From Lachnospiraceae bacterium OM04-12BH (GTDB taxonomy: Bacteria > Bacillota > Clostridia > Lachnospirales > Lachnospiraceae), in assembly GCA_003490145.1 (NCBI GenBank), contig QULQ01000003.1:97712-161711 (forward strand): a stretch of DNA of 64,000 bases. Direction: 5' to 3'. This document shows positions 1 through 64,000 of this stretch, in pieces (the stretch's first letter is position 1; each line of letters starts with the position of its first letter). A program made the position numbers and the translations under genes. The notes under the pieces were generated by a model that was not told where the DNA came from, made no database searches, and saw only the letters and a program-made list of their open reading frames with translations.

Positions 1-1746
1 ACCCAGAGGACCCGGCTGAAGCAGGTGAAGATTCTGTTTTTCCTTGGCGTAAATGATGGAAATATTCCAAAGAGTGGTCAGGGAGGGGGTATCATTTCCG
101 ATATTGACCGGGAATTTCTGCAGACCTCCGGCATTGAGCTGGCGCCTACACCAAGACAGGAAATGTATATCCAGAGACTGTATCTTTATATGAATCTGAC
201 GAAGCCATCAGAGCGGCTGTATCTGTCCTATGCACGCTGTGGCAGTGACGGAAAGAGTATCAGGCCTTCCTATCTGGTCTCCCTGATCGAGAGGATGTTT
301 CCGGGTATTCATAAGGAATATCCGGACATGGTTACTTCAGTGACAGAAAGACTCTGCGGACCAAGGGACGGACTGCTTCTGCTGGCAGAAGGCTTGCAGG
401 CATACAGGGAGGGAAGACGGGAGCATGAAAAGGAAACAGCAGCACTTCTGAAGCTGTACCGGCAGAGTGAGGATTACAGGGAGCTTGCAGAAGAGATGAC
501 AGAAGCAGCCTTTGCAGGATACTCGCATTCACCGCTCTCTGAACAGGTGGCCAGAGAAATTTACGGCACTATGCTGCAGAACAGTATCAGCCGTCTGGAG
601 CGGTATGCAGCGTGTGCCTATTCCCATTTCCTGCAGTATGGGCTGCAGCTAAGGGAGCGGGAGGAATACAGCTTTGAACCGGCAGACCTTGGAAATATAT
701 ATCATATGGTGCTGGAGCGTTTTGCAGGAAAACTTGCAGAGCATGGAAAAACCTGGTTCAATTTTGATGAAACAGAAGCAGATGCCTGGCTACAGGCGGC
801 TCTGCTGGAGAGCACAACCTCTTATGGAGAAACGATTCTTTACAGTAACGCCCGTTATGAATATATGACGGAACGGATCCTCCGGATTTTGAGGAGAACG
901 GTCAGGACATTGAAGACACAGCTTCTTGGTGGTGCCTTTGTGCCTTCTCATTTTGAAATGTCATTTCAGAGAGTAGAGGATCTGGATGCAGTAAATATTG
1001 CCCTGTCAGAGCACGAGAAGATGAAGCTGAAGGGAAGGATCGACAGGATCGATACCTTTGAGGATGAGGAGCATGTTTATGTAAAGGTGATCGATTATAA
1101 GTCCGGAAACAAAAAATTTGATCTGGCAGCCCTGTATTACGGATTGCAGCTTCAGCTTGTTGTTTACATGAATGTTGCTGTGGAAATGGAGAAAAGGAGG
1201 AATCCGGGGAAGGAGGTAGTACCGGCAGCCCTTCTTTACTATCATGTGGCTGACCCCCTGGTTAAGGAGGAAAAGGAGCTGTCGCCGGAGGAAATAAATG
1301 ACCGGATGCTGAAGGAGCTGCGGACAACAGGAATTGTCAGTGCAGAGGAACCGGTGGTGAGCCTTCTTGACAGAACCCTGTCAGGAAAATCCCTGCTGAT
1401 CCCGGTAGAGCGGAAAAAGGACGGCAGCTTCTCTGCCTCCTCCAGTGTGGTATCAAAGGAGGATTACGAGGTGATTTCCGGTTATGTAAATGAGAAGATC
1501 AGACAGTTTGGGCGGGAGATCCTTTCCGGGAATATGGCTGTCAATCCCTGCGAAATGGGACAGGGAACAGCGTGTACGTACTGTGCTTACAGGAGTGTCT
1601 GCAGCTTTGATGAGAAGCTGCCGGGCTATCAGGTCAGGGAGCTGAGGGATGAGGGCAGAGATGCCATTATGGAAAAAATGAGGGAAGCTATGATGCAGGG
1701 AAAAGCCGGAGACGGATCTGGGAAGGGAGGAGAGCAATGGCAGTAA
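1..1746 (+). CDS. addB: ATP-dependent helicase/nuclease subunit B (AddB), 5' end missing
   Basis: The reading frame is open from the first base, so the N-terminal half of this roughly 1,100-residue protein lies outside the window. AddB partners AddA in the Gram-positive counterpart of RecBCD, resecting double-strand ends and supplying one nuclease activity. Seen directly: a nuclease core VIDYKSGNKKFD near base 1090 and a C-terminal cysteine set (NPCEMG, then CTYCAYRSVC, bases 1545-1605) which, with an upstream Cys in YAACAYS, matches the 4Fe-4S clamp of AddB nucleases. The stop overlaps the start of addA by 10 bases, so the two subunits are translationally coupled. Confidence 0.95.
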   Translation, partial: TQRTRLKQVKILFFLGVNDGNIPKSGQGGGIISDIDREFLQTSGIELAPTPRQEMYIQRLYLYMNLTKPSERLYLSYARCGSDGKSIRPSYLVSLIERMFPGIHKEYPDMVTSVTERLCGPRDGLLLLAEGLQAYREGRREHEKETAALLKLYRQSEDYRELAEEMTEAAFAGYSHSPLSEQVAREIYGTMLQNSISRLERYAACAYSHFLQYGLQLREREEYSFEPADLGNIYHMVLERFAGKLAEHGKTWFNFDETEADAWLQAALLESTTSYGETILYSNARYEYMTERILRILRRTVRTLKTQLLGGAFVPSHFEMSFQRVEDLDAVNIALSEHEKMKLKGRIDRIDTFEDEEHVYVKVIDYKSGNKKFDLAALYYGLQLQLVVYMNVAVEMEKRRNPGKEVVPAALLYYHVADPLVKEEKELSPEEINDRMLKELRTTGIVSAEEPVVSLLDRTLSGKSLLIPVERKKDGSFSASSSVVSKEDYEVISGYVNEKIRQFGREILSGNMAVNPCEMGQGTACTYCAYRSVCSFDEKLPGYQVRELRDEGRDAIMEKMREAMMQGKAGDGSGKGGEQWQ

Positions 1747-4700
1747 CATTTACAGAGGAGCAGCTTAAGGCGATCACCCTCCATGACCGGAATATCCTGG
1801 TATCAGCGGCTGCAGGAAGCGGTAAGACAGCGGTGCTGGTTGAGAGGATCATACGGATGATCACCAGGAAGGAAGCACCGGTCGATATTGACAGGCTTCT
1901 GGTGGTGACCTTTACCAGTGCTGCGGCGGCAGAAATGAGGGAGAGGATCAGCCTTGCCATAGAAAGGGCGCTGCTTGAGGATCCGGAAAATGAGCATCTG
2001 CAGAAGCAGAGCACTCTTCTCCACAATGCAAAGATCACGACCATTGACAGCTTCTGTCTCTTTGTGGTCAGGAATAATTTTAACGATATCGGGCTGGATC
2101 CTGCCTTCCGGATCGCAGATGAGGGTGAGCTGAAGCTGATGAAGCAGGATGTGCTGACAGAGCTTCTGGAGGAATGGTATCAGGAAGGCACAGAAGAGTT
2201 TCATGCCTGTGTGGAATATTTTACCGGAGGAAGCAGTGACAGGGCTCTCGAGGAATACATAGGAAAGCTACATGGCTTTGCCATCAGTCATCCATGGCCG
2301 GAGGAATGGCTGAAGGAACGGGAAGAGGATTATAAAATAACAGACGTATCAGGACTGGAAGCCCAGGAATGGGTGGAGTATTTGTTAAATTATGTTTTAA
2401 CATGTATAAGAGAAGACGCTGACAGGCTGCGTGAGGCGGTGAGGCTGGCAGAACAGCCATCAGGTCCCTGGTATTATGGTGAAATGCTGGAGAGAGAGGT
2501 GGAAATGCTGGAGGCTGTGGCCGGAAGGGACAGCTATCAGGCACTCGGAGAGGCTTTTTCCAGGATTCATTTTGACAGGCTGCCAGGGAAAAAGGATGAC
2601 AGTGTGGATCCGGTCATCCGGGATCAGGCCAAGGAGATCCGGAATGCAGTCAAAAAGCAGATCGATGAGCTGCAGGAGAATTTCTTCCTGCTTCCGGCAG
2701 AAACAGTGATCCGCAGAATGCAGGAGGCGTCAGGACCGGTCAGGACACTGCTTGCACTGACCATACAGTTCCTGCACCGGTTTGAGGAAAAAAAGAGACA
2801 GGAAAATGTGATCGACTTCAGTGACATGGAGCATATGGCACTGCAGATCCTGCTTCAGAGAAAGGAGGATGGAAGCCTTGCTTCCACACCGGCTGCCAGG
2901 GAGTACCGGCAGTTTTTTGCCGAGATCCTGATCGACGAGTACCAGGACAGCAATCTGGTCCAGGAGCTGCTCCTTAAAAGTGTTTCCGGAGAGGAAGAGG
3001 ACGCATTTAACCGGTTCATGGTAGGAGATGTCAAGCAGAGCATTTATAAGTTCAGACTGGCAAGACCGGAGCTTTTTATCGAAAAATACACCTGTTATTC
3101 TAATGATGACTCGGTGAGACAACGAATTGATCTGCATCAGAACTTCCGTAGCAGAAAAGAGGTTATCACCAGTATCAACCATGTATTTGAGAGGATCATG
3201 GGAGAAAGGATCGGCGGGATATCTTATGATGATGCGGCGGCTCTGTATCCGGGAGCTGTTTATCCGGAAGGAGAAGGGTATGGAACAGAAATCCTGCTGA
3301 CAGAGAAGGATCAGAAGGGGGGACTGTCAGGCAGCGGATCAGAAGCGGTCATGATTGCTTCCCGTATCCGGGAGCTGCACAGGACACTGCAGGTACAGGA
3401 CAAGGAAAGCGGCGGCCTCCGCCCGGTGAAATACAGTGATATGGTGATCCTTTTACGTGCTGTTTCCTCAACAGCAGAGGAATTCAGAGGAATCCTGGAG
3501 AAGGAGGGAATTCCGGCCTATGTGACATCACGGACGGGATATTTTCAGGCGGCTGAGGTACGGGAGATCCTGGCACTTCTGCAGGTCTTAAACAATCCCA
3601 TGCAGGATATTCCGTTGTTTGGAACAATGAAATCCTTCTTTGGAAGATTTTCAGAGGAAGAGATTGCCGGGATCCGTGTGGCAGGGGAGCGTAGCAGTCT
3701 TCTGTATGAGGATCTGGTCAGGGGAGAGCAGGACGAAAAGGTTTCCGGTTTCCTTAAGAAAATCAGACGCTGGCGGAGAATGGCAGTGTATACCCCTATC
3801 CATAAGCTGATCCAGAGCATTCTGACAGAAACGGGGTACCTTGAGTATATCCAGGCAAAGCCTGGCGGAGACCAGAGAAGAGCCAATGTGGAAATGCTGC
3901 TGGTACGGGCAGCAGCATTTGAGAAAACAAGCTATTACGGACTGTTTCATTTCCTTAGGTATATGAAACAGCTTGAAAAGTATCAGGTCGATTATGGAGA
4001 AGCGGATGTACTGGATGAAAATGCAGATGTTGTCCGGATCATGAGTATCCATAAGAGTAAAGGACTGGAGTTTCCGGTCTGCTTCGTGGCTGGACTTTCC
4101 CACCGCTTTAACAGGACGGATATGAGCGGAAGCCTGATCCTGGATGTGGATATGGGAATCGGTGTGGACTATGTGCAGAGCAGGGAGCGGATCAGCAGCA
4201 GGACACTGCGGAAAAATGTGATCGCAACAAAGCTGAAGCTGGAAGCCTTGTCAGAAGAGATGCGTATTTTGTATGTAGCCATGACAAGAGCCAGGGAAAA
4301 GCTGATCCTGACAGCAGCGGTGTCTGACCTTGAGAAGGTAAAGAGTGCGATGGAACAGAGAGAACCATATGAAAAGGTGCCCTTTTCCGTGCTGGCATCG
4401 GCAGGCTCCTTCCTTGATTTTCTCCTTCCCTGCTTCAGGGCAGATGAGGTAACCTTTCTGGGCAGTGAAGAGCTGTTTACGAAGGAAGTGGAAGAAACCA
4501 TACGAAATTATGACAGTAAACAGGAGCTTCTATTGTCCGGTGTGGATAATGAGATTATGACAGAAATGTCACAAAAGCTAAACAGAGCCTATCCCCATAT
4601 GGAGCTGCAGCATCTCATTGTGAAGACGACGGTGTCAGAACTGAAAAAAGCCGGGATGGGTCATTTATCAGAAAGGTCAATCAGCGAGCTTTCCGGTGGT

Positions 4701-5360
4701 ATGACAGAAGGGAGAGAGGAGGGCTTTACAAGAGAGCTGTTTCCGCAGCCTGAGGTTACTCCTTATATTCCATCCTTTATCAGGGAACAGGAAACCATGT
4801 CGGGAACAGACCGAGGAACAGCCTACCATAAGGTCATGGAGCTGCTGGATCTTGCAGGGGTGCTGGCGGGGGAAGAGAAGATGGAGAAGGAAGCTGCTTT
4901 GGGTGCAGGAGCAGATCAGAAGCAGCTGGATGCGCAGCTTCAGGCGTTGTGTGAAAGCGGAAGGCTGAAGCAGGCAGAAAGAGATGCAGTGGCAGACCGC
5001 AAGATAGAGGCTTTTCTGAATACAGACCTGGCCAGAAGAATGGCAAGGGCACAGCAGGCAGGAAAGCTTTACAGAGAGCAGCCCTTTGTCCTCGGACTTC
5101 CGGCAAACAAGCTGGGAGAGGATCTCCCGGAAGAAGAAACTGTGCTGATCCAGGGAATCATAGATGTTTTCTTCGAAGAAGAGGACTATATCGTGGTGGC
5201 TGATTATAAGACAGACCGGGTAGAAACGGCAGAAGAACTGATCCGGCGGTATCAGGTGCAGCTTGATTATTATGCGCAGGCACTTGAGCGTCTTACCGGA
5301 AAGAGCGTGAAGGAGAAGCTGATCTATTCCTTTGCCCTGTCAAGGGAGATCCGGCTTTGA
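1737..5360 (+). CDS. addA: ATP-dependent helicase/nuclease subunit A (AddA)
   Basis: 1,207 residues, full length for AddA. It is the UvrD-type superfamily 1 helicase and second nuclease of the AddAB complex. Visible motifs: Walker A AAAGSGKT at residues 24-31, a Walker B/DEYQDS motif near 400, the helicase motif IHKSKGLEFPV near 770, and a C-terminal RecB-type nuclease motif VVADYKTDRV near 1155. The start is the ATG preceded by GGGAGGAGAGCA inside the end of addB. The gene ends 11 bases from the convergent ROK regulator, with no obvious terminator between them. Confidence 0.96.
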   Translation: MAVTFTEEQLKAITLHDRNILVSAAAGSGKTAVLVERIIRMITRKEAPVDIDRLLVVTFTSAAAAEMRERISLAIERALLEDPENEHLQKQSTLLHNAKITTIDSFCLFVVRNNFNDIGLDPAFRIADEGELKLMKQDVLTELLEEWYQEGTEEFHACVEYFTGGSSDRALEEYIGKLHGFAISHPWPEEWLKEREEDYKITDVSGLEAQEWVEYLLNYVLTCIREDADRLREAVRLAEQPSGPWYYGEMLEREVEMLEAVAGRDSYQALGEAFSRIHFDRLPGKKDDSVDPVIRDQAKEIRNAVKKQIDELQENFFLLPAETVIRRMQEASGPVRTLLALTIQFLHRFEEKKRQENVIDFSDMEHMALQILLQRKEDGSLASTPAAREYRQFFAEILIDEYQDSNLVQELLLKSVSGEEEDAFNRFMVGDVKQSIYKFRLARPELFIEKYTCYSNDDSVRQRIDLHQNFRSRKEVITSINHVFERIMGERIGGISYDDAAALYPGAVYPEGEGYGTEILLTEKDQKGGLSGSGSEAVMIASRIRELHRTLQVQDKESGGLRPVKYSDMVILLRAVSSTAEEFRGILEKEGIPAYVTSRTGYFQAAEVREILALLQVLNNPMQDIPLFGTMKSFFGRFSEEEIAGIRVAGERSSLLYEDLVRGEQDEKVSGFLKKIRRWRRMAVYTPIHKLIQSILTETGYLEYIQAKPGGDQRRANVEMLLVRAAAFEKTSYYGLFHFLRYMKQLEKYQVDYGEADVLDENADVVRIMSIHKSKGLEFPVCFVAGLSHRFNRTDMSGSLILDVDMGIGVDYVQSRERISSRTLRKNVIATKLKLEALSEEMRILYVAMTRAREKLILTAAVSDLEKVKSAMEQREPYEKVPFSVLASAGSFLDFLLPCFRADEVTFLGSEELFTKEVEETIRNYDSKQELLLSGVDNEIMTEMSQKLNRAYPHMELQHLIVKTTVSELKKAGMGHLSERSISELSGGMTEGREEGFTRELFPQPEVTPYIPSFIREQETMSGTDRGTAYHKVMELLDLAGVLAGEEKMEKEAALGAGADQKQLDAQLQALCESGRLKQAERDAVADRKIEAFLNTDLARRMARAQQAGKLYREQPFVLGLPANKLGEDLPEEETVLIQGIIDVFFEEEDYIVVADYKTDRVETAEELIRRYQVQLDYYAQALERLTGKSVKEKLIYSFALSREIRL

Positions 5361-5371
5361 TGATAAGGCTG

Positions 5372-6484
5372 TCAGTCCAGGGATTCTAAAAATTTACGGA
5401 TATAAGGAAGAGCAGCACCACAGGCAATCGGTATGCCGGCACAGGAGGCAGTGGATATAAAATGCCGGTCAGTTGGAAATGCACTCGCCTTTTGAATCTT
5501 TGATAATAATAGATCAATATCATTGTCTGTGATATAAGGAGCAATACTGCCACCGAGAATTACGTCATAATCAATAACCATGTGGAGATTATCTATTGCA
5601 ATAGTCAGCGCAGAAAGATAAGAGAGCCAGCGATCTTCATAGCTGTGCTCTTTTTTTCTCAGATGAAGGAAAAAATCCTCAAGAGTTTCATCCCCCTCAA
5701 GAAGGGCAGAAACAGAGCAGCAGGTTTCCATACATCCGCGCTTGCCGCAATAGCAGGGCTTTCCGTTTGGTATGATTGTCATATGTTCAAAAACACCACT
5801 TTTTAATTCACAACCCTTCAGGAATTTTCCATTTACGATAAGAGCACCACTCAGATTTTCCCGTATATGAAAGAATATTGCATTTTTCTTTTCCGGCTGC
5901 TGCCATAGCTCCAGGGTAGCTGCGGCCTCAGCATCATGGATCATTGTGCAGGGAAAGGGCAGATATTTGGAAATGGCCCTTACGGTCAGACCGGTACAAT
6001 TTAGGATTTTTCCATAGGTAACTGTTTTTCCATCCGCAGAGATCAGTCCCTGCAGTACGATACCGATACCCAGAATAGAAGAAGATGGGTATGTAAGTGA
6101 AGTCAGGAAATGAGTCAGCTTTTCACCCAGCAGTTCAAAATAATCCGGTGTATTGGAAAAGGAAACAGCGTATTGGATAGTGTGGAGCAGGGTTCCTCTC
6201 AGGTCAATAGCTGCCATGGAAAGCGTATGAAGACGGATTTCAATTCCGATGGAAATCCGGGCATCATAGATACAGGATATAATCTGCGCCTTACGGCCGC
6301 CGGTAGAAGCGAAGGAGCCATTTCTTTCGATCAGACCAGAGGCTTCCAGACTCTGCAGCTGCTGGGATACCGTTGGTAAGCTGAGCGTTAGCTGGTATGC
6401 AATGTCCTGCTTGGAAATACGTTGTGTTTTGTAGATCAGCTCATATACCCGCTTGCGGGTTATGGGATTTGGTTGACCATTCAT
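5372..6484 (-). CDS. ROK-family transcriptional regulator
   Basis: 370 residues. The N-terminal winged helix (residues 10-65, SKQDIAYQLTLSLPTVSQQL) is followed by a ROK sugar-kinase-like domain. The ROK zinc motif CYCGKRGCMETC is present near residue 248, while the usual ExGH motif reads FEHM, so sugar kinase activity is unlikely and a sugar-sensing repressor role is more probable. It is divergent from the dehydrogenase-kinase-isomerase operon at 6711 and is its most likely regulator; that assignment is inference from position. The ribosome site (AGAGAG) is weak. Confidence 0.9.
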   Translation of the reverse strand: MNGQPNPITRKRVYELIYKTQRISKQDIAYQLTLSLPTVSQQLQSLEASGLIERNGSFASTGGRKAQIISCIYDARISIGIEIRLHTLSMAAIDLRGTLLHTIQYAVSFSNTPDYFELLGEKLTHFLTSLTYPSSSILGIGIVLQGLISADGKTVTYGKILNCTGLTVRAISKYLPFPCTMIHDAEAAATLELWQQPEKKNAIFFHIRENLSGALIVNGKFLKGCELKSGVFEHMTIIPNGKPCYCGKRGCMETCCSVSALLEGDETLEDFFLHLRKKEHSYEDRWLSYLSALTIAIDNLHMVIDYDVILGGSIAPYITDNDIDLLLSKIQKASAFPTDRHFISTASCAGIPIACGAALPYIRKFLESLD

Positions 6485-6608
6485 AAGGGTAAAGCTCTCT
6501 TTCTAAAAATTATACCAATGCTTTGTTCAGAATAACACATCCTGTTGCAAACAGCAAGCTTTGTGTATAATGCACAAAAAAATATATATTTTTTTTGATT
6601 ATATGTCA

Positions 6609-6637
6609 TTGACTAATAAAAAATGTTCGTATAAACT
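6609..6637 (+). promoter_or_regulatory. Candidate sigma-A promoter for the dehydrogenase operon
   Basis: TTGACT, a 17-base spacer, then TAAACT. It sits in the AT-rich gap between the ROK regulator and the 6711 operon. A second possible -10 (TATAAT, 6566-6571) has a poorer 15-base spacing to TTGCAA. Confidence 0.5.
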
Positions 6638-6650
6638 TATAACATAAACT

Positions 6651-6702
6651 TTTGCAAAACGAATTTACAAAAGCAGTTCACAAAAGAAGTTCCAAAAAGG
6701 AG
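6651..6702 (+). repeat. Four tandem 13-bp repeats in the operon leader
   Basis: Four consecutive 13-base units: TTTGCAAAACGAA, TTTACAAAAGCAG, TTCACAAAAGAAG, TTCCAAAAAGGAG. The approximate consensus is TTYACAAAAGNAG. The last unit contributes the start of the ribosome binding site (AAGGAGGG) of the following gene, and the array lies just downstream of the expected transcription start. Confidence 0.7.
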
Positions 6703-6710
6703 GGAAGCAA

Positions 6711-7811
6711 GTGGATACAGCAAGAGAGTTACCAAAAAAGATGAAAGCAATTGTTGCTTATGCACCGGGCGATTACAGATTTGAGGTCGTGGATACCCCA
6801 AGAGCAGGAGAGGGTGAAATGATCCTGAAGGTAGAAGCCTGTGGGATCTGTGCAGGTGATGTGAAGGCCTTCCATGGTGCAAAGAGCTTCTGGGGCGGTG
6901 ATGGAAATCCTCCCTACATTAAGGCACCTATGATCCCTGGCCATGAGTTTGTTGGCAGGGTTGTGGAAATTGGTGATAAGGTCAAGGGAAACTGGAAAAT
7001 TGGAGACAGAATCTGTCCTGAACAGATTGTTCCCTGCGGCGAATGCATGTTCTGTAAAACCGGAAGACACTGGATGTGTGAAAAGCACGACCTTTTTGGC
7101 TTCCAGAATAATGTAAATGGCGGTATGGCTGAATATGTACGTCTGACGAAGGAAGCACTTCCATATCTGGTACCCGCAGATATGCCTGTTGAGAAGGCTG
7201 CTCTGATCGAGCCATATGCATGTGCATTTCATTGTGTGGACAGGGCACAGCCGAAGACGACAGACTTTGTGGTGCAGTCAGGAGCAGGAACACTGGGACT
7301 CGGAATGATCGGAGCCCTGAGACAGGCAAATCCCAAGTGTCTGGTAGTTTTGGATATGAACGATGAGCGCTTGAAAAAAGCAAAGGAATTTGGGGCGGAT
7401 ATCGTCATGAATCCGGGAAAAGAAGATGTGGTGTCTAAGATCAAGGAGATGACAGGCGGATATGGCTGTGATATCTATATTGAAGCAACCGGACATCCAT
7501 CCAGTGTACAGCAGGGACTGGATTGTATCCGTAAGCTGGGACGTTTTGTTGAATTCTCTGTATTTGGAGAAAAGGTATCTGTGGACTGGAGCATCATATC
7601 TGACAGAAAAGAATTGGATCTTCTTGGTGTACATCTGAGTCCCTACTGCTATGACACGGTGATCGAATGGATTGACAATGGGAAACTGCCGACTGCCGGA
7701 GTGGTAAGTCATAAATTCCCGTTAGAGAAGTGGGAAGAAGGATTTCATCTGGCACAGACCGGAGAAGATGGAGCAATGAAGGTTGTTCTGGTACCGGGAA
7801 TGGAGGGATAG
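6711..7811 (+). CDS. Zinc-dependent medium-chain alcohol/polyol dehydrogenase
   Basis: 366 residues from a GTG start with GGAGGG seven bases upstream; an ATG at 6741 is an alternative. It is a zinc-type MDR dehydrogenase: catalytic zinc ligands in ACGICAGDVK and PGHEF, the structural four-Cys lobe CGECMFCKTGRHWMC, and a Rossmann segment GAGTLGLGMIGA. The family oxidises polyols such as sorbitol, threitol and erythritol to ketoses with NAD. It is followed immediately by DhaK-like, DhaL-like and RpiB-like genes, so a tetritol (threitol or erythritol) giving erythrulose is the best inferred substrate, by analogy with the characterised Mycobacterium smegmatis pathways. Another polyol cannot be excluded. 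Confidence 0.88.
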   Translation: MDTARELPKKMKAIVAYAPGDYRFEVVDTPRAGEGEMILKVEACGICAGDVKAFHGAKSFWGGDGNPPYIKAPMIPGHEFVGRVVEIGDKVKGNWKIGDRICPEQIVPCGECMFCKTGRHWMCEKHDLFGFQNNVNGGMAEYVRLTKEALPYLVPADMPVEKAALIEPYACAFHCVDRAQPKTTDFVVQSGAGTLGLGMIGALRQANPKCLVVLDMNDERLKKAKEFGADIVMNPGKEDVVSKIKEMTGGYGCDIYIEATGHPSSVQQGLDCIRKLGRFVEFSVFGEKVSVDWSIISDRKELDLLGVHLSPYCYDTVIEWIDNGKLPTAGVVSHKFPLEKWEEGFHLAQTGEDGAMKVVLVPGMEG

Positions 7812-7812
7812 T

Positions 7813-8823
7813 ATGCAGAGGATTCTCAATGATCCGGACAATATTGTAGACGAGATGCTGAGCGGCTTTCTGAAAGCAAATAGTGATATAGTAGAAGCCA
7901 CGGAAAATAAGCGGGTTGTTAAAGCCAGATGCAAAGGCGAAGGAAAGGTTGGCGTGATCACCGGAGGCGGCTCCGGACATAAACCGGCATTCATTGGTTA
8001 TGTTGGAGAAAATATGTGCGATGCTGCAGCAGTTGGTGAAATCTGTTCTTCCCCTACAGCAGTTGCCTTTCTTGATGCGGCCAAATGTGCAGATCAGGGA
8101 AAGGGAGTAGCCTGTCTCTATGGAAATTATTCCGGGGATAACATGAATGTAAAAATGGCTGTGAAAATGGCACAGAAGCAGGGCCTGACGATAAAGACAG
8201 TGATTGCCAATGATGATGTGGCCAGCGCTCCTAAGAATCAGAGAGAAAAGAGAAGAGGAGTTGCCGGGGAGATCTTTATGTGGAAATGTGGCGGTGCCAA
8301 GGCTGCAATGGGCGGTTCACTTGATGAGGTGATCAATGCAGCACAAAAGGCAATTGACCATACGAGGAGTGTTGGTATTGGTCTGACACCATGTACACTT
8401 CCGGCAGTGGGACATCCCAATTTTGAGATCAAGGATGGCACTATGGAGGTAGGGATAGGACACCATGGAGAGCCTGGAATAGAAGTGTGTGAGCTGGAAA
8501 CGGCTGATAAAATGGCAAAGAGAATGACAGATATCATCCTGCCGGACTATCCTTTTGAAGCAGGTGATGAGGTTGCAGTGCTGGTTTCCGGGCTTGGGGC
8601 GACACCGGTAATGGAATTGTATGTATTATACAATGAGGTGGAAAAGCTTCTGCAGGAAAAAGGAATTGCAGTCTACAGAGCATATGTGGGAAATTATTTT
8701 ACATCATTAGATATGATGGGTGCAACGCTTACATTAATGAAGCTTGATGAGGAATTAAAGGAGCTCCTTGATATGCCTGTTAATACAGTAGGATTGAAGC
8801 AAAAAGGGAAGGAGAAGGGATGA
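7813..8823 (+). CDS. DhaK-like dihydroxyacetone/erythrulose kinase, substrate-binding subunit
   Basis: 336 residues from the ATG at 7813, with GGAGG five bases before it, directly after the dehydrogenase stop. Family hallmarks are GGGSGHKPAFIGYVG near the N-terminus and the GIGHHGEPG segment, which carries the histidine that binds the carbonyl of the substrate covalently. DhaK-type subunits hold short ketoses for phosphorylation by the DhaL nucleotide subunit. No PTS-type DhaM is present, so an ATP-dependent two-subunit kinase is likely. In this operon D- or L-erythrulose is a more plausible substrate than dihydroxyacetone, but that is inferred. It overlaps dhaL by four bases (ATGA). Confidence 0.9.
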   Translation: MQRILNDPDNIVDEMLSGFLKANSDIVEATENKRVVKARCKGEGKVGVITGGGSGHKPAFIGYVGENMCDAAAVGEICSSPTAVAFLDAAKCADQGKGVACLYGNYSGDNMNVKMAVKMAQKQGLTIKTVIANDDVASAPKNQREKRRGVAGEIFMWKCGGAKAAMGGSLDEVINAAQKAIDHTRSVGIGLTPCTLPAVGHPNFEIKDGTMEVGIGHHGEPGIEVCELETADKMAKRMTDIILPDYPFEAGDEVAVLVSGLGATPVMELYVLYNEVEKLLQEKGIAVYRAYVGNYFTSLDMMGATLTLMKLDEELKELLDMPVNTVGLKQKGKEKG

Positions 8824-9461
8824 AAGCGTTTCATAACAAGGATGGAAAGCCTGTTCTGATGAGGATGGTCAGTGGAATTAAAGAAAATAAGGATTACCTC
8901 GGTGAAATTGACGGCCTGATCGGAGACGGTGATCATGGGATGAATATGAATAAAGGCTTTAGCCTGTTTCAGCAGCGGTTTGAAAAGGAAACGTTTGATC
9001 TGAGCGAAGGTCTGAGAGAGCTGGGGATGATTCTGCTTAATGAAATCGGCGGTTCCATGGGGCCGATCTACGGAACTGTATTTATGGCAATGGCAGACGA
9101 AGCAGATGGAAAAGATGAGATTACAGTTTCAGATCTGTACCAGATGCTGGATCAGGCGAAAAAGGAGCTGGAAGAGCTTGTTGGAGCAAGAACAGGCGAT
9201 AAAACGCTGATGGATACACTGACACCTGCAGTGGCAGCTTTGGAAAAAGCCGGCCAGGAGGGTGCGGATATGCAGACTGCCCTTGTACAGATGAAAAAGG
9301 CTGCAGAGAGTGGAAGAGATTCCACGAAGGATATGATAGCAAAATTCGGACGTGCCAGCAGACTTGGGGAACGGTCAAGAGGTGTACTGGATGCCGGGGC
9401 TGTATCCTGCTGTATCCTGCTTCAGAGCTTTGCAGACGGTATAATGGAGGTGATCGGGTGA
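8820..9461 (+). CDS. DhaL-like kinase nucleotide-binding subunit
   Basis: 213 residues. It contains the DhaL metal/ADP-binding motif GLIGDGDHGMNMNKG near residue 33 and the conserved GGSMGPIYGT segment, plus the C-terminal DAGA segment. It supplies the nucleotide-Mg site that phosphorylates the ketose held by the preceding DhaK-like subunit. The start overlaps the stop of that gene (ATGA) and its own stop overlaps the next start (GTGA), so the three genes are tightly coupled. Confidence 0.9.
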   Translation: MKAFHNKDGKPVLMRMVSGIKENKDYLGEIDGLIGDGDHGMNMNKGFSLFQQRFEKETFDLSEGLRELGMILLNEIGGSMGPIYGTVFMAMADEADGKDEITVSDLYQMLDQAKKELEELVGARTGDKTLMDTLTPAVAALEKAGQEGADMQTALVQMKKAAESGRDSTKDMIAKFGRASRLGERSRGVLDAGAVSCCILLQSFADGIMEVIG

Positions 9462-9931
9462 AACTTGCAATTGGCTGTGATGAAGCAGCATATCAGCTGA
9501 AAAAGACGATAATGGAGCATTTGTCTGATATCGGTGTTGAATATGAGGATTACGGAGCGGCAGAGGGAGAAACTGTTTTATACCCGGATATAGCAAGGAA
9601 GGTAGCTGAGGCAGTAGCAGAAGGAAAATATGAGCGGGGCATTCTGGTTTGCGGAACTGGAATCGGAATGGCTATTACGGCCAATAAAGTCCCGGGGATA
9701 CGGGCAGCAGTCTGTCATGACCCGTATTCTGCAGAGAGAGCCAGAAAAAGCAATGACGCACAGATCCTCTGCATGGGAGAAAGAGTGATCGGGAAGGAGC
9801 TGGCTAAATGCCTGGTTGATATCTGGCTAAAAGCAGAGTTCTCCGGCGGAGGATCACTTCCCAAGGTGAAACGGATCGGAGAAGTGGAACAATACTATTT
9901 TGACAAAGTAAAAAAACAAGCATCTGATTGA
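9458..9931 (+). CDS. RpiB/LacAB-family sugar-phosphate isomerase
   Basis: 157 residues from a GTG start. The N-terminal MKLAIGCDEAAYQLK and the active-site segment CGTGIGMAITANKVPGIRAA are typical of RpiB, with the thiol base Cys in CGTG. RpiB relatives isomerise ribose-5-phosphate, galactose-6-phosphate or D-erythrulose-4-phosphate. Since it follows a polyol dehydrogenase and a DhaKL-type kinase, conversion of erythrulose-4-phosphate to erythrose-4-phosphate (DerI-type) would complete a route into the pentose phosphate pathway. The family is certain; the substrate is inferred. Confidence 0.88.
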   Translation: MKLAIGCDEAAYQLKKTIMEHLSDIGVEYEDYGAAEGETVLYPDIARKVAEAVAEGKYERGILVCGTGIGMAITANKVPGIRAAVCHDPYSAERARKSNDAQILCMGERVIGKELAKCLVDIWLKAEFSGGGSLPKVKRIGEVEQYYFDKVKKQASD

Positions 9932-9956
9932 CATTTTCTGCTGCATGGAATATACT
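9928..9956 (+). promoter_or_regulatory. Strong sigma-A promoter for the 10019 operon
   Basis: Consensus TTGACA, a 17-base spacer, and TATACT. The -35 box overlaps the stop codon of the RpiB-like gene. The expected start of transcription is near 9963. Confidence 0.72.
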
Positions 9957-9968
9957 ATGATTAAGAAA

Positions 9969-9983
9969 TGAAATTAAATTTCA
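9969..9983. promoter_or_regulatory. Palindromic operator, probably for the IclR-family regulator
   Basis: A perfect 15-base palindrome TGAAATTAAATTTCA lies just downstream of the expected transcription start, with an extra half-site TGAAATTC at 9989-9996. The form TGAAA-N5-TTTCA resembles operators of IclR/KdgR-type regulators, and an IclR gene (16556) sits in the operon, so autoregulation is a reasonable inference. Confidence 0.55.
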
Positions 9984-10018
9984 AATAATGAAATTCAAAA
10001 AACAAGTGAGGTGAAGGT

Positions 10019-12217
10019 ATGAATTATCATATTTTGGATTCGCTCGATTTAAGGGCATTTGACAACAGGGAGAAGGATTATGGGGTACATAATTATTTGG
10101 AAACGCTTGGGTTTGTTCCAGATGCTGTTACCCTGCTGGAATGCTCTGTAGAACAGGTTCATTCCTATAACGGGATCATTGATAATGCGACAGTGCCTTA
10201 CCTGTGGACATGCGAAAGAGAAATGCCGGGTGGTAACGTCTGGAGTCAGAGGCAGCTGTACGGATTGGTAGAGGAACTGCATAAGGCAGGAACCAAATTT
10301 TTCTTTGGTGCACTTGCCCAGCCGAATATACATGATGAATACAATACCAGAGCAGAATGGCTTATGGAGCATGCAGATGAATATGATATTTTCATCATGA
10401 CAAGGGATGGCGGTTCCTTAAGGAATAGTACAGGATCCATTAATCCGCTGAGAAGGCTTCCGGATGGACGCTACTATGAAGATGTATTTCTGGAAGATCT
10501 GATCAGGTATCTGGAGGATTTTCATATGGATGGCTTTCTGGCAGGGGATGGCTGGTGCGGTCTTGGCGTTATGCTGAAGGATGGAGATTTCCATCCGGAT
10601 ATGATCGATCAGTTTGAAACCTGGTCAGGAATAAAGGTTAAGGGTGAGAAGACGTCTGAACAGGCAGACTTTATTTGGAATGATCCCGGGAACCGGTCTC
10701 TTTGGATGAAGTTTTATGCGCAGAGGTGGGCTTCTTTCTTTAAAAAAATGAAACAGGGATTGGAAAAGCATGGAAAAGAATTTGTTTCCATGGATCCCTG
10801 GGCAAGAGGAGCTGTAGATGCAATTTATGACTACGGTGTGGATTATAAGCTGTTGTCCGAAAGCGGTGTGGGTGCAGTCTGCATCCAGGCAAGAGAGGAA
10901 AACTGGGGACACAGAGGCGGTGAGTGGCTGTATGTATGGGAAGCCGGTGAAATTGTCAGCTTTGTGACAAGCAGGGCATATGCACCGGATCTGCATCTGT
11001 ACTGGGCAATTGCCACCTGCAATGCACCGGAGCACTGGATTGCAGTTAAGGATATGCCAAATGCGCTGGAGAGACAGTCATTATCACTGCCAAGTACAAC
11101 CTTTATCAATGAGGAAGGAAATTATATCCGCGCAACAGAGGGACTACAGTTTATTTTTGGAACAGACCTGGAGAAGCAGGACTGGAAATTCCTGAAGGAC
11201 AGATGGGATATAGGATTCGAAGAACCCATTCTGAAAACAAACGGACCTGTGCTTGTATTTTCAGATGCAGTGTATCAGTATCATTTGGACAGGGGCGAAC
11301 GGTGGGAGCTGACAGCTCCGGGATTAAGAGCCATTATGGCAGGTGCATCGATCCACTGTGCTGTTAACAGTAAGAATCTGAAGAAAAGTAACGCAGACGG
11401 ATATGTTCTTGTCAATCCTATGGGAATCACCAACGAAGAGGTTGAGGCACTTCTTGAGAAGAACAGGCAGGGAGCCGGGATCGTTGTGATCGGAAATACC
11501 GATAATGAATATCTGATCCGTGAGCTGGGACTGAAAAGAGCGGAAGCGAAGGAAGCTGACTGTCTCTGTCTGGATCAGGAAGCAATAGAGAAATACTGGA
11601 AGGGCATTGACTGTGATGCACTGGCCTGTGTAAAGGATGGTAAGTTTGTAGAACAGGTTGTTTCTGTAAAGCCGGTTTATAACACCAAAAGCAGAACGGA
11701 AGACAAGGCACTGTTCCAGGCAGTAGATGCACAGGTACTAATAGGGCTTCAGACAGAGGCTGGGATTTATGCAGGTACAACGATAAGGGAAGCAGGGGAG
11801 AATACAGGATTACGAATGTATGTAAGTCGTTCCTATGAATGGCCAAAGACCCTGGCAAGGTGGAATTTTAAATTCACAATGAGAAGCTTTGCGGAAGAAT
11901 TACCGGATGATGTAGATAGATTGAATGCACATTTAATGAACAGGGTATGCGGAAATATTGCTCATGCGTCAGAAGGACAGATTTATCAGTATGAGATACA
12001 TGAGGATGGCACGCTGCATATCGGGCTTGGCAATATGGGAAATATGTTTTATGGAAAGCCGGTATTATACGTGGAAGACGATATCTGTTTTCATGATGAT
12101 TATGCAATTCAACGATATACACCGGGCGGGTATATCCATTTTGACACAACATTACACACGATAAAGGTGGAGGTACCACCGTTAGGCAGTACACATGTGA
12201 AGCTTAAAAGAAAATAA
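10019..12217 (+). CDS. Large uncharacterised protein, probable carbohydrate-active enzyme
   Basis: 732 residues, not assigned to a family I can name. There is no signal peptide or membrane segment, so it should be cytoplasmic. The first 350 or so residues alternate beta-alpha elements ending in acidic motifs (LLECSVEQ, WTCEREMPGG, MTRDGGS, GDGWCGLG, MDPWARG, IQAREENWG), which suggests a TIM-barrel glycosidase-like domain. Residues 400-530 (GPVLVFSD, GIVVIGNTDNEYL) look like a Rossmann or amidotransferase-like domain, and the end is beta-rich (LHIGLGNMGNMFYG). It leads an operon with a sugar ABC transporter and oxidoreductases, so action on an imported glycoside is the working idea. SD GAGGTGAAGG precedes the ATG. 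Confidence 0.75.
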   Translation: MNYHILDSLDLRAFDNREKDYGVHNYLETLGFVPDAVTLLECSVEQVHSYNGIIDNATVPYLWTCEREMPGGNVWSQRQLYGLVEELHKAGTKFFFGALAQPNIHDEYNTRAEWLMEHADEYDIFIMTRDGGSLRNSTGSINPLRRLPDGRYYEDVFLEDLIRYLEDFHMDGFLAGDGWCGLGVMLKDGDFHPDMIDQFETWSGIKVKGEKTSEQADFIWNDPGNRSLWMKFYAQRWASFFKKMKQGLEKHGKEFVSMDPWARGAVDAIYDYGVDYKLLSESGVGAVCIQAREENWGHRGGEWLYVWEAGEIVSFVTSRAYAPDLHLYWAIATCNAPEHWIAVKDMPNALERQSLSLPSTTFINEEGNYIRATEGLQFIFGTDLEKQDWKFLKDRWDIGFEEPILKTNGPVLVFSDAVYQYHLDRGERWELTAPGLRAIMAGASIHCAVNSKNLKKSNADGYVLVNPMGITNEEVEALLEKNRQGAGIVVIGNTDNEYLIRELGLKRAEAKEADCLCLDQEAIEKYWKGIDCDALACVKDGKFVEQVVSVKPVYNTKSRTEDKALFQAVDAQVLIGLQTEAGIYAGTTIREAGENTGLRMYVSRSYEWPKTLARWNFKFTMRSFAEELPDDVDRLNAHLMNRVCGNIAHASEGQIYQYEIHEDGTLHIGLGNMGNMFYGKPVLYVEDDICFHDDYAIQRYTPGGYIHFDTTLHTIKVEVPPLGSTHVKLKRK

Positions 12218-12224
12218 ATAAAAC

Positions 12225-12244
12225 GACAGTCTATAGGAACTGTC
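12225..12244 (+). other. Intercistronic stem-loop before the binding protein
   Basis: GACAGT and ACTGTC arms around an eight-base loop in the 50-base gap before the binding-protein gene, with no T-tract. It may influence transcript processing or stability; it is too short to be certain. Confidence 0.35.
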
Positions 12245-12267
12245 ACACAATCAAAGGAGGTATGGTT

Positions 12268-13701
12268 ATGAAGAGAAAAATGAAAGCAGTAGCGGCTTTG
12301 TCACTTGCAGCAGTAATGCTGCTTGCAGGGTGCGGCAGCAGTAAGGGTACACAGGATGGAGGAAGCGCCGCAGCAGCAGACACAGCAGCAGACACAGCTG
12401 AGCAGCAGGCAGGTACAGAAACTGCAGCATCCGATTCAGGAGAGAAGATAGTTATCCGTGTTGTCGGACCTATGGAAAATGAAAATGATACAACAAATCC
12501 TGTTACCAAGCAGACAGTCAGAGGTTACTATGTGATCAAGGAGTTATATGAGGCAGAGCATCCTAATGTAGAGCTGCAGCTGACAGGTATTCCGTGGGAC
12601 AGCTGGCAGGCAAAGCTGACAACAGTAGCGGCAGCAAACCAGGTTGACGTTGTTGTACATGGTGCAAGTATTGTGGATATAGTAGAAGATCTGACACCTT
12701 ATGCGGAAAAGGACGGAGAGTTCCTGGATGGACTTTTACTGAAATATTCCTACAGAAGAGCAGATAAGTCCAATTACACAAAATTGGTTCCTACCGGTAT
12801 CCCGATCACAGCGGCAGCAACATCTATTATGTATGATAAGAAGATCTTTGATGATTATGGACTTGACTATCCTGATGAGACATGGACATGGGAAGATGTG
12901 CTTGATGCGGCAAAGAAAATGACAGGTACAGATCCGGTGACTGGTGAGCAGACATATGGCTATTATATTGACGGTGCAAGCAGTGACTGGGTAGGACGTT
13001 CCCTGATCGGCTACTATTTTTCAAAGGATACTAAGGTAATTGAATATGCAGACAAGCAGATGGATACGAAGGTGAACTATACTTCTCCTGAAGCACTGAA
13101 GGGCTTCGAATTCGTAGATGAACTGGCAAAGACATGTCCTAAGGGCTTCCTGGAAGGACGTGGAGCAGAAAACTTTGGAACAGAAAATAATAATATTGCT
13201 ATGTGGTATTCACAGAACCTGGTATCCAATTACCAGAAAACAGAAAGCCTTGGTCTGACAGACCGTTATGGCTATGCATATTCCCCGGTACTGGAAAATG
13301 GACGTGAGGGCTGGGCAAACTTTACCGGTGACTGGAATATGGCAATCGCAAAGAATGCACAGAATAAGGAAGCATGCTGGGAATTCATCAAATGGATGGC
13401 AACAAATCAGGACATTGCAGACTGGTGTTGGGAAAGCGGTAAGATCCCGAATAACAAGGAGGCTATTGAGCGGTTATCAGCTGAAAATATTCCTTTTGCA
13501 GATGTATTCTTCAATACACTGGCAGCAACACCCGATAACTTCACTATTTTTGCAAGTGAGTATGATGATGCATTCCTTGGAAGTTCCAATGCATTCAAGG
13601 CAAATGGACTGTCTGCGATGTTTGCAGGTGATCTGACACCAGAGGAGGCTGCTGAAAATATTCAGGCTGCTTATGAGGAACAGGCGGCATCCTATCAATA
13701 A
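12268..13701 (+). CDS. Sugar ABC transporter substrate-binding lipoprotein
   Basis: 477 residues from the ATG at 12268, chosen because AAAGGAGG ends seven bases upstream; the ATG at 12262 would leave almost no spacing. The N-terminus MKRKMKAVAALSLAAVMLLAGCG is a lipoprotein signal with lipobox LAGC, followed by an Ala/Thr/Asp-rich linker to about residue 60. The rest fits family 1 extracellular solute-binding proteins (segments around IPITAAATSIMYDKKIFDDYG and the Trp-rich binding region). Two permeases follow; no ATPase is in the cluster, so a shared MsmK-type ATPase elsewhere is implied. Confidence 0.92.
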   Translation: MKRKMKAVAALSLAAVMLLAGCGSSKGTQDGGSAAAADTAADTAEQQAGTETAASDSGEKIVIRVVGPMENENDTTNPVTKQTVRGYYVIKELYEAEHPNVELQLTGIPWDSWQAKLTTVAAANQVDVVVHGASIVDIVEDLTPYAEKDGEFLDGLLLKYSYRRADKSNYTKLVPTGIPITAAATSIMYDKKIFDDYGLDYPDETWTWEDVLDAAKKMTGTDPVTGEQTYGYYIDGASSDWVGRSLIGYYFSKDTKVIEYADKQMDTKVNYTSPEALKGFEFVDELAKTCPKGFLEGRGAENFGTENNNIAMWYSQNLVSNYQKTESLGLTDRYGYAYSPVLENGREGWANFTGDWNMAIAKNAQNKEACWEFIKWMATNQDIADWCWESGKIPNNKEAIERLSAENIPFADVFFNTLAATPDNFTIFASEYDDAFLGSSNAFKANGLSAMFAGDLTPEEAAENIQAAYEEQAASYQ

Positions 13702-13719
13702 AGAAACAAAAATGGAGCA

Positions 13720-13744
13720 GGGCTTTCACCGTGTGTGAAAGCCC
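13720..13744 (+). other. Stem-loop after the binding-protein gene
   Basis: Perfect 10-bp stem GGGCTTTCAC / GTGAAAGCCC around CGTGT, with no T-run. Such hairpins after binding-protein genes commonly protect the upstream message and allow higher expression than the permeases; that role is inferred. Confidence 0.6.
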
Positions 13745-13774
13745 GCACATCCCAGACAGAAAGGGAGAGATTGG

Positions 13775-14698
13775 ATGAATAAGAAAATTGGATCTCGGAA
13801 TTTTGGAAAAAATGTTTATAAATGGAAAAAGAATCTGATCTGGCTGACTTTTCTGTTACCGACATTTATCTGCCTTCTGATTCTGACTTATATCCCAACG
13901 ATCAAGGCTGTGAATTACAGCTTTCACGATGTAAATGTGATCGGGGAAATACAGAGTAATGTGGGTTTCCAAAATTATAAGGTGCTGTTGGAGAGCAGCG
14001 GCTTTCGAAAATCGATACTGAATACATTGATTCTGGCGTTGATGTCATTACTGGCAATCCCTTTGGGATTTGTGATTGCCTGTGGTGCAAACGGGGTAAG
14101 GAATAAAAAGGCACAAACGGTATTCCGGCTTGGATTCTATATGCCTAATATTATAACAGGAGTCAGCATCGTGCTGATCTTCCAGTACATATTACAGGTA
14201 GACAACGGACTGATCAATCTGGCGCTTTCTAATATCCTTGGTAAAAAAATAGAGATTGGCTGGTTATCAGATCCTTCTCTGACAAAGGTAGGGGCAAGCA
14301 TTATCCAGATATGGACTACACTTGGTTATAACATGCTGATCTGTCTGGCAGGGCTTCAGTCTATCCCTACTGAGCTGTATGAGGCTGCGATGATGGATGG
14401 TGCAGGCAGCTTCCGGAGATGGCGGTATATTACGATACCACTTATGCGTAATAATTTCATCTTTCTGTTTATAACAGGTATTATCAGCGGCTTCAGCAGA
14501 TTTACCGATCTGTATATTTTGTCAGGAAATTCGTCATCCGGTAAGCCGGCAGGATCCTTACAGACGATATTGATGTATATATATCAGTACAGCTTTGAAA
14601 ATCCGAGCTATGGATTGTCCTGTGCCGGAGCGGTTATCTTATTTATTATTGTATTTACGGTTACTGCGATTAACTTAAAGGTAACGAAAACGATTTAG
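13775..14698 (+). CDS. Sugar ABC transporter permease (MalF/UgpA type)
   Basis: 307 residues with about six membrane segments beginning at residue 20 (LIWLTFLLPTFICLLILTYI). The EAA loop reads ELYEAAMMDGAGSFRRWRYI near residue 205, the cytoplasmic site that docks on the ATPase. SD GGGAGAG precedes the ATG. It pairs with the next gene to form the membrane channel of the importer served by the preceding lipoprotein. Confidence 0.92.
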   Translation: MNKKIGSRNFGKNVYKWKKNLIWLTFLLPTFICLLILTYIPTIKAVNYSFHDVNVIGEIQSNVGFQNYKVLLESSGFRKSILNTLILALMSLLAIPLGFVIACGANGVRNKKAQTVFRLGFYMPNIITGVSIVLIFQYILQVDNGLINLALSNILGKKIEIGWLSDPSLTKVGASIIQIWTTLGYNMLICLAGLQSIPTELYEAAMMDGAGSFRRWRYITIPLMRNNFIFLFITGIISGFSRFTDLYILSGNSSSGKPAGSLQTILMYIYQYSFENPSYGLSCAGAVILFIIVFTVTAINLKVTKTI

Positions 14699-14710
14699 GG
14701 GTGCTTGCGT

Positions 14711-15544
14711 ATGAAGAAGAAAAAGATATTTAGTCAGGCTGTTTTAATAACGATATTGGGAGCGGCACTGGTAATCGTACTGATTCCGATTTTTTGGGCA
14801 ATTTCCATGAGCTTTGATGCAACGACCATAGACGTGGTACCCAATCCACCCCGGTTTATTCCCAAGGAATTTTCTGTCTTTAATTATAAGTATGCATTGG
14901 AGGCAATTCCAATTGCCCGTTATTATATCAATACATTTTTGCTGACACTGATCAACACAGCGATATCTGTTTTTACTGCAATGGCTTGCGGTTATGCTTT
15001 TTCCAAGGGGAAATTTCCTTGTAAGGGAATTCTGTTCCTCATGGTTCTGGCGGTCATGATGATCCCGTTTGAAGTGCGTATGATTCCTCTTTTTTTACAG
15101 TATCGTGATTGGAATATGCTGGATACATGGTGGCCGCTGATCTTAGGTTCCTTTGCATGGGCATATGGGATCTTTCTGGCAAGACAGTTTATCGACAGTA
15201 TACCGGATTCCCTGAGGGAATCAGCATCCATTGACGGTGCGGGAGAATGGTATATCTTTTTAAAGATCATTCTTCCTTTATGCGGACCGGTCATCGCAAC
15301 GCTGGTTATTTTCCAGGTTGTGAACCAGTGGAATAATTTCCTTTGGCCGTTAGTTGTTGTTTCAAATCCTAAAAAACAGGTCATATCCGTTGGTCTTGCT
15401 ATGTTTAATGCTTCAGAAACCGCAAGATATCTGGGACCCAGACTGGCAGTTTCCGTGCTTGGTGCAATACCGCTTATGATCGTGTACCTGTTTTTACAGA
15501 AATATATCGTACAGAGTGTTATGTTAAGCGGCGTAAAGGAATGA
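14711..15544 (+). CDS. Sugar ABC transporter permease (MalG/UgpE type)
   Basis: 277 residues from the ATG at 14711; a TTG at 14705 is possible, but GGGGTG spacing suits the ATG. Six membrane segments and the MalG-type EAA motif SLRESASIDGAGEWYIFLKI near residue 170. The C-terminus QSVMLSGVKE is typical of MalG-like subunits. It is the second channel subunit, overlapping the upstream end of the reductase region by a few bases. Confidence 0.92.
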   Translation: MKKKKIFSQAVLITILGAALVIVLIPIFWAISMSFDATTIDVVPNPPRFIPKEFSVFNYKYALEAIPIARYYINTFLLTLINTAISVFTAMACGYAFSKGKFPCKGILFLMVLAVMMIPFEVRMIPLFLQYRDWNMLDTWWPLILGSFAWAYGIFLARQFIDSIPDSLRESASIDGAGEWYIFLKIILPLCGPVIATLVIFQVVNQWNNFLWPLVVVSNPKKQVISVGLAMFNASETARYLGPRLAVSVLGAIPLMIVYLFLQKYIVQSVMLSGVKE

Positions 15545-15561
15545 TAAGGAGAACAGGATAT

Positions 15562-16542
15562 ATGAGACAGTTGAAGCTGAATAAAAGTGGAATTATAATA
15601 CCTGTCATGTCTCTTGGAACATGGGCCTTTGGTGGTGATGCAATCTGGGGAAAGACAGATGAAATGCAGGCAATTGATACAGCACGGAGAGCTGTGGAAA
15701 TGGGGATAGTACAGATTGATACTGCTCCTGCCTACGGAATGGGAAAAAGTGAAGAGATTCTTGGAGAGGCTTTGAAGGGGATCAGGGATAAGGTTATCCT
15801 TTCAACCAAATGCGGACTGAGCTGGGATGAGGGAAATATAGGACAGCTGCATGTGGAAAGAGACGGACACAGGATTGTAAGAAATCTGTCAGCAAAAAGC
15901 ATCAGAAAAGATCTGGAAAATAGCCTGAAACGGTTAAAAACAGAGTATATTGATATTTACTATGTGCATTATCCGGTATTTGGAACATACGCTGTTCCTG
16001 TAGAGGAAACGATGGATGAACTGAACCGGATGAAAAAGGAAGGAAAAATCCGTGCAATTGGAGCTTCAAATATGAATCCGGAGGTTCTGAATGAATACTG
16101 TACTTATGCAGATATTGAGATCATTCAGGAAAAATACAGCCTTTTAGACAGAAAGGTGGAGGAAACGCTGTTACCGGTATGTCAGGAAAGAAAAATCCTG
16201 TTACAGGCTTATTCTCCCCTGGAGCAGGGTGTGCTGACAGAGCAGTTCCGGCAGAAGCGGGATACACCGGATCAGAAGAGATTTGTCAATAAGCCATGGG
16301 GAAAGAAGGAGTGTCATGAGAGGATGCTTCAGATGTTTGATTCGTGGATGGATCTCTGTGAAAAGTATAACTGTCAGCTGGAGCATCTGGCAATAGCATG
16401 GATCTTAAAGCAGCCAGGAGTAAACATTCTTTGTGGAGCCAGAAAGATCACGCATCTTGAAAGCAATATCAAGGGAGCAGAGATCGCTTTGACAGAAGAG
16501 GATGCTGAAAGGATCCGCAGGGATGTAGAGTCTTTTTTATGA
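15562..16542 (+). CDS. Aldo/keto reductase
   Basis: 326 residues from the ATG at 15562 (AAGGAG upstream); an ATG overlapping the permease stop at 15541 is the alternative. It has the AKR barrel with the tetrad visible as D and Y in QIDTAPAYGMGKSEE, K in ILSTKCGL and H in IYYVHYPVFG. The NADPH-binding end is ILCGARKITHLESNIKGAE. The family interconverts sugar aldehydes or ketones and alcohols. Its place between a sugar importer and an IclR regulator suggests a role in processing the imported sugar; the exact substrate is unknown. Confidence 0.88.
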   Translation: MRQLKLNKSGIIIPVMSLGTWAFGGDAIWGKTDEMQAIDTARRAVEMGIVQIDTAPAYGMGKSEEILGEALKGIRDKVILSTKCGLSWDEGNIGQLHVERDGHRIVRNLSAKSIRKDLENSLKRLKTEYIDIYYVHYPVFGTYAVPVEETMDELNRMKKEGKIRAIGASNMNPEVLNEYCTYADIEIIQEKYSLLDRKVEETLLPVCQERKILLQAYSPLEQGVLTEQFRQKRDTPDQKRFVNKPWGKKECHERMLQMFDSWMDLCEKYNCQLEHLAIAWILKQPGVNILCGARKITHLESNIKGAEIALTEEDAERIRRDVESFL

Positions 16543-16555
16543 TGAGGGAAACAAT

Positions 16556-17344
16556 TTGACCAATATTAAACCAGCCAGAAAAGTGACAGAGGCAAATCAG
16601 TCATCTGAAAAATTACTGACATTGATCGAATTATTATCTACATGGTCGGAGCCGGTAAAGCTGCAGAGCTTAGCCAGTCAGGCATCTATGAATGTCAGTA
16701 CAACATTGCGCTTTTTGATGGCTCTTGAAAATAAAGGATATGTGGTTCAGGATGATACGGGCAGATATTCGCTGACGTACAAGCTGTGTGGAATAGCGAA
16801 TAATATTAAAATACATACCAGTATCAGGAATATCTGCCTGCCCTTTATGAAAGAGGTATCACGGTATTTCGGAGAGACAGTCAATCTGTCTGAAGAAGAA
16901 AATATGTCAGTTGTGTATCTTGAGGTGATACAGTGTGAGCGGCAGGCTTTATGCACAACGCAGAGAATCGGAAAAGTAGCGCCTTTATACTGCACAGGTG
17001 TTGGAAAGCTTTTCATGCTGAATCATCCATGGGAGAAATTGTGCGATTATTACGAGAAAAATAAGCCTGTTAAATATACTGAAAATACATGTACAACCAT
17101 GGAAGAGATTTTTAATAAAAGGGAAACAGCCAGAGAGTGTGGTTATTCTATAGATGATGAGGAATGTGAAATGGGAATGCGCTGTGTGGCTGTCCCGATC
17201 AGAAATTATACAGGCGAGATCATAGCCGGACTCAGTGTCAGCGGACCGACGACTAGAATGACACTTGAAAATATTCAGGAAAAGGTTCCCTATCTGCTGG
17301 AAATTTCAAAAAAGATATCCAGAAGACTGGGGGCAGAAATATAA
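16556..17344 (+). CDS. IclR-family transcriptional regulator
   Basis: 262 residues from a TTG start, with GAGGG about eight bases upstream; no ATG lies in frame before residue 44. N-terminal winged helix (residues 17-80, LQSLASQASMNVSTTLRFLMALENKGYV) and an IclR effector domain with RIGKVAPLYCTGVGK and CVAVPIRNYTGEIIAGLSVSG. It is probably the local regulator of the 10019-18306 operon, acting at the palindrome at 9969; this is inference. Confidence 0.9.
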   Translation: MTNIKPARKVTEANQSSEKLLTLIELLSTWSEPVKLQSLASQASMNVSTTLRFLMALENKGYVVQDDTGRYSLTYKLCGIANNIKIHTSIRNICLPFMKEVSRYFGETVNLSEEENMSVVYLEVIQCERQALCTTQRIGKVAPLYCTGVGKLFMLNHPWEKLCDYYEKNKPVKYTENTCTTMEEIFNKRETARECGYSIDDEECEMGMRCVAVPIRNYTGEIIAGLSVSGPTTRMTLENIQEKVPYLLEISKKISRRLGAEI

Positions 17345-17358
17345 GAGGAGATAGCAGA

Positions 17359-18306
17359 ATGAAGATTGTTTTATTAGAATCGTTGTCAGTTTCAAAGGAA
17401 TGCATGAAGAAATATACAGATATGCTTGTGCAGGAGGGACATAGCTTTCAGTGTTATGAAAGAAATGATGATCCCGAAGTACAGATACAGGAGATCGGGG
17501 ATGCAGATATCGTTATGATTGCCAATATGCCATTAAGCGGTAAGGTAATTTCTGCCTGTCCGAACCTGAAATTTATTGATGTAGCATTTACCGGAGTGGA
17601 TCATGTGGATCTGCAGGCAGCTAAAGAAAAAGGGATCGCTGTCAGCAATGCTTCCGGATATTCAAATGAATCTGTGGCAGAGCTTGTACTTGGCATGATG
17701 CTTTCTCTCCTGAGAAATGTACCGCAGGTAGAGGAACGCTGCAGAAAGGGAATGACCAAGGATGGACTGGTAGGAAGAGAGCTTAAAGGAAAAACAGTAG
17801 GTGTGGTAGGAACCGGAGCAATCGGTTCCAGGGTTGCAGAGCTTTGCCATCTGTTCGGATGTGAGATAGCAGCCTATGATCTGTTCCCGAAGAAGAATGC
17901 GCCGGAATATTTACATTATGGTACCCTGGAAGAGGTGCTTTCAAAATCAGATATTGTGACACTGCACTGTCCTTTAACAGAGGATTCCAGAAATCTGATC
18001 AATCAGGACAGAATTGCACAGATGAAAAAGGGAGCGATTCTGATCAATGCGGCAAGAGGACCTATTGTGGATTCAAAGGCACTGGCAGATGCCCTGAACA
18101 GTGGTTATCTGAGAGGTGCCGGGGTAGATGTGTTTGAAATGGAGCCGCCTCTTCCCATGGATCATCCTCTTTTACACAGCATAAATACAATTGTTACACC
18201 CCATATTGCTTTTGCATCAGACGAATCCATGGAGATCAGGGCAGAAATTGTATTTGAGAATATCCAGAAATGGATGAATAAGGAACAGGTGAATATCATA
18301 CTTTAA
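17359..18306 (+). CDS. D-isomer-specific 2-hydroxyacid dehydrogenase
   Basis: 315 residues. NAD-binding motif VGVVGTGAIGSRVAEL near residue 148, and the catalytic Arg (INAARGPIVD), Glu (VFEMEPPL) and His (VTPHIAFAS) in the expected order. The family reduces 2-keto acids or oxidises D-2-hydroxyacids (phosphoglycerate, glycerate, lactate, erythronate-4-phosphate types). As last gene of the sugar operon it may handle an acid produced from the imported compound. A strong terminator follows. Confidence 0.9.
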   Translation: MKIVLLESLSVSKECMKKYTDMLVQEGHSFQCYERNDDPEVQIQEIGDADIVMIANMPLSGKVISACPNLKFIDVAFTGVDHVDLQAAKEKGIAVSNASGYSNESVAELVLGMMLSLLRNVPQVEERCRKGMTKDGLVGRELKGKTVGVVGTGAIGSRVAELCHLFGCEIAAYDLFPKKNAPEYLHYGTLEEVLSKSDIVTLHCPLTEDSRNLINQDRIAQMKKGAILINAARGPIVDSKALADALNSGYLRGAGVDVFEMEPPLPMDHPLLHSINTIVTPHIAFASDESMEIRAEIVFENIQKWMNKEQVNIIL

Positions 18307-18358
18307 GTTGCGATACCGGGGCTTTCACCCCGCCATCATTTATATCTCTCAGTATTAG

Positions 18359-18391
18359 AAAAAGCAGTCAACTCCCCCTTGACTGCTTTTT
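18359..18391 (+). terminator. Strong terminator, usable in both directions
   Basis: 13-bp arms AAAAAGCAGTCAA and TTGACTGCTTTTT around a CTCCCCC loop, closing the 10019-18306 operon. A smaller CGGGG/CCCCG hairpin lies at 18317-18332. Confidence 0.88.
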
Positions 18392-18439
18392 CCTGTGATG
18401 TGATCATTTTCGGTGTGATCATTTTACAGGTATAAGGAA

Positions 18440-18468
18440 TTGACAAACAGAAGGATGTGATTTATTGT
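18440..18468 (+). promoter_or_regulatory. Promoter for the thiT leader
   Basis: TTGACA, a 17-base spacer, TATTGT. The expected start near 18475 falls directly at the 5' edge of the riboswitch. Confidence 0.68.
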
Positions 18469-18477
18469 ATTGTTATC

Positions 18478-18562
18478 GCTAGGGGAGCTAACGCTGAGAT
18501 TGAATCGGAAGTCTGATTCTAACCCTCATCACCTGAACCGGATAATACCGGCGTAGGGAAGC
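18478..18562 (+). promoter_or_regulatory. TPP riboswitch (THI element)
   Basis: The conserved THI segments appear in order: AGGGGAGCTAACGCTGAGA, AACCCTC, ACCTGAACCGGATAATACCG, GCGTAGGGAAGC. It binds thiamine pyrophosphate and controls the thiamine transporter gene directly downstream. Confidence 0.96.
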
Positions 18563-18573
18563 AGTTGAAAGCC

Positions 18574-18607
18574 CCTCCTGTGACCATTTTTACAAGGAGG
18601 TTTTTTT
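18574..18607 (+). terminator. Riboswitch expression platform: terminator overlapping the thiT ribosome site
   Basis: CCTCCTGT pairs with ACAAGGAGG (one bulged A), followed by seven T. The 3' arm is itself the ribosome binding site of thiT, so the same stem could stop transcription and mask translation initiation when TPP is bound. Confidence 0.78.
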
Positions 18608-19306
18608 ATGTCAAACTTTATTAACACTGAGGATGGGTATTTTTCCCTGACTCAGACAGGAACAATCTGTATAGGAGTGCTGATCGTTCTGCTGATCGTT
18701 CTTTCTGCATTCCTCAGGAAAAAGCCAGTTGAAGGAGAACACGAGAAGAAAGAGAAAAAGGGCTTTTCAGCCAGACAGATCGTGTTCTGTGCAGCAGCAC
18801 TGGCGCTTGGATTTGCCACTTCCTATATTAAAGTGTTTTCCATGCCCTTTGGAGGATCTGTTACTCTCTGTTCCATGCTTTTTGTAGTACTGATCGGTTA
18901 CTGGTATGGTCCTGAGGTGGGACTTATGTCCGGCTTTGCCTATGGTTTCCTGGAATTTGCACAGGATGGAGGCAGCTATATCCTTTCGCCCATGCAGGCA
19001 TGTATGGATTACATTTTTGCCTTCGCAGCGCTTGGGCTGTCCGGATTCTTTTACCAGAAAAAGAATGGACTGATAAAGGGATATATTTTGGCGATTCTGG
19101 TAAGAGGCCTGTTCCATACAATTGGCGGCTACTTATACTGGATGGATTATATGCCGGATAATTTCCCAAAGTCGCTGGCAGCCATTTACCCGATCGTTTA
19201 TAATTATTCCTATATCCTGGCAGAAGCTGTGATCACACTGATCGTGATCTCCCTTCCACCTGTGAAGAAGGCACTTGCCAGAGTCAGGATGATGGCACAG
19301 GAATAA
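18608..19306 (+). CDS. thiT: Energy-coupled thiamine transporter ThiT
   Basis: 232 residues. The second half is a ThiT S-component with five or six membrane segments (from residue 57) and conserved GYWYGPEVGLMSGFAYGFLEF; the aromatic cluster and RGLFHTIGGYLYW resemble the thiamine pocket. An additional N-terminal membrane segment (residues 16-37) with a charged linker precedes it. ThiT captures thiamine and relies on an ECF module encoded elsewhere. The TPP riboswitch upstream confirms the assignment. Confidence 0.94.
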   Translation: MSNFINTEDGYFSLTQTGTICIGVLIVLLIVLSAFLRKKPVEGEHEKKEKKGFSARQIVFCAAALALGFATSYIKVFSMPFGGSVTLCSMLFVVLIGYWYGPEVGLMSGFAYGFLEFAQDGGSYILSPMQACMDYIFAFAALGLSGFFYQKKNGLIKGYILAILVRGLFHTIGGYLYWMDYMPDNFPKSLAAIYPIVYNYSYILAEAVITLIVISLPPVKKALARVRMMAQE

Positions 19307-19337
19307 AAATTGTTTCTGAGAATCAAAGATAAAGCGG

Positions 19338-19370
19338 AGCTGTCGTACGAGGGTGCGGCAGCTTATTTTA
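19338..19370 (+). terminator. Terminator after thiT
   Basis: AGCTGTCG pairs with CGGCAGCT (one G-U pair), followed by TATTTTAT. Moderate strength. Confidence 0.6.
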
Positions 19371-19406
19371 TATGCCGGGCACAGGGTGTCATCTGGTAAA
19401 ATATCT

Positions 19407-19469
19407 GCGAAGTTGACTTTGAAGCGACCTTGAAGTTGACCTTGAAGTGACTTTGAAGCAGCTTTGAAG
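19407..19469 (+). repeat. Phased array of TTGAAG repeats upstream of a LytTR regulator gene
   Basis: Five exact TTGAAG hexamers start at 19419, 19430, 19442, 19453 and 19464, preceded by GCGAAG at 19407. The spacing is 12, 11, 12, 11 and 11 bases, close to one DNA turn, so all units face the same side of the helix. It lies about 90 bases before the response regulator start and may be an operator array. Confidence 0.75.
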
Positions 19470-19558
19470 TTATATCAGATCATCAGGGAAAATGTTATCT
19501 TGCCGATATATATAAATGACAGCAGAAGGAAATAGTCTGACCGGAGGGAGAAAAAGAG

Positions 19559-20269
19559 GTGCTGAAGGTAGCGATCTGTGATGACGAACAGCCCATAAGA
19601 GAATATCTGCAGAAGCTGACAGAGCAGTGCATGACAGCAGAGGTCAGCGTATTTGGAAACGGAGAGGCACTTTTAAACAGCAAAACTCCTTTTGATATTG
19701 TACTGCTTGATATTTCCCTGAACAGGGAGGGAGAGGGTACGAACTTAAATGGCGTAGAGGTGGCCAGGCAGTTTCGCAGAAAATCAGATGTGATCATTAT
19801 TTTTATAACAGCACTCAGGGAATATGTGTTTGACGGATATGATGTGGGAGCATTTCATTATCTGCTGAAACCGCTAAATGAACAGAAATTCAGGGAAGTG
19901 ATGGAAAAGGCAGTCAGCCAGCTGCAGAAAAAGACGGAAGAAACATTGATGGTCAAAACGGGAGGCAGTTATGTGAATATCCCGGTCAGCAATATTGTTT
20001 ATGCAGAGAATACGGCGAGAAAGATCACCTTATATGTGAAAGATATGGTGCAGCCCTGTTACACCTTTTATGAAAAAATGGAAAATCTGGAAAAGAGCCT
20101 GGGAGAAGGGTTTTTCCGTTCCCACCGGGGATTTCTGGTAAATCTGGCAGAGGTGAGCGGATATGATCATACTGGTATTACAATGAAGAACGGGGCGGTG
20201 GTTTATCTGGCAAAGGCGAAGTACCATGATTTTGTGGCGGCATATATGAATTACCTGAGAAGGGAATAA
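19559..20269 (+). CDS. LytTR-family response regulator
   Basis: 236 residues from a GTG start with GGAGGGAG upstream. Receiver domain residues 1-120 (acidic pocket CDDEQ, phospho-acceptor Asp in IVLLDISL, conserved Lys in LLKPLN), then a LytTR DNA-binding domain from about 130 to 230 with FFRSHRGFLVNL. It forms an AgrA-like pair with the next gene, 8 bases downstream. Such systems often respond to peptides or envelope signals; no peptide precursor gene is obvious here. Confidence 0.93.
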   Translation: MLKVAICDDEQPIREYLQKLTEQCMTAEVSVFGNGEALLNSKTPFDIVLLDISLNREGEGTNLNGVEVARQFRRKSDVIIIFITALREYVFDGYDVGAFHYLLKPLNEQKFREVMEKAVSQLQKKTEETLMVKTGGSYVNIPVSNIVYAENTARKITLYVKDMVQPCYTFYEKMENLEKSLGEGFFRSHRGFLVNLAEVSGYDHTGITMKNGAVVYLAKAKYHDFVAAYMNYLRRE

Positions 20270-20277
20270 AAGCAAGG

Positions 20278-21819
20278 ATGGTTTATTACATATTAGATAT
20301 TATATTTTATCTGGGGCAGGGGCTGCTTCTGGCAATACTGTTATGGACGTCCGAGAGCCGGTTTTTCGGGAAAGAGCAGGAAAATTCCTGCCAGAGAGAT
20401 AATGACTGTTTCCAAAACGGAAGCTTTCTGGTAAAGGATGGACAGTTTTCTTTGAAAAACAGATATACGGATCTTATCATTCTGGTGGCAGCATATCTGG
20501 CAGTGCATTTTTCCCTGCATAATTCGGAAGGAATCAGAAGCCTGCTGTATGGTGGGAACACGCAGATACTGGAAAGCCGACAGAGCATAACGGTGCTGCT
20601 TCTTGGACTTTTTCTCACATATCTCTTATGCAGGATTTTATTCAGGGAGAGCAGGCTGAAAACCGGGTATGAGGTGATAAGCTTCTATGCAGTAACAGAG
20701 CTGATCCGGCTTGGCCTATATCCTCTTTTGAAAAAGCTGCTGGAGCTTATGACAGCATGGTGCACAGGCAGATATCTGGAAGGCCAGACGGCCGGTCAGG
20801 CAGTATTTTTAGAAAGACTGGAAGCAATACAGATTTTCTGGAATGTATTATGTAACATGTCCGGCCTGGTGTTTACTTTCCTGGTGATCTGGGAGATCCG
20901 GAAGATACTGACCGGAGAGATCACGCAGAAATGGCAGTGGCTGTTTTTGCTGTTTCCGGGGACGATCGGCCTTTTCCTCTGTGTGATGATCCGCAGTATC
21001 CTGTTTTCTGTCAGGGGTTCGGATATGCAGCTTCTGCTGGATGACTATCCGGAAATGAATGTGCTGATTCCGGGAATTGCCATGCTTTGCATCGGGATGA
21101 TGATCGCTGCGGCGAAAATGGTGCAGAAGCTGACAGAGGAAAGCAACAGAAGGATAGAAACGGAGATTTATCAGAGCAGGATCAGGGAACTGGAAGAACA
21201 TATCGGGGATATGGAAGGGCTGTATGAAGGTATCCAGGGCATGCGGCATGATATGAAAAATTATATTGCCGACATGGATGCACTGATGAAGCAGAACGGG
21301 AAGGAAAACGGGCAGGAAGCCCTGCGCCAGTACCTGGATTCCCTGCAGCAGTCGGTGGATCAGCTCGATATGAAATATCATACGGGAAATCCGGTGACTG
21401 ATGTGGTCATTCAAAGATATGCCAGACTGGCGGAAAGGAACGGGATTGCTTTTCAGACGGATTTCCTGTTCCCGGCAGGTATGAAGATAGATGCCTTTGA
21501 CCTGAGTATCCTGATTAATAACGGACTGGAAAATGCCATAGAAGCCTGTAAAAAGCAGGCTGGTGCAGGGACAAAGCAGGAAATAGAGATGACAGCTTAC
21601 CGGCGGAAAAATATGTTTTTCCTGACGATCTGGAACAGCTTTAACGGAACTCTTATCAGGCAGGGAGAAAAGATAAAGACATCGAAGCCGGATCTTGCAA
21701 AGCATGGACTGGGACTTCGGAATATAGAGGCCTGTGCGGAAAAATACCTTGGACGGGCAGAAATAAAAACAGAAGACGGGCAGTTTGAACTGACAGTGAT
21801 GCTTCAAGGGCGGGAATGA
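20278..21819 (+). CDS. GHKL-type sensor histidine kinase (AgrC-like)
   Basis: 513 residues. Several membrane segments occupy residues 1-280, followed by a coiled-coil/dimerisation segment with the phospho-acceptor HDMKNYIADMDALM near 325 and an atypical GHKL ATPase with N box NNGLENAIEAC near 418 and G box HGLGLRNIEAC near 480. It phosphorylates the LytTR regulator encoded immediately before it. An intrinsic terminator overlaps its stop codon. Confidence 0.92.
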   Translation: MVYYILDIIFYLGQGLLLAILLWTSESRFFGKEQENSCQRDNDCFQNGSFLVKDGQFSLKNRYTDLIILVAAYLAVHFSLHNSEGIRSLLYGGNTQILESRQSITVLLLGLFLTYLLCRILFRESRLKTGYEVISFYAVTELIRLGLYPLLKKLLELMTAWCTGRYLEGQTAGQAVFLERLEAIQIFWNVLCNMSGLVFTFLVIWEIRKILTGEITQKWQWLFLLFPGTIGLFLCVMIRSILFSVRGSDMQLLLDDYPEMNVLIPGIAMLCIGMMIAAAKMVQKLTEESNRRIETEIYQSRIRELEEHIGDMEGLYEGIQGMRHDMKNYIADMDALMKQNGKENGQEALRQYLDSLQQSVDQLDMKYHTGNPVTDVVIQRYARLAERNGIAFQTDFLFPAGMKIDAFDLSILINNGLENAIEACKKQAGAGTKQEIEMTAYRRKNMFFLTIWNSFNGTLIRQGEKIKTSKPDLAKHGLGLRNIEACAEKYLGRAEIKTEDGQFELTVMLQGRE

Positions 21820-21836
21820 AAATTCCCGCTTTTTTT
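21810..21836 (+). terminator. Terminator overlapping the kinase stop codon
   Basis: GCGGGAAT and ATTCCCGC arms followed by seven T; the kinase TGA lies in the loop side of the 5' arm. Confidence 0.85.
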
Positions 21837-22009
21837 GATGTCGCTTAAAGCGACCCGCCGCAGGCGGAGGACCCTGCAGGCAGGATGTGTTTCATTACAA
21901 AAAACAGCCTGTTCGTTACAAAGAAATGAACAGGGAAGAAAAAGCTTCCGATATCTCAGGTGTAAGGAAAAGTTGCAGGATCAGGGAAGGAAATATCGGA
22001 GGGAGAAGC

Positions 22010-23470
22010 ATGAGCGGACAGGTAAATTTCTTATGTGCGAAGGTGCAGTCTGCAGAGCGCAGATACAGCAGCAAAGAAACAGCACCGGCAGAGGAAACCG
22101 GGAAATCCTTTGCCTCGCAGATCAAAAAGGAATACAGAAATGCAGTGGCTGACTTTAAACAGAGAAACCCGGAGGAGGCAAAGACAGTAGACAAACAGGT
22201 CCGTGCAGGAAAGAAACATATTCAGAAGTATGGCGCAGACAAGGTATCCAGACAGGACATGACCATGGAGGAATATAAAGCTTTTTTCAGTGAATTGATG
22301 GACAGGATCCCCCGTGATAGCTCCCAGATGAATGATACGGAAATCTGGTCGATTACAGAAGAAGGCTGGGAACAGATGAAAAATGATCCGGATTATGAGG
22401 CCTGGGTACTGGGATATACAATAGAGAACCGGTCAGTTCATTTCCCGTTTCAGAGCTCCGGGGTATGTATCGAGAAATTTGGTGCATCCATTGAGGAACA
22501 TATAGGATGGAGTTTCAACAAGGATACAGGTTCTGCAGAAAAAGAGAAAAACAAAAAGAAGGATGATTCGTGGTGGTACCGTCGCCATATGCGGATCAGA
22601 CAGATCATTCAGGAGCAGAGTGCCATTATGCTGTCAAGAGAGATCGCGGCAAGGGAGTGGCAGAATGCGCAGGCAGAGGCATCAACAGCTTTGATGGCAG
22701 TACAGAACGTGATGGCAGCACAGACTTTTGCGGGAATGCCCTCTGGAAGGATAGCAATACCGAGTGGAAAGGTACAGGCAGGGATAACAGGAGGAAATCA
22801 GATGAGAATTACAACACAGATGGTAAATGAATCGGCAAGAAAGGCAGGAATACCGGTTAACAATGCGTCACTTCTTGATTATGTAAAGCAGGGAAATTCG
22901 CAGAATTCCATGCTGGAAGCATTAAGCAGCAAAACATCTGCAAAAACAGATTCCGGAAACCGGAAAAAGTATGAGAAGCTGGAAAAAGAGGCAGACGGAT
23001 TAGAAAAGGCTGCAAAGACTCTGCAGCAGGAAGGCGAAAAGAGTCTGTTTGCAAAAGCGGCAGAAAGCGGCGATAATCAGCAGCTCTGTGACAGTATTGA
23101 AGCACTGTTTCAGGGGTATAACAGTACAGTGAAAGCACTCGGAAATGCTTCCGGCACCTTAAATGATTTTTACCGGCAGATGCTTGTGGAAGCACCGGAG
23201 AACAGAAAAGAGGAACTGGCACAGGTGGGAATTACCTTTGATAAAGAAGGCCTGGCCAGTGTGGACAGGGATAAATTAAAGGCGGCAGACGCAGATGCTT
23301 TGGAAAAGCTGTTTGGAAGTAAAAGTGATCTGGTGAGCAGACTACACTTCCTCTCCGGAAGAATCTCAGATAACGCAAGGGCCGGGGAAAAGAGTTTTAG
23401 CAGTGGCTATTCTGGCAGTGGCAGCCTGTATGAAGGAAAGGCAGCCAGCAGATATGATTTCCGGGGCTGA
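22010..23470 (+). CDS. Uncharacterised protein with a FliD-like C-terminal segment
   Basis: 486 residues from the ATG at 22010, preferred over an upstream ATG at 21887 because GGAGGGAG lies just before it. The N-terminal third is charged and contains a domain I do not recognise (DRIPRDSSQMNDTEIWSI, FPFQSSGVCIEKFG). The middle is helical. The last 130 residues (ELAQVGITFDKEGLASVDRD, then DALEKLFGSKSDLVSRL) follow the pattern of the flagellar cap protein FliD, where this motif ends the helical base. No flagellar gene is nearby and no signal peptide is seen. The 170-base leader holds hairpins at 21839-21853 and 21908-21934. Confidence 0.7.
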   Translation: MSGQVNFLCAKVQSAERRYSSKETAPAEETGKSFASQIKKEYRNAVADFKQRNPEEAKTVDKQVRAGKKHIQKYGADKVSRQDMTMEEYKAFFSELMDRIPRDSSQMNDTEIWSITEEGWEQMKNDPDYEAWVLGYTIENRSVHFPFQSSGVCIEKFGASIEEHIGWSFNKDTGSAEKEKNKKKDDSWWYRRHMRIRQIIQEQSAIMLSREIAAREWQNAQAEASTALMAVQNVMAAQTFAGMPSGRIAIPSGKVQAGITGGNQMRITTQMVNESARKAGIPVNNASLLDYVKQGNSQNSMLEALSSKTSAKTDSGNRKKYEKLEKEADGLEKAAKTLQQEGEKSLFAKAAESGDNQQLCDSIEALFQGYNSTVKALGNASGTLNDFYRQMLVEAPENRKEELAQVGITFDKEGLASVDRDKLKAADADALEKLFGSKSDLVSRLHFLSGRISDNARAGEKSFSSGYSGSGSLYEGKAASRYDFRG

Positions 23471-23561
23471 TGCGGATAGCTTTTTCAGTATGTTATGGAT
23501 CTGGGTTTTTACAGTAGACATTTCTACACAGCGTATCCGGCAGATGTCAGTACGGGTATAG

Positions 23562-23849
23562 TGCTACTCTCAGGTTATTATACCTATGTGTAAGCCTGGT
23601 CTTGCAACACTGACTATTTTTACGTTTAATTTTATGTGGAACGACTACCTGTCTTCCATGATTTATCTGAATGATGATAAATTGAAGACAGTACAGGTTG
23701 GTCTTACTGCCTTCCGTACTTTATATAAAACGGAGTATGGTCTGCTGATGCCTGGTACGGTATGTGCATTGCTTCCTATTTTTCTGATATTCTGCTGTGC
23801 ACAGAGGTATCTAGTTGAAGGAATTGCCTATACGGGATTAAAAGGTTGA
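23562..23849 (+). pseudogene. 3' remnant of a MalG-type sugar ABC permease
   Basis: The open frame encodes only about 90 C-terminal residues of a MalG-like permease (KPGLATLTIFTFNFMWNDYL, YLVEGIAYTGLKG). An in-frame TAG at 23559 and apparent frameshifts in 23470-23560 remove the EAA loop and all earlier membrane segments. It precedes the GH5 gene by six bases, suggesting that a former transporter-GH5 operon lost its upstream part. Confidence 0.82.
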
Positions 23850-23855
23850 GAGCAC

Positions 23856-25184
23856 ATGATGGAATATATTCAGAATAGAAACGGACAATTTGTGGTTGGA
23901 AATGAAAAGATCAGACTGAAAGGGTTTGGCATTGGCTCATGGCTGAATCTGGAACATTATATGATCGGACTACCTACACCGGACAGTTTAATACGGGCGA
24001 GCTATGAAGCAGTATATGGAAAGGCAAACGCCGGAAAATTCTGGGAGGAATATATATATTCCTTCATAAAGGAAGAAGATTTTGAACTGATCAGGGAGAG
24101 CGGTGCCAATTTTTTGCGGGTTCCGTTCAACTACAGACATTTTATTGATGATAATAAAGAGAGTCTGAAAGAAGAGGGGTTTACCTATCTGACCTATTTA
24201 CTGGATTTATGTGATAAATATGGGATATATGTTCTGCTTGATTTACATACTGCACCGGGAGGTCAGAATCCGGACTGGCACAGTGATAACAGGACAGGCA
24301 TACCACAGTTCTGGGAGTTTCAGGTATTTCGGAGACAGATAACAAAATTGTGGGGTGAAATTGCAAAAAGGTTTGCTGACCGGGAGTTTTTATTTGGCTA
24401 TGATCTGCTAAATGAACCTGCCATGTGTCAGTGGGAGGCATTGAATGAATTCTACCGGGAGACAATACAGGAGATCCGAAAGTCTGACAGGAATCATATG
24501 ATTGTTCTGGAAGGAGACCATTTTGCCATGGATTTCCGGGAACTAGAACAGTTTGATGATCCACAGATCTGCCTTGGATTTCATTTTTATCCTATCTGTT
24601 GGTATCCACGTTTGTCAGAGCCAGATTGTACACGGGAGGAATTTAATGTACTCTTCAGAGAGGTGCTGACAACGATCCTGACTCAGTGTCAAAAATATGG
24701 AAAGCCATATATCTGCGGAGAATTTGGATTTGAAAGAGATGGTGTTTCTGAGGAATTATTGAATACCAGAATGAAAGATACCCTGCGGCTTTTTGAAGAA
24801 TTTGACTTAAGCTGGGTCATATGGACTTATAAAGACATTGGGGATATGGGACTGGTATATCTGAAAAGAGAAATGCCATGGATCAGGCTGACCTTGGAAA
24901 TACAGGAATCCTGGTCACAGGAAAAGGAAAAGGCAGAAGCCAGGGAGCTTCTTTCCCTTTGCAGGAAAAACAGATACTCCATGATGGAAGCAGATATGGA
25001 ATATTTGCTGTCTTTCCGGGTGAGAGCCATGCTTTATGAATTACAGGCACGCTATATTCTGCAAAAGGAACTGAAAAAGATACCCTGGGAGCAGATGAAA
25101 AATTATGTCGGAAACTTTGAACTGAAAAACTGCGAGGTTGACAGGACTTTTCTTAATATAATGAAAGAGATCACATGCAGCTGA
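23856..25184 (+). CDS. Glycoside hydrolase family 5 enzyme
   Basis: 442 residues without a signal peptide, so intracellular. GH5 clan-A signature: the acid/base Glu in LLNEPAMCQW (E187) and the nucleophile Glu in YICGEFGFERDG (E289), with upstream ANFLRVPFNYRHF and VLLDLHTAPGGQN. It probably cleaves imported beta-glucan or mannan oligosaccharides. The C-terminal 100 residues are helical and outside the barrel. The neighbouring permease remnant suggests it once belonged to an oligosaccharide-uptake operon; its current transport partner is unclear. Confidence 0.9.
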   Translation: MMEYIQNRNGQFVVGNEKIRLKGFGIGSWLNLEHYMIGLPTPDSLIRASYEAVYGKANAGKFWEEYIYSFIKEEDFELIRESGANFLRVPFNYRHFIDDNKESLKEEGFTYLTYLLDLCDKYGIYVLLDLHTAPGGQNPDWHSDNRTGIPQFWEFQVFRRQITKLWGEIAKRFADREFLFGYDLLNEPAMCQWEALNEFYRETIQEIRKSDRNHMIVLEGDHFAMDFRELEQFDDPQICLGFHFYPICWYPRLSEPDCTREEFNVLFREVLTTILTQCQKYGKPYICGEFGFERDGVSEELLNTRMKDTLRLFEEFDLSWVIWTYKDIGDMGLVYLKREMPWIRLTLEIQESWSQEKEKAEARELLSLCRKNRYSMMEADMEYLLSFRVRAMLYELQARYILQKELKKIPWEQMKNYVGNFELKNCEVDRTFLNIMKEITCS

Positions 25185-25192
25185 GGCACAGA

Positions 25193-25735
25193 TCAGCCCT
25201 GCAGGAAAGATGGATCCTGCAGGGAAGAGGAATTCTGCAGGGACGCCGGATCCTTCATCCGCGATAAATTGGAGTTGTGGTAACGCTTATCCAGGGTGAC
25301 ATCAGCAAGGAACCAGTCCGGTGGCAGAAAAGCATCTGCCATTTCCTTATCAGGAAACTCCACCTCTGCGATAATAAGCGGTGCAAAAGGTGCTTCAAAT
25401 ACATCCAGCTCTATGGTAAGAGATGGCATACTCTCCGGCTGATAGCCCTCCCGGAAGGAGGGAACTGAAATGGGAAACAGATAACGCTTTTTGGTAATGA
25501 TATTGCCATCCGCTTTGGGAAGCAGATGCTCATAGGCCTCTCTGGTCAGGGGAAGATTGTATTCTTCTCTTGCCATGAGGCCTTTTCCTTTGTAAGTAAG
25601 ATAATAGTCATCATCCTGACGGCGGATCCGGATGACCGGATCGGTATTCAGGTAAGCCTGCTCAATGAGAAGACAGGTGTGGCTGTCAAGATCCACCGGC
25701 AGTTCTTTGATCGTAAATTTGCGTTCGATTTCCAT
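25193..25735 (-). CDS. CYTH-domain protein (adenylate cyclase/thiamine triphosphatase-like fold)
   Basis: 180 residues from the ATG at 25735, chosen because MEIERKFTI is the canonical CYTH N-terminus and AGGAG lies upstream; an open frame extends 39 codons further without a ribosome site. Tunnel residues appear as ExExK (EIERK), RIRRQDDDYYLTYKGKG, LTIELDVF and AEVEF. CYTH proteins hydrolyse triphosphates such as tripolyphosphate or ThTP. The last 20 residues are low-complexity (LQNSSSLQDPSFLQG), encoded by degenerate CCTGCAGG-like repeats. Confidence 0.9.
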   Translation of the reverse strand: MEIERKFTIKELPVDLDSHTCLLIEQAYLNTDPVIRIRRQDDDYYLTYKGKGLMAREEYNLPLTREAYEHLLPKADGNIITKKRYLFPISVPSFREGYQPESMPSLTIELDVFEAPFAPLIIAEVEFPDKEMADAFLPPDWFLADVTLDKRYHNSNLSRMKDPASLQNSSSLQDPSFLQG

Positions 25736-26215
25736 AAAATAGTACACTCCTGAAATTTTTGACACGCAGACATGAAAGTAAACCAAGATGAAAAGGATTT
25801 CCATGCTGTGGCTTCTTACAGTCAGTATACAGGAATCGGGAGGAAGAATCAATTCACTGAATTCCGATTTGGTAAAAACGGAGAAATTTGGACAGGAAAA
25901 GATGATGATATCTTATACGAGGCACAATATATATAGAATAAATATTACTGAAATATAAAATCATATCTATATTTTGTATTTGTGCAACCTGCTATAGATG
26001 CACTGTAAAACGAATAAATAAAGACGGATAATCTGTTGCATTGTAGAAATGGCTATGATATATTCTGAATAACAAAAGCATATTTGTTTTCATTTCAATA
26101 TCATATCACGATATGTCTTTTATTCTGAAAATCTATGCTTTTAATCCATTTCATTTTAAAAGCAGGAGATTTTTGGACAAAGTATATTCAATATCTCCTG
26201 AACAGGAGGTAGAAT
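25736..26215. other. AT-rich intergenic region
   Basis: About 480 bases with no convincing gene. It contains the candidate promoter at 26037-26064; a 61-codon frame at 26113 has no ribosome site and looks spurious. Confidence 0.5.
26037..26064 (+). promoter_or_regulatory. Candidate promoter for the Rpn-type gene
   Basis: TTGCAT, a 16-base spacer, and TATATT in the AT-rich gap. Confidence 0.4.
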
Positions 26216-26278
26216 ATGAAAAAACAGAAGAAAAAACGAATGGGGTATGCACCCAGAATCAAAAAAGTTCATTTTTAG
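26216..26278 (+). CDS. 20-residue basic leader ORF or amber-interrupted start of the Rpn-type gene
   Basis: An ATG with an ideal AGGAGG site six bases upstream encodes MKKQKKKRMGYAPRIKKVHF and stops at TAG. The reading frame is the same as that of the following gene, which restarts at an ATG one codon after the stop but has no ribosome site of its own. Either this is a translated leader with reinitiation, or the gene's original start was cut off by an amber codon. Confidence 0.45.
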   Translation: MKKQKKKRMGYAPRIKKVHF

Positions 26279-26281
26279 AAG

Positions 26282-27142
26282 ATGAACAGAAACTATAAGG
26301 ATACGTTATTCTGTATGCTTTTCCGGGATAAGCAACGATTGCTTTCACTATATAATGCAGTAAATCATTCCGATTATAAGAATCCGGATGAACTGCAGGT
26401 TGTAACACTGGAAAATGCTATCTATATGAATATGAAAAACGATATTGCTTTTCTGATACATGATGAGTTGCACCTTTATGAACACCAGTCAACAGTGAAT
26501 CCCAATATGCCGCTGCGGAATCTTTTTTACGTGGCAAGAGAATATCAGAAGCTGGTTGACAGCAGAACATTGTATGGCGGAAAGCTGTCACTGATTCCAG
26601 CACCACATTTCCTTGTATTTTATAATGGAGAAAAGAATCAGCCACAGCAAAGGCGTATGAAGCTGTCAGAGGCATATCTTACAGGTGAAGCGGAGCCTGA
26701 ACTTGAACTGACAGTGACGGTACTGAATATTAATTCAGGAAATAATGATTTCCTCAGGGAAAAATGTCAGAGCCTGAATGAATATATGCTTTATATAGAA
26801 AGCGTAAGGAGTTATATAAAGAAAGGTATGGATCTGGAGGATGCAGTTGATCTGGCTGTAAATGAGTGCATAGAACAGGGGATTCTTGCAGAATTCCTGA
26901 GAAAACACAGAGCGGAGGCAATGGAAATGGGTGCTTTGGATTTTGATGAATGGGAAAAATACAAGCTGAGAAAGGCAGATTTTGAAGCAGGGCAGGAGGT
27001 TGCTACCACACGGATGGTTGAGAAACTTATGGAGAAGCAGGGACTATCACTGGAAGAAGCCTGCGAATTGCTTGATTTTGAAATGAAATTGTACCATGAA
27101 ACAAAGAAACTGATGGAAGAGGATGAACTGTATGGATCATGA
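26282..27142 (+). CDS. Rpn-family recombination-promoting nuclease/transposase-like protein
   Basis: 286 residues of the PD-(D/E)XK family related to Rpn/YhgA proteins and abundant in Lachnospiraceae. The N-terminal YKDTLFCMLFRDKQRLLSLY is the family signature; NDIAFLIHDELHLYEHQSTV carries the nuclease core (D, then ExQ-like EHQ). The C-terminal helices are acidic. Characterised E. coli relatives cut DNA and promote RecA-independent transfer. The lack of its own ribosome site makes it dependent on the preceding short ORF. Confidence 0.85.
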   Translation: MNRNYKDTLFCMLFRDKQRLLSLYNAVNHSDYKNPDELQVVTLENAIYMNMKNDIAFLIHDELHLYEHQSTVNPNMPLRNLFYVAREYQKLVDSRTLYGGKLSLIPAPHFLVFYNGEKNQPQQRRMKLSEAYLTGEAEPELELTVTVLNINSGNNDFLREKCQSLNEYMLYIESVRSYIKKGMDLEDAVDLAVNECIEQGILAEFLRKHRAEAMEMGALDFDEWEKYKLRKADFEAGQEVATTRMVEKLMEKQGLSLEEACELLDFEMKLYHETKKLMEEDELYGS

Positions 27143-27160
27143 CAGATCCCTGACGTTGAG

Positions 27161-27212
27161 AACCTGCAGATTTCCGTAGCCTTTGCCGGCTTAAGGAGAT
27201 CTGCAGGTTTTT
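27161..27212 (+). terminator. Terminator after the Rpn-type gene
   Basis: 15-bp arms, AACCTGCAGATTTCC and GGAGATCTGCAGGTT, with one G-U pair and a trailing T-run. Confidence 0.85.
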
Positions 27213-27251
27213 GCTTTAGAAAACCTTCATAAAACATTCACAATTCATTTA

Positions 27252-27280
27252 TTGGAAACAAAACGCAACAATGTTATAAT
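27252..27280 (+). promoter_or_regulatory. Promoter for the DJ-1/CBS/GreA-type genes
   Basis: TTGGAA, a 17-base spacer and a perfect TATAAT, about 90 bases before the DJ-1 family gene. Confidence 0.7.
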
Positions 27281-27372
27281 ATTACAGTAGTCAGTGCACG
27301 GAAAGGAAGGAATATAAATTTCCGGAGTGCTGGTCTGACAGAATGATTACATAGAAAAGAAGGTTGAAGAGT

Positions 27373-27924
27373 ATGAACCGTATAGGGGTATTTTTTGCAG
27401 AGGGTTACGAAGAGATCGAGGCACTTACGGTAGTAGATCTGCTTAGACGGGCAGATATCCAGGCGGATATGGTTTCCATTACAGCAGAAAAGACAGTGAA
27501 AGGATCTCATGGAATTGCAGTTGGAATGGATCAGGTGCTTTCTGAAGCAGATTTCGGCGCATTCGATGGAATCGTGCTTCCGGGCGGTATGCCGGGAACG
27601 AAGAATCTGGAGCACTGTGAGGAGCTGATGAAGCAGGTAGATGCTTTTATGAAGGATGGAAAGCTGGTCTGTGCGATCTGTGCAGCACCCTCTATTCTTG
27701 GACACAGAGGACATCTGCAGGGCAGAAAGGCTACTGTTTATCCGGGAATGGAAGGCGAACTGACAGGTGCTGAGTGGACAGCAGACAAGGCTGTCACAGA
27801 CGGCAACATCATTACTGCAAGAGGAATGGGCTGTGCCATTGCCTTCGGACTTGCGATCATAGAGAAGCTCAAGGGAAAGCAGGCAGCTGATGAGATGGCA
27901 CAGAAGGTTGTATACCAGCTGTAA
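27373..27924 (+). CDS. DJ-1/PfpI family protein (YajL-like)
   Basis: 183 residues from the ATG at 27373; a TTG three codons upstream is less likely. The fold signature includes FFAEGYEEIEAL (acidic residue of the active site), IVLPGGMPGTKNL and the nucleophilic elbow Cys in VCAICAAPSILG. Family members act on glyoxals or protect proteins under oxidative stress. The gene begins a short operon with a CBS protein and a GreA-type factor. Confidence 0.9.
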   Translation: MNRIGVFFAEGYEEIEALTVVDLLRRADIQADMVSITAEKTVKGSHGIAVGMDQVLSEADFGAFDGIVLPGGMPGTKNLEHCEELMKQVDAFMKDGKLVCAICAAPSILGHRGHLQGRKATVYPGMEGELTGAEWTADKAVTDGNIITARGMGCAIAFGLAIIEKLKGKQAADEMAQKVVYQL

Positions 27925-27959
27925 AAACAGAAGAGACAGATAATTGGGGATAATACAAT

Positions 27960-28433
27960 ATGAATATTTTATTTTTTCTGACACCCAAAAATGAGGTGGC
28001 ATATATCCACGACACAGATTCCCTGCGTCAGGCACTGGAAAAGATGGAGCATTATGGGTATTCCGCAGTGCCTATCATCAGTGAAGACGGACAGTATGTG
28101 GGAACACTGACAGAGGGAGATCTGCTCTGGTGCATTAAGGAGCAGAAAAATCTTTCTGTAAAGGAATCGGAAGATATTTCTATTATGAGCATCAAAAGAA
28201 AATGGGATAATGAACCGGTGGATGTGGATGTAAACATGGAAGATCTGCTGAATAAGGCAATGAATCAGAATTTTGTGCCGGTGATTGATGACAGAAAGCG
28301 TTTTATCGGTATTATTACCAGAAAGGATCTGATCCAGTATCTGTGCAAGAAGCTGGTGACTGTACAGCTTGAAGCCGGCGGTATGAGTATTGGTCAGATG
28401 CAGCCTGGTAAAATGGAAATGAATCGGAGATGA
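27960..28433 (+). CDS. CBS-domain protein
   Basis: 157 residues with two CBS motifs: SLRQALEKMEHYGYSAVPII near 22 and LLNKAMNQNFVPVIDD near 98, each followed by a GTLTEGDLL or GIITRKDLI segment. It is a Bateman module without a fused effector, probably sensing adenine nucleotides and acting on another protein. It lies 35 bases after the DJ-1 gene and 6 bases before the GreA-type gene. Confidence 0.88.
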   Translation: MNILFFLTPKNEVAYIHDTDSLRQALEKMEHYGYSAVPIISEDGQYVGTLTEGDLLWCIKEQKNLSVKESEDISIMSIKRKWDNEPVDVDVNMEDLLNKAMNQNFVPVIDDRKRFIGIITRKDLIQYLCKKLVTVQLEAGGMSIGQMQPGKMEMNRR

Positions 28434-28439
28434 GGGGAA

Positions 28440-28943
28440 ATGTATAATCAGTTAACAGAAAAGGACATTCAGGCCATGGAGGCAGAGATAGAGGACAGAA
28501 AGTTGAATGTCAGGCCAAAACTTCTGGAGGCTGTCAAGGAAGCAAGAGCGCAGGGCGACCTGAGTGAAAATTTTGAATATTACGCAGCAAAGAAAGAAAA
28601 AAACAAAAATGAGAGCAGGATCCGTTTTCTGGAGAGAATGATCAAAACAGCCGAGATCATACCGGATGATTCCGGAGAGGATGAGATCGGAGTCAATACC
28701 AGAGTTACGGTACAGTTTGAAGATGACGGCAGTGAAGAAACCTATAAGCTTGTGACGACCATGCGGGGTGATTCCCTGAACGGACTTGTGAGCGTGGAAT
28801 CGCCCATAGGGAAGGCTCTGCTGAAGCATAAGGCCGGAGACCGGGTTTATGTGGAGATCAATAAGAATGCCGGTTATTATCTTATTGTTAAAAAAATAGA
28901 AAAAAATCCGGATGAAGAGGAAGAAAGACTCCGGGATTTTTAA
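28440..28943 (+). CDS. GreA/GreB-family transcription elongation factor
   Basis: 167 residues. The N-terminal coiled coil carries the functional tip acidic pair in EARAQGDLSENFEYYAAKKE (residues 34-53), and the C-terminal FKBP-like domain has SPIGKALLKHKAGD. It rescues backtracked RNA polymerase by stimulating transcript cleavage. The C-terminal tail is acidic. Whether it is the main GreA or a paralog cannot be told from the window. Confidence 0.9.
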   Translation: MYNQLTEKDIQAMEAEIEDRKLNVRPKLLEAVKEARAQGDLSENFEYYAAKKEKNKNESRIRFLERMIKTAEIIPDDSGEDEIGVNTRVTVQFEDDGSEETYKLVTTMRGDSLNGLVSVESPIGKALLKHKAGDRVYVEINKNAGYYLIVKKIEKNPDEEEERLRDF

Positions 28944-29027
28944 GGCAAAACTTACCAACATATTTTTTTCAGCAGCGTAGATACTATGAACAAGATAAGT
29001 GATACGAAAGGCTTTGAATGAAGAAAA

Positions 29028-29062
29028 CTTCAGGATAAGCAGCGTAAGAGCTTATCTTGAAG
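29028..29062 (+). other. Structured leader hairpin upstream of the spore protein gene
   Basis: 13-bp stem CTTCAGGATAAGC / GCTTATCTTGAAG (one G-U pair) with a nine-base loop, followed by a small GCC GAAA GGC hairpin just before the ribosome site. There is no T-run, so it is not a simple terminator. Confidence 0.6.
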
Positions 29063-29104
29063 AATAGATAGCCGAAAGGCGGAAAAATTATGGAGGTAAA
29101 GAAT

Positions 29105-29305
29105 ATGGCAAGCAAATCTTCTAATAAAGTAGAAGTTCCTGAAGCAAAAGCTGCTATGGATCGTTTTAAGACTGAGGTTGCCTCTGAACTTGGTGTGAGC
29201 TTAAAGGAAGGTTACAATGGTGACTTAACCTCTAAGGAAGCCGGTTCTATCGGTGGCGAGATGGTTCGTAGAATGATCAAGAAGCAGGAAGAGCAGATGA
29301 AGTAA
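29105..29305 (+). CDS. Alpha/beta-type small acid-soluble spore protein
   Basis: 66 residues from the ATG at 29105, which has ATGGAGG just upstream; the ATG at 29090 is part of that ribosome site. Hallmarks are the germination-protease region around FKTEVASELGV and the conserved GYNGDLTSKEAGSIGGEMVRRMI DNA-binding helices. These proteins coat and protect spore DNA. Its presence indicates a spore-forming host. It is normally transcribed by sigma-G; I could not place a convincing sigma-G promoter. Confidence 0.96.
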   Translation: MASKSSNKVEVPEAKAAMDRFKTEVASELGVSLKEGYNGDLTSKEAGSIGGEMVRRMIKKQEEQMK

Positions 29306-29332
29306 TCATCTGACAGATAAGAGAAAAGAATG

Positions 29333-29363
29333 GCCCGTCTGCAAATGCAGGCGGGCTGTTTTT
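29333..29363 (+). terminator. Terminator after the spore protein gene
   Basis: GCCCGTCTGC and GCAGGCGGGC arms around AAAT, then TGTTTTT. Confidence 0.88.
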
Positions 29364-29525
29364 GTCTGGTTGGCATACGCAATTAACTGATAGTGTCAGG
29401 CTTTTTGGATTATATAAAATGATTTCAGAAGGTTTTGGATTGTAAATGAGAAATTTTGACTAACTGCGCAGGCTGTCGTCAGTTGTGTCAGGATGTCATA
29501 AAATGATATGATGAAATGGAGGACA

Positions 29526-29569
29526 GATGTCAGACACTGTGCCCTGTATACAGGCAGTTTTGTGACATC
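29526..29569. promoter_or_regulatory. Nested inverted repeat upstream of the ZIP transporter gene
   Basis: The central palindrome CCTGTATACAGG (29543-29554) is flanked by ACTG/CAGT and by GATGTCA/TGACATC arms, giving three concentric paired blocks. It sits 45 bases before the gene and could be a metal-regulator operator or an RNA hairpin. The remaining 29364-29525 segment shows no gene. Confidence 0.55.
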
Positions 29570-29613
29570 TTTGTTCTGAACATCATATATATAATTAAGA
29601 AAAGAGGAAAAAC

Positions 29614-30408
29614 ATGAATCAGGGAATTGTATGGGCGTTCATGGGAACCGGCTTCACCTTTTTGATGACCGCTTTTGGCGCCAGTGTTGTATTCATATTA
29701 AAAAATGATATGGGAAAAAATCTGCAGAGAGCATTTCTGGGGTTTGCGGCAGGAGTTATGATCGCTGCTTCTGTCTGGTCATTGCTGATCCCTTCCATTG
29801 ATCAGGCAGCTGATATGGGGAATTTCGCCTTTGTTCCGGCAGCAGGGGGCTTTATGCTTGGCGGCATTTTTCTGATGCTGCTTGATATGTTGATGCCGCA
29901 TCTTCATCTGGGAGAAAGTAAGGCGGAGGGTGTTCCCTCCTCCTTCAGAAGGACAACGCTGCTGATCCTGGCAGTGACCCTGCATAACATACCAGAAGGA
30001 ATGGCGGTAGGTCTTGCTTTTGCCCTGGCAGCGCAGCATCCGGAGGATGCATCCCTGTATGCAGCGGCTTTTGCCTTGGCTGTGGGAATCGGCATCCAGA
30101 ACTTCCCGGAAGGAGCAGCAATTTCGCTGCCCCTCCGTCAGGAAGGCATGAGCAGGGGAAAGTCTTTTCTGTATGGCAGTCTGTCAGGACTTGTGGAACT
30201 GATCTTTGGTGTCGGGATCACGATGATCGCAGAGGTGATCACACCATACATGCCATGGTTTCTGGGATTTGCGGCGGGTGCCATGATCTACGTGGTCGTG
30301 GAAGAACTGATCCCGGAGGCCAATCAGGGAGAACATTCCAATCTGGGAACCGTTGGTGTCATGGTTGGATTTCTCATTATGATGGTGCTGGATGTAGCAC
30401 TGTCATAA
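29614..30408 (+). CDS. ZIP-family divalent metal transporter
   Basis: 264 residues, about eight membrane segments. The two metal-site helices are clear: LHNIPEGMAVGLAFALA (HNxPEG) near residue 128 and IGIQNFPEGAAISLPL (QNxPEG) near 163. GufA/ZupT-type ZIP proteins import zinc, manganese or iron. It is transcribed alone; its regulator is not adjacent. SD AAGAGGAAAAAC precedes the start. Confidence 0.93.
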   Translation: MNQGIVWAFMGTGFTFLMTAFGASVVFILKNDMGKNLQRAFLGFAAGVMIAASVWSLLIPSIDQAADMGNFAFVPAAGGFMLGGIFLMLLDMLMPHLHLGESKAEGVPSSFRRTTLLILAVTLHNIPEGMAVGLAFALAAQHPEDASLYAAAFALAVGIGIQNFPEGAAISLPLRQEGMSRGKSFLYGSLSGLVELIFGVGITMIAEVITPYMPWFLGFAAGAMIYVVVEELIPEANQGEHSNLGTVGVMVGFLIMMVLDVALS

Positions 30409-30710
30409 CAAAAATTTAATAAATATGGGTATTTTCACAGTATAATTATAAAAATAAAATACCAAAAACTAAATAGGGACTAAAACATTTATAAAATAAA
30501 GGATATCATATTGACCTTACAGCGGTCATCTGATATCCTTTATTCAGTTTCAAAGATTCTGAATTCCCGGAGAGAAATTGAACACCGGGAATCATTTCAA
30601 AACACAGACAGAATTTATGGAAAGCAGGGAACCAGGAGCTTTCTGTCAGACTGAGCCGATTGCAGGCTCGAGATTCATTTGGTTTAAGAGAATAAGAGGG
30701 GTGAGCTTTC
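30409..30710. other. Intergenic region before the type VII secretion locus
   Basis: About 300 bases holding the terminator at 30495-30544 and a second hairpin (ATTCCCGG at 30563-30570 pairing with CCGGGAAT at 30585-30592) in the presumed secretion-locus leader. I see no clear consensus promoter. Confidence 0.5.
30495..30544. terminator. Bidirectional terminator-like hairpin
   Basis: 14-base arms AATAAAGGATATCA and TGATATCCTTTATT with an inner TGACC/GGTCA stem. It separates the ZIP gene from the secretion locus. Confidence 0.7.
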
Positions 30711-33700
30711 ATGGATACCTTGGAGAGAGGCATATCCGGGCGCAGAATGGTTCTTTTTCTGTCTGCAGGAAAAGCGTTTACAGAGAAGGAGATCTGTTTT
30801 GCGGTGGGGGAAAATTATACGCTGCAGATACCGGCAGAGGAGCTTCACCTGACAGAGTCTTTTTTTCTCTTCCTGAGGCAGAAGGAAGAGGGAGTCCTGG
30901 AGATGAACGGGAAAATAGCAGGAGAAGAAAATCCGTGTATATTGCAGACAGAAGCAGGTGAGGAAGTACTTGTGGTTCTGTATGGGAGGAGAAGAAGCCT
31001 GGACTTTGGAAAACGGATTTTCCTGTCAGGGGGACAACGTGTACATATTGGCAGAAATTATAATAATGAAATGGTATATCGCTGTTTTTCTGGAATAGAG
31101 CCGGTTCATTTGTCACTGCAGGAGACAGAGGAGGGATTGCAGGCAGAGATATGTTCTGGAGCAGAAGGCAGTCAGTCTGGATGTACTGGCAGGGTTTACA
31201 GGGAAGGAATTCTGCTGAAGGGGAGAGAAATTTTGCAAAGTGGGGAAACGATACGGCTTCTTGGACTTTCCATTCTGTATCTGAAAGGATTCCTTTTCTG
31301 TTTTTCTGATTTTGGCACATTGCGGATTTCCCTGTTTGAAGAAGAGAAACCTGCACTGGAGACTGGCAGGAGAGAGCAGTTCCGGAACCAGGATTTTGGG
31401 GAAACAGATGGACTGGTTATGAAGAGCCGGGAGGAGTGGACGGTAACAGGTGGGGAGCTTAAGCTGGAACTGCCCGAGAAAGAACTGGCACAAAGCAGGC
31501 AGCCGTTGTTTCTGACAATTGGTCCTTCCATGACCATGATCCTCCCGATTCTGCTTACGACACTGCTTACTGGACGCCTTCAGGCGGAAGGTGGAAGTGG
31601 TGCAGGCTTTTTCAGGACAGGACTGCTGATGACAGGTATTTCTTCCATGATGACGGTACTGTGGGGTCTTCTTGGGTATCTGTACCGAAAGGGGTATGAA
31701 AGCAGGGAAAGAAAACGAAAGCGGAGGGAATATCTTTCTTATCTGCAGGAAACAGAAGAATATCTGCAGGGTCTGATGGAGCAGAACCGGAGAGCCATGC
31801 TTCATAATGCGCCCGCTGGAAGGGAATATCTGGAAGAGGGAAGTATGTCTGCAGGTGGGAGCATTTATGCAGAACAGTACTCATTTCTGAGGCTTGGACT
31901 CGCAGACATGGATTCTCCATATCAGGTGAAGCTGGATGATGACAGGGGGCGGAAGCAGGCAGAGCTTTATCACAGAGCACAGAAAATGGCAGAGACCTAT
32001 CAAAAAATAGCAGCAGTTCCGGTAGGCTTTGATTTCCGGAAGGAGAGGGTAGTTGGGTTTACTGGTGAGAGAGGCTATGAGACGCTGTGGCAGGCTCTTT
32101 TGCAGCTTGTTGCCTGTCATGATGAAAAAGAGGTAAGGATTGCCTGCTTTTATCAAAAAGAAAGAAGGCAGGACAGGGTGTTTGCTGCGGGAATCCGATG
32201 GCTTCCGCATATCTGGACGGAAAACGGGAAACGTCGGTTTCTGGCAGGAGATGAGCAGGAGGCAGGAGAAATCCTTCCGGAGATAGGAAGATTTCTGACA
32301 GAAAAGGAAAAACAGAAATTTTTCCTGCTGCTGATCCTTGAACCGTCACTGGTGTGCAGCGAAGATATTTACGAAAATCTGTGCCGTAAGGAAGAGGAGG
32401 AAACAGCAGTCTGGTTCCTGGCCAGAGGGCGTGAGGAATTGCCGGCCGCCTGCCGATGCTTTGTCAGAAATGATTGCAGAAGCAGGGAAATCCGATGGAT
32501 GAAGGAGAAGGAAAGAAGGATTGAAAATATTGTATTTGACCAGGATGATCAAGTTACGATCAGCAGATATATGAGGAAGCTGTCACAGAACACCAGTGGC
32601 AGAAGAACACAGGATGAGATCCCTGACAGAATTTCCTTCCTGGAACTGTACGATGCGGAGAAAGCAGAGGATCTTTGCTGTGACAGGCGTTATCGGGAGT
32701 ACCGGGTACTGGAGAGACTGAAGGTGCCGGTAGGTGCCGGGAGCAGGGGCAGAAGGATTTATCTGGATATTCATGAAAAATATCATGGTCCCCATGGACT
32801 TGTGGCAGGAACCACAGGCTCAGGGAAAAGCGAACTTTTGCAGACATTTCTGCTGTCCCTGGCAGTGTCCTTCAGACCGGATGAGCTTTCTTTTTTCATT
32901 ATTGATTATAAGGGTGGCGGCATGGGAAGAGAACTGCAGGAACTGCCGCACTGCACAGGCCTGATCTCCAATCTTTCCGGTGGGCAGATCCACAGGGCAC
33001 TGGTGTCAGTGAAAAGTGAGAATAGAAGAAGACAGAGACTGTTAAAAGAGGTGGGTGTCAGCCATATATCTGATTATGCAGCGCTGTACCGGGATGGGAT
33101 TGTAAAGGAGGCACTGCCGCATCTTCTGATCGTTGTGGATGAGTTTGCAGAACTGAAAAAGGAGGTGCCGGAATTTATGCAGGAGATCATCAGTGTTTCC
33201 CAGGTAGGAAGGAGCCTAGGCGTGCATCTGCTGTTGTCTACGCAAAAGCCGGCTGGGACTGTGGATGACCGGATCTTCAGCAATACCGGGTTCCGCCTCT
33301 GCCTGAAGGTCGCTGACAGGCAGGACAGTATGGATATGCTGAAAAGACCTGAGGCAGCATATCTGACCGGAAGTGGCAGATGTTATCTCCAGGCAGGAAA
33401 TCAGGAAGTTTTTGAACTGTTTCAGACCGGTTATGGAGGAGAGAGCTATGAAGAGACAGCAAGGAAGCAGGCACAGGCAATGATGGTCACAGAGACCGGA
33501 AAACGGATCAGAAAAAGAGAAGGGCAGAGGAAAGCGGCTGAAACACAGCTTCAGGCGGTGATCCGGTATATCAGGAATGTGACAGAGAGAAAAAAGATTA
33601 TGGGAAGCTGTCAGCTGTGGATGCCGGAGCTCCCGGATAAAGTGGATCTTCTGGAATTGCAGAGCTTGCAAAGGGAGGAAAAGAAAGAGAGCGGACAGGA

Positions 33701-35294
33701 ATGGAGAAAGGGAAAAGGGAAAGCCGGGGAAAGACTTCCGGCAGAATATGTTCTTGGCCTTGTGGATGATCCACAGAATCAGTGTCAGTTCCCACTTACC
33801 TATCGCCCGGAGACAGATGGAAATCTGCTTTTGTGTGGCATGGCAGCTACCGGTAAAAGTACATTTTTACAGACGATATTATACCAGCTTGCCGGACAAT
33901 CATCCGGAGAGACCTGTTTCCTTCTGGTATCTATGGATAACCTTTCTCTCAGCTGCTTTCAGAATATGCCAGGGTGTCTTGCTGTTTTGAAGGATGCAGA
34001 AAATATGGAGAGTTTCTTCTATCATACGGAGAAGCTGTTCCTGGCAAGAAAAAAGGAACTGGGCGGGATGAACTACTGGCAGTACAGAGAGCGCCATGAT
34101 CAGTTTCTGCCATTGCTGTTTCTGCTGATTGATGACTATGGAAGCTTCAGGGAACTGACAGGTGACCGGTTTCAGGAGCTGATCGAAAAGATGGCAAGGG
34201 AAGGAAACAGCTGTGGAATTTATCTGATTCTGACAGCTGCGGGGGCTGGCAAGGGAGAAATACAGGGAAGACTGCAGGATCAGTGTAAGACGACATGCTG
34301 CCTGGAGATGAGTGATGTCCTTCAATATGCAGAGGTACTTCGGAAATATCATATTGATGTTTATCCGAAAGAAAACTGTAAGGGAAGGGGGCTGTGCCGG
34401 AGAGGGGAAGATGTGCTTGAGGTACAGTTTGCACTCAGCAGAAAGAATGTGGATGATTATGGCAGGATAGAAGAAATCCGGCAGCTCTGTCAGAGAAAAA
34501 ACAGTGAGCAGCAGGGAAAATGGGAAGGAGAGAAGCTTCCGTATATCCCGGAGGAAGCAACATTCGAAGGAATGTACCGTGATGTGTTTACGGAAGGTAT
34601 GGTATGGATCGGATACGATCAGAAAACAGCAGAAAAAGTGGCGCTTCCAACTGGAAAAAGCAATTTCTTCCTAATATCGGGAACTGTCAGAAGCGGCAGA
34701 CGGACGTTGCTTTGTGGTCTGATTTATGGAATGCTGAAAACCGGGGGAAACGCGGCACTTTTTGAGGGACAGGCTAAGACAGATGGCATGCTTTCTTTTG
34801 AAAAGGAAGAAGGAGGGACATTGTACAGTATTTCAACTGTGACAGAACTGGGAACCTGGCTTGCAGGAGAAGGACAGCGGAGGAAGTATCTTTGTATAGC
34901 TGATCCGGAAGGCTTTCAGAGACTTCTGACAGAGGCAGAGCGGGATGGAAAAAATATATGCAGATCACTGGAAGAGGCCTGCCTTGAAGGAATGCAGATC
35001 CTGAGTATATTTCAGGCAGGGCAGGAGATGAGTCTTTGTGCAGGCTGGCTGTATGAGAAGCATAAGGCATCATCCTGTGGTATCCACCTTGGAGGAAATG
35101 CCGGGAGTCAGAGACTGCTTTCTTTTCCGGATCTGTCATATAGCAGGCTGAACCAAAAGGAGAGAGCGGGAACCGGGTATCTGACGAAAGACGGGAATAC
35201 TGTGATCGTGAGATTGCCGCAGGAAATCAGGGAGGAAAAGGATGATTCTGGTAGAGGTACAGGTGCCGGTGTTGAATCGGCGTTACGATTTTGA
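30711..35294 (+). CDS. essC: Type VII secretion ATPase EssC
   Basis: 1,527 residues, the size of T7SSb EssC. The N-terminus is beta-rich and FHA-like (GQRVHIGRNYNNEMVYRCF near 110), with two membrane helices near residues 265-330. Three FtsK/SpoIIIE modules follow: module 1 Walker A GTTGSGKS (700-707), with IIDYKGGGMGRE, VVDEFAEL and LSTQKPAG; module 2 Walker A GMAATGKS (1043-1050); module 3 GTVRSGRR from 1324, where the P-loop Lys is replaced by Arg. The first module powers export and the others usually bind substrate. It begins an operon of EsaB, WXG100-like and effector-like genes. Confidence 0.95.
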   Translation: MDTLERGISGRRMVLFLSAGKAFTEKEICFAVGENYTLQIPAEELHLTESFFLFLRQKEEGVLEMNGKIAGEENPCILQTEAGEEVLVVLYGRRRSLDFGKRIFLSGGQRVHIGRNYNNEMVYRCFSGIEPVHLSLQETEEGLQAEICSGAEGSQSGCTGRVYREGILLKGREILQSGETIRLLGLSILYLKGFLFCFSDFGTLRISLFEEEKPALETGRREQFRNQDFGETDGLVMKSREEWTVTGGELKLELPEKELAQSRQPLFLTIGPSMTMILPILLTTLLTGRLQAEGGSGAGFFRTGLLMTGISSMMTVLWGLLGYLYRKGYESRERKRKRREYLSYLQETEEYLQGLMEQNRRAMLHNAPAGREYLEEGSMSAGGSIYAEQYSFLRLGLADMDSPYQVKLDDDRGRKQAELYHRAQKMAETYQKIAAVPVGFDFRKERVVGFTGERGYETLWQALLQLVACHDEKEVRIACFYQKERRQDRVFAAGIRWLPHIWTENGKRRFLAGDEQEAGEILPEIGRFLTEKEKQKFFLLLILEPSLVCSEDIYENLCRKEEEETAVWFLARGREELPAACRCFVRNDCRSREIRWMKEKERRIENIVFDQDDQVTISRYMRKLSQNTSGRRTQDEIPDRISFLELYDAEKAEDLCCDRRYREYRVLERLKVPVGAGSRGRRIYLDIHEKYHGPHGLVAGTTGSGKSELLQTFLLSLAVSFRPDELSFFIIDYKGGGMGRELQELPHCTGLISNLSGGQIHRALVSVKSENRRRQRLLKEVGVSHISDYAALYRDGIVKEALPHLLIVVDEFAELKKEVPEFMQEIISVSQVGRSLGVHLLLSTQKPAGTVDDRIFSNTGFRLCLKVADRQDSMDMLKRPEAAYLTGSGRCYLQAGNQEVFELFQTGYGGESYEETARKQAQAMMVTETGKRIRKREGQRKAAETQLQAVIRYIRNVTERKKIMGSCQLWMPELPDKVDLLELQSLQREEKKESGQEWRKGKGKAGERLPAEYVLGLVDDPQNQCQFPLTYRPETDGNLLLCGMAATGKSTFLQTILYQLAGQSSGETCFLLVSMDNLSLSCFQNMPGCLAVLKDAENMESFFYHTEKLFLARKKELGGMNYWQYRERHDQFLPLLFLLIDDYGSFRELTGDRFQELIEKMAREGNSCGIYLILTAAGAGKGEIQGRLQDQCKTTCCLEMSDVLQYAEVLRKYHIDVYPKENCKGRGLCRRGEDVLEVQFALSRKNVDDYGRIEEIRQLCQRKNSEQQGKWEGEKLPYIPEEATFEGMYRDVFTEGMVWIGYDQKTAEKVALPTGKSNFFLISGTVRSGRRTLLCGLIYGMLKTGGNAALFEGQAKTDGMLSFEKEEGGTLYSISTVTELGTWLAGEGQRRKYLCIADPEGFQRLLTEAERDGKNICRSLEEACLEGMQILSIFQAGQEMSLCAGWLYEKHKASSCGIHLGGNAGSQRLLSFPDLSYSRLNQKERAGTGYLTKDGNTVIVRLPQEIREEKDDSGRGTGAGVESALRF

Positions 35295-35484
35295 ACTGGA
35301 TGAGGAAAGCCTTGTAGCAGATTTGACAGAGCTGGTGGCAGAACTGATACGGGAAAAGGAAGAACTGACAGGAAAAACGGAGAAGCATTGCTTTTATGTG
35401 TTGGAGCAGGAGCGGATCCTTAGGGAGGATGAGACACTGGAGCAGCAGGGTGTCCGGAATGGAAATATATTATATCTGATCTGA
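35242..35484 (+). CDS. esaB: Ubiquitin-like T7SS protein EsaB/YukD
   Basis: 80 residues with a beta-grasp pattern (MILVEVQVPVLNRRYDFELD, then QERILREDETLEQQGVRNGN, ending ILYLI). EsaB/YukD proteins are cytoplasmic ubiquitin-fold components of T7SSb. It overlaps the end of essC by 53 bases with its own GGAGGAAAAGG site, strongly linking the two genes. Confidence 0.9.
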   Translation: MILVEVQVPVLNRRYDFELDEESLVADLTELVAELIREKEELTGKTEKHCFYVLEQERILREDETLEQQGVRNGNILYLI

Positions 35485-35512
35485 AAAGAGGATGCAGGAA
35501 AAGGAGAAGAAT

Positions 35513-35818
35513 GTGGAGGATACGGATTTTCTGTTTGATGCAGGAAAATTAAAGGGGATTCAGAATGAAATTTATGAGCAGTCCACCATGCTTTTTGATC
35601 TTCTGTTTCACCTGCAGCAGGAGCTGGATGAGATAAGTATCAAATGGCAGGGAGATGCAGCCACAGCATTTATGGGAGAAATACATATCTGGTGGGAAGC
35701 CTCATATCATCAGGTGGAGCGGCTGCAGGAAGTGGGAAAGTTGCTTTCGCAGGCGGAAGAAAGGGTTCGGCTTTGTGAGGAACAGGTAAAGCAGGAAACA
35801 GGAGGATGGTTTGGCTGA
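35513..35818 (+). CDS. WXG100-family protein, first of five
   Basis: 101 residues from a GTG with AAGGAG six bases upstream. The ATG at 35492 has its purine tract directly adjacent, and the GTG places the central Trp at residue 45, as in the neighbours. Helix-turn-helix hairpin with the WXG turn as IKWQGDAATAF. It lacks the C-terminal YxxxD/E export motif, so it may travel as the partner of another WXG protein. Confidence 0.82.
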   Translation: MEDTDFLFDAGKLKGIQNEIYEQSTMLFDLLFHLQQELDEISIKWQGDAATAFMGEIHIWWEASYHQVERLQEVGKLLSQAEERVRLCEEQVKQETGGWFG

Positions 35819-36113
35819 GGAAAAGGAACTTTATGTAGTCAGCGCACAGCTTCAGGCATTGTCAGAGAAGCTGGAAGGAATGCAGAGGACTGCGGCAGGG
35901 TGCTGTGACATGCTGGATCAGAAGGCAGCAGAGCTGGAGAGCTTTTTTGCAGGCAGGGGTGGAGCTGCTTTGCAGAAGCATTTCCGGAGGGAAACAGAGT
36001 GCTGCAGAGAAGAAATGGAAGGTCTGCATGACTATGCAGAAAGACTTCAGAAAATAGCAGCAGAATATGAAGCTGCTGAGAAGGAGAATCGGAATGGGGC
36101 AGAAGGAACTTAG
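35811..36113 (+). CDS. WXG100-like protein without the Trp, second of five
   Basis: 100 residues from a TTG start with GGAGG six bases upstream, overlapping the preceding gene by eight bases. Same helical hairpin size, but the turn reads FFAGRGGAAL, so Trp is absent and only the G-x-G part remains. The C-terminal export motif YEAAE is present. A noncanonical WXG partner is likely. Confidence 0.75.
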   Translation: MAEEKELYVVSAQLQALSEKLEGMQRTAAGCCDMLDQKAAELESFFAGRGGAALQKHFRRETECCREEMEGLHDYAERLQKIAAEYEAAEKENRNGAEGT

Positions 36114-36405
36114 CATTCACTTTCAGGAAATGGGAGAATTAACGGATGAGCTACAGGAAATTGCAGAGGAAATAAAAAATCTGATACAGGGGAAGGGAGA
36201 GGAGATCCTTACCTGTCTGCAGAGCAGCTGGCGGGGAGAAGGAGGAGAAAAATACAGAAGGAAGGAGGGAGAACTGCTTGACGATACACAGCAGATCGCC
36301 ATAGTCTTCGGGAAAATTTCACAGGAACTGAAGGAAATGACAGAAAAGGTATATGAAGCTGAAAAGAGCAATGTATTGCTTGGAAAGCTCAGAGAATACT
36401 GGTAG
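36094..36405 (+). CDS. WXG100-family protein, third of five
   Basis: 103 residues from the ATG at 36094 (AAGGAG upstream), overlapping the previous gene by 20 bases. The turn motif is SSWRGEGGEKY with Trp 46. No canonical YxxxD/E: the near match YEAEK has Lys in the final position. Two long amphipathic helices predicted. Confidence 0.82.
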   Translation: MGQKELSIHFQEMGELTDELQEIAEEIKNLIQGKGEEILTCLQSSWRGEGGEKYRRKEGELLDDTQQIAIVFGKISQELKEMTEKVYEAEKSNVLLGKLREYW

Positions 36406-36424
36406 AAAATGGGAGGAAAACGGT

Positions 36425-36724
36425 ATGGCAGTAATACGGGTAACAGCAGCAAGATTGAGAAGTGTGGCAGACAGTCTGCAGGAGATGAATGCACAGTTTA
36501 GGAGCAGAAAACAGGAGCTTACAGAAAAGGAACAGGCACTCTCAGCTATGTGGGAGGGACAGGCCAAGGAGGCTTTTCATCAGGCATTTATCAGGGATGA
36601 GCAGCAGATGGAGGCTTTTTATACCCTGATTGCAAGGTATGTCCAGACTTTGCTGGAGATCGCAGCACGATATGAACAGGCAGAGGCAAGGAATGCAGAA
36701 ATTGCGGGAAGCAGAAGCTATTAA
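36425..36724 (+). CDS. WXG100-family protein, fourth of five
   Basis: 99 residues from the ATG at 36425 with GGGAGG eight bases upstream; an earlier in-frame ATG at 36353 lies inside the preceding gene. WXG turn AMWEGQAKEAF with Trp 43, and the export motif YEQAE near the C-terminus. This is the classical EsxA-like layout. Confidence 0.88.
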   Translation: MAVIRVTAARLRSVADSLQEMNAQFRSRKQELTEKEQALSAMWEGQAKEAFHQAFIRDEQQMEAFYTLIARYVQTLLEIAARYEQAEARNAEIAGSRSY

Positions 36725-36741
36725 CAGAAAGAAAGAGGAAA

Positions 36742-37062
36742 ATGGATATGGAAGGAATTTTAAAGGTAACACCGGAGCATCTGCTTCAGACATCAGGGGA
36801 ATTTAATAATATCGGCGGACAGATCCGCAGTCTTTCAGAGGAAATGCTCTCTCTGATCCGGGGGCTTTCAGCAGTATGGGAAGGAGAGGCTGCTGCCGCC
36901 TATGGAAGCAAGTTTGATGCACTTTCACCGGATATGGACAGACTTTACCGGATGGTACAGGAGCATGTACAGGATCTGCAGGAGATGGCCGGAGAATATC
37001 AGAAGGCAGAAAGTGGCAGCCTGGAGCAGGGGAGCGGACTGGAAAGTGGTATCATTGTGTGA
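36742..37062 (+). CDS. WXG100-family protein, fifth of five
   Basis: 106 residues. WXG turn AVWEGEAAAAYGSKF with Trp 46, and export motif YQKAE near residue 87. This is the best canonical WXG100 protein of the set. Its stop overlaps the start of the lipase-fold gene (TGATG), suggesting it could be the co-secretion partner or chaperone of that protein. Confidence 0.9.
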   Translation: MDMEGILKVTPEHLLQTSGEFNNIGGQIRSLSEEMLSLIRGLSAVWEGEAAAAYGSKFDALSPDMDRLYRMVQEHVQDLQEMAGEYQKAESGSLEQGSGLESGIIV

Positions 37063-38447
37063 TGTTGACAGAAGAAGAAATCAGTATGGTACTGAACACC
37101 TATATGTATATGAATTATAAAGAGGCAGAGGATGGCATGACACTGCGGGAAATTCTTGAGGAGGTACAGAAGCTTCCGGAGTATCAGGAGGGCGGCAGAT
37201 ATTATGGAGAATACAGTGTGGTTTCAAAGGCTGCCGGAGATGACAGGGTCGGTGAAATGGTGATCGGCAGCCAGAGCCATCTGATGGGCTTTGATGATGG
37301 TACCTGCGCCTGTACTTTTTCTTCGAAGGAAAACGATGAGGTATATGTGGTATACCGGGGAACCGGTGATGGGGAATGGCCGGATAACGGGCTTGGCATG
37401 ACCAGGGAAAAAACACTGCAGCAGGAACGGGCGCTGACATATTTTGAGACTGTGGTGGAAAAGGAGGGGTATCAGGAACGGGACAGAGTGATTATCACCG
37501 GGCATTCTAAAGGAGGCAATAAGGCACAGTATGTGACCATGACGACGAGCTATGACGGAGTAGTGTCTGCCTGCTACAATATAGATGGGCAGGGCTTTTC
37601 GGAAAAGGCAATTGCCAGATGGAAACGCTCTTACAGTGATCGTGAATATGAGGCAAGACGAAGTAAGATCACTGGAATCTATGGGGAAAATGACTATATT
37701 CATGTCCTTGGAAGATCAATTGTCAGGGAGGATCAGACATATTACGTGAAAACACCGGTAGCAGTGGAGAACTTTGCAGGGTACCATGATATCAAGTTTA
37801 TGTTTGCCGCTCCAGGGAAGGAACAGGGAGAGAAAACCAGCATGATATTTTCAGGGAGTAAGAACAGCTATGTAGCAGAGCCGGGGCTTCTGCTTGCCTG
37901 TGCGGCAGCATTGTCAGCAGAGGTTATGAAGATGCCGGAGGAAAAACGGGATGGGGCAGCAGCGGTACTGATGCAGCTTATGGAGTTATCCGGGAAGAAG
38001 AAACGGGGACAGAACGGGGAGATTCTGACGAAGAAGGATGTGAAAGATTTTTATGGAGCCGGAATACCGGTGATCCTGAAAAGCCTGCTTCTGACAGAGG
38101 AGGGAAGAAGTGTGTTTTTCAGGCTTTTTCAGGGAAGAAATCTGGAAGCAGAGATGGAGGGCAGACAATTTGTGCAGATAGAGAAAGGGGGCTTTGACAG
38201 AGCACTCATGGTCTCGGAGGAGCTTCTTGCTGGTCTGTCTGACTGCTTCGAGCGGCTTGAACGTATACAGAAGCAGATCCCATTCTGGTTCCGGCTTGGA
38301 AGTGCAGTGGATAACCGGATCGTGATGCAGATGAATTTCCTTGACAGAAAAAAGAGGGAGCTTGTGAAGATGAAGGAAAAGCTGCAGGAAATCAGGGGGA
38401 TTTATGACAGAATGGATAAACAGATGGAGGAAGAAATGGCTTTGTGA
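37062..38447 (+). CDS. Lipase-fold (Mbeg1/DUF2974-like) protein, candidate T7SS effector
   Basis: 461 residues. The first 270 are an alpha/beta-hydrolase domain: VYVVYRGTGDGEWPDN (oxyanion region) and the nucleophile elbow VIITGHSKGGNKAQYV, with Ser 149. The Asp could be in GIYGENDYIHVLG and the His in NFAGYHDIKFM. The C-terminal 170 residues are helical and end with IYDRMDKQMEEEMAL, which contains a YxxxD export motif. A lipase domain before a helical C-terminus recalls the reverse-arranged S. aureus effector TslA; the effector role here is inference. Translation is coupled to the fifth WXG100 gene. Confidence 0.8.
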   Translation: MLTEEEISMVLNTYMYMNYKEAEDGMTLREILEEVQKLPEYQEGGRYYGEYSVVSKAAGDDRVGEMVIGSQSHLMGFDDGTCACTFSSKENDEVYVVYRGTGDGEWPDNGLGMTREKTLQQERALTYFETVVEKEGYQERDRVIITGHSKGGNKAQYVTMTTSYDGVVSACYNIDGQGFSEKAIARWKRSYSDREYEARRSKITGIYGENDYIHVLGRSIVREDQTYYVKTPVAVENFAGYHDIKFMFAAPGKEQGEKTSMIFSGSKNSYVAEPGLLLACAAALSAEVMKMPEEKRDGAAAVLMQLMELSGKKKRGQNGEILTKKDVKDFYGAGIPVILKSLLLTEEGRSVFFRLFQGRNLEAEMEGRQFVQIEKGGFDRALMVSEELLAGLSDCFERLERIQKQIPFWFRLGSAVDNRIVMQMNFLDRKKRELVKMKEKLQEIRGIYDRMDKQMEEEMAL

Positions 38448-38488
38448 TAGAATAAATCTATATGAGAGTTCAAATGGGGGAAATACCT

Positions 38489-39223
38489 ATGAAGATAGAA
38501 ACAAGATACATTTCTGGCAGACAGGCTGATACGAAAACAGTGCTGTTTGGAAAAGCTATGGAATTGCCGGTGTGCTTTTACGGGGAAGAAGGTATTGCGA
38601 TCATCCCTCCTTATGAAGACAGAAAAAAAATCGAGACAGAGCTGGAAAAGGCGGCAGCAGGAAATGCTCTGGCAGCAGGGATCGCCCTGGATATGATGTT
38701 TAATGAAAAGGGAAGCTATCTGAAGACCACAGGCGGTATGGCAGGACCAAAGACTGCGGAAGATCTGCAGTACCTGCAAAGCTTTGCCGGACAGGTGGGA
38801 ATTCCCTTTTTGGTAAAAGGGGTATTGAGTCAGCGGGATGCCTATCAATGCCTGAAAGCCGGTGTGTCGGGGATCATTCTGTCAAGGCCGGCATGGCTGA
38901 GGGAAAAGAGTATTTCACCGATTGAGATACTGCCGGAAATCCTGAAGGTGACAGCCGGGGAAATACCAGTCCTGGTGGAAATGGATCATGCAGATATGAC
39001 GGATGTATTTACTGCGATAGCGCTTGGTGCAGATGCAGTCTGCAGAAAACTGCTTCAGGGAGGAGACAGGAAGGAGATATTGCATTCCATGCAGGACGAA
39101 CTGCGCTGTCTCATGTCCGTAGCAGGCTGCAGTGATCTTTCCCATATGGATAGCACTGTTATCTGGAAGCGTCAGAAGGAAGAGGGCTCAGCATTGGCAG
39201 ATCAAGAAGCAAATTATTTTTGA
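38489..39223 (+). CDS. Shortened, degenerate FMN-dependent alpha-hydroxy-acid oxidase-like protein
   Basis: 244 residues from the ATG at 38489 (GGGGGA upstream); the family is normally about 340. The barrel is recognisable: PFLVKGVLSQRDAYQCLKAG retains the catalytic Lys, ALGADAVC matches the phosphate-site helix, and ELRCLMSVAGCSDLSHMD matches the usual end. The region normally reading SNHGGR, with the base His, here reads ILSRPAWLRE, and the usual DGGIRxGTD is VEMDHADMTD. Oxidase activity is therefore doubtful. The 3' end overlaps the convergent AraC gene by 65 bases. It closes the T7SS gene run; its role is unknown. Confidence 0.72.
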   Translation: MKIETRYISGRQADTKTVLFGKAMELPVCFYGEEGIAIIPPYEDRKKIETELEKAAAGNALAAGIALDMMFNEKGSYLKTTGGMAGPKTAEDLQYLQSFAGQVGIPFLVKGVLSQRDAYQCLKAGVSGIILSRPAWLREKSISPIEILPEILKVTAGEIPVLVEMDHADMTDVFTAIALGADAVCRKLLQGGDRKEILHSMQDELRCLMSVAGCSDLSHMDSTVIWKRQKEEGSALADQEANYF

Positions 39224-40136
39224 CCTTGCGGCGGTATTCACTTGGTGTACAGTTCAGGTATTGCTTAAATACTTTGTTAAAGTAACTGGCATTGTTAAAA
39301 CCAACATAGAAGGCCAGGTCGGAGATCGTCTGGATACCGGGCAGTCCCTGCTGCAGAAGGATAGCGGCCTGGAAGATCCTGTATTTGATCAGATATTCTA
39401 CCGGAGTGATCTGCAGTGTGCGCTTGAAGCAGCGGCAGCATTCGCTTTTGCTGATATGGATAGCACCTGCCAGATCATCCAGTGTCAGTGATTCCCTGTA
39501 ATGCTCCTCAATAAAAAGAATAATATCCTTTACGCGTACTTCATCAAGAGAGGTGGTAACCGAAACAGAAGAAGCATGGCCGGCTTCCGGAACCGTTTTG
39601 TCAGTGAGCATTTTCCAAAGCTGGCAGAGGCAGGACTTTGTGGTAAGCTCGTAACCATACTGACAGGTGATGTTTTCTTCAATGATCTGGTCTGCAAGGT
39701 GTTTCAGGCTGACGTGCCATTCATCCTGGTCCAGCAGAGGTACAAAACGGAGAGACGGGGAAGAAAAAACAGGTGCCAGGTATTTATTTGACATAGTTGT
39801 ATTTCCGTATCCAAACAGAAAAGAAGCATGAAATTTCAGGGAATATACAAGACAATGCATATTTTCATCACAAAGATGCAGGGAGTGCATAACATTTCTG
39901 TTGATCAGAACACCCTGTCCCATATGAAGACGGACGCATACGTCATCAGCAAAAAAATCAGCTACACCGGAACGGACCATCACGATTTCAATTTCCGGGT
40001 GCCAGTGCCATCTCACCATATGCATAAAAAGATCATGGATATCTACAGAAAATAATTGTATGGGGTAGCCAATTTCACCGTTTTCATTTTTGGCATGATA
40101 TCCGCCTGGCGGAATCTGTGTCACTCTTTCCTGCAT
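39159..40136 (-). CDS. AraC-family transcriptional regulator
   Basis: 325 residues. The cupin-type N-terminal sensor (HMVRWHWHPEIEIVMVRSG) is followed from about residue 205 by two helix-turn-helix motifs (LTLDDLAGAIHISKSECCR and IQTISDLAFYVGFNNASYF, ending FKQYLNCTPSEYRR). It probably senses a sugar. No obvious target operon adjoins it; it is divergent from the subtilase gene and convergent with the T7SS locus, which it overlaps at the 3' end. Confidence 0.92.
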   Translation of the reverse strand: MQERVTQIPPGGYHAKNENGEIGYPIQLFSVDIHDLFMHMVRWHWHPEIEIVMVRSGVADFFADDVCVRLHMGQGVLINRNVMHSLHLCDENMHCLVYSLKFHASFLFGYGNTTMSNKYLAPVFSSPSLRFVPLLDQDEWHVSLKHLADQIIEENITCQYGYELTTKSCLCQLWKMLTDKTVPEAGHASSVSVTTSLDEVRVKDIILFIEEHYRESLTLDDLAGAIHISKSECCRCFKRTLQITPVEYLIKYRIFQAAILLQQGLPGIQTISDLAFYVGFNNASYFNKVFKQYLNCTPSEYRRKVKNNLLLDLPMLSPLPSDASR

Positions 40137-40295
40137 GGGAAGCCTCCTGACAGATAAAACAAGGTATTTCCATTTTAATATAAAATTCCTGTGAAAGAAA
40201 GCAGAAAAACGTAAGAGTTTATATCAGGAGTCTGTGTCAACGAGCTTCCTTCTGAGAGCTTTCTGCATAAGATAAGAAAAACGAACAGGAAATAT

Positions 40296-42077
40296 ATGGA
40301 AAACCAGAAGCTTGAGAATGTATTCAGTCTGTCACTGGCAGTTTCAGAAAAGGAACGGGAACGGTCAGCATTTCTTTCAGCCGGCTATGATGAGGAAACG
40401 AGGGAATGGGAACTTATCGTGAAGTATCATGGAAGCTTAAGCCGGTATGCCAGTGAGAAGATCAGGATTGAAGAACTGATCGCCGGGTATGCCATTGTAA
40501 CGCTGCCGGAAACCATGATAGAAGCCTTTTCAGAGCTGGAAGAGGTGGAATATATGGAAAAGCCGAAACGTCTTTATTTTGAAACGGTGCAGGGAAAGCG
40601 GGCTTCCTGTATCACAGGAGTTACAGTAAGACCGCCCTATCTGACCGGCAGGGGCGTGCTGATCGGGATCGTTGATTCCGGTATTGACTATACCAGTGTG
40701 GAATTTCAGAACCGGGAAGGAACAAGAATACGATATCTGTGGGATCAGACGAAAAAATCCGGATCCATGGAAGAGAAGCCACCGGCTGGTTTTGTAAAAG
40801 GAGTTGAGTATAGCCGGGAGCAGATCAACGAGGCACTGCGAAGCCGTGAGCCGGAGAAGGTGGTTCCGAGCTATGACAGAAGCGGTCACGGCACCGCCGT
40901 AGCTGCGATCGCAGCAGCGGGAGGCAATCTTTACGATGGGGCACTTACTGGCGTAGCACCAGAGAGTGAGCTGTTGATCGTTAAGCTCGGCAATTCAGGT
41001 ACGGAATCTTTTCCAAGGACAACGGAGCTGATGCGGGCACTGACTTATCTGGTCAGGAAGGCAATTGAACTGCAGATGCCGGTTGCTGTTAATGTAAGCT
41101 TTGGAAATACCTATGGAGCACATGATGGTACATCCCTTCTGGAGCGCTTCCTGGATAATGTTGCAGAGATCGGCCGGTGCAGCATCTGCGTCGGAAGCGG
41201 AAATGAGGGGGCAGCAGGCGGACACAGAGAAGGATGGATCGCAGAGGGAGAAACACAGAGAACAGAGTGGAACGTAGGAACATATCAGGATTCCCTTTCC
41301 GTGCAGCTTTGGAAGGAATACAGTAATCCCTATGAGATCGTACTGATGTCACCATCCGGTGAAAAAAGGCAGCTGGATGACAGGAAGGAAGGGGCGGAGA
41401 GCTTTCTGATGGATGGCACCAGAGTACTTGCCTATATAGGAGTACCTTCGCCCTATTCAGTGAATCAGGAAATTTGGCTTGAGCTGATTCCGGAAGAAGA
41501 TACTTATGTAAAAAGTGGTGTCTGGGCAATAGAGATCAGGGCGCTTGGTGGAAATCCGGGAACCTATGATCTTTATTTGCCGTGCAGCGTAGTGCTAGGA
41601 GCTGCGACCAGGTTTTTTTCTTCCTCACCAGAGAAGACATTGACGATTCCATCTACTGCTTATAAGGTGATCACAGTAGGCGCTTATGATGCGGCATATG
41701 AGTCCTATGCGGATTTTTCAGGAAGAGGCTGTTGCTTTTCAGATCAGAAGGGATTGTTCGCAGGAGGAAGCGGCAGCATAAAGCCGGATCTGGCTGCACC
41801 CGGGGTCAATGTACAGACGCTTGGACTGAATGGGGAGACCAGGATCGTGACAGGAACTTCCTTTGCGACACCCTTTGTGACAGGGAGCGCTGCTCTTCTG
41901 ATGGAATGGGGGATCGTGCAGGGAAATGATCCCTTCCTCTATGGAGAAAAAGTCAAGGCATATCTCAGAAAAGGAGCAAGGCCTCTGCGGGGGGAGGCGG
42001 AATATCCAAATGACCGGGTAGGCTATGGCAGGTTGTGTCTGGAAAGTAGTCTGCCAGTAGTGGATAGAAATATATAA
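40296..42077 (+). CDS. S8-family (subtilisin-like) serine peptidase
   Basis: 593 residues, no signal peptide. Catalytic triad complete: Asp 127 (GIVDSGIDYT), His 198 (SGHGTAVAAIA) and Ser 522 (GTSFATPFVTGSAALL); an insertion between His and Ser forms a beta-rich domain typical of the clostridial Csp/bacillopeptidase-like intracellular subtilases. Csp relatives process the spore cortex lytic enzyme SleC, but a general intracellular protease role is also possible. SD AGGAAATAT precedes the start. Confidence 0.92.
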   Translation: MENQKLENVFSLSLAVSEKERERSAFLSAGYDEETREWELIVKYHGSLSRYASEKIRIEELIAGYAIVTLPETMIEAFSELEEVEYMEKPKRLYFETVQGKRASCITGVTVRPPYLTGRGVLIGIVDSGIDYTSVEFQNREGTRIRYLWDQTKKSGSMEEKPPAGFVKGVEYSREQINEALRSREPEKVVPSYDRSGHGTAVAAIAAAGGNLYDGALTGVAPESELLIVKLGNSGTESFPRTTELMRALTYLVRKAIELQMPVAVNVSFGNTYGAHDGTSLLERFLDNVAEIGRCSICVGSGNEGAAGGHREGWIAEGETQRTEWNVGTYQDSLSVQLWKEYSNPYEIVLMSPSGEKRQLDDRKEGAESFLMDGTRVLAYIGVPSPYSVNQEIWLELIPEEDTYVKSGVWAIEIRALGGNPGTYDLYLPCSVVLGAATRFFSSSPEKTLTIPSTAYKVITVGAYDAAYESYADFSGRGCCFSDQKGLFAGGSGSIKPDLAAPGVNVQTLGLNGETRIVTGTSFATPFVTGSAALLMEWGIVQGNDPFLYGEKVKAYLRKGARPLRGEAEYPNDRVGYGRLCLESSLPVVDRNI

Positions 42078-42120
42078 AAATGCTGCAGAGAAAATAATAA
42101 TAGGAACCATTACTTACTTG

Positions 42121-42149
42121 TTGATTTATCCATATGGGTATTATATAAT
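42121..42149 (+). promoter_or_regulatory. Promoter for the diguanylate cyclase gene
   Basis: TTGATT, a 17-base spacer and TATAAT, 24 bases before the GTG start. It may also read into perR, as only 25 bases separate those genes. Confidence 0.7.
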
Positions 42150-42172
42150 GATGACAGATTAACGAGATAAAT

Positions 42173-43291
42173 GTGAGCGAAGTTACAATGATAAATCAGG
42201 AAGTGCAGTCAGATAAGAAAAGTAAAAATATAATAGGTATTGTACAAAGCTGTCTTATATTGATACTGGTAGTTCTTATTATTTATATGATGATACAGAT
42301 CAGCAGGCTGCAGGGGACAGCGCGTGTAATAAATTATGCAGGGTTGGTACGTGGAGCTACACAGCGTGAAGTGAAGCTGGAAATCACAGGAAACCAGGAT
42401 GAAGAGCTGATCAACTATCTGGACGATATTCTGAGTGGGTTAAGATATCAGGATGGTCATTATGATCTTGTAAGGCTATACGATAAGGAATATCAGGAAA
42501 AATTGCAGATTCAGAGTGATTACTGGGATAAATTAAAAATAGAAATTGAAGCAGTAAGAAATGTGGGATACGAAAATACAGATATTGTCAATATGAGTGA
42601 AATATATTTTAAGATGGCGGATGAAACTGTATTTGCTGCAGAAAATTACTCACAAAGGATTGCTGAAAGGATCCGTACCATAGAGCTTCTGTCAGCACTT
42701 GATATGCTGTGTCTGGTGATACTGGTTATTATACAGACGATGGCGGCAATGAAGATGGCAGTGAAAAATAAGCTGTTAGCGCAGGAGGCATATACAGATG
42801 CCCATACCGGACTGCCAAATAAAAGAGCCTGTAAGGAGCTCCTTATTAATAAAGAGATAATAAAAGAGCCTACAGCATGCATAATGTTTGACCTTAATAA
42901 TCTGAAAACTGTTAATGATACAATGGGACATTCGGCGGGAGACCAGTTAATAATGAATTTCGCCAGGCTTTTACGCAGCGTGATCCCGGAAAAGGATTTC
43001 GTAGGAAGGTATGGCGGAGATGAGTTTATGGCAGTTATGTATCATACAAGCAGAACGGAGGTTGAGGAAATATTAAAATGCTTATGCGAAGAAAAAGACA
43101 GAATAAATAGTAATGAAAACCAGATGCCAGTCGACTATGCGTGCGGATGGGCATTATCTGCCGACGACAGGACGTATACAATGCAGATGTTAATGGATAA
43201 GGCTGATTTTGATATGTATGCAAATAAACAATTATATAAGAGAGATAACTTTATTGACAGAAAGGAAAAATCACTATATAATCCTTATTAA
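42173..43291 (+). CDS. Membrane diguanylate cyclase (GGDEF)
   Basis: 372 residues from a GTG; an ATG five codons later is an alternative. Two membrane helices (residues 20-45 and 178-200) bracket an external four-helix-type sensor with VRGATQREVKLE, like the type IV pili/NIT chemoreceptor input domains. The cytoplasmic GGDEF domain has the intact active site RYGGDEFMAV near residue 280 and NLKTVNDTMGHSAGD. The inhibitory RxxD site is not present before GGDEF. It should synthesise c-di-GMP in response to an external signal. Confidence 0.92.
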   Translation: MSEVTMINQEVQSDKKSKNIIGIVQSCLILILVVLIIYMMIQISRLQGTARVINYAGLVRGATQREVKLEITGNQDEELINYLDDILSGLRYQDGHYDLVRLYDKEYQEKLQIQSDYWDKLKIEIEAVRNVGYENTDIVNMSEIYFKMADETVFAAENYSQRIAERIRTIELLSALDMLCLVILVIIQTMAAMKMAVKNKLLAQEAYTDAHTGLPNKRACKELLINKEIIKEPTACIMFDLNNLKTVNDTMGHSAGDQLIMNFARLLRSVIPEKDFVGRYGGDEFMAVMYHTSRTEVEEILKCLCEEKDRINSNENQMPVDYACGWALSADDRTYTMQMLMDKADFDMYANKQLYKRDNFIDRKEKSLYNPY

Positions 43292-43316
43292 GAACAATTC
43301 CTAATAAGGAGAGTTG

Positions 43317-43709
43317 ATGATCAGTAGAAGAAATACCATTCAAAAGGATCTGGTACGAAATGCTGTATATGAGATGAAAAGACATGTTACGGCAAATGAA
43401 GTGTACGAATCTATTAAGGAAGCATATCCTACAATTGGAAAGGGGACTGTATATAGAAACCTTGATATATTGGTAGAAGAAGGTGCACTGAGAAAGGTTG
43501 AAGTACCGGATGGACCGAACCGATATGATTTTACATTGAAAAACCACTATCATGTCAGGTGTGTAAAATGCGGCGAGGTATCAGATGTGGATATGGAGGA
43601 ATTGCCAGCCATGCTGGAAAGGATCCATGACACTCATGGAGTAGAATTTTTGGATTATGATATTTCATTTAGAGGTATCTGCTCAAAATGCAGGAAGGCG
43701 TTCATGTAA
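43317..43709 (+). CDS. perR: Fur-family peroxide regulator (PerR-like)
   Basis: 130 residues from the ATG at 43317 with AAGGAG five bases upstream. Winged helix (HVTANEVYESIKEAYPTIGKGTVYRNLDILVEEGAL) and dimerisation domain with structural zinc cysteines CVKCGE and CSKCRK, plus metal ligands in NHYHVRC. Its position directly before superoxide reductase and hemerythrin genes points to PerR rather than iron-sensing Fur; that choice is inferred. Confidence 0.87.
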   Translation: MISRRNTIQKDLVRNAVYEMKRHVTANEVYESIKEAYPTIGKGTVYRNLDILVEEGALRKVEVPDGPNRYDFTLKNHYHVRCVKCGEVSDVDMEELPAMLERIHDTHGVEFLDYDISFRGICSKCRKAFM

Positions 43710-43760
43710 GAAGCTGGTATCAGATTTTAGAAAACAGCAGAGAAGACGGAGGTGAGGTAA

Positions 43761-44153
43761 ATGACGGTAAAATATTATGTATGTAATCACTGCGGAAACA
43801 TTATTGAAAAAGTGAAAGACAAGGGTGTGCCTGTAATGTGCTGTGGAGAGGCTATGCAGGAGTTAAAAGCCGGAGTGACCGATGCAGCAGTCGAGAAGCA
43901 TGTGCCTGTATATACAGTGGACGGCAATCAGGTTCATGTTGTTGTCGGAGAGACAAAGCATCCTATGCTCGAAGAGCATTTTATTGAATGGATCACATTA
44001 AATACCAATCAGGGTATTTATAGAAAGCAGTTAAAGCCAGGACAGGAGCCTGCAGCAGATTTTTGCCTCTGCGATGGTGAACAGGTAGAAGAGGTATATG
44101 CATATTGCAATCTTCATGGATTATGGAAACAAGGAGGACAGACTAATGTATGA
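43761..44153 (+). CDS. Desulfoferrodoxin-type superoxide reductase
   Basis: 130 residues. The N-terminal desulforedoxin centre uses YYVCNHCGN and VMCCGE (four Cys). The catalytic iron site has EKHVPVYT, ETKHPMLEEHFIEWI and a C-terminal CNLHGLW. The enzyme reduces superoxide to hydrogen peroxide without making oxygen, typical of strict anaerobes. It is probably repressed by the adjacent PerR and translationally coupled to the hemerythrin gene, which it overlaps by eight bases. Confidence 0.95.
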   Translation: MTVKYYVCNHCGNIIEKVKDKGVPVMCCGEAMQELKAGVTDAAVEKHVPVYTVDGNQVHVVVGETKHPMLEEHFIEWITLNTNQGIYRKQLKPGQEPAADFCLCDGEQVEEVYAYCNLHGLWKQGGQTNV

Positions 44154-44544
44154 AATGAAGCCGGAATATTATATCGGAATAGACATGATAGATGAGGAAC
44201 ACAAGCAGCTGTTTAAATATGCAGACGAAGCATATGAACTGCTCCATGATGAGTTTACACCGGATAAATATGACAGAATTGACGCAATATTAAGACAACT
44301 CCACGATTATACAGTAAAGCATTTCACGGATGAAGAGCAGTATATGGAATCTATCCATTACAAGAAATTATTTACCCAGAAAATCCAGCATCAGGAATTC
44401 ATACATAAGCTTGAAGAATTTATGGATCATCATAATGATGATGTAGAAGATCAGGATGATCAGATCATGGGTATTTTACAATACCTCACAGAGTGGCTGA
44501 TAAATCATATTCTGCATGTTGACGGACAGATCCCCAAGGGTTGA
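44146..44544 (+). CDS. Bacteriohemerythrin
   Basis: 132 residues from the ATG at 44146, which has AAGGAGG about ten bases upstream. The di-iron ligands are in order: DMIDEEHKQLF, LHDYTVKHFTDEEQYM, HQEFIHKLEEF and INHILHVD. It binds oxygen and probably buffers or delivers it, complementing the superoxide reductase encoded by the overlapping gene upstream. Confidence 0.94.
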   Translation: MYEMKPEYYIGIDMIDEEHKQLFKYADEAYELLHDEFTPDKYDRIDAILRQLHDYTVKHFTDEEQYMESIHYKKLFTQKIQHQEFIHKLEEFMDHHNDDVEDQDDQIMGILQYLTEWLINHILHVDGQIPKG

Positions 44545-44569
44545 TATTTGATATAGTAAGAAAAGTTAC

Positions 44570-44604
44570 AAAAAGCAGAGAAGCTGTGCATTCTCTGCTT
44601 TTTT
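44570..44604. terminator. Bidirectional terminator
   Basis: AAAAAGCAGAGAA and TTCTCTGCTTTTT arms around GCTGTGCA. It serves the hemerythrin gene and probably the convergent surface-protein gene. Confidence 0.88.
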
Positions 44605-44639
44605 ACTATATATTTTTCTCTGCTCAAGGGAAGATGATC

Positions 44640-47600
44640 CTAACTCTGCTTTGCCCTTGCTTTTTTTCTTTTTATGATACGAAGTACAATGAGCAGGATC
44701 AGCAATACACCTGCTGCAACACTGCAGAATACGGGAAGCAGGGAAGCAGGCCGCTCCAGGCAGGCGAAGATGAATTCCTGCTTGTCCACATTGAATACGT
44801 AGTAGCTGCCATCGATATAACCGGAAACCGGAATGAAAGCACCATTATCGTAGATCTCGATTTCCGGATTTTCAATGTCATCAGGAATCAGGTACCTGAC
44901 TGTGAAAGGACCGGTTCCGTTCAGAACACTGATCTTTTTGCATTCGGCCTTTGTTTTGGAATCCTCCGGATAAGCGTCGATATCGGTCAGAAGGAAGCGG
45001 TCGCCTTCTTTAAAGGTACCCTCTATCAGAGCCAGTGCCTTCCCGTTGTCATCCTTTTCCGAGCTTGCCAGTGTGCTTAAGTATTCCGTGTAAACAGCAT
45101 TGATCGTCTGGTCAAAGGTGAGTGAGGAAGTGTTGAAATCCTCCCATTTGCCGGCATAACCCTTCTTTTCCGGAACCTTGGGGAGCTTTGTGGGATCAAA
45201 GCTTTCGCCGTAGGAGAGGGTGACTGTTGTAACCAGTCTGTCATCTGCCATAAAGGTCAGTGTAATGTTCTGGTAGATGACAGGAAGATCATCAAAGCAC
45301 AGGAAGCTGCCATAGGGAAGAGGCTGGGCCTTTTCTTCATAGCTGATTCCATCAATACCGGCAGGACAGCCTTCAACAAAGTAGTTTTCACTGATATCAT
45401 CATTGACATCAGCCTTACCAGCAATAGAACCAAGATAATTGGTACCCTCGGTGATTTCGATCATGCTGTAGCAGTTTTTGATGGACTTGCCGCTTCCGGC
45501 AATTCCACCAATCTGATTTTCACCGGAGAGGGCACATTTTGCACTGCTTTCCCGGATCGTGGAATCAGAGAAACCGGCGATACCGCCGACCATATCACCG
45601 CCTTCACTGGTAACATCGCCGTCCCCAATACAGGAAATGACGCTGCCAAGCACCATATTGCCGACAATACCACCGATGCAGTCCTTTTTGCCGGTGATGA
45701 CACCTTTGTTTTCAGATTTCCGGATGACGATACGCTGCTGATAGCGGAAATTCATGGATGTAGTATTAAGTGTGATATCGTCTTCAGGATCCAGATCGTT
45801 TTCACGTGACATGGAGCCGGCGATACCGCCTACATTCAGGTCACCATAAATCTTCCCCTTATTCTGACAGTTCATAACCTTGCCAGTAATATCAGTTTCC
45901 TTATCTTCATCAGAGATATCAGTCACAAGTTCATCGGGATCTGTCACATCGTCATCTGCAGTGGTGATGATATTGCCAATGACATTCAGCTCATCTGTAA
46001 TAGCCTGGAAGTCATCCAGAAGAAGCTGGGATTTGCTGTCTACCATATTATTCAGTGTCCGGCTTTCAGAAATAATAGAAGAAAAGCCGGAGCTTAATGC
46101 GGTATGCCAGCTGTCGATCCTGGAGCTGAAAATAGAAGTACGGTTACTGAGGGTATTCTTCATGCTGTCAAGGGCTGAAGAGGTACTGTTATAAACGTTA
46201 TCCTGCAGCTTGTTCAGTTCACTTTCTGCCGCATCCTTGTCAAAGTTATAGTCTGAAATCTGAGGAAGTGCAGAAGGATCAATGGTTGGTACTCCTGATG
46301 GCCATGCCAGGGGACTTTTGGTAGGTTCTGGTGTCACAGTGGGGGTAGGTGTTGCTACAGGAGCAGGTGTTGTGGCAGGAGAGCCGGGATCCATCATCCT
46401 GACAGTGACAGGTACGGGCTGACTCATTGTTGTTTCCGTGGTGTAGGAGCCGGTTTCGCTTTCCAGACTGTCATCGTCACCAATGCTGCCTGCACGGGTT
46501 GTACCGTTGCCCTGAACCGGTGTTGCAGCAGGTGTTGCAGTAGGTGCTGCAGTTGGTATGGCGGTAGGTGTGGCAGTCGGAGTCGCGGTTGGAGTGGCAT
46601 TCGGATCCGGGGTTCCTTCCGGAGTCGCAGTGGGACTTGGACTTAAAGTGGGAATGGAATCCAGAAAGTCTAATGAGATCGGCTTTGGAGTCGGCAGGGA
46701 TGACAGATCCGTCAGCTCGGAAGTAAAGGAGCGCATGTCATTGCTGGCTTCATTTGCAATACCATCAGCAGCCCGCTGGGTGGATTCCACTGCGTCAAGC
46801 AGCTTATTTAACTGAGCATTCAGGTCTGTGGAGGTACCGCTGGCATCATCATTCATCTTTGTAACAAGATCATGCAGCTTATTCAGTTCGGTATGCAGCT
46901 TATCAAGAGTATCCTCGTTGTAAAGCATTTCGCTGCTGGGTTCCATCTGCCCGGCAATCCCACCGACATCCTTACGCCCATGAAGCACACCGTAGTTGAT
47001 ACAACCCTCGATATAGCCCATCTGGCTTCCGGCAATTCCACCGACATTGTAGCCAACGTGCTGATATCCGACAGCACCGTTATTGACGCTGGCACGGATG
47101 ATGCCTGTATTACTTCCGGCAATCCCACCGATATCAGTTACACTGGTTACATTTTCAGTGGAGAGAAGATCGTCAACCGTCAGCAGGGAAATATCGAGAT
47201 CCCCTTCTTCTACAGTGGTATTTACACTGGCACGGTTAATACAGCTCAGAATAGAGCCGGCGTTAGTCCCGGCAATGGCACCGATCCGGTGATTACCATA
47301 AACAATACCCTCGGAGAGACATTCACTGATGATACCGGTGACATCATTATAACCGGCAATCATACCAATATCATCGCCACCATTTAAATTACCGGCAGCA
47401 TGGCATCCGCTGATGATTCCCTTGTTATGGCCAACAAGCAGAGCAAGACCGTCATGGCTGCTCTTAGCTGTAGCAGAGCCGTTGACACGGAGATCATAGA
47501 TCTCACCGCTTTCCTGAAGATAACGGAAGAGACCGGTATTGTCACTTCCGGCATCATTGGTAATGCCCTTGATGGTATGTCCATTGCCAATAAAAATACC

Positions 47601-47951
47601 ACCGAAGGAGGGAACAGGGGTAAAGGTGGCAGTGCTGAAATCCAGATCATTGTCCAGAACGAAGATTTTTCCCTTTGACCAGGAATCGATCACACAGCTC
47701 TCAGCCATATCCTGAAATTCCTTCAGCGAAGTAATATGGATGGCATCCTCCAGGGAAAGATCAGAAGCCTCTGATTCTGAAGAGATATCCACACCGTTAA
47801 ACGGAGTGGGAGAGACATCCGGGTTTGCTGAAGTGATCTCTCTGGCATCTGCAATAGTTCCAAATACTGGCTGAATCAGACAGAAGCAGAGAAGGAGGAC
47901 AAAGGCTGTCGCATATCTGATCCACTTACCTGTTTTCTTCTGATTATTCAT
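44640..47951 (-). CDS. Large GLUG-repeat surface protein with membrane anchor
   Basis: 1,103 residues from the ATG at 47951 (GGAAGTGTTTCCC upstream); the longer frame lacks a ribosome site. N-terminal signal peptide, then GLUG-type repeats (NVGGIAGS, DIGMIAGYN, RIGAIAGTN) at about 140-360, helical segments flanking a Pro/Thr-rich linker (TPTATPTATPTAIPTAAP), and a second GLUG block (CIGGIVGNM, MVGGIAGFS, QIGGIAGSG). An InlB-like repeat (FMADDRLVTTVTLSYGESF, AGKWEDF) and a C-terminal membrane helix with a lysine-rich tail follow. The start overlaps the MMPL gene end by eight bases, so the two work together; adhesion or envelope partnering is inferred. Confidence 0.9.
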   Translation of the reverse strand: MNNQKKTGKWIRYATAFVLLLCFCLIQPVFGTIADAREITSANPDVSPTPFNGVDISSESEASDLSLEDAIHITSLKEFQDMAESCVIDSWSKGKIFVLDNDLDFSTATFTPVPSFGGIFIGNGHTIKGITNDAGSDNTGLFRYLQESGEIYDLRVNGSATAKSSHDGLALLVGHNKGIISGCHAAGNLNGGDDIGMIAGYNDVTGIISECLSEGIVYGNHRIGAIAGTNAGSILSCINRASVNTTVEEGDLDISLLTVDDLLSTENVTSVTDIGGIAGSNTGIIRASVNNGAVGYQHVGYNVGGIAGSQMGYIEGCINYGVLHGRKDVGGIAGQMEPSSEMLYNEDTLDKLHTELNKLHDLVTKMNDDASGTSTDLNAQLNKLLDAVESTQRAADGIANEASNDMRSFTSELTDLSSLPTPKPISLDFLDSIPTLSPSPTATPEGTPDPNATPTATPTATPTAIPTAAPTATPAATPVQGNGTTRAGSIGDDDSLESETGSYTTETTMSQPVPVTVRMMDPGSPATTPAPVATPTPTVTPEPTKSPLAWPSGVPTIDPSALPQISDYNFDKDAAESELNKLQDNVYNSTSSALDSMKNTLSNRTSIFSSRIDSWHTALSSGFSSIISESRTLNNMVDSKSQLLLDDFQAITDELNVIGNIITTADDDVTDPDELVTDISDEDKETDITGKVMNCQNKGKIYGDLNVGGIAGSMSRENDLDPEDDITLNTTSMNFRYQQRIVIRKSENKGVITGKKDCIGGIVGNMVLGSVISCIGDGDVTSEGGDMVGGIAGFSDSTIRESSAKCALSGENQIGGIAGSGKSIKNCYSMIEITEGTNYLGSIAGKADVNDDISENYFVEGCPAGIDGISYEEKAQPLPYGSFLCFDDLPVIYQNITLTFMADDRLVTTVTLSYGESFDPTKLPKVPEKKGYAGKWEDFNTSSLTFDQTINAVYTEYLSTLASSEKDDNGKALALIEGTFKEGDRFLLTDIDAYPEDSKTKAECKKISVLNGTGPFTVRYLIPDDIENPEIEIYDNGAFIPVSGYIDGSYYVFNVDKQEFIFACLERPASLLPVFCSVAAGVLLILLIVLRIIKRKKARAKQS

Positions 47952-50490
47952 GGGAAACACTTCCTTTCTCATTATGTTCAATATCATTGTTTGTGCCGGA
48001 CTCAGTATTTTCGTCTGTGCCGGGTGCTGTGTCAGCTGGTGTGCCGCCAGAGGGACTTTCCTCCAGACTGGTTGCCTCACCGGAGAGGATCGTGGCGTTC
48101 ATGCTTCCACGGATAATACCGTTGAAGCTTCCTTCTACCATACCGTTAACCTGACCTCTGATGATACCGGATACACGGGTGGCACCCGTAAAGGACTGTG
48201 GTGTGAGATTGATCCTGCTCTTCAGCTCGAAGCTGGTCTTTTCAATGATAAAGTCACCAAGTACCAGGATCTGTGGCAGGACACCAAGTACCAGGATGAT
48301 GGAAATAATGGTACCACGGCTTAAGCAGGTTCCGATCGCTGCGATGATCGGATTGGTCGTCATGACACCGATCAGGGCACCGGCAGCAGCCAGAATACTT
48401 CCCGAGGTAAAAATGGTTGGGAAGGACTGGTTCAGGGTAACGATGATCGCTTCCTTGGGCGGCATGGACTGTTTCAGATCCTTATAATGGCTGGAAATAA
48501 CGATCGCATAGTCAATATTGGCACCCATCTGGATGGAGTTAACGATCAGGTAGCCCAGGAAGTACAGCGGTGAATCCTGGAGATAAGGGAAGGAGAAGTT
48601 GATCCAGATACTTCCCTGGATGACCAGAATCAAAAGTACAGGTAATCCTGCCGAGTTAAAGGTAAACAGCAGGATAATGATTACAAACAGGGCAGACAAT
48701 ACACTGATCAGCATATTATCCTGGCTGAAGGAAGATGATAGGTCATAATCACTGGTGGAGTTACCAACGACATAAACAGAAGCATCATCATAGTATTTAT
48801 CAGCCTCCTGATGGATGACCTTCAGGAAATCAAAGGTCTGCTGGCTTTCCTCTGGAAGGTTCAGATAGACGACAAGCCTGGTCCAGTCATCTGTTTTCAG
48901 CTGAAGCTTTGCTTTTTCAAGCTGATCAAACAGATCATCCAGGGTATCCTGGATATCACCCTCCAGGGTGATATTTCCTTCTTCCATCTGATCCTTTAAA
49001 AAGAAAAACATGTCAAAAAGAGGAACCTTGTATTTTTCAATTCCGTTTATGATCTGGCCATACTGGTTATTATTGACGGCATAGGCTGTATACAGGAGAT
49101 TTGCCACTTCATATTCCACACCGGAAAGCTCAGAAAATTCACGTGGATTCAGGGCATCCGTCAGGTAATAGCCGTCCATGGCCTCCACGCCGGCAAGACC
49201 GGTCGTTGATTTGACCTCCGTATGGCCTTCAAGATCCTTCAGCAGGGCACTTTCTGATTCATAATCACCGGAGGGGACAAGCACAGCTACCATATTGTTG
49301 GTGCCAAAGGTATTTTTGATCTTCTGGTAGGCAATCTGGCTTTCATTCTGCTTGGCGGTGGTCAGATCCGTATAGCTGTAACAGTAAGGACACTTGTTCG
49401 CAAAAATACATGCTACAACTGTAATGGCAACAAATAACGGAGGAACAATGAATCTTGTTTTTACGTCAAACTTTCCCACAACAGTGATAGGAGGGATCAG
49501 ATTTTTATGCTTGGTCTTATCGATCAGATTACTGAACAGCATCAGAAGACCGGGCATAAGGGTAAATACGGAAAGAAGACTCATCATGATCGCCTTGATC
49601 AGGACAACTGCCAGGTCGCGGCCGATCAGGAAGTGCATGAAGGCCAGCGCTGCAAGACCGGATACAGTGGTCAGGGAGGAGGATGAAATCTCCGGGATCG
49701 CTTTGCTTAAGGCAGCAATGCAGGCTTCTCTTGCCGGTTTGGTTTCGTGTTCATCGCTGAATCTATGACAGAGGATAATGGCATAGTCGATTGCCAGCGC
49801 CAGCTGCAGTACTACAGTAACCGAATTGGAAATAAAGGAAATGGTACCGCACAGGAAGTTGGTACCCATGTTCATAAGGGCAGCTACGCCGAAGGTGGCG
49901 ATCAGTACGGGAACCTCCGCATAGGCTCTGGAAGTCAGGGTCAGTACTATGACGATAATGATAGCGGCAATGACCACAATAACCTGCATTTCGCTTTGCA
50001 GTTCGGCTGCAGTATCGGAACCAACCTCCGAATTTATGTAGGTATCATAGCCGGACAGCTTATCTTCAATCTCGTGGATCGCATTGACACTGACCTCGTC
50101 TGTGGTAGTTCCGTCAAAGGTAACATCAAACAGGGCAGAAGAATTTTTGTAGTGATCCTCTGTGTTGTCAAATACAGCGTCGGTGACGCCATCAATCTCC
50201 TTCAGGTCTTCGGCAAGCTCTTCACCCTTCTCATAGGAAATGTTGGAAACCATGACCCGGGCAGTACCATAGGTGACAAACTGGTCATTCATGATCGTCA
50301 GTCCCTGCCTGGTTTCGGTCGAATCCGGCAGGTAGGTTGTGATATCATTTTCAACCTTGACCCATCCATTTGCGATAATACAGAAAATAATGGCAAAAAT
50401 ATAAAGCAGGAAAAACAGGTTCCGTTTATCAACGATAAAGGTTGCCACCTTTTCCATGGGAGTTGCCTTATTCTCTCCAGTCTCGTTCAT
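47944..50490 (-). CDS. MMPL/RND-type membrane transporter
   Basis: 848 residues with the duplicated RND layout: helix 1 near 30-46, a first extracytoplasmic domain, a bundle of five helices at about 170-330 (LALAIDYAIILCHRFSDE carries the family's charged motif), a single helix, a second external domain with coiled helices, and a second bundle at about 600-750 (MGANIDYAIVISSHYKD). Proton-driven MMPL proteins move lipids or surface polymers. The long Gly/Thr/Ser-rich cytoplasmic tail (GIIRGQVNGMVEGSFNG repeats) is unusual. It is coupled to the GLUG protein gene. Confidence 0.93.
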   Translation of the reverse strand: MNETGENKATPMEKVATFIVDKRNLFFLLYIFAIIFCIIANGWVKVENDITTYLPDSTETRQGLTIMNDQFVTYGTARVMVSNISYEKGEELAEDLKEIDGVTDAVFDNTEDHYKNSSALFDVTFDGTTTDEVSVNAIHEIEDKLSGYDTYINSEVGSDTAAELQSEMQVIVVIAAIIIVIVLTLTSRAYAEVPVLIATFGVAALMNMGTNFLCGTISFISNSVTVVLQLALAIDYAIILCHRFSDEHETKPAREACIAALSKAIPEISSSSLTTVSGLAALAFMHFLIGRDLAVVLIKAIMMSLLSVFTLMPGLLMLFSNLIDKTKHKNLIPPITVVGKFDVKTRFIVPPLFVAITVVACIFANKCPYCYSYTDLTTAKQNESQIAYQKIKNTFGTNNMVAVLVPSGDYESESALLKDLEGHTEVKSTTGLAGVEAMDGYYLTDALNPREFSELSGVEYEVANLLYTAYAVNNNQYGQIINGIEKYKVPLFDMFFFLKDQMEEGNITLEGDIQDTLDDLFDQLEKAKLQLKTDDWTRLVVYLNLPEESQQTFDFLKVIHQEADKYYDDASVYVVGNSTSDYDLSSSFSQDNMLISVLSALFVIIILLFTFNSAGLPVLLILVIQGSIWINFSFPYLQDSPLYFLGYLIVNSIQMGANIDYAIVISSHYKDLKQSMPPKEAIIVTLNQSFPTIFTSGSILAAAGALIGVMTTNPIIAAIGTCLSRGTIISIILVLGVLPQILVLGDFIIEKTSFELKSRINLTPQSFTGATRVSGIIRGQVNGMVEGSFNGIIRGSMNATILSGEATSLEESPSGGTPADTAPGTDENTESGTNNDIEHNEKGSVSHE

Positions 50491-50549
50491 TTGAAATCAA
50501 TCCTTTCTTGTAGGTTCTGTTTTAATTAGTCTTTTTTTTAACAAAAAAA

Positions 50550-50578
50550 ATTATAGGCTTCTTTTACTGAATAGACAA
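50550..50578 (-). promoter_or_regulatory. Promoter for the MMPL-GLUG operon
   Basis: On the minus strand: TTGTCT, a 17-base spacer and TATAAT, about 60 bases before the MMPL start. Confidence 0.7.
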
Positions 50579-50712
50579 TAAGCAAAAAGGCGCAGATGAT
50601 AAAAAACTATAAAAATTTATGTAAGGATTTGGAAGCGTTTGACTTTGCAGAAGCTTCTTATTATAATCAACTTGTGTCATTTAGGATAAATACACAGAAA
50701 GAAGGAATTAAC

Positions 50713-51849
50713 ATGACGAAAATTGATATTGTATCCGGATTCCTGGGTGCAGGAAAAACTACATTAATAAAGAAGCTTTTAAAAGAAGCCCTTGCTGATA
50801 CAAAAACAGTTCTGATCGAGAACGAATTTGGTGAGATCGGAATTGACGGCGGGTTTCTGAAGGAATCCGGTATTGAGATCAAGGAAATGAATTCAGGCTG
50901 TATCTGTTGTTCCCTCGTAGGTGATTTTGGAACATCCCTGAAGGAGGTGCTGAAGACCTATGCACCGGAGCGTATTCTGATCGAGCCTTCAGGTGTTGGC
51001 AAGCTTTCTGATGTTATGAGGGCAGTACAGAATGTCATTGATGAAAAGGATGTTGTACTGAACAGTGCAGTAGCTGTTGTAGATGCCTCCAAGTGCAAGA
51101 TGTACATCAAAAACTTCGGAGAGTTTTTCATTAACCAGATCGCACATGCAGGAACCATTATCCTGAGCCGTACCGGCAATATTTCAGAAGAGAAGCTGAA
51201 TACCTGTATTGCTCTGATACGTGAGCATAATGACAAGGCAACGATCGTGACAACTCCCTGGGACGAGCTGGATGGAAAGGATATTCTGGATACCATCGAG
51301 GGAGCTAAGGATCTGGAAGCAGAATTATTAAAGGAGATCATGGAGCAGCATGAGCATGATGAGGAGGAAGAGCATCATCACCATCATGACCACGATCATG
51401 ACCATGAGCATCATCACGACCACGACGAAGATCATGAGCACGGACATCACCACGACCATGACGAGGATCATGACCATCACCACGACCATGATCACGAGCA
51501 TCATCATGAACATGATGAGAACTGTACCTGCGGCTGCCACGATCATGACCACCATCATCACCATCACCACGCTGATGAGGTATTCACCAGCTTTGGTATG
51601 GAAACAGCAGCTGCTTACACGAAGGAAGAGATTGAAGAGATTCTGAAGGCACTTGGCGATGAGGAAGCCTATGGTATCGTGCTGAGAGCAAAGGGTATGG
51701 TAGCAGACAAAGACGGTGGCTGGATCTACTTTGACTATGTTCCTGAAGAGAGTAATGTCCGTGCAGGCAAGCCTGATGTGACCGGCAAATTCTGTGTGAT
51801 CGGTTCAAAGCTTAGGGAAGATGCACTGAAGAAGCTGTTCGAGAGATAA
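50713..51849 (+). CDS. CobW/G3E-family GTPase with a histidine-rich metal-binding loop
   Basis: 378 residues from the ATG at 50713 (AAGGAATTAAC upstream). G3E motifs: P-loop GFLGAGKTTL, SGCICCSL (CxCC metal site) and IEPSGVG. Residues 216-295 form a His/Asp/Glu-rich stretch (EHHHHHDHDHDHEHHH and similar) with a CTCGC motif, a strong zinc or nickel reservoir. A CobW C-terminal domain follows. Such proteins are GTP-driven metallochaperones for zinc, cobalt or nickel. No Zur-type site was identified upstream. Confidence 0.93.
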   Translation: MTKIDIVSGFLGAGKTTLIKKLLKEALADTKTVLIENEFGEIGIDGGFLKESGIEIKEMNSGCICCSLVGDFGTSLKEVLKTYAPERILIEPSGVGKLSDVMRAVQNVIDEKDVVLNSAVAVVDASKCKMYIKNFGEFFINQIAHAGTIILSRTGNISEEKLNTCIALIREHNDKATIVTTPWDELDGKDILDTIEGAKDLEAELLKEIMEQHEHDEEEEHHHHHDHDHDHEHHHDHDEDHEHGHHHDHDEDHDHHHDHDHEHHHEHDENCTCGCHDHDHHHHHHHADEVFTSFGMETAAAYTKEEIEEILKALGDEEAYGIVLRAKGMVADKDGGWIYFDYVPEESNVRAGKPDVTGKFCVIGSKLREDALKKLFER

Positions 51850-51874
51850 AGACCAGAAAAGAGGAAGTAAAAAA

Positions 51875-52804
51875 ATGAAACCCGTATATATTATCAATGG
51901 ATTTCTGGAAAGCGGAAAGACAGAATTTATATGCTATACACTGGGACAGCCTTATTTCCGGATCAAGGGAAGCACCCTTCTGATCGTCTGTGAGGAAGGA
52001 GAGAATGAATACAGTCAGGAGCTTCTGTCAAAAACAAAGACGGTTATGGAAGTGATCGAGGATGAGGAGGATTTCAATCCTTCCCATCTTCAGGAGCTGG
52101 AAAAGAAATACAAGCCGGAAAGGATCATCATTGAGTACAACGGTATGTGGAACTTCAAGAATATGAAGCTTCCCTGGTACTTTACCGTAGAGCAGCAGAT
52201 CACGATTATTGATGCATCCACCTTCCCAATGTACTATACCAATATGAAATCCCTGCTTGCAGAAATGCTCCGGAAATCCGAGATGATCATTTTTAACCGT
52301 TGTGACGGTATTGAGGATCTAAGCTCCTATAAGAGAAATGTAAAGGCGATCAATCAGCAGGCAGATATCATCTTTGAGGATGCCAATGGGGAAGTCAATC
52401 AGATTTTTGAAGATGATCTGCCCTATAAGCTGGATGCACCGATCATTGAGCTGGATAATGAAGGTTACGGTATCTGGTATCTGGATTCCCTTGATAATCT
52501 GGATCGTTATATTGGAAAGACCATCCAGTTTGTAGGCATGGTAGTAAGACCAAAGGATTTTCCAAAAGGATACTTTATCCCGGGAAGAATGGCGATGACC
52601 TGCTGTGCAGAGGATATGGCATTTCTTGGCTTTGCCTGCAAATATGACAAGGCAGATACCCTGACAGAAAAGCAGTGGGTCAAGGTAACAGCCAGAGTAG
52701 AGAAGGAATATTTCTCCGATTATGAGGGAGAAGGACCGGTGCTGCATGCCATCAGTGTAGAGCAGACAAGGCAGCCTAAGGAGCCGGTGATCAGCTTTAC
52801 CTGA
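51875..52804 (+). CDS. Second CobW-like GTPase with a DUF1980/YcgQ-like C-terminal domain
   Basis: 309 residues. The N-terminal domain has a variant P-loop GFLESGKTEF and lacks the CxCC motif; instead it retains IIEYNGMWN where CobW has IEPSG. From about 210 the sequence (GKTIQFVGMVVRPKDFPKGY, then RMAMTCCAEDMAFLGFAC) matches the C-terminal pattern of the YcgQ/DUF1980 family, whose genes accompany YcgR-type permeases. It lies 25 bases after the His-rich CobW gene, so a shared metal-handling job is probable. Confidence 0.75.
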   Translation: MKPVYIINGFLESGKTEFICYTLGQPYFRIKGSTLLIVCEEGENEYSQELLSKTKTVMEVIEDEEDFNPSHLQELEKKYKPERIIIEYNGMWNFKNMKLPWYFTVEQQITIIDASTFPMYYTNMKSLLAEMLRKSEMIIFNRCDGIEDLSSYKRNVKAINQQADIIFEDANGEVNQIFEDDLPYKLDAPIIELDNEGYGIWYLDSLDNLDRYIGKTIQFVGMVVRPKDFPKGYFIPGRMAMTCCAEDMAFLGFACKYDKADTLTEKQWVKVTARVEKEYFSDYEGEGPVLHAISVEQTRQPKEPVISFT

Positions 52805-52827
52805 GAAAATGAGAGGGAGACAAGGAT

Positions 52828-53742
52828 ATGTACCATTATACTGCCATACAGTGGTTATTTTTCTTCTATTTTTACTGTTTCTTTGGATGGGTTTTTGAAT
52901 CAACCTATGTTTCCATCAAAAGCAGGCATTTTGTAAACAGAGGGTTTATGAGAGGCCCTTTCCTTCCTATCTATGGAAGCGGTGCAATCATGATGCTTGT
53001 AGTTTCCATGCCATTTCAGGATAATCTTATCCTGACTTATCTGGCTGGCTGCGTGGGAGCAACGCTTCTTGAACTGGTGACAGGCATGACAATGGAGGCA
53101 CTTTTTAAAGTCAGATACTGGGACTACTCTAACCAGAAGTTTAATTATAAGGGACATATCTGTCTTTCCTCGACCATAGCGTGGGGATTCCTGACGATCT
53201 TTATGACGCAGTTCCTGCATAAGGGAGTAGAAAAGCTTGTGTTATCCATTCCCTATAATATACTGACGATCCTGACGGTAGTGCTGTCGGTTTATATTGT
53301 GGCTGATTTCACGCTTTCCTTCAAGGCTGCTATGGATCTGAGAGATGTCCTGATCGGACTGGATAAGGCAAGAGCCGAGATGGAGAAGATCCAGAAGCGT
53401 CTGGATGTGCTGATCGCAGTGGCAAATGATGAGAGAGAAACCAGAAAGCTGGAGAGAGAAGAACGCGCTGATGAGTGGATGGAGAATCTGGAGGAGAGGT
53501 TTTCAAAGGTCAGGGAACATCTTACCACAAATCCTGGAGCCTTTATGGACAATGTGAGGGATGAGCTTGCAGAGCTCCGCAGTAAGTATCTGGTTGAGAA
53601 GGAGCATCGTCTGCAGTTTGACCGCCTGAAGGATTTCTATCAGAGAAGCCTCATCAAGGGAAATCCGGGTATGTATTCCAGAAAATTCAATGAAGCACTG
53701 GAAGAACTGAAAAAAGCTGTGAATGAAAGAAAGAACAAGTAA
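52828..53742 (+). CDS. CmpB-type putative ABC-transporter membrane protein
   Basis: 304 residues. The N-terminal 170 contain four or five membrane helices and the family signature FFGWVFESTYVSIKSRHFVN and RGFMRGPFLPIYGSGA; the C-terminal 130 are a charged coiled coil. It matches the CmpB-like (PF06541 type) family, whose function is not established. It is the third gene of the CobW unit, 23 bases downstream, hinting at a membrane component of metal handling. Confidence 0.85.
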   Translation: MYHYTAIQWLFFFYFYCFFGWVFESTYVSIKSRHFVNRGFMRGPFLPIYGSGAIMMLVVSMPFQDNLILTYLAGCVGATLLELVTGMTMEALFKVRYWDYSNQKFNYKGHICLSSTIAWGFLTIFMTQFLHKGVEKLVLSIPYNILTILTVVLSVYIVADFTLSFKAAMDLRDVLIGLDKARAEMEKIQKRLDVLIAVANDERETRKLEREERADEWMENLEERFSKVREHLTTNPGAFMDNVRDELAELRSKYLVEKEHRLQFDRLKDFYQRSLIKGNPGMYSRKFNEALEELKKAVNERKNK

Positions 53743-53795
53743 GATTTTGGAATAAATAAAACTTTTCAAAAAAATAAAAAAATTTTAAAAAGCTA

Positions 53796-53824
53796 TTGAC
53801 GAAACCCGCAGAGGATGATATTAT
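53796..53824 (+). promoter_or_regulatory. tRNA-Leu promoter
   Basis: TTGACG, a 17-base spacer and TATTAT, ending 21 bases before the mature tRNA. Confidence 0.75.
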
Positions 53825-53845
53825 ACCATTTGTGACGTGAGTCAA

Positions 53846-53930
53846 GCGGAAGTGTCGGAACTGGCAGACGAGCAAGACTAAGGATCTTGTGAGCATTGCG
53901 CTCGTGTGGGTTCAAGTCCCATCTTCCGCA
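53846..53930 (+). tRNA. tRNA-Leu (anticodon AAG)
   Basis: Class II tRNA with a long variable arm. Acceptor GCGGAAG pairs with CTTCCGC (discriminator A at 53930), the anticodon stem CAAGA/TCTTG encloses CTAAGGA with anticodon AAG, and the T loop is GTTCAAGTC. CCA is not encoded. A recombination target for mobile DNA is likely, as a phage remnant follows. Confidence 0.95.
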
Positions 53931-53934
53931 TAAG

Positions 53935-53968
53935 AAAACCTCAGTATTTACTGGGGTTTTTCTTTTTT
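53935..53968 (+). terminator. Terminator after tRNA-Leu
   Basis: AAAACC.CAGT pairs with ACTG.GGTTTT, followed by TCTTTTTT. Confidence 0.72.
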
Positions 53969-53993
53969 GTGGTGTGTTTCATGTTTCATTAAG

Positions 53994-54247
53994 GAAGTAT
54001 ACAAAGCCAATGATCCCCTGGGACTTTATGGATATAACTGCGCGTATAATCATTATGTATGATTCGAAGGTGCATCCCTACGGAGGTTAGAGCAAAGATA
54101 AAGGGCAAGACCGCAGAATATAAAGAGTTCTGCAATGCCTGTGGAGTACCGGCAGCTACAAGCAGGCTCAGATATGAATGCGGCACATCTGACCTTAAGA
54201 AGCAATTTGTTACAATGAATATAGCGGAAGATAAAAGAAATCTTTAA
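53994..54247 (+). pseudogene. Degenerate phage minor capsid protein fragment
   Basis: One frame reads EVYKANDPLGLYGYNCAYNHYV, then a TGA, then FEGASLRRLEQR; another frame continues as VRAKIKGKTAEYKEFCNACG to a stop at 54247. The YGxNCxHxxxx-EG pattern and the following helical tail resemble the C-terminus of siphophage minor capsid proteins. At least one stop and one frameshift break it. It is a prophage scar next to tRNA-Leu; confidence in the family is moderate. Confidence 0.5.
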
Positions 54248-54323
54248 GTATAGTGGCTCAGTTACATGATAAGGAAATTAACGCGAAATATTATTTTTCT
54301 GATTATGGAGATAAGGTGGCAAC

Positions 54324-54395
54324 ATGAAGTATAAGCATATTGTTTTTGATATTGACGGTACTCTGATTGATACGGAGTATGCTGTGTTTTGGTAA
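54324..54395 (+). pseudogene. 5' fragment of a HAD-family hydrolase
   Basis: 23 codons, MKYKHIVFDIDGTLIDTEYA, carry HAD motif I (DIDGT) and end at TAA. Full members are over 200 residues, and no continuation appears in any frame before the next gene. Confidence 0.75.
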
Positions 54396-54458
54396 TGAAA
54401 GACCGGACGAAAATGAATTCGGTGTTTTCAAGGTATAGCAGACAGGAGAGGAGAAATC

Positions 54459-55190
54459 ATGGGAAACGAAGCAGGACAATGGATTATGTACGGTGTGGAC
54501 TGGGATGATCCGGAGTGTATCCACACGGTGGAAGAAGCAGCTATATATATTAATGAAGTCGGATTTCTGCCGCTGTTTAAAAATGAGATTCCGGGCTTTT
54601 CCCTTGAGGAGAGAACTGTGCCGGAATACTGGTGGTGCGATGATCCGGAAAGAGATCCATGGATGTGGAGAACCATCATTGCCAGAAAGCATGATATCGT
54701 CTATGGCAAGTTTTTTGATAAAAAGGCAGGCTTTATTTCCAGACAGTGGCTGCCTGTATTTGCCAACTACCGCAGGGATGGTTATGACTTTGATGCTCTT
54801 TATGAGGATGGGAAAGCTCCAAATAAGCACAAGAAGATCATGGATAATTTTATGGAAGACAAGGAAGATGCCGAGGTCTTTTCCAGCGTCCTGAAGAAGC
54901 AGGCAGGCTTTGGAAAGGACGGGGAGAAGGGATTTGATGGAGCGATCACTTCCCTTATGATGCAGATGTATCTCTGTAACTGTGATTTCAAAAAGCGTGT
55001 GAATAAAAAGGGAATGGCATATGGTTGGGATGTGGCGGTATATTCATCTATAGAGCATATTTTTGGATATGACTACGTGACATCCTGCTACCGGGAGGAT
55101 CCACAGAAATCCTGGAACCGGATCGTGAACCATATACATGAGATATATCCCATTGCGACGGATCAGCAGATCAGGAAAGTGCTGAAATAG
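54459..55190 (+). CDS. Uncharacterised protein, possibly AlkZ-related
   Basis: 243 residues, acidic and aromatic-rich, no membrane segment or signal. Conserved-looking stretches are PEYWWCDDPERDPWMWRTII (residues 50-69), FDGAITSLMMQMYL and HEIYPIATDQQIRKVLK. The overall pattern, a Trp-rich N-terminal part followed by a winged-helix-like end, suggests relationship to the AlkZ (YcaQ) DNA glycosylase-related group, but I am not sure. SD GGAGAGGAGAAATC precedes the start. A bidirectional terminator follows. Confidence 0.7.
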   Translation: MGNEAGQWIMYGVDWDDPECIHTVEEAAIYINEVGFLPLFKNEIPGFSLEERTVPEYWWCDDPERDPWMWRTIIARKHDIVYGKFFDKKAGFISRQWLPVFANYRRDGYDFDALYEDGKAPNKHKKIMDNFMEDKEDAEVFSSVLKKQAGFGKDGEKGFDGAITSLMMQMYLCNCDFKKRVNKKGMAYGWDVAVYSSIEHIFGYDYVTSCYREDPQKSWNRIVNHIHEIYPIATDQQIRKVLK

Positions 55191-55562
55191 GATTTATGAA
55201 GCTATAAAAGGAGCCTCTGGCATTTTGTGGATCATTCACAAGGTCAGCGGCTCCTTTTATTATGTACTATAATCATTTGGGAGATAGTGTGCATCGGTTA
55301 GATTCTTTCAGCGAAGCTCTTATAATACTCAGAACAAAACTCATTAATTTTCTCAATAATCTTTTTCATAGTTTCCACCATACCCTTTCTGTGACAAGTG
55401 AATAACTGCTTTTCAAGTTTCCTTATGGGGATCAGGCCTGACTTCCTTTTGATGATTATAATGTAACATATTGCTTTTATAATGTGAAATACATATAATA
55501 AATATATTATAATACTTAAAAGGTATTGCAAAATCCGAGGGACAGATGAAGAGGGAACAGAT
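55191..55562. other. AT-rich intergenic region before the LysR gene
   Basis: Contains the 55206-55258 terminator and an AT-rich segment (a TATAAT near 55507) likely holding the LysR promoter. A short minus-strand frame (27 codons ending at 55298) has a plausible start but nothing else to support it. Confidence 0.45.
55206..55258. terminator. Bidirectional terminator
   Basis: AAAAGGAGCC and GGCTCCTTTT arms enclosing a smaller hairpin. Confidence 0.8.
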
Positions 55563-56474
55563 ATGGAGTTAAGACACATCAGATATTTTAAGGCAGTAGC
55601 AGAAGAAAAGAACTTTACGAAAGCGGCAGAGAAGCTGGCGATTGCACAGCCGCCCTTGAGCCGGCAGATCCAGGATCTGGAGGCTGAGCTGGGAACACCC
55701 CTTTTTATCAGGTCACCGCATAAGGTTACGCTGACAGAGGAGGGCGAGTTGTTTCTGCAGTATGCTTCCCAGATTCTGGATCTGGTGAACCGGTCTGAGG
55801 AAGAATTGAAGGAGATGAAGGAGGGACTGCAGGGAACCCTTTATATTGCTTCCGTGGAAGGCTGTGGACCGAGGCTCTTTGCAGAATGGATCGCCGCCTT
55901 CCAGAAGAAGCACCCACATGTACAGTATAATCTCTGGAATGGGAATACGGATGATGTGAACAGCCGGGTAGCGAAGGGACTTTGTGAGATCGCCATGATC
56001 ACAGCTCCTTACAATACGGAAGAATTTCATGTGCTTCCCGTATATGAGGAACCGTGGGTGGCAGTGATCCCGAAGGGGCACCTGCTGTACTCAGAGGAAA
56101 ATGCGCCCGTAAAGCCGAAAGAGCTTCTGCCCTATGATCTGCTGATTCCTTCCAGAGAGTCCAGAAAAGGGGAAATTGACAAATGGTTTGAGAAGACGGG
56201 ACAGATGCCGGTGATCCGTGGACGGGTAGCCCATATGATGAATGCCTATGAGCTGAGTCTGCATGGAGTTGGGATTTCCATTTATCCTGCATCCATCTCT
56301 GCATTGATCCGGGACAGGGATGTGTGCGTGCGGCAGGTGGATCATCCGGATGCACATGCCTCCTATGCTCTTATATGGAAGAGAAACCATACCTTGTCAC
56401 ATGTGGCAGAGGAATTCATCCAGTCGGTACAGGAGATATTGCTGCTTACAAGGGGGATCACAGAACTGAAATAA
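55563..56474 (+). CDS. LysR-family transcriptional regulator
   Basis: 303 residues. The N-terminal LysR helix-turn-helix is canonical (MELRHIRYFKAVAEEKNFTK, then AEKLAIAQPPLSRQIQDLEA), followed by a periplasmic-binding-like effector domain. It lies 100 bases upstream of the HpcH-type aldolase and is oriented the same way, so it may regulate it together with its own gene. Confidence 0.94.
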   Translation: MELRHIRYFKAVAEEKNFTKAAEKLAIAQPPLSRQIQDLEAELGTPLFIRSPHKVTLTEEGELFLQYASQILDLVNRSEEELKEMKEGLQGTLYIASVEGCGPRLFAEWIAAFQKKHPHVQYNLWNGNTDDVNSRVAKGLCEIAMITAPYNTEEFHVLPVYEEPWVAVIPKGHLLYSEENAPVKPKELLPYDLLIPSRESRKGEIDKWFEKTGQMPVIRGRVAHMMNAYELSLHGVGISIYPASISALIRDRDVCVRQVDHPDAHASYALIWKRNHTLSHVAEEFIQSVQEILLLTRGITELK

Positions 56475-56575
56475 ATCTGATTTTGTAAAGCCCTTAACAG
56501 GCAGGAGGGATGCCTGTGAGTATAATAAGGGACAAGAAAAAGATTGTCAGTTTGACAATGGAGAGGAGTTCATCT

Positions 56576-57346
56576 ATGAAATTAATATCAGACAGACTGA
56601 AAAACGGTGAAAAGCCCATAGGAACCTTTTTGAATCTGGGATCCCAGACGGCGGCAGAGTGTGTGGCGATCGCAGGAATGGATTACTTTATCGTAGATCT
56701 GGAGCACAGTCCCTTTGGCCTCGCAGAGGCAGCGGATTGTATCAGAATGGCGAAGCTGAAGGGGATTTCTCCCCTTGTCAGAATACCGGAGATCAGCAGA
56801 GCCAATATTTTAAAGCACCTGGATGTGGGAGCAGAGGGTATCATCATTCCCGGTCTGAAGACCAGAGAGGAAGCAGAAAAAATTGTGGAATATGGCAAGT
56901 ATACACCACTGGGAAGCAGAGGCTTCTGTCCTACCAGAGTTTGCGAGTTTGGATATGGAGATGCCTTTGCAAACGGTATTCTGGAATATACCAGAAAGAC
57001 CAATGAAGAGACAATGCTGATCCCTCAGTGTGAGACGCTGGAATGCCTGGCAGACATTGAAAACATTGTATCAGTAGAAGGAATCAGTGGTATTTTTATC
57101 GGACCCTTTGATCTTTCCCTTGCCATGGGAATCCCGGCACAGTTTGACAGACCAGAATTCAAGGAAGCTATTACGAAAGTGCTTACGGTATGCCATGAAA
57201 AGAATAAGCCGGTATTTATCTTTGCACCGAATAAGGAAACAGCAAGGCTCCGACTGGAGCAGGGCTTTGACAGTGTGACCGTGAATGGTGATCTGAATGT
57301 CATGACAGAAGCTTATATGGAGATCGTAAAGAGCATCCGGGCATAA
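56576..57346 (+). CDS. HpcH/HpaI-type aldolase (2-keto-3-deoxy acid family)
   Basis: 256 residues from the ATG at 56576 (GGAGAGGAG upstream), rather than the longer frame. Metal and substrate residues of class II pyruvate aldolases are visible: VDLEHSPFG, VRIPEISR, PQCETLECL (metal Glu) and FIGPFDLSLAMG (metal Asp). The enzyme cleaves 2-keto-3-deoxy acids to pyruvate and an aldehyde. Its final 27 codons and terminator are duplicated at 63800, on the other side of the maltodextrin cassette. Confidence 0.92.
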   Translation: MKLISDRLKNGEKPIGTFLNLGSQTAAECVAIAGMDYFIVDLEHSPFGLAEAADCIRMAKLKGISPLVRIPEISRANILKHLDVGAEGIIIPGLKTREEAEKIVEYGKYTPLGSRGFCPTRVCEFGYGDAFANGILEYTRKTNEETMLIPQCETLECLADIENIVSVEGISGIFIGPFDLSLAMGIPAQFDRPEFKEAITKVLTVCHEKNKPVFIFAPNKETARLRLEQGFDSVTVNGDLNVMTEAYMEIVKSIRA

Positions 57347-57465
57347 AAGAGTATAAAACAGAGACAGAAAATCAGGGCTTCCAAAGTGTGATCCACTTCA
57401 GAAGCCCTGATTTATTTTTCCTGCAGGGAGCACTTATGCTTTTTCCTGATACTCCTTTAAGATCT
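57265..57465. repeat. Left copy of a long direct repeat flanking the maltodextrin cassette
   Basis: At least 201 bases, identical to 63800-64000 except for two bases (57277 and 57280), both synonymous in the aldolase. It spans the aldolase 3' end, the terminator and the aminotransferase 3' end, and may continue to about 57690 beyond what the window shows for the right copy. Confidence 0.97.
57369..57413. terminator. Bidirectional terminator between aldolase and aminotransferase
   Basis: AAATCAGGGCTTC and GAAGCCCTGATTT arms, then ATTTTTC. Duplicated at 63904-63948. Confidence 0.9.
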
Positions 57466-57691
57466 GCTTCATGGCAGCAGCTGCACCAAGAAGACCAACT
57501 CTGTTGCAGCAGAATCCGGTAGCTGTGATACCAAGATAGCCGATGATCTCAGGATTGGAAAGGATATAACCGATTCTGGCACCTGCCATACCGTAGATCT
57601 TGGAGAAGGTACAGATCACGATCAGGTTTCTGTCATCTGCGATCTGGGAAATCATGCTCTTATAGGAAGGATCCTCAATAAAATCAAAATA
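57434..57691 (-). pseudogene. 3' remnant of a class I/II aminotransferase
   Basis: Only about 85 C-terminal codons survive: FDFIEDPSYKSM and ICTFSKIYGMAGARIGYI, the latter with the PLP-binding SK motif of histidinol-phosphate/aspartate-type aminotransferases. Homology stops near 57690 where the cassette begins. The intact gene should start beyond the window at the right copy. Confidence 0.85.
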
Positions 57692-57705
57692 AGAGAGATT
57701 ATTTT

Positions 57706-58725
57706 TTAGTCAAGAGGTCTTGTACTTTCGCCCTGAATAATGACAGGAAGAGTGGTATAACTTTGGATGAGAAGTTCCGGGTTCTGCAGTTTCCGGATCA
57801 TCATGGAGCCTGCCTGCACACCCATGTCATAGACATTAATATCTACAATGGTAAGCTGAGGGTCGATGATACTGGAATAAGGATAGACATCAAAGGTAAG
57901 TACGGCTATATCATCCGGAATACGAAGATTATGCCGGCTGATTGCCTGAACAACGCCTAGTGCGAGTGTATTGTTTTCACAGACAATTGCCTGAGGTGGA
58001 GTAGAATGTGACAGCATATCCGAGGTAATAGAGAGAGCCTGCTGACGGCTGGAATCAGTATTTCCGATATGGGAAGCAGGAATATGATAACCCCGGTCTA
58101 ACATTCCTGCCATGAAGCCTTTCTGACGCTGGGCAGAAATATAATCGGTTTTACGTTCTCCGATAAAAGCAACATCTGTATAGCCACAGTCAACCATATG
58201 GGCTGCAGCATATTCACCGGCAAGCGCATGATTGGTATCTACCCAGCACAGCCGGCTTTCAAATCCCGGATGACCGATGATAATATGTGGGAAGCCGGCA
58301 TCCAGGATGAGATTTGCAATCTCTTTATTAATAGCGGAGCCATGGATGATAAGACCATCTGAAGACCGGCTGGTGATCACTTCGCTGACTTTTTCACCAG
58401 AATAACGTTCCTCGGATGTATTAACCAGGGTCAGAGAGTAGTTATTTTCGGATAAAGTATGATGCACACCACACATGATATCAAACATATGAGGATTCTG
58501 ATAGGCAATATCTTTTTCTAAATTTGTGAGATAGACAATATTAGAGGTGGCACCTTTTGCAAAGCTGACTGCCCTGGAATTGGGCGTATAGTGGAGCCTT
58601 TCAATTGCTGCCTGTACTTTCTCAACAGTAGCAGGGGAGATGGTTGTCCAGTGATTTAAAACTTTGGAAACAGTTGATTTTGAGACTCCCGCCTCATTGG
58701 CAACATCAGTAATGGTAACAGACAT
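57706..58725 (-). CDS. LacI-family regulator of the maltodextrin cassette
   Basis: 339 residues from the ATG at 58725 (AGGAGGTTTTTT upstream); the longer frame has no ribosome site. The helix-turn-helix is classical: MSVTITDVANEAGVSKSTVS, then KVLNHWTTISPATVEKVQAA. A sugar-binding periplasmic-like domain follows. Divergent from the binding-protein gene; candidate operators lie at 58754 and 58893. Likely a MalR-type repressor. Confidence 0.92.
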   Translation of the reverse strand: MSVTITDVANEAGVSKSTVSKVLNHWTTISPATVEKVQAAIERLHYTPNSRAVSFAKGATSNIVYLTNLEKDIAYQNPHMFDIMCGVHHTLSENNYSLTLVNTSEERYSGEKVSEVITSRSSDGLIIHGSAINKEIANLILDAGFPHIIIGHPGFESRLCWVDTNHALAGEYAAAHMVDCGYTDVAFIGERKTDYISAQRQKGFMAGMLDRGYHIPASHIGNTDSSRQQALSITSDMLSHSTPPQAIVCENNTLALGVVQAISRHNLRIPDDIAVLTFDVYPYSSIIDPQLTIVDINVYDMGVQAGSMMIRKLQNPELLIQSYTTLPVIIQGESTRPLD

Positions 58726-58753
58726 AAAAAACCTCCTGAAAAATTGTATAAAT

Positions 58754-58781
58754 TTAGGAATATAGTATAGCGGTTTCCTAA
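58754..58781. promoter_or_regulatory. Candidate LacI operator 1
   Basis: TTAGGAA and TTCCTAA arms 14 bases apart; the right part reads CGGTTTCCTAA, shared with operator 2. Confidence 0.5.
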
Positions 58782-58892
58782 CAAAGTCAATTGCCTTTTG
58801 AAAATAAATGTTGTAAATATAGGGGATAAATGATAAATATAAAATTAGCAAGAGGAACCGATTGCATGAAAAATAGGGAAAATAAGAAAACG

Positions 58893-58910
58893 GTTTCCTG
58901 AATGGGAAAC
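58893..58910. promoter_or_regulatory. Candidate LacI operator 2
   Basis: GTTTCCTGAATGGGAAAC, inverted arms GTTTCC/GGAAAC, just before the binding-protein ribosome site. It shares CGGTTTCCT with the site at 58771-58779. Confidence 0.55.
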
Positions 58911-58930
58911 AAAATTATGGAGGTATTTTT

Positions 58931-60190
58931 ATGAAGAAAAGAATGTTAAGTCTTTTGCTCTGCGCCGTAATGACAATTGGAACATTGTCTGGTTGTGGAA
59001 GCAAAACAGAAAAGGAAGAAAAAACAACAGAGGCACTTGGGAATGACGCAGAGGGGGAAGTGACAGAGGTTAAAATCTGGCATGATGGGGACGAAAACAT
59101 CATGCAGACAATTGCAGATTGTGCCAATGAAAAATTAGCAGAGGACAACATTAAGGTCACATTTGAGAAGAAGAGCGGACTTACAGATCAGCTGCAGTTG
59201 TATGGAAACGATGAGTCGAATGGACCGGATATGTATTTATATGCACATGATTCACTGGGAACATTTGCTGAAATGGGAATATTGGCACCAATTACAGATG
59301 TAATCAGCGAAGATGTTATGGCAGATTTACTGCCGATGACGGTAGAGGCAGGCAACTATAAAGATACACAGTATCTGATGCCGGTTTATTATGAAACATT
59401 ACTTTTTATGTATAATAAAGCAAAATGGGATGGTGAGGTGCCAGAGACTACAGAGGAGCTGTATGATTATATGGCAGCACATACGGATGTAGATGCAGGA
59501 ACTTATGCATTGGTAAACCAGCATTCAACAGCATATAATGTTGCACCGTTCATTAATGGTTTTGGTGGATATATTATAGATAAGGATGCGAATCCTGGGT
59601 TAAATACACAGGAGACCAAGGATGCAATTGCTTATAATAAGAAATTTGCTGAATTGGAAGCAGATGGTGACTATAATACAGTAACTGCATTGTTTAATGA
59701 AGGTCAGGCAGCAGCGATTATTGGCGGACCATGGCTGGTATCCGGAATAAAAGCAGCTGGAATTGACCTCGGAATCAAATCTCTGGCAGATTTTAAGCTT
59801 CCGAATGGAAATGGACTTGCACCATATTCCGGAGTACAGAGCATTGGCGTTTTAAAATATGCAGCAGAGAATAAGAAAGAAGCACTTGCAAAAGTATTAG
59901 AAGCAATTGCCAGTCCGAAAGCAGGTGTTGCACTTGCAAATAAATCGAATTGTGCACCAGCTAACAGCAAAGCATACGAGGATGCAGATGTAGCTGCAAA
60001 CGAAATGATTATGGCAATGAAAGCAACGGCAGAGACTGCACAGCCAATGCCAAATATTCCACAGATGAGTGTTATGTGGGGACCGGCAGAAGAATTTCTG
60101 GCAGCAGTCAATAAATCAGGAGAAGATATTGATACAGCAGCAGAGACTTATCAGCAGAAAGCATTAGATGCAATTGCAGATATGCAGTAA
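58931..60190 (+). CDS. Maltodextrin-type ABC transporter substrate-binding lipoprotein
   Basis: 419 residues. Lipoprotein signal MKKRMLSLLLCAVMTIGTLSGCG with lipobox LSGC, then a MalE-type binding domain (KIWHDGDENIMQTI, LMPVYYETLLFMYNKAKWDG, AAIIGGPWLV, MPNIPQMSVMWGPAEEFL). GGAGGTATTTTT precedes the start. With two permeases and a GH13 enzyme it forms an alpha-glucan uptake unit; the ATPase is elsewhere. Confidence 0.94.
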   Translation: MKKRMLSLLLCAVMTIGTLSGCGSKTEKEEKTTEALGNDAEGEVTEVKIWHDGDENIMQTIADCANEKLAEDNIKVTFEKKSGLTDQLQLYGNDESNGPDMYLYAHDSLGTFAEMGILAPITDVISEDVMADLLPMTVEAGNYKDTQYLMPVYYETLLFMYNKAKWDGEVPETTEELYDYMAAHTDVDAGTYALVNQHSTAYNVAPFINGFGGYIIDKDANPGLNTQETKDAIAYNKKFAELEADGDYNTVTALFNEGQAAAIIGGPWLVSGIKAAGIDLGIKSLADFKLPNGNGLAPYSGVQSIGVLKYAAENKKEALAKVLEAIASPKAGVALANKSNCAPANSKAYEDADVAANEMIMAMKATAETAQPMPNIPQMSVMWGPAEEFLAAVNKSGEDIDTAAETYQQKALDAIADMQ

Positions 60191-60232
60191 CTGATATGCC
60201 GCGAAAAGAGTAGAAAAGTTAGGAAGAGAAGT

Positions 60233-61132
60233 GTGTATATGAAAAACAAACGGAAGTTAATACCCTGGCTATACAGTATGCCGGCGCTGATATTGATTGG
60301 AATGATTATTGTGTTTCCGATTCTGTATACGGGCTATATTTCATTGACCAACATGAATCTTTTTCACTGGTCTGATTATGAGTTCGTCGGATTATCCAAT
60401 TATAGCAGAGCATTATTAAAAGCAGATTCCGGTTTCTTAGGAGCTTTGCTTACAACATTACTTTGGACAGCATTGAATATCGTGATACAGGTAGTGGCAG
60501 CATATTTTATTGCATTGGGATTTCAAAGGGAAGATTTTAAGGGGAAACGTGTATACAAGACACTTTTGATGTTTCCATGGGCAATGCCTGCTTATGTATC
60601 AATCCTTTTGTGGAGAGTCGGTATCTATAATACAGAGTTTGGACTTCTGAATAAGATTTTAGTGGCACTTGGTTTTGGAAAGGTAAATTTCCTTTCCACC
60701 AATGTGCCGGCATTTCTCTCCTGTATGACCTTAAACCTGTGGATGGCTTTGCCATTTATGATTATGATGATAGATGGCGCATTGTCCGGTATTGACCGGA
60801 GCTATTATGAAAGTGCAGAATTGGATGGAGCAGGTTTCTGGTCAAAGAATATATATATTACCATACCGGCAATGAAGGGAATCATTGCACCGGCGGTTAT
60901 TATGACAACATTTACCACATTTAAGCAGTTTGATATTGTATACCTTCTTACGATGCAGAAGGGAGCATATTCCGGGGCAACGTTGCAGACCGTTATTACA
61001 TATGCACAACAGAATGCATTTGTTTCAAATAATTATGGATTGTCATCGGCAGTGTCTATCATTATCTTTTTCCTCATAATGGTATTTTCATTGTTTACGA
61101 ATCGGGGAGTCAAGGAGGAAGACTATGACTAA
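60233..61132 (+). CDS. Maltodextrin ABC transporter permease (MalF-like)
   Basis: 299 residues from a GTG; an ATG two codons later is equally possible. Six or more membrane segments and the EAA loop SYYESAELDGAGFWSKNIYI near residue 190. It forms the channel with the next gene, which it overlaps by eight bases. Confidence 0.93.
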   Translation: MYMKNKRKLIPWLYSMPALILIGMIIVFPILYTGYISLTNMNLFHWSDYEFVGLSNYSRALLKADSGFLGALLTTLLWTALNIVIQVVAAYFIALGFQREDFKGKRVYKTLLMFPWAMPAYVSILLWRVGIYNTEFGLLNKILVALGFGKVNFLSTNVPAFLSCMTLNLWMALPFMIMMIDGALSGIDRSYYESAELDGAGFWSKNIYITIPAMKGIIAPAVIMTTFTTFKQFDIVYLLTMQKGAYSGATLQTVITYAQQNAFVSNNYGLSSAVSIIIFFLIMVFSLFTNRGVKEEDYD

Positions 61133-61970
61133 GAAAAAGAAAAAACAGATGGTACAGCTTGGCGTATTGCACGTTGTATATATTGTTTTATGCCTGCTGG
61201 CATTAGTGCCAATTTTGTATGCTTTAAATCTTTCTTTTGAAAAGGGAAGCGGAGCATTATCTTCTGGTCTGTCATTGCTGCCAAAAGATTCTTCACTGGA
61301 CAATTATAAACAGATATTAACACAGAAACCATTTTTACACTGGTTTTATAACTCGGCAGTATTGAGTTTTTTTACAATGGTTATTGCAATTGGATTTGCT
61401 ATGGTATCGTCTTATTCCTTTTCAAGATATCGCTTTAAGGGCAGAAAAAGTATTTTGAAATTATTGTTGTTACTGAATGCCTTTCCACAGATTTTATCGA
61501 TGTTTGCGTTATTCCGACTGTTAAAACAGCTGAATATGCTGGATACCAAACTCGGACTGGTTATCATTTATGCCGGCAGTATGTGCATTTTCTCTATCTG
61601 GAATATGAAGGGATATTTTGATACGATTCCGGTAGAGATTGAAGAGGCATCGAAAATTGATGGTGCTACAGATTTTCAGTTGTTATGGAAAGTAGTAATG
61701 CCTCTGGCACGTCCGGCAATTATTGTTACTTCCGTAATGGTATTGATTTTTGTCTGGAATGAATATCTGTTTTCCACAACATTTTTACTCAATGAAAATA
61801 GTTATACACTTGCAGGAGGACTGTATCAGTTACAATCAAATGATTATACCAGAAGCTGGGGAATGTTTTCTGCGGCAGCAATTCTGGTGTCTGTTCCAGT
61901 GCTGATTATTTTCTTCTGTATACAGAAATATATGGTATCCGGTCTTACTGCTGGTGGAGTGAAAGGATAG
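61125..61970 (+). CDS. Maltodextrin ABC transporter permease (MalG-like)
   Basis: 281 residues, six membrane segments, EAA loop EIEEASKIDGATDFQLLWKV near 170 and the MalG-type end YMVSGLTAGGVKG. It is translationally coupled to the preceding permease. Confidence 0.93.
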   Translation: MTKKKKKQMVQLGVLHVVYIVLCLLALVPILYALNLSFEKGSGALSSGLSLLPKDSSLDNYKQILTQKPFLHWFYNSAVLSFFTMVIAIGFAMVSSYSFSRYRFKGRKSILKLLLLLNAFPQILSMFALFRLLKQLNMLDTKLGLVIIYAGSMCIFSIWNMKGYFDTIPVEIEEASKIDGATDFQLLWKVVMPLARPAIIVTSVMVLIFVWNEYLFSTTFLLNENSYTLAGGLYQLQSNDYTRSWGMFSAAAILVSVPVLIIFFCIQKYMVSGLTAGGVKG

Positions 61971-61977
61971 AAACAGG

Positions 61978-63756
61978 ATGGAAAAAGAAGCAATTTTACA
62001 TATCCCATTGTCACAATTTGCCTTTGCAGAAAGAGAAGACCGGCTGGTAATCCGATTGCGGTGTAAGAAGAATGATTTAAAACGCTGTGTATTGCTCTGG
62101 GGTGACCGTGTGGCAATAGAGGAACCGATGCCAGTGCAGCAGAATGAGATGGAATGCGTGGCATCAGATATGCTTTATGATTATTACGAGATTAAGATTC
62201 ATTCTCCATTTACCAGGGTGTGTTACTATTTCCGGCTGGAGGATGAAATAGAGAGTCTTTACTATTACGGAAGAGGATTTACTACCCAAATATCCTGTGG
62301 AAGAGCAGAATATTTTCAATTTCCTTATATCCGGCGGGAAGATATTGTAAATATTCCTGAGTGGGCAGAAGATATTGTGATGTATCATATTTTCCCAGAT
62401 AGTTTTGCAAATGAAAGACAGGAGCTTCGCATGAAGCAGAACAAAAAAGTATTACTGCCGGATGGCAGATATGATGCGGAGAAGAAGAAGCTGCCGGATA
62501 GAATCTGCAGGAATCATCTGGGCGGCACATTGCAGGGAATTATAAAGACTCTCGATTATCTGACGGGACTTGGAATTAACTGTATTTATTTAAATCCGAT
62601 TTTCGAAGCAGCATCTTATCATAAATATGATACGATTGATTATTTTGAAGTAGACCCGTGTTTTGGAACCAAAGAAGATTTAAAAGAGCTGGTGCAGCAA
62701 AGCCATGAAAGAGGCATCCGGGTTATATTAGATGGGGTATTTAATCATTGTGGAGCTGATTTTTTTGCCTTTCGTGACGTAAGGGAAAAAGGCAGAGCGT
62801 CAAGGTATTATGACTGGTTTTATCATCTGGAAGATACCATACAGTATGCCGACCCGCCTAACTATGAAGCCTTTGCTTATGTGAAAGAGATGCCAAAACT
62901 TAATACTGGAAATCCGGAAGTGGCAGATTATCTTTGCAATGTGGGGATTTACTGGATAAAGGAAGCAGATATAGATGGATGGCGGCTGGATGTTGCAAAC
63001 GAAATCAATCATGAATTCTGGCGGACTTTTCGCCATGCAGTAAGAAAGGTAAAACAGGACATTTTCCTGATCGGTGAAATCTGGGAAGAGGCAGGAGTCT
63101 GGCTGCAGGGAGACCAGTTTGATTCTACGATGAATTATACATTTTCTTATTTGTGCCGGGACTTTTTTGGAAGGGGAGAACTTTCTGTCAGCAGCTTTGA
63201 TGCCCAGATGCAGCATATGATTTACCGTTATCCGGAACAGGTCAGTCTGGTGCAGATGAATTTCTTAGACTCTCATGATATCCCAAGATTTTTAAGTTGT
63301 TGTAATGGTGAACGAAAGAGAATGGAACTGGCATTTTTCTATCTCTTTATGGGGGTAGGTGTGCCGTCAGTATTTTATGGGGATGAGGTATATATTGATG
63401 GTACGGAAGAATCAGAATACAGGGCAGCCATGGACTGGCAGAGAGCATCCGGACAATCAGATGAAACAGAACCACAGTCTTTATTGCCGTATCAGGATAA
63501 TTTAATTGGAAAATTCAAGGAGTGGATAGCGCTTCGGAGAGAGCATCTGGCATTACGCAGGGGAAATTACCGCACCATCTATTGTAATGATGTTACAGGT
63601 GTTTATGCATTTTCACGCTGCTATGAAGAAGACCGGGTGCTGGTAGTGCTAAATACAGGTCCTGACAAAGTGGAACTTACTTCGGCAGAGATACAGGAGC
63701 TGCAGGAAAAAAATATAGAACTGTCTTCTTATGAAGGAAGACTTGTGGCATTCTGA
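61978..63756 (+). CDS. GH13 neopullulanase/cyclomaltodextrinase-type enzyme
   Basis: 592 residues without a signal peptide. The N-terminal 110 residues look like a CBM34-type domain; the barrel carries LDGVFNHCG, the nucleophile Asp 338 (GWRLDVANEI), acid/base Glu 367 (LIGEIWEEAG) and Asp 434 (NFLDSHD), then a beta-sandwich end. It hydrolyses imported maltodextrins or cyclodextrins in the cytoplasm. Last gene of the cassette. Confidence 0.94.
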   Translation: MEKEAILHIPLSQFAFAEREDRLVIRLRCKKNDLKRCVLLWGDRVAIEEPMPVQQNEMECVASDMLYDYYEIKIHSPFTRVCYYFRLEDEIESLYYYGRGFTTQISCGRAEYFQFPYIRREDIVNIPEWAEDIVMYHIFPDSFANERQELRMKQNKKVLLPDGRYDAEKKKLPDRICRNHLGGTLQGIIKTLDYLTGLGINCIYLNPIFEAASYHKYDTIDYFEVDPCFGTKEDLKELVQQSHERGIRVILDGVFNHCGADFFAFRDVREKGRASRYYDWFYHLEDTIQYADPPNYEAFAYVKEMPKLNTGNPEVADYLCNVGIYWIKEADIDGWRLDVANEINHEFWRTFRHAVRKVKQDIFLIGEIWEEAGVWLQGDQFDSTMNYTFSYLCRDFFGRGELSVSSFDAQMQHMIYRYPEQVSLVQMNFLDSHDIPRFLSCCNGERKRMELAFFYLFMGVGVPSVFYGDEVYIDGTEESEYRAAMDWQRASGQSDETEPQSLLPYQDNLIGKFKEWIALRREHLALRRGNYRTIYCNDVTGVYAFSRCYEEDRVLVVLNTGPDKVELTSAEIQELQEKNIELSSYEGRLVAF

Positions 63757-63799
63757 AAAAGACAAGCGACATTACAAAATACTTGTGTTATGCCCCCAT

Positions 63800-63881
63800 C
63801 TTTGACAGTGTAACAGTGAATGGTGATCTGAATGTCATGACAGAAGCTTATATGGAGATCGTAAAGAGCATCCGGGCATAA
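63800..63881 (+). pseudogene. 3' remnant of the HpcH-type aldolase
   Basis: Encodes only FDSVTVNGDLNVMTEAYMEI and the final residues before the stop. The rest of the aldolase is absent. It matches the left copy except for two synonymous bases. Confidence 0.92.
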
Positions 63882-63903
63882 AAGAGTATAAAACAGAGAC
63901 AGA

Positions 63904-63948
63904 AAATCAGGGCTTCCAAAGTGTGATCCACTTCAGAAGCCCTGATTT
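63904..63948. terminator. Second copy of the aldolase-aminotransferase terminator
   Basis: Identical in sequence to 57369-57413. Confidence 0.9.
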
Positions 63949-63968
63949 ATTTTTCCTGCAGGGAGCAC

Positions 63969-64000
63969 TTATGCTTTTTCCTGATACTCCTTTAAGATCT
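63969..64000 (-). CDS. Aminotransferase, 3' end only in the window
   Basis: The last codons (LKEYQEKA, stop) of the gene whose truncated copy lies at 57434-57691. The body is outside the window, so whether it is intact cannot be judged here. Confidence 0.7.
   Translation of the reverse strand, partial: ILKEYQEKA

Follow-up and report, generated by a model that had tools for sequence, protein, structure and literature searches.

A maltodextrin-type sugar operon of probable foreign origin between direct repeats of a host gene junction in a Lachnospiraceae genome

Gram-positive polysaccharide utilisation loci (gpPULs), as described for Roseburia and Eubacterium rectale, link a glycoside hydrolase, a carbohydrate importer and a transcriptional regulator (PMC5320581). 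In pneumococcus, a duplication of 3,276 bp has been reported that lacks flanking repeats, and the passages concerned leave its mechanism unclear (PMC3784515). The cassette described here is a small gpPUL in which a polysaccharide-degrading enzyme (GH13), a maltodextrin-type ABC importer (binding protein and two permeases) and a regulator (LacI) are found in one locus, the sugar specificity being predicted from sequence; it lies between two direct copies of a host gene junction. No matching case was among the papers listed by literature searches on direct-repeat-flanked carbohydrate operons in Lachnospiraceae and on assembly chimeras.

Judged by its genes, the host is a close relative of the Lachnospiraceae MAG RUG11155 (genome G001, locus L001). 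The AddA protein encoded in the window (the whole stretch of 64,000 nucleotides that was analysed) at 1737-5360 has 91% amino acid identity to that of RUG11155, the next-best AddA among 397 sampled genomes of the family reaching 54% when compared in full and up to 58% in part, and six long pieces of the interval 36600-56500 match RUG11155 at 83-95% nucleotide identity. Other genomes of the genus of RUG11155 were compared with the window by way of the junction, the cassette and the aldolase; among the 37 genomes of this genus, an aldolase at 96% identity was present only in RUG11155, and seven others had relatives at 28-32%.

Three further loci in the window deserve mention in their own right. 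The interval 30711-38447 encodes a large FtsK/SpoIIIE-domain protein, presumably of the EssC type of type VII secretion, and downstream an Mbeg1-like/DUF6792 protein (37059-38447) which could be a secreted substrate. A repeat rich in His and Asp within a CobW-family protein (51354-51578) is probably involved in metal binding. The subtilase with a CspB prodomain encoded at 40296-42077 is, we assume, of the kind found among spore germination proteases.

The features of the repeat and the cassette are given below, with identities to RUG11155 for the flanks and, for the cassette, to genome G436, a member of another Lachnospiraceae genus.

56510..57346, plus strand: HpcH/HpaI-type aldolase, intact, the left neighbour (PF03328, 108 bits; 96% amino acid identity to RUG11155)
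57265..57465, plus strand: left repeat copy, with the aldolase 3' end, the terminator and the last aminotransferase codons; homology to RUG11155 extends to 57693
57369..57413, no strand: two-way intrinsic terminator-like hairpin, left copy (inverted repeat with 20-bp arms; RNA fold)
57434..57693, minus strand: remnant of a class I/II aminotransferase, 5' part missing (PF00155, 44.8 bits for 57437-57703; from blastn against L001, alignment and translation)
57694..57705, no strand: left join, up to 12 bases fitting neither parent, beside the lacI stop codon (compared with loci L106, L107 and L001)
57706..58725, minus strand: LacI-family regulator, 339 aa (PF00356/PF13377; ATG at 58725 behind AGGAGG; 92.6% amino acid identity to G436)
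58726..58930, no strand: divergent control region, 205 bp, with two CGGTTTCC sites whose positions nearly coincide in three loci
58931..60190, plus strand: MalE-like solute-binding lipoprotein (PF13416, 84.5 bits; 93.8% to G436)
60239..61132, plus strand: MalF-like permease (PF00528, BPD_transp_1; 94.9% to G436)
61125..61970, plus strand: MalG-like permease (PF00528, BPD_transp_1; 92.8% to G436)
61978..63756, plus strand: GH13 enzyme of the maltodextrin glucosidase/cyclomaltodextrinase type (PF00128, 245 bits; PF02903, Alpha-amylase_N, 108 bits; 78.6% to G436)
63757..63791, plus strand: last donor-like bases (95% match to record MT835682.1 ends at 63791; counterpart at L106 4233-4205 agrees at 10/12)
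63792..63799, no strand: right join, with a filler of 8 bp that matches neither parent
63800..64000, plus strand: right repeat copy, running on to the window end
63904..63948, no strand: right copy of the two-way hairpin, 148 bp past the GH13 stop

A sequence-only reading of this DNA, made before the present analysis, had reported a direct match of at least 201 bases between 57265-57465 and 63800-64000, with two synonymous mismatches, and both statements hold. The copies agree at 199 of 201 positions (99% identity), and no second direct repeat reaching 60 bp was reported across all 64,000 bases of the window; this repeat was not produced by chance. Its left end is abrupt (57264 G versus 63799 T), and the right copy is still matching where the window ends, at 64000, so that 201 bp is a lower bound for its length. 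The mismatches, 57277 G versus 63812 A (GTG/GTA, Val) and 57280 C versus 63815 A (ACC/ACA, Thr), both affect third codon positions of the aldolase. They occupy positions 13 and 16 of the 201, and the chance of both falling within the first 16 is 0.006 (16x15 / 201x200). At 57277 the right copy has the base of RUG11155, and at 57280 the left copy, the right copy and RUG11155 all differ. The clustering of the mismatches and the base at 57277 favour some exchange with a divergent allele, but agreement with RUG11155 fails at 57280; as evidence that the right copy came from a related allele, the mismatches are no more than suggestive.

The convergent gene pair that the cassette was said to split is indeed evident in the left copy, where aldolase and aminotransferase are adjacent and convergent, and the same junction is repeated beyond the cassette. 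The aminotransferase query matched only the RUG11155 locus (counted as three overlapping copies) among 100 loci, so that the adjacency of the two genes is taken from the window. RUG11155 lacks the cassette and has, between the same aldolase and aminotransferase, a 4-kb block (L001 1651-5427), with genes that we take to encode an M13-type peptidase, an ABC ATPase and a permease. The presence of a different block in the nearest relative suggests that the interval between these two genes may be a variable spot. An empty site, to be looked for in relatives according to the sequence-only reading, was found in none of the 37 genomes of the genus of RUG11155, the interval in RUG11155 itself holding those other genes.

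The truncation of genes in both copies, also part of that reading, was borne out for the left aminotransferase, which is cut by the cassette, and for the right aldolase, a stump of the last 82 bp; the left aldolase is whole. Relative to RUG11155, in which the aminotransferase is whole (365 aa), the piece in the window has moreover lost about 255 bp from its interior, in frame, and its match ends at 57693; given this loss and this end, it is a remnant. The visible part of the right copy stops 8-20 bp short of the internal break (57473-57485), so the loss may predate or follow the duplication.

The cassette has other nearest kin than its flanks. It matches G436 at 82% nucleotide identity over 57722-63761, the operon of G436 standing among other genes, and genome G093 at 71%. 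Both belong to one genus, distinct from that of RUG11155, and in the eight genomes of it that were examined the cassette was matched in five, three of these only in parts, with the operon complete in two. A gene that we take to be AroB-like follows beyond lacI in both G436 and G093. Across the 397 sampled genomes of the family, the cassette search matched 162, many of the matches listed being short GH13 pieces; the best-scoring among the matches listed was that of G093, at 71% over most of the operon. This operon type is common in Lachnospiraceae. In the 37 genomes of the genus of RUG11155, identity was at most 72% over more than 500 bp among the matches listed, and the similar operon of RUG11155 itself is 41-58% identical in protein. 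In agreement with this, the GC content of the cassette is 40%, against 41-42% for the donor-type loci and 44-46% for the remainder of the window. That operon and flanks have different nearest kin indicates transfer between genera, and these sequence affinities indicate a donor bacterium from another Lachnospiraceae genus, in agreement with the earlier view of it as foreign DNA (cassette nearest G436, flanks nearest RUG11155). The closest donor relative is imperfect, the GH13 enzyme of G436 being only 79% identical.

A closer match to the operon end was provided by MT835682.1 (L044), an unannotated phage-collection record from a human faecal scaffold. It starts inside GH13 and matches the last 455 bp of the donor-like DNA (63337-63791) at 95%, its 139-aa GH13 end being 95.7% identical in amino acids. 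To the right of GH13, the record and G436 have a common context of two long pieces at 85 and 91% nucleotide identity. Filed as 'Bacteriophage sp.', MT835682.1 has chromosomal-looking gene content, presumably genes for a methylglyoxal synthase, an Hsp20 protein, a transporter and a GGDEF regulator, and it is probably bacterial DNA in a virome.

The borders of the insert follow those of the operon closely, lying about 12 bases beyond the lacI stop and 35 beyond the GH13 stop, and the insert proper measures about 6.1 kb rather than the 6.3 kb first given. On the left, the nucleotide match to G436 is clear from 57722 only, and the LacI protein alignment reaches residue 338 of 339. On the right, donor homology stops at 63791 inside a promoter-like site, and comparison of this join with both parents revealed no shared homology. 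With the borders thus placed within about 12 bases on the left and 8 on the right, the joining event is open to study.

Such borders bear on the possibility that the contig was wrongly joined across species, in the assembly or the library, with the junction counted twice. The window may stem from a metagenome contig. Clusters from protein searches are confined to short contigs, of at most 6,226 bp for the 100%-identical GH13 cluster and of at most 2,150 and 1,175 bp for the 99%-identical aldolase and LacI clusters, respectively, so that no independent long contig confirms the layout. Such an artefact is nonetheless improbable: the right join offers no k-mer-sized stretch in common, its filler is foreign to both parents and assemblers do not make up such bases, the insert comprises an entire operon whose cut ends lie at the short distances given above from its end genes, and the two repeat copies differ at two sites.

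It is even less probable, to the point of being a slim chance, that the operon was brought in by some small mobile element or an excisable island ending in long direct repeats, as the direct repeats at both ends and the operon-precise borders might invite one to think. The repeats match recipient-type DNA and are not terminal repeats of an element's own, of which none was found; no inverted pair occurs at both borders among the 25 longest of 28 pairs; and the operon of G436 and the operon end of MT835682.1 have other genes around them and nothing that matches the repeat. A domain search of the five cassette genes, which other open reading frames of at least 100 aa overlap, recovered regulator, transport and GH13 domains only, with no transposase, integrase, relaxase or other recombinase, as had been noted before with respect to transposase and integrase. 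There is no tRNA attachment site at the border, the sole tRNA gene in 50000-64000 being that for tRNA-Leu. A transposon and a tRNA-gene island were rejected on the lack of a recombinase and of a terminal inverted pair and on the distance to this tRNA gene; a prophage was weighed on gene content only, and rejected. The tRNA-Leu (AAG) gene itself, at 53846-53930, is situated 3.3 kb left of the repeat and explains an 85-bp match that was the one result of a further phage search.

The sequence-only reading had favoured integration by a single crossover, in which a circle made of the cassette and the junction of a related strain recombines with the resident junction and so duplicates it (Campbell-type). 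Direct copies of host homology flank the insert, both mismatches lie at the start of the right copy with one matching RUG11155, and the damage to the left, incoming aminotransferase piece would be accounted for. In E. coli, moreover, linear DNA is described as circularising by ligation before a single crossing-over (PMC3240628). The circle itself, however, demands two earlier non-homologous joins, the right one with an 8-bp filler. Moreover, 72,556 plasmid records held no near match to the unit, and 50,697 phage records held one match, of the operon end only and in chromosomal-looking DNA. A more sensitive plasmid search gave 10 records, with matches to the GH13 region at 60-80% only, and in viral contigs neither a match to a 54-base piece of the repeat (0 matches) nor a relative of GH13 or the aldolase was found. 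We regard a single crossover as possible but rather unlikely, and it explains the spread of the cassette better than its origin.

We consider that a donor fragment was captured during repair of a broken or stalled fork, with duplication of 0.4-0.7 kb of host DNA, at a probability of about one half. This is simpler than a single crossover, since the latter needs a ready-made circle. The fork would have broken or stalled within the aminotransferase gene; one end of the donor fragment would have been joined near 57694, and the other, with the filler in between, to the sister copy at position 57265. The 429 bp between the joins would thereby end up on both sides of the insert, or 684 bp if the right copy is free of the internal deletion. 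The aldolase would retain its end via the left copy, and an intact aminotransferase would be expected rightward of 64000. If there is one, both neighbours came through the insertion undamaged, and this would account for the survival of the insertion. Filler bases and a nearby deletion fit fork-repair and template-switching events. Counting against capture, a one-step duplication gives no reason for the mismatches to be concentrated at the join. Excision is plausible by RecA recombination between the copies, which would remove the cassette and restore a single junction.

Two other ways of joining DNA ends were considered beside capture at a fork. Ku was found in neither of the two genomes searched, G001 and G436 (0/2; a control search gave 1/14, in B. 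subtilis), so that classical end joining lacks support. Homology-facilitated illegitimate recombination would have acted on linear DNA of which one end paired with the junction and the other was joined without homology; the non-homologous right join with its filler would suit this. The process is a described one (PMC3240628). ComEC-type genes occur in both G001 and G436 (2/2), and ComEC was also found in 10 of 14 control genomes, including E. coli, and is no proof of competence. As the left join has no recognisable homology and hence no visible anchor, we hold this route to be distinctly improbable.

The duplicated junction would also have consequences for expression of the operon, in that host two-way terminators on both sides would replace the terminator left in the donor. 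In G436, lacI is followed by a strong terminator-like hairpin (L106 10381-10407, -24 kcal/mol, z -5.5) which is absent from the cassette in the window, and the stretch from the GH13 stop to the repeat forms no stable hairpin (-3.6 kcal/mol, z -0.75). The hairpin of the left copy, some 290 bp past lacI, folds at -27.3 kcal/mol (z -6.5; 0/200 shuffles as good). A scan of the window for terminators did not report it, its internal loop being the probable reason, but RNA folding reveals it. With this two-way hairpin in both copies, the leftward lacI transcript and the rightward malEFG-GH13 transcript could each come to an end. Between lacI and malE, the two CGGTTTCC sites are found at nearly equal positions in the window, G436 and G093, and from their placement are probable LacI operators.

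The gene content first assigned to the cassette, i.e. LacI, binding protein, two permeases and GH13, was borne out by domain matches, and its designation as a maltodextrin cassette stands at the family level: the best NCBIfam models of four of its proteins were MalE, MalF, MalG and maltodextrin glucosidase, all of them below cut-off. The cassette lacks a gene for the importer ATPase; ABC sugar importers of this type usually share one ATPase. A separate observation concerns GH13 (61978-63756 versus L106 4280-6097), which is 79% identical to G436 versus 93-95% for the four other cassette proteins. This divergence suggests faster evolution of GH13 or recombination inside the operon.

It is tempting to speculate that sugar operons may pass as a whole from one gut Lachnospiraceae genus to another without mobile elements and dock by sub-kilobase duplication of a convergent junction. 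Neighbouring genes would be left whole, host terminators would be provided on both sides and the insert could be removed by RecA, such that the event would be neutral and reversible. In this generality the idea is doubtful, and one case alone changes little. If true, docking of this kind would have been overlooked by scans for mobile elements. Should the two-sided duplication recur elsewhere, it would suggest a way for nutrient operons to spread among gut Firmicutes with no mobile element involved, and a reason for their settling at convergent junctions.

With the gpPULs of PMC5320581, the cassette has in common the ABC importers and LacI regulators that are frequent in the table of that paper, and the GH13 that is present in Ros-4. 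Unlike those loci, it is located in a genome foreign to it, with duplicated host DNA on both sides, and the passages concerned are silent on transfer. It also resembles the single-crossover and homology-facilitated illegitimate recombination events of PMC3240628, in that foreign DNA comes to lie in a chromosome without a mobile element and, for a single crossover, in that homologous DNA lies on both sides of the insert. As described there, however, these processes start from a donor bearing host homology, and no such molecule was found for the cassette. As in the transformation-made tandem duplications of pneumococcus (PMC3784515), a host duplication may be tied to sister-chromatid recombination, but there the duplications extend over about 100-900 kb of host DNA, with no 6-kb foreign operon between sub-kilobase copies. 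Transfers of such operons are ordinary, and only the manner of splicing is a little unusual here. The cassette is thus a good, well-preserved example of known processes, and not new in kind.
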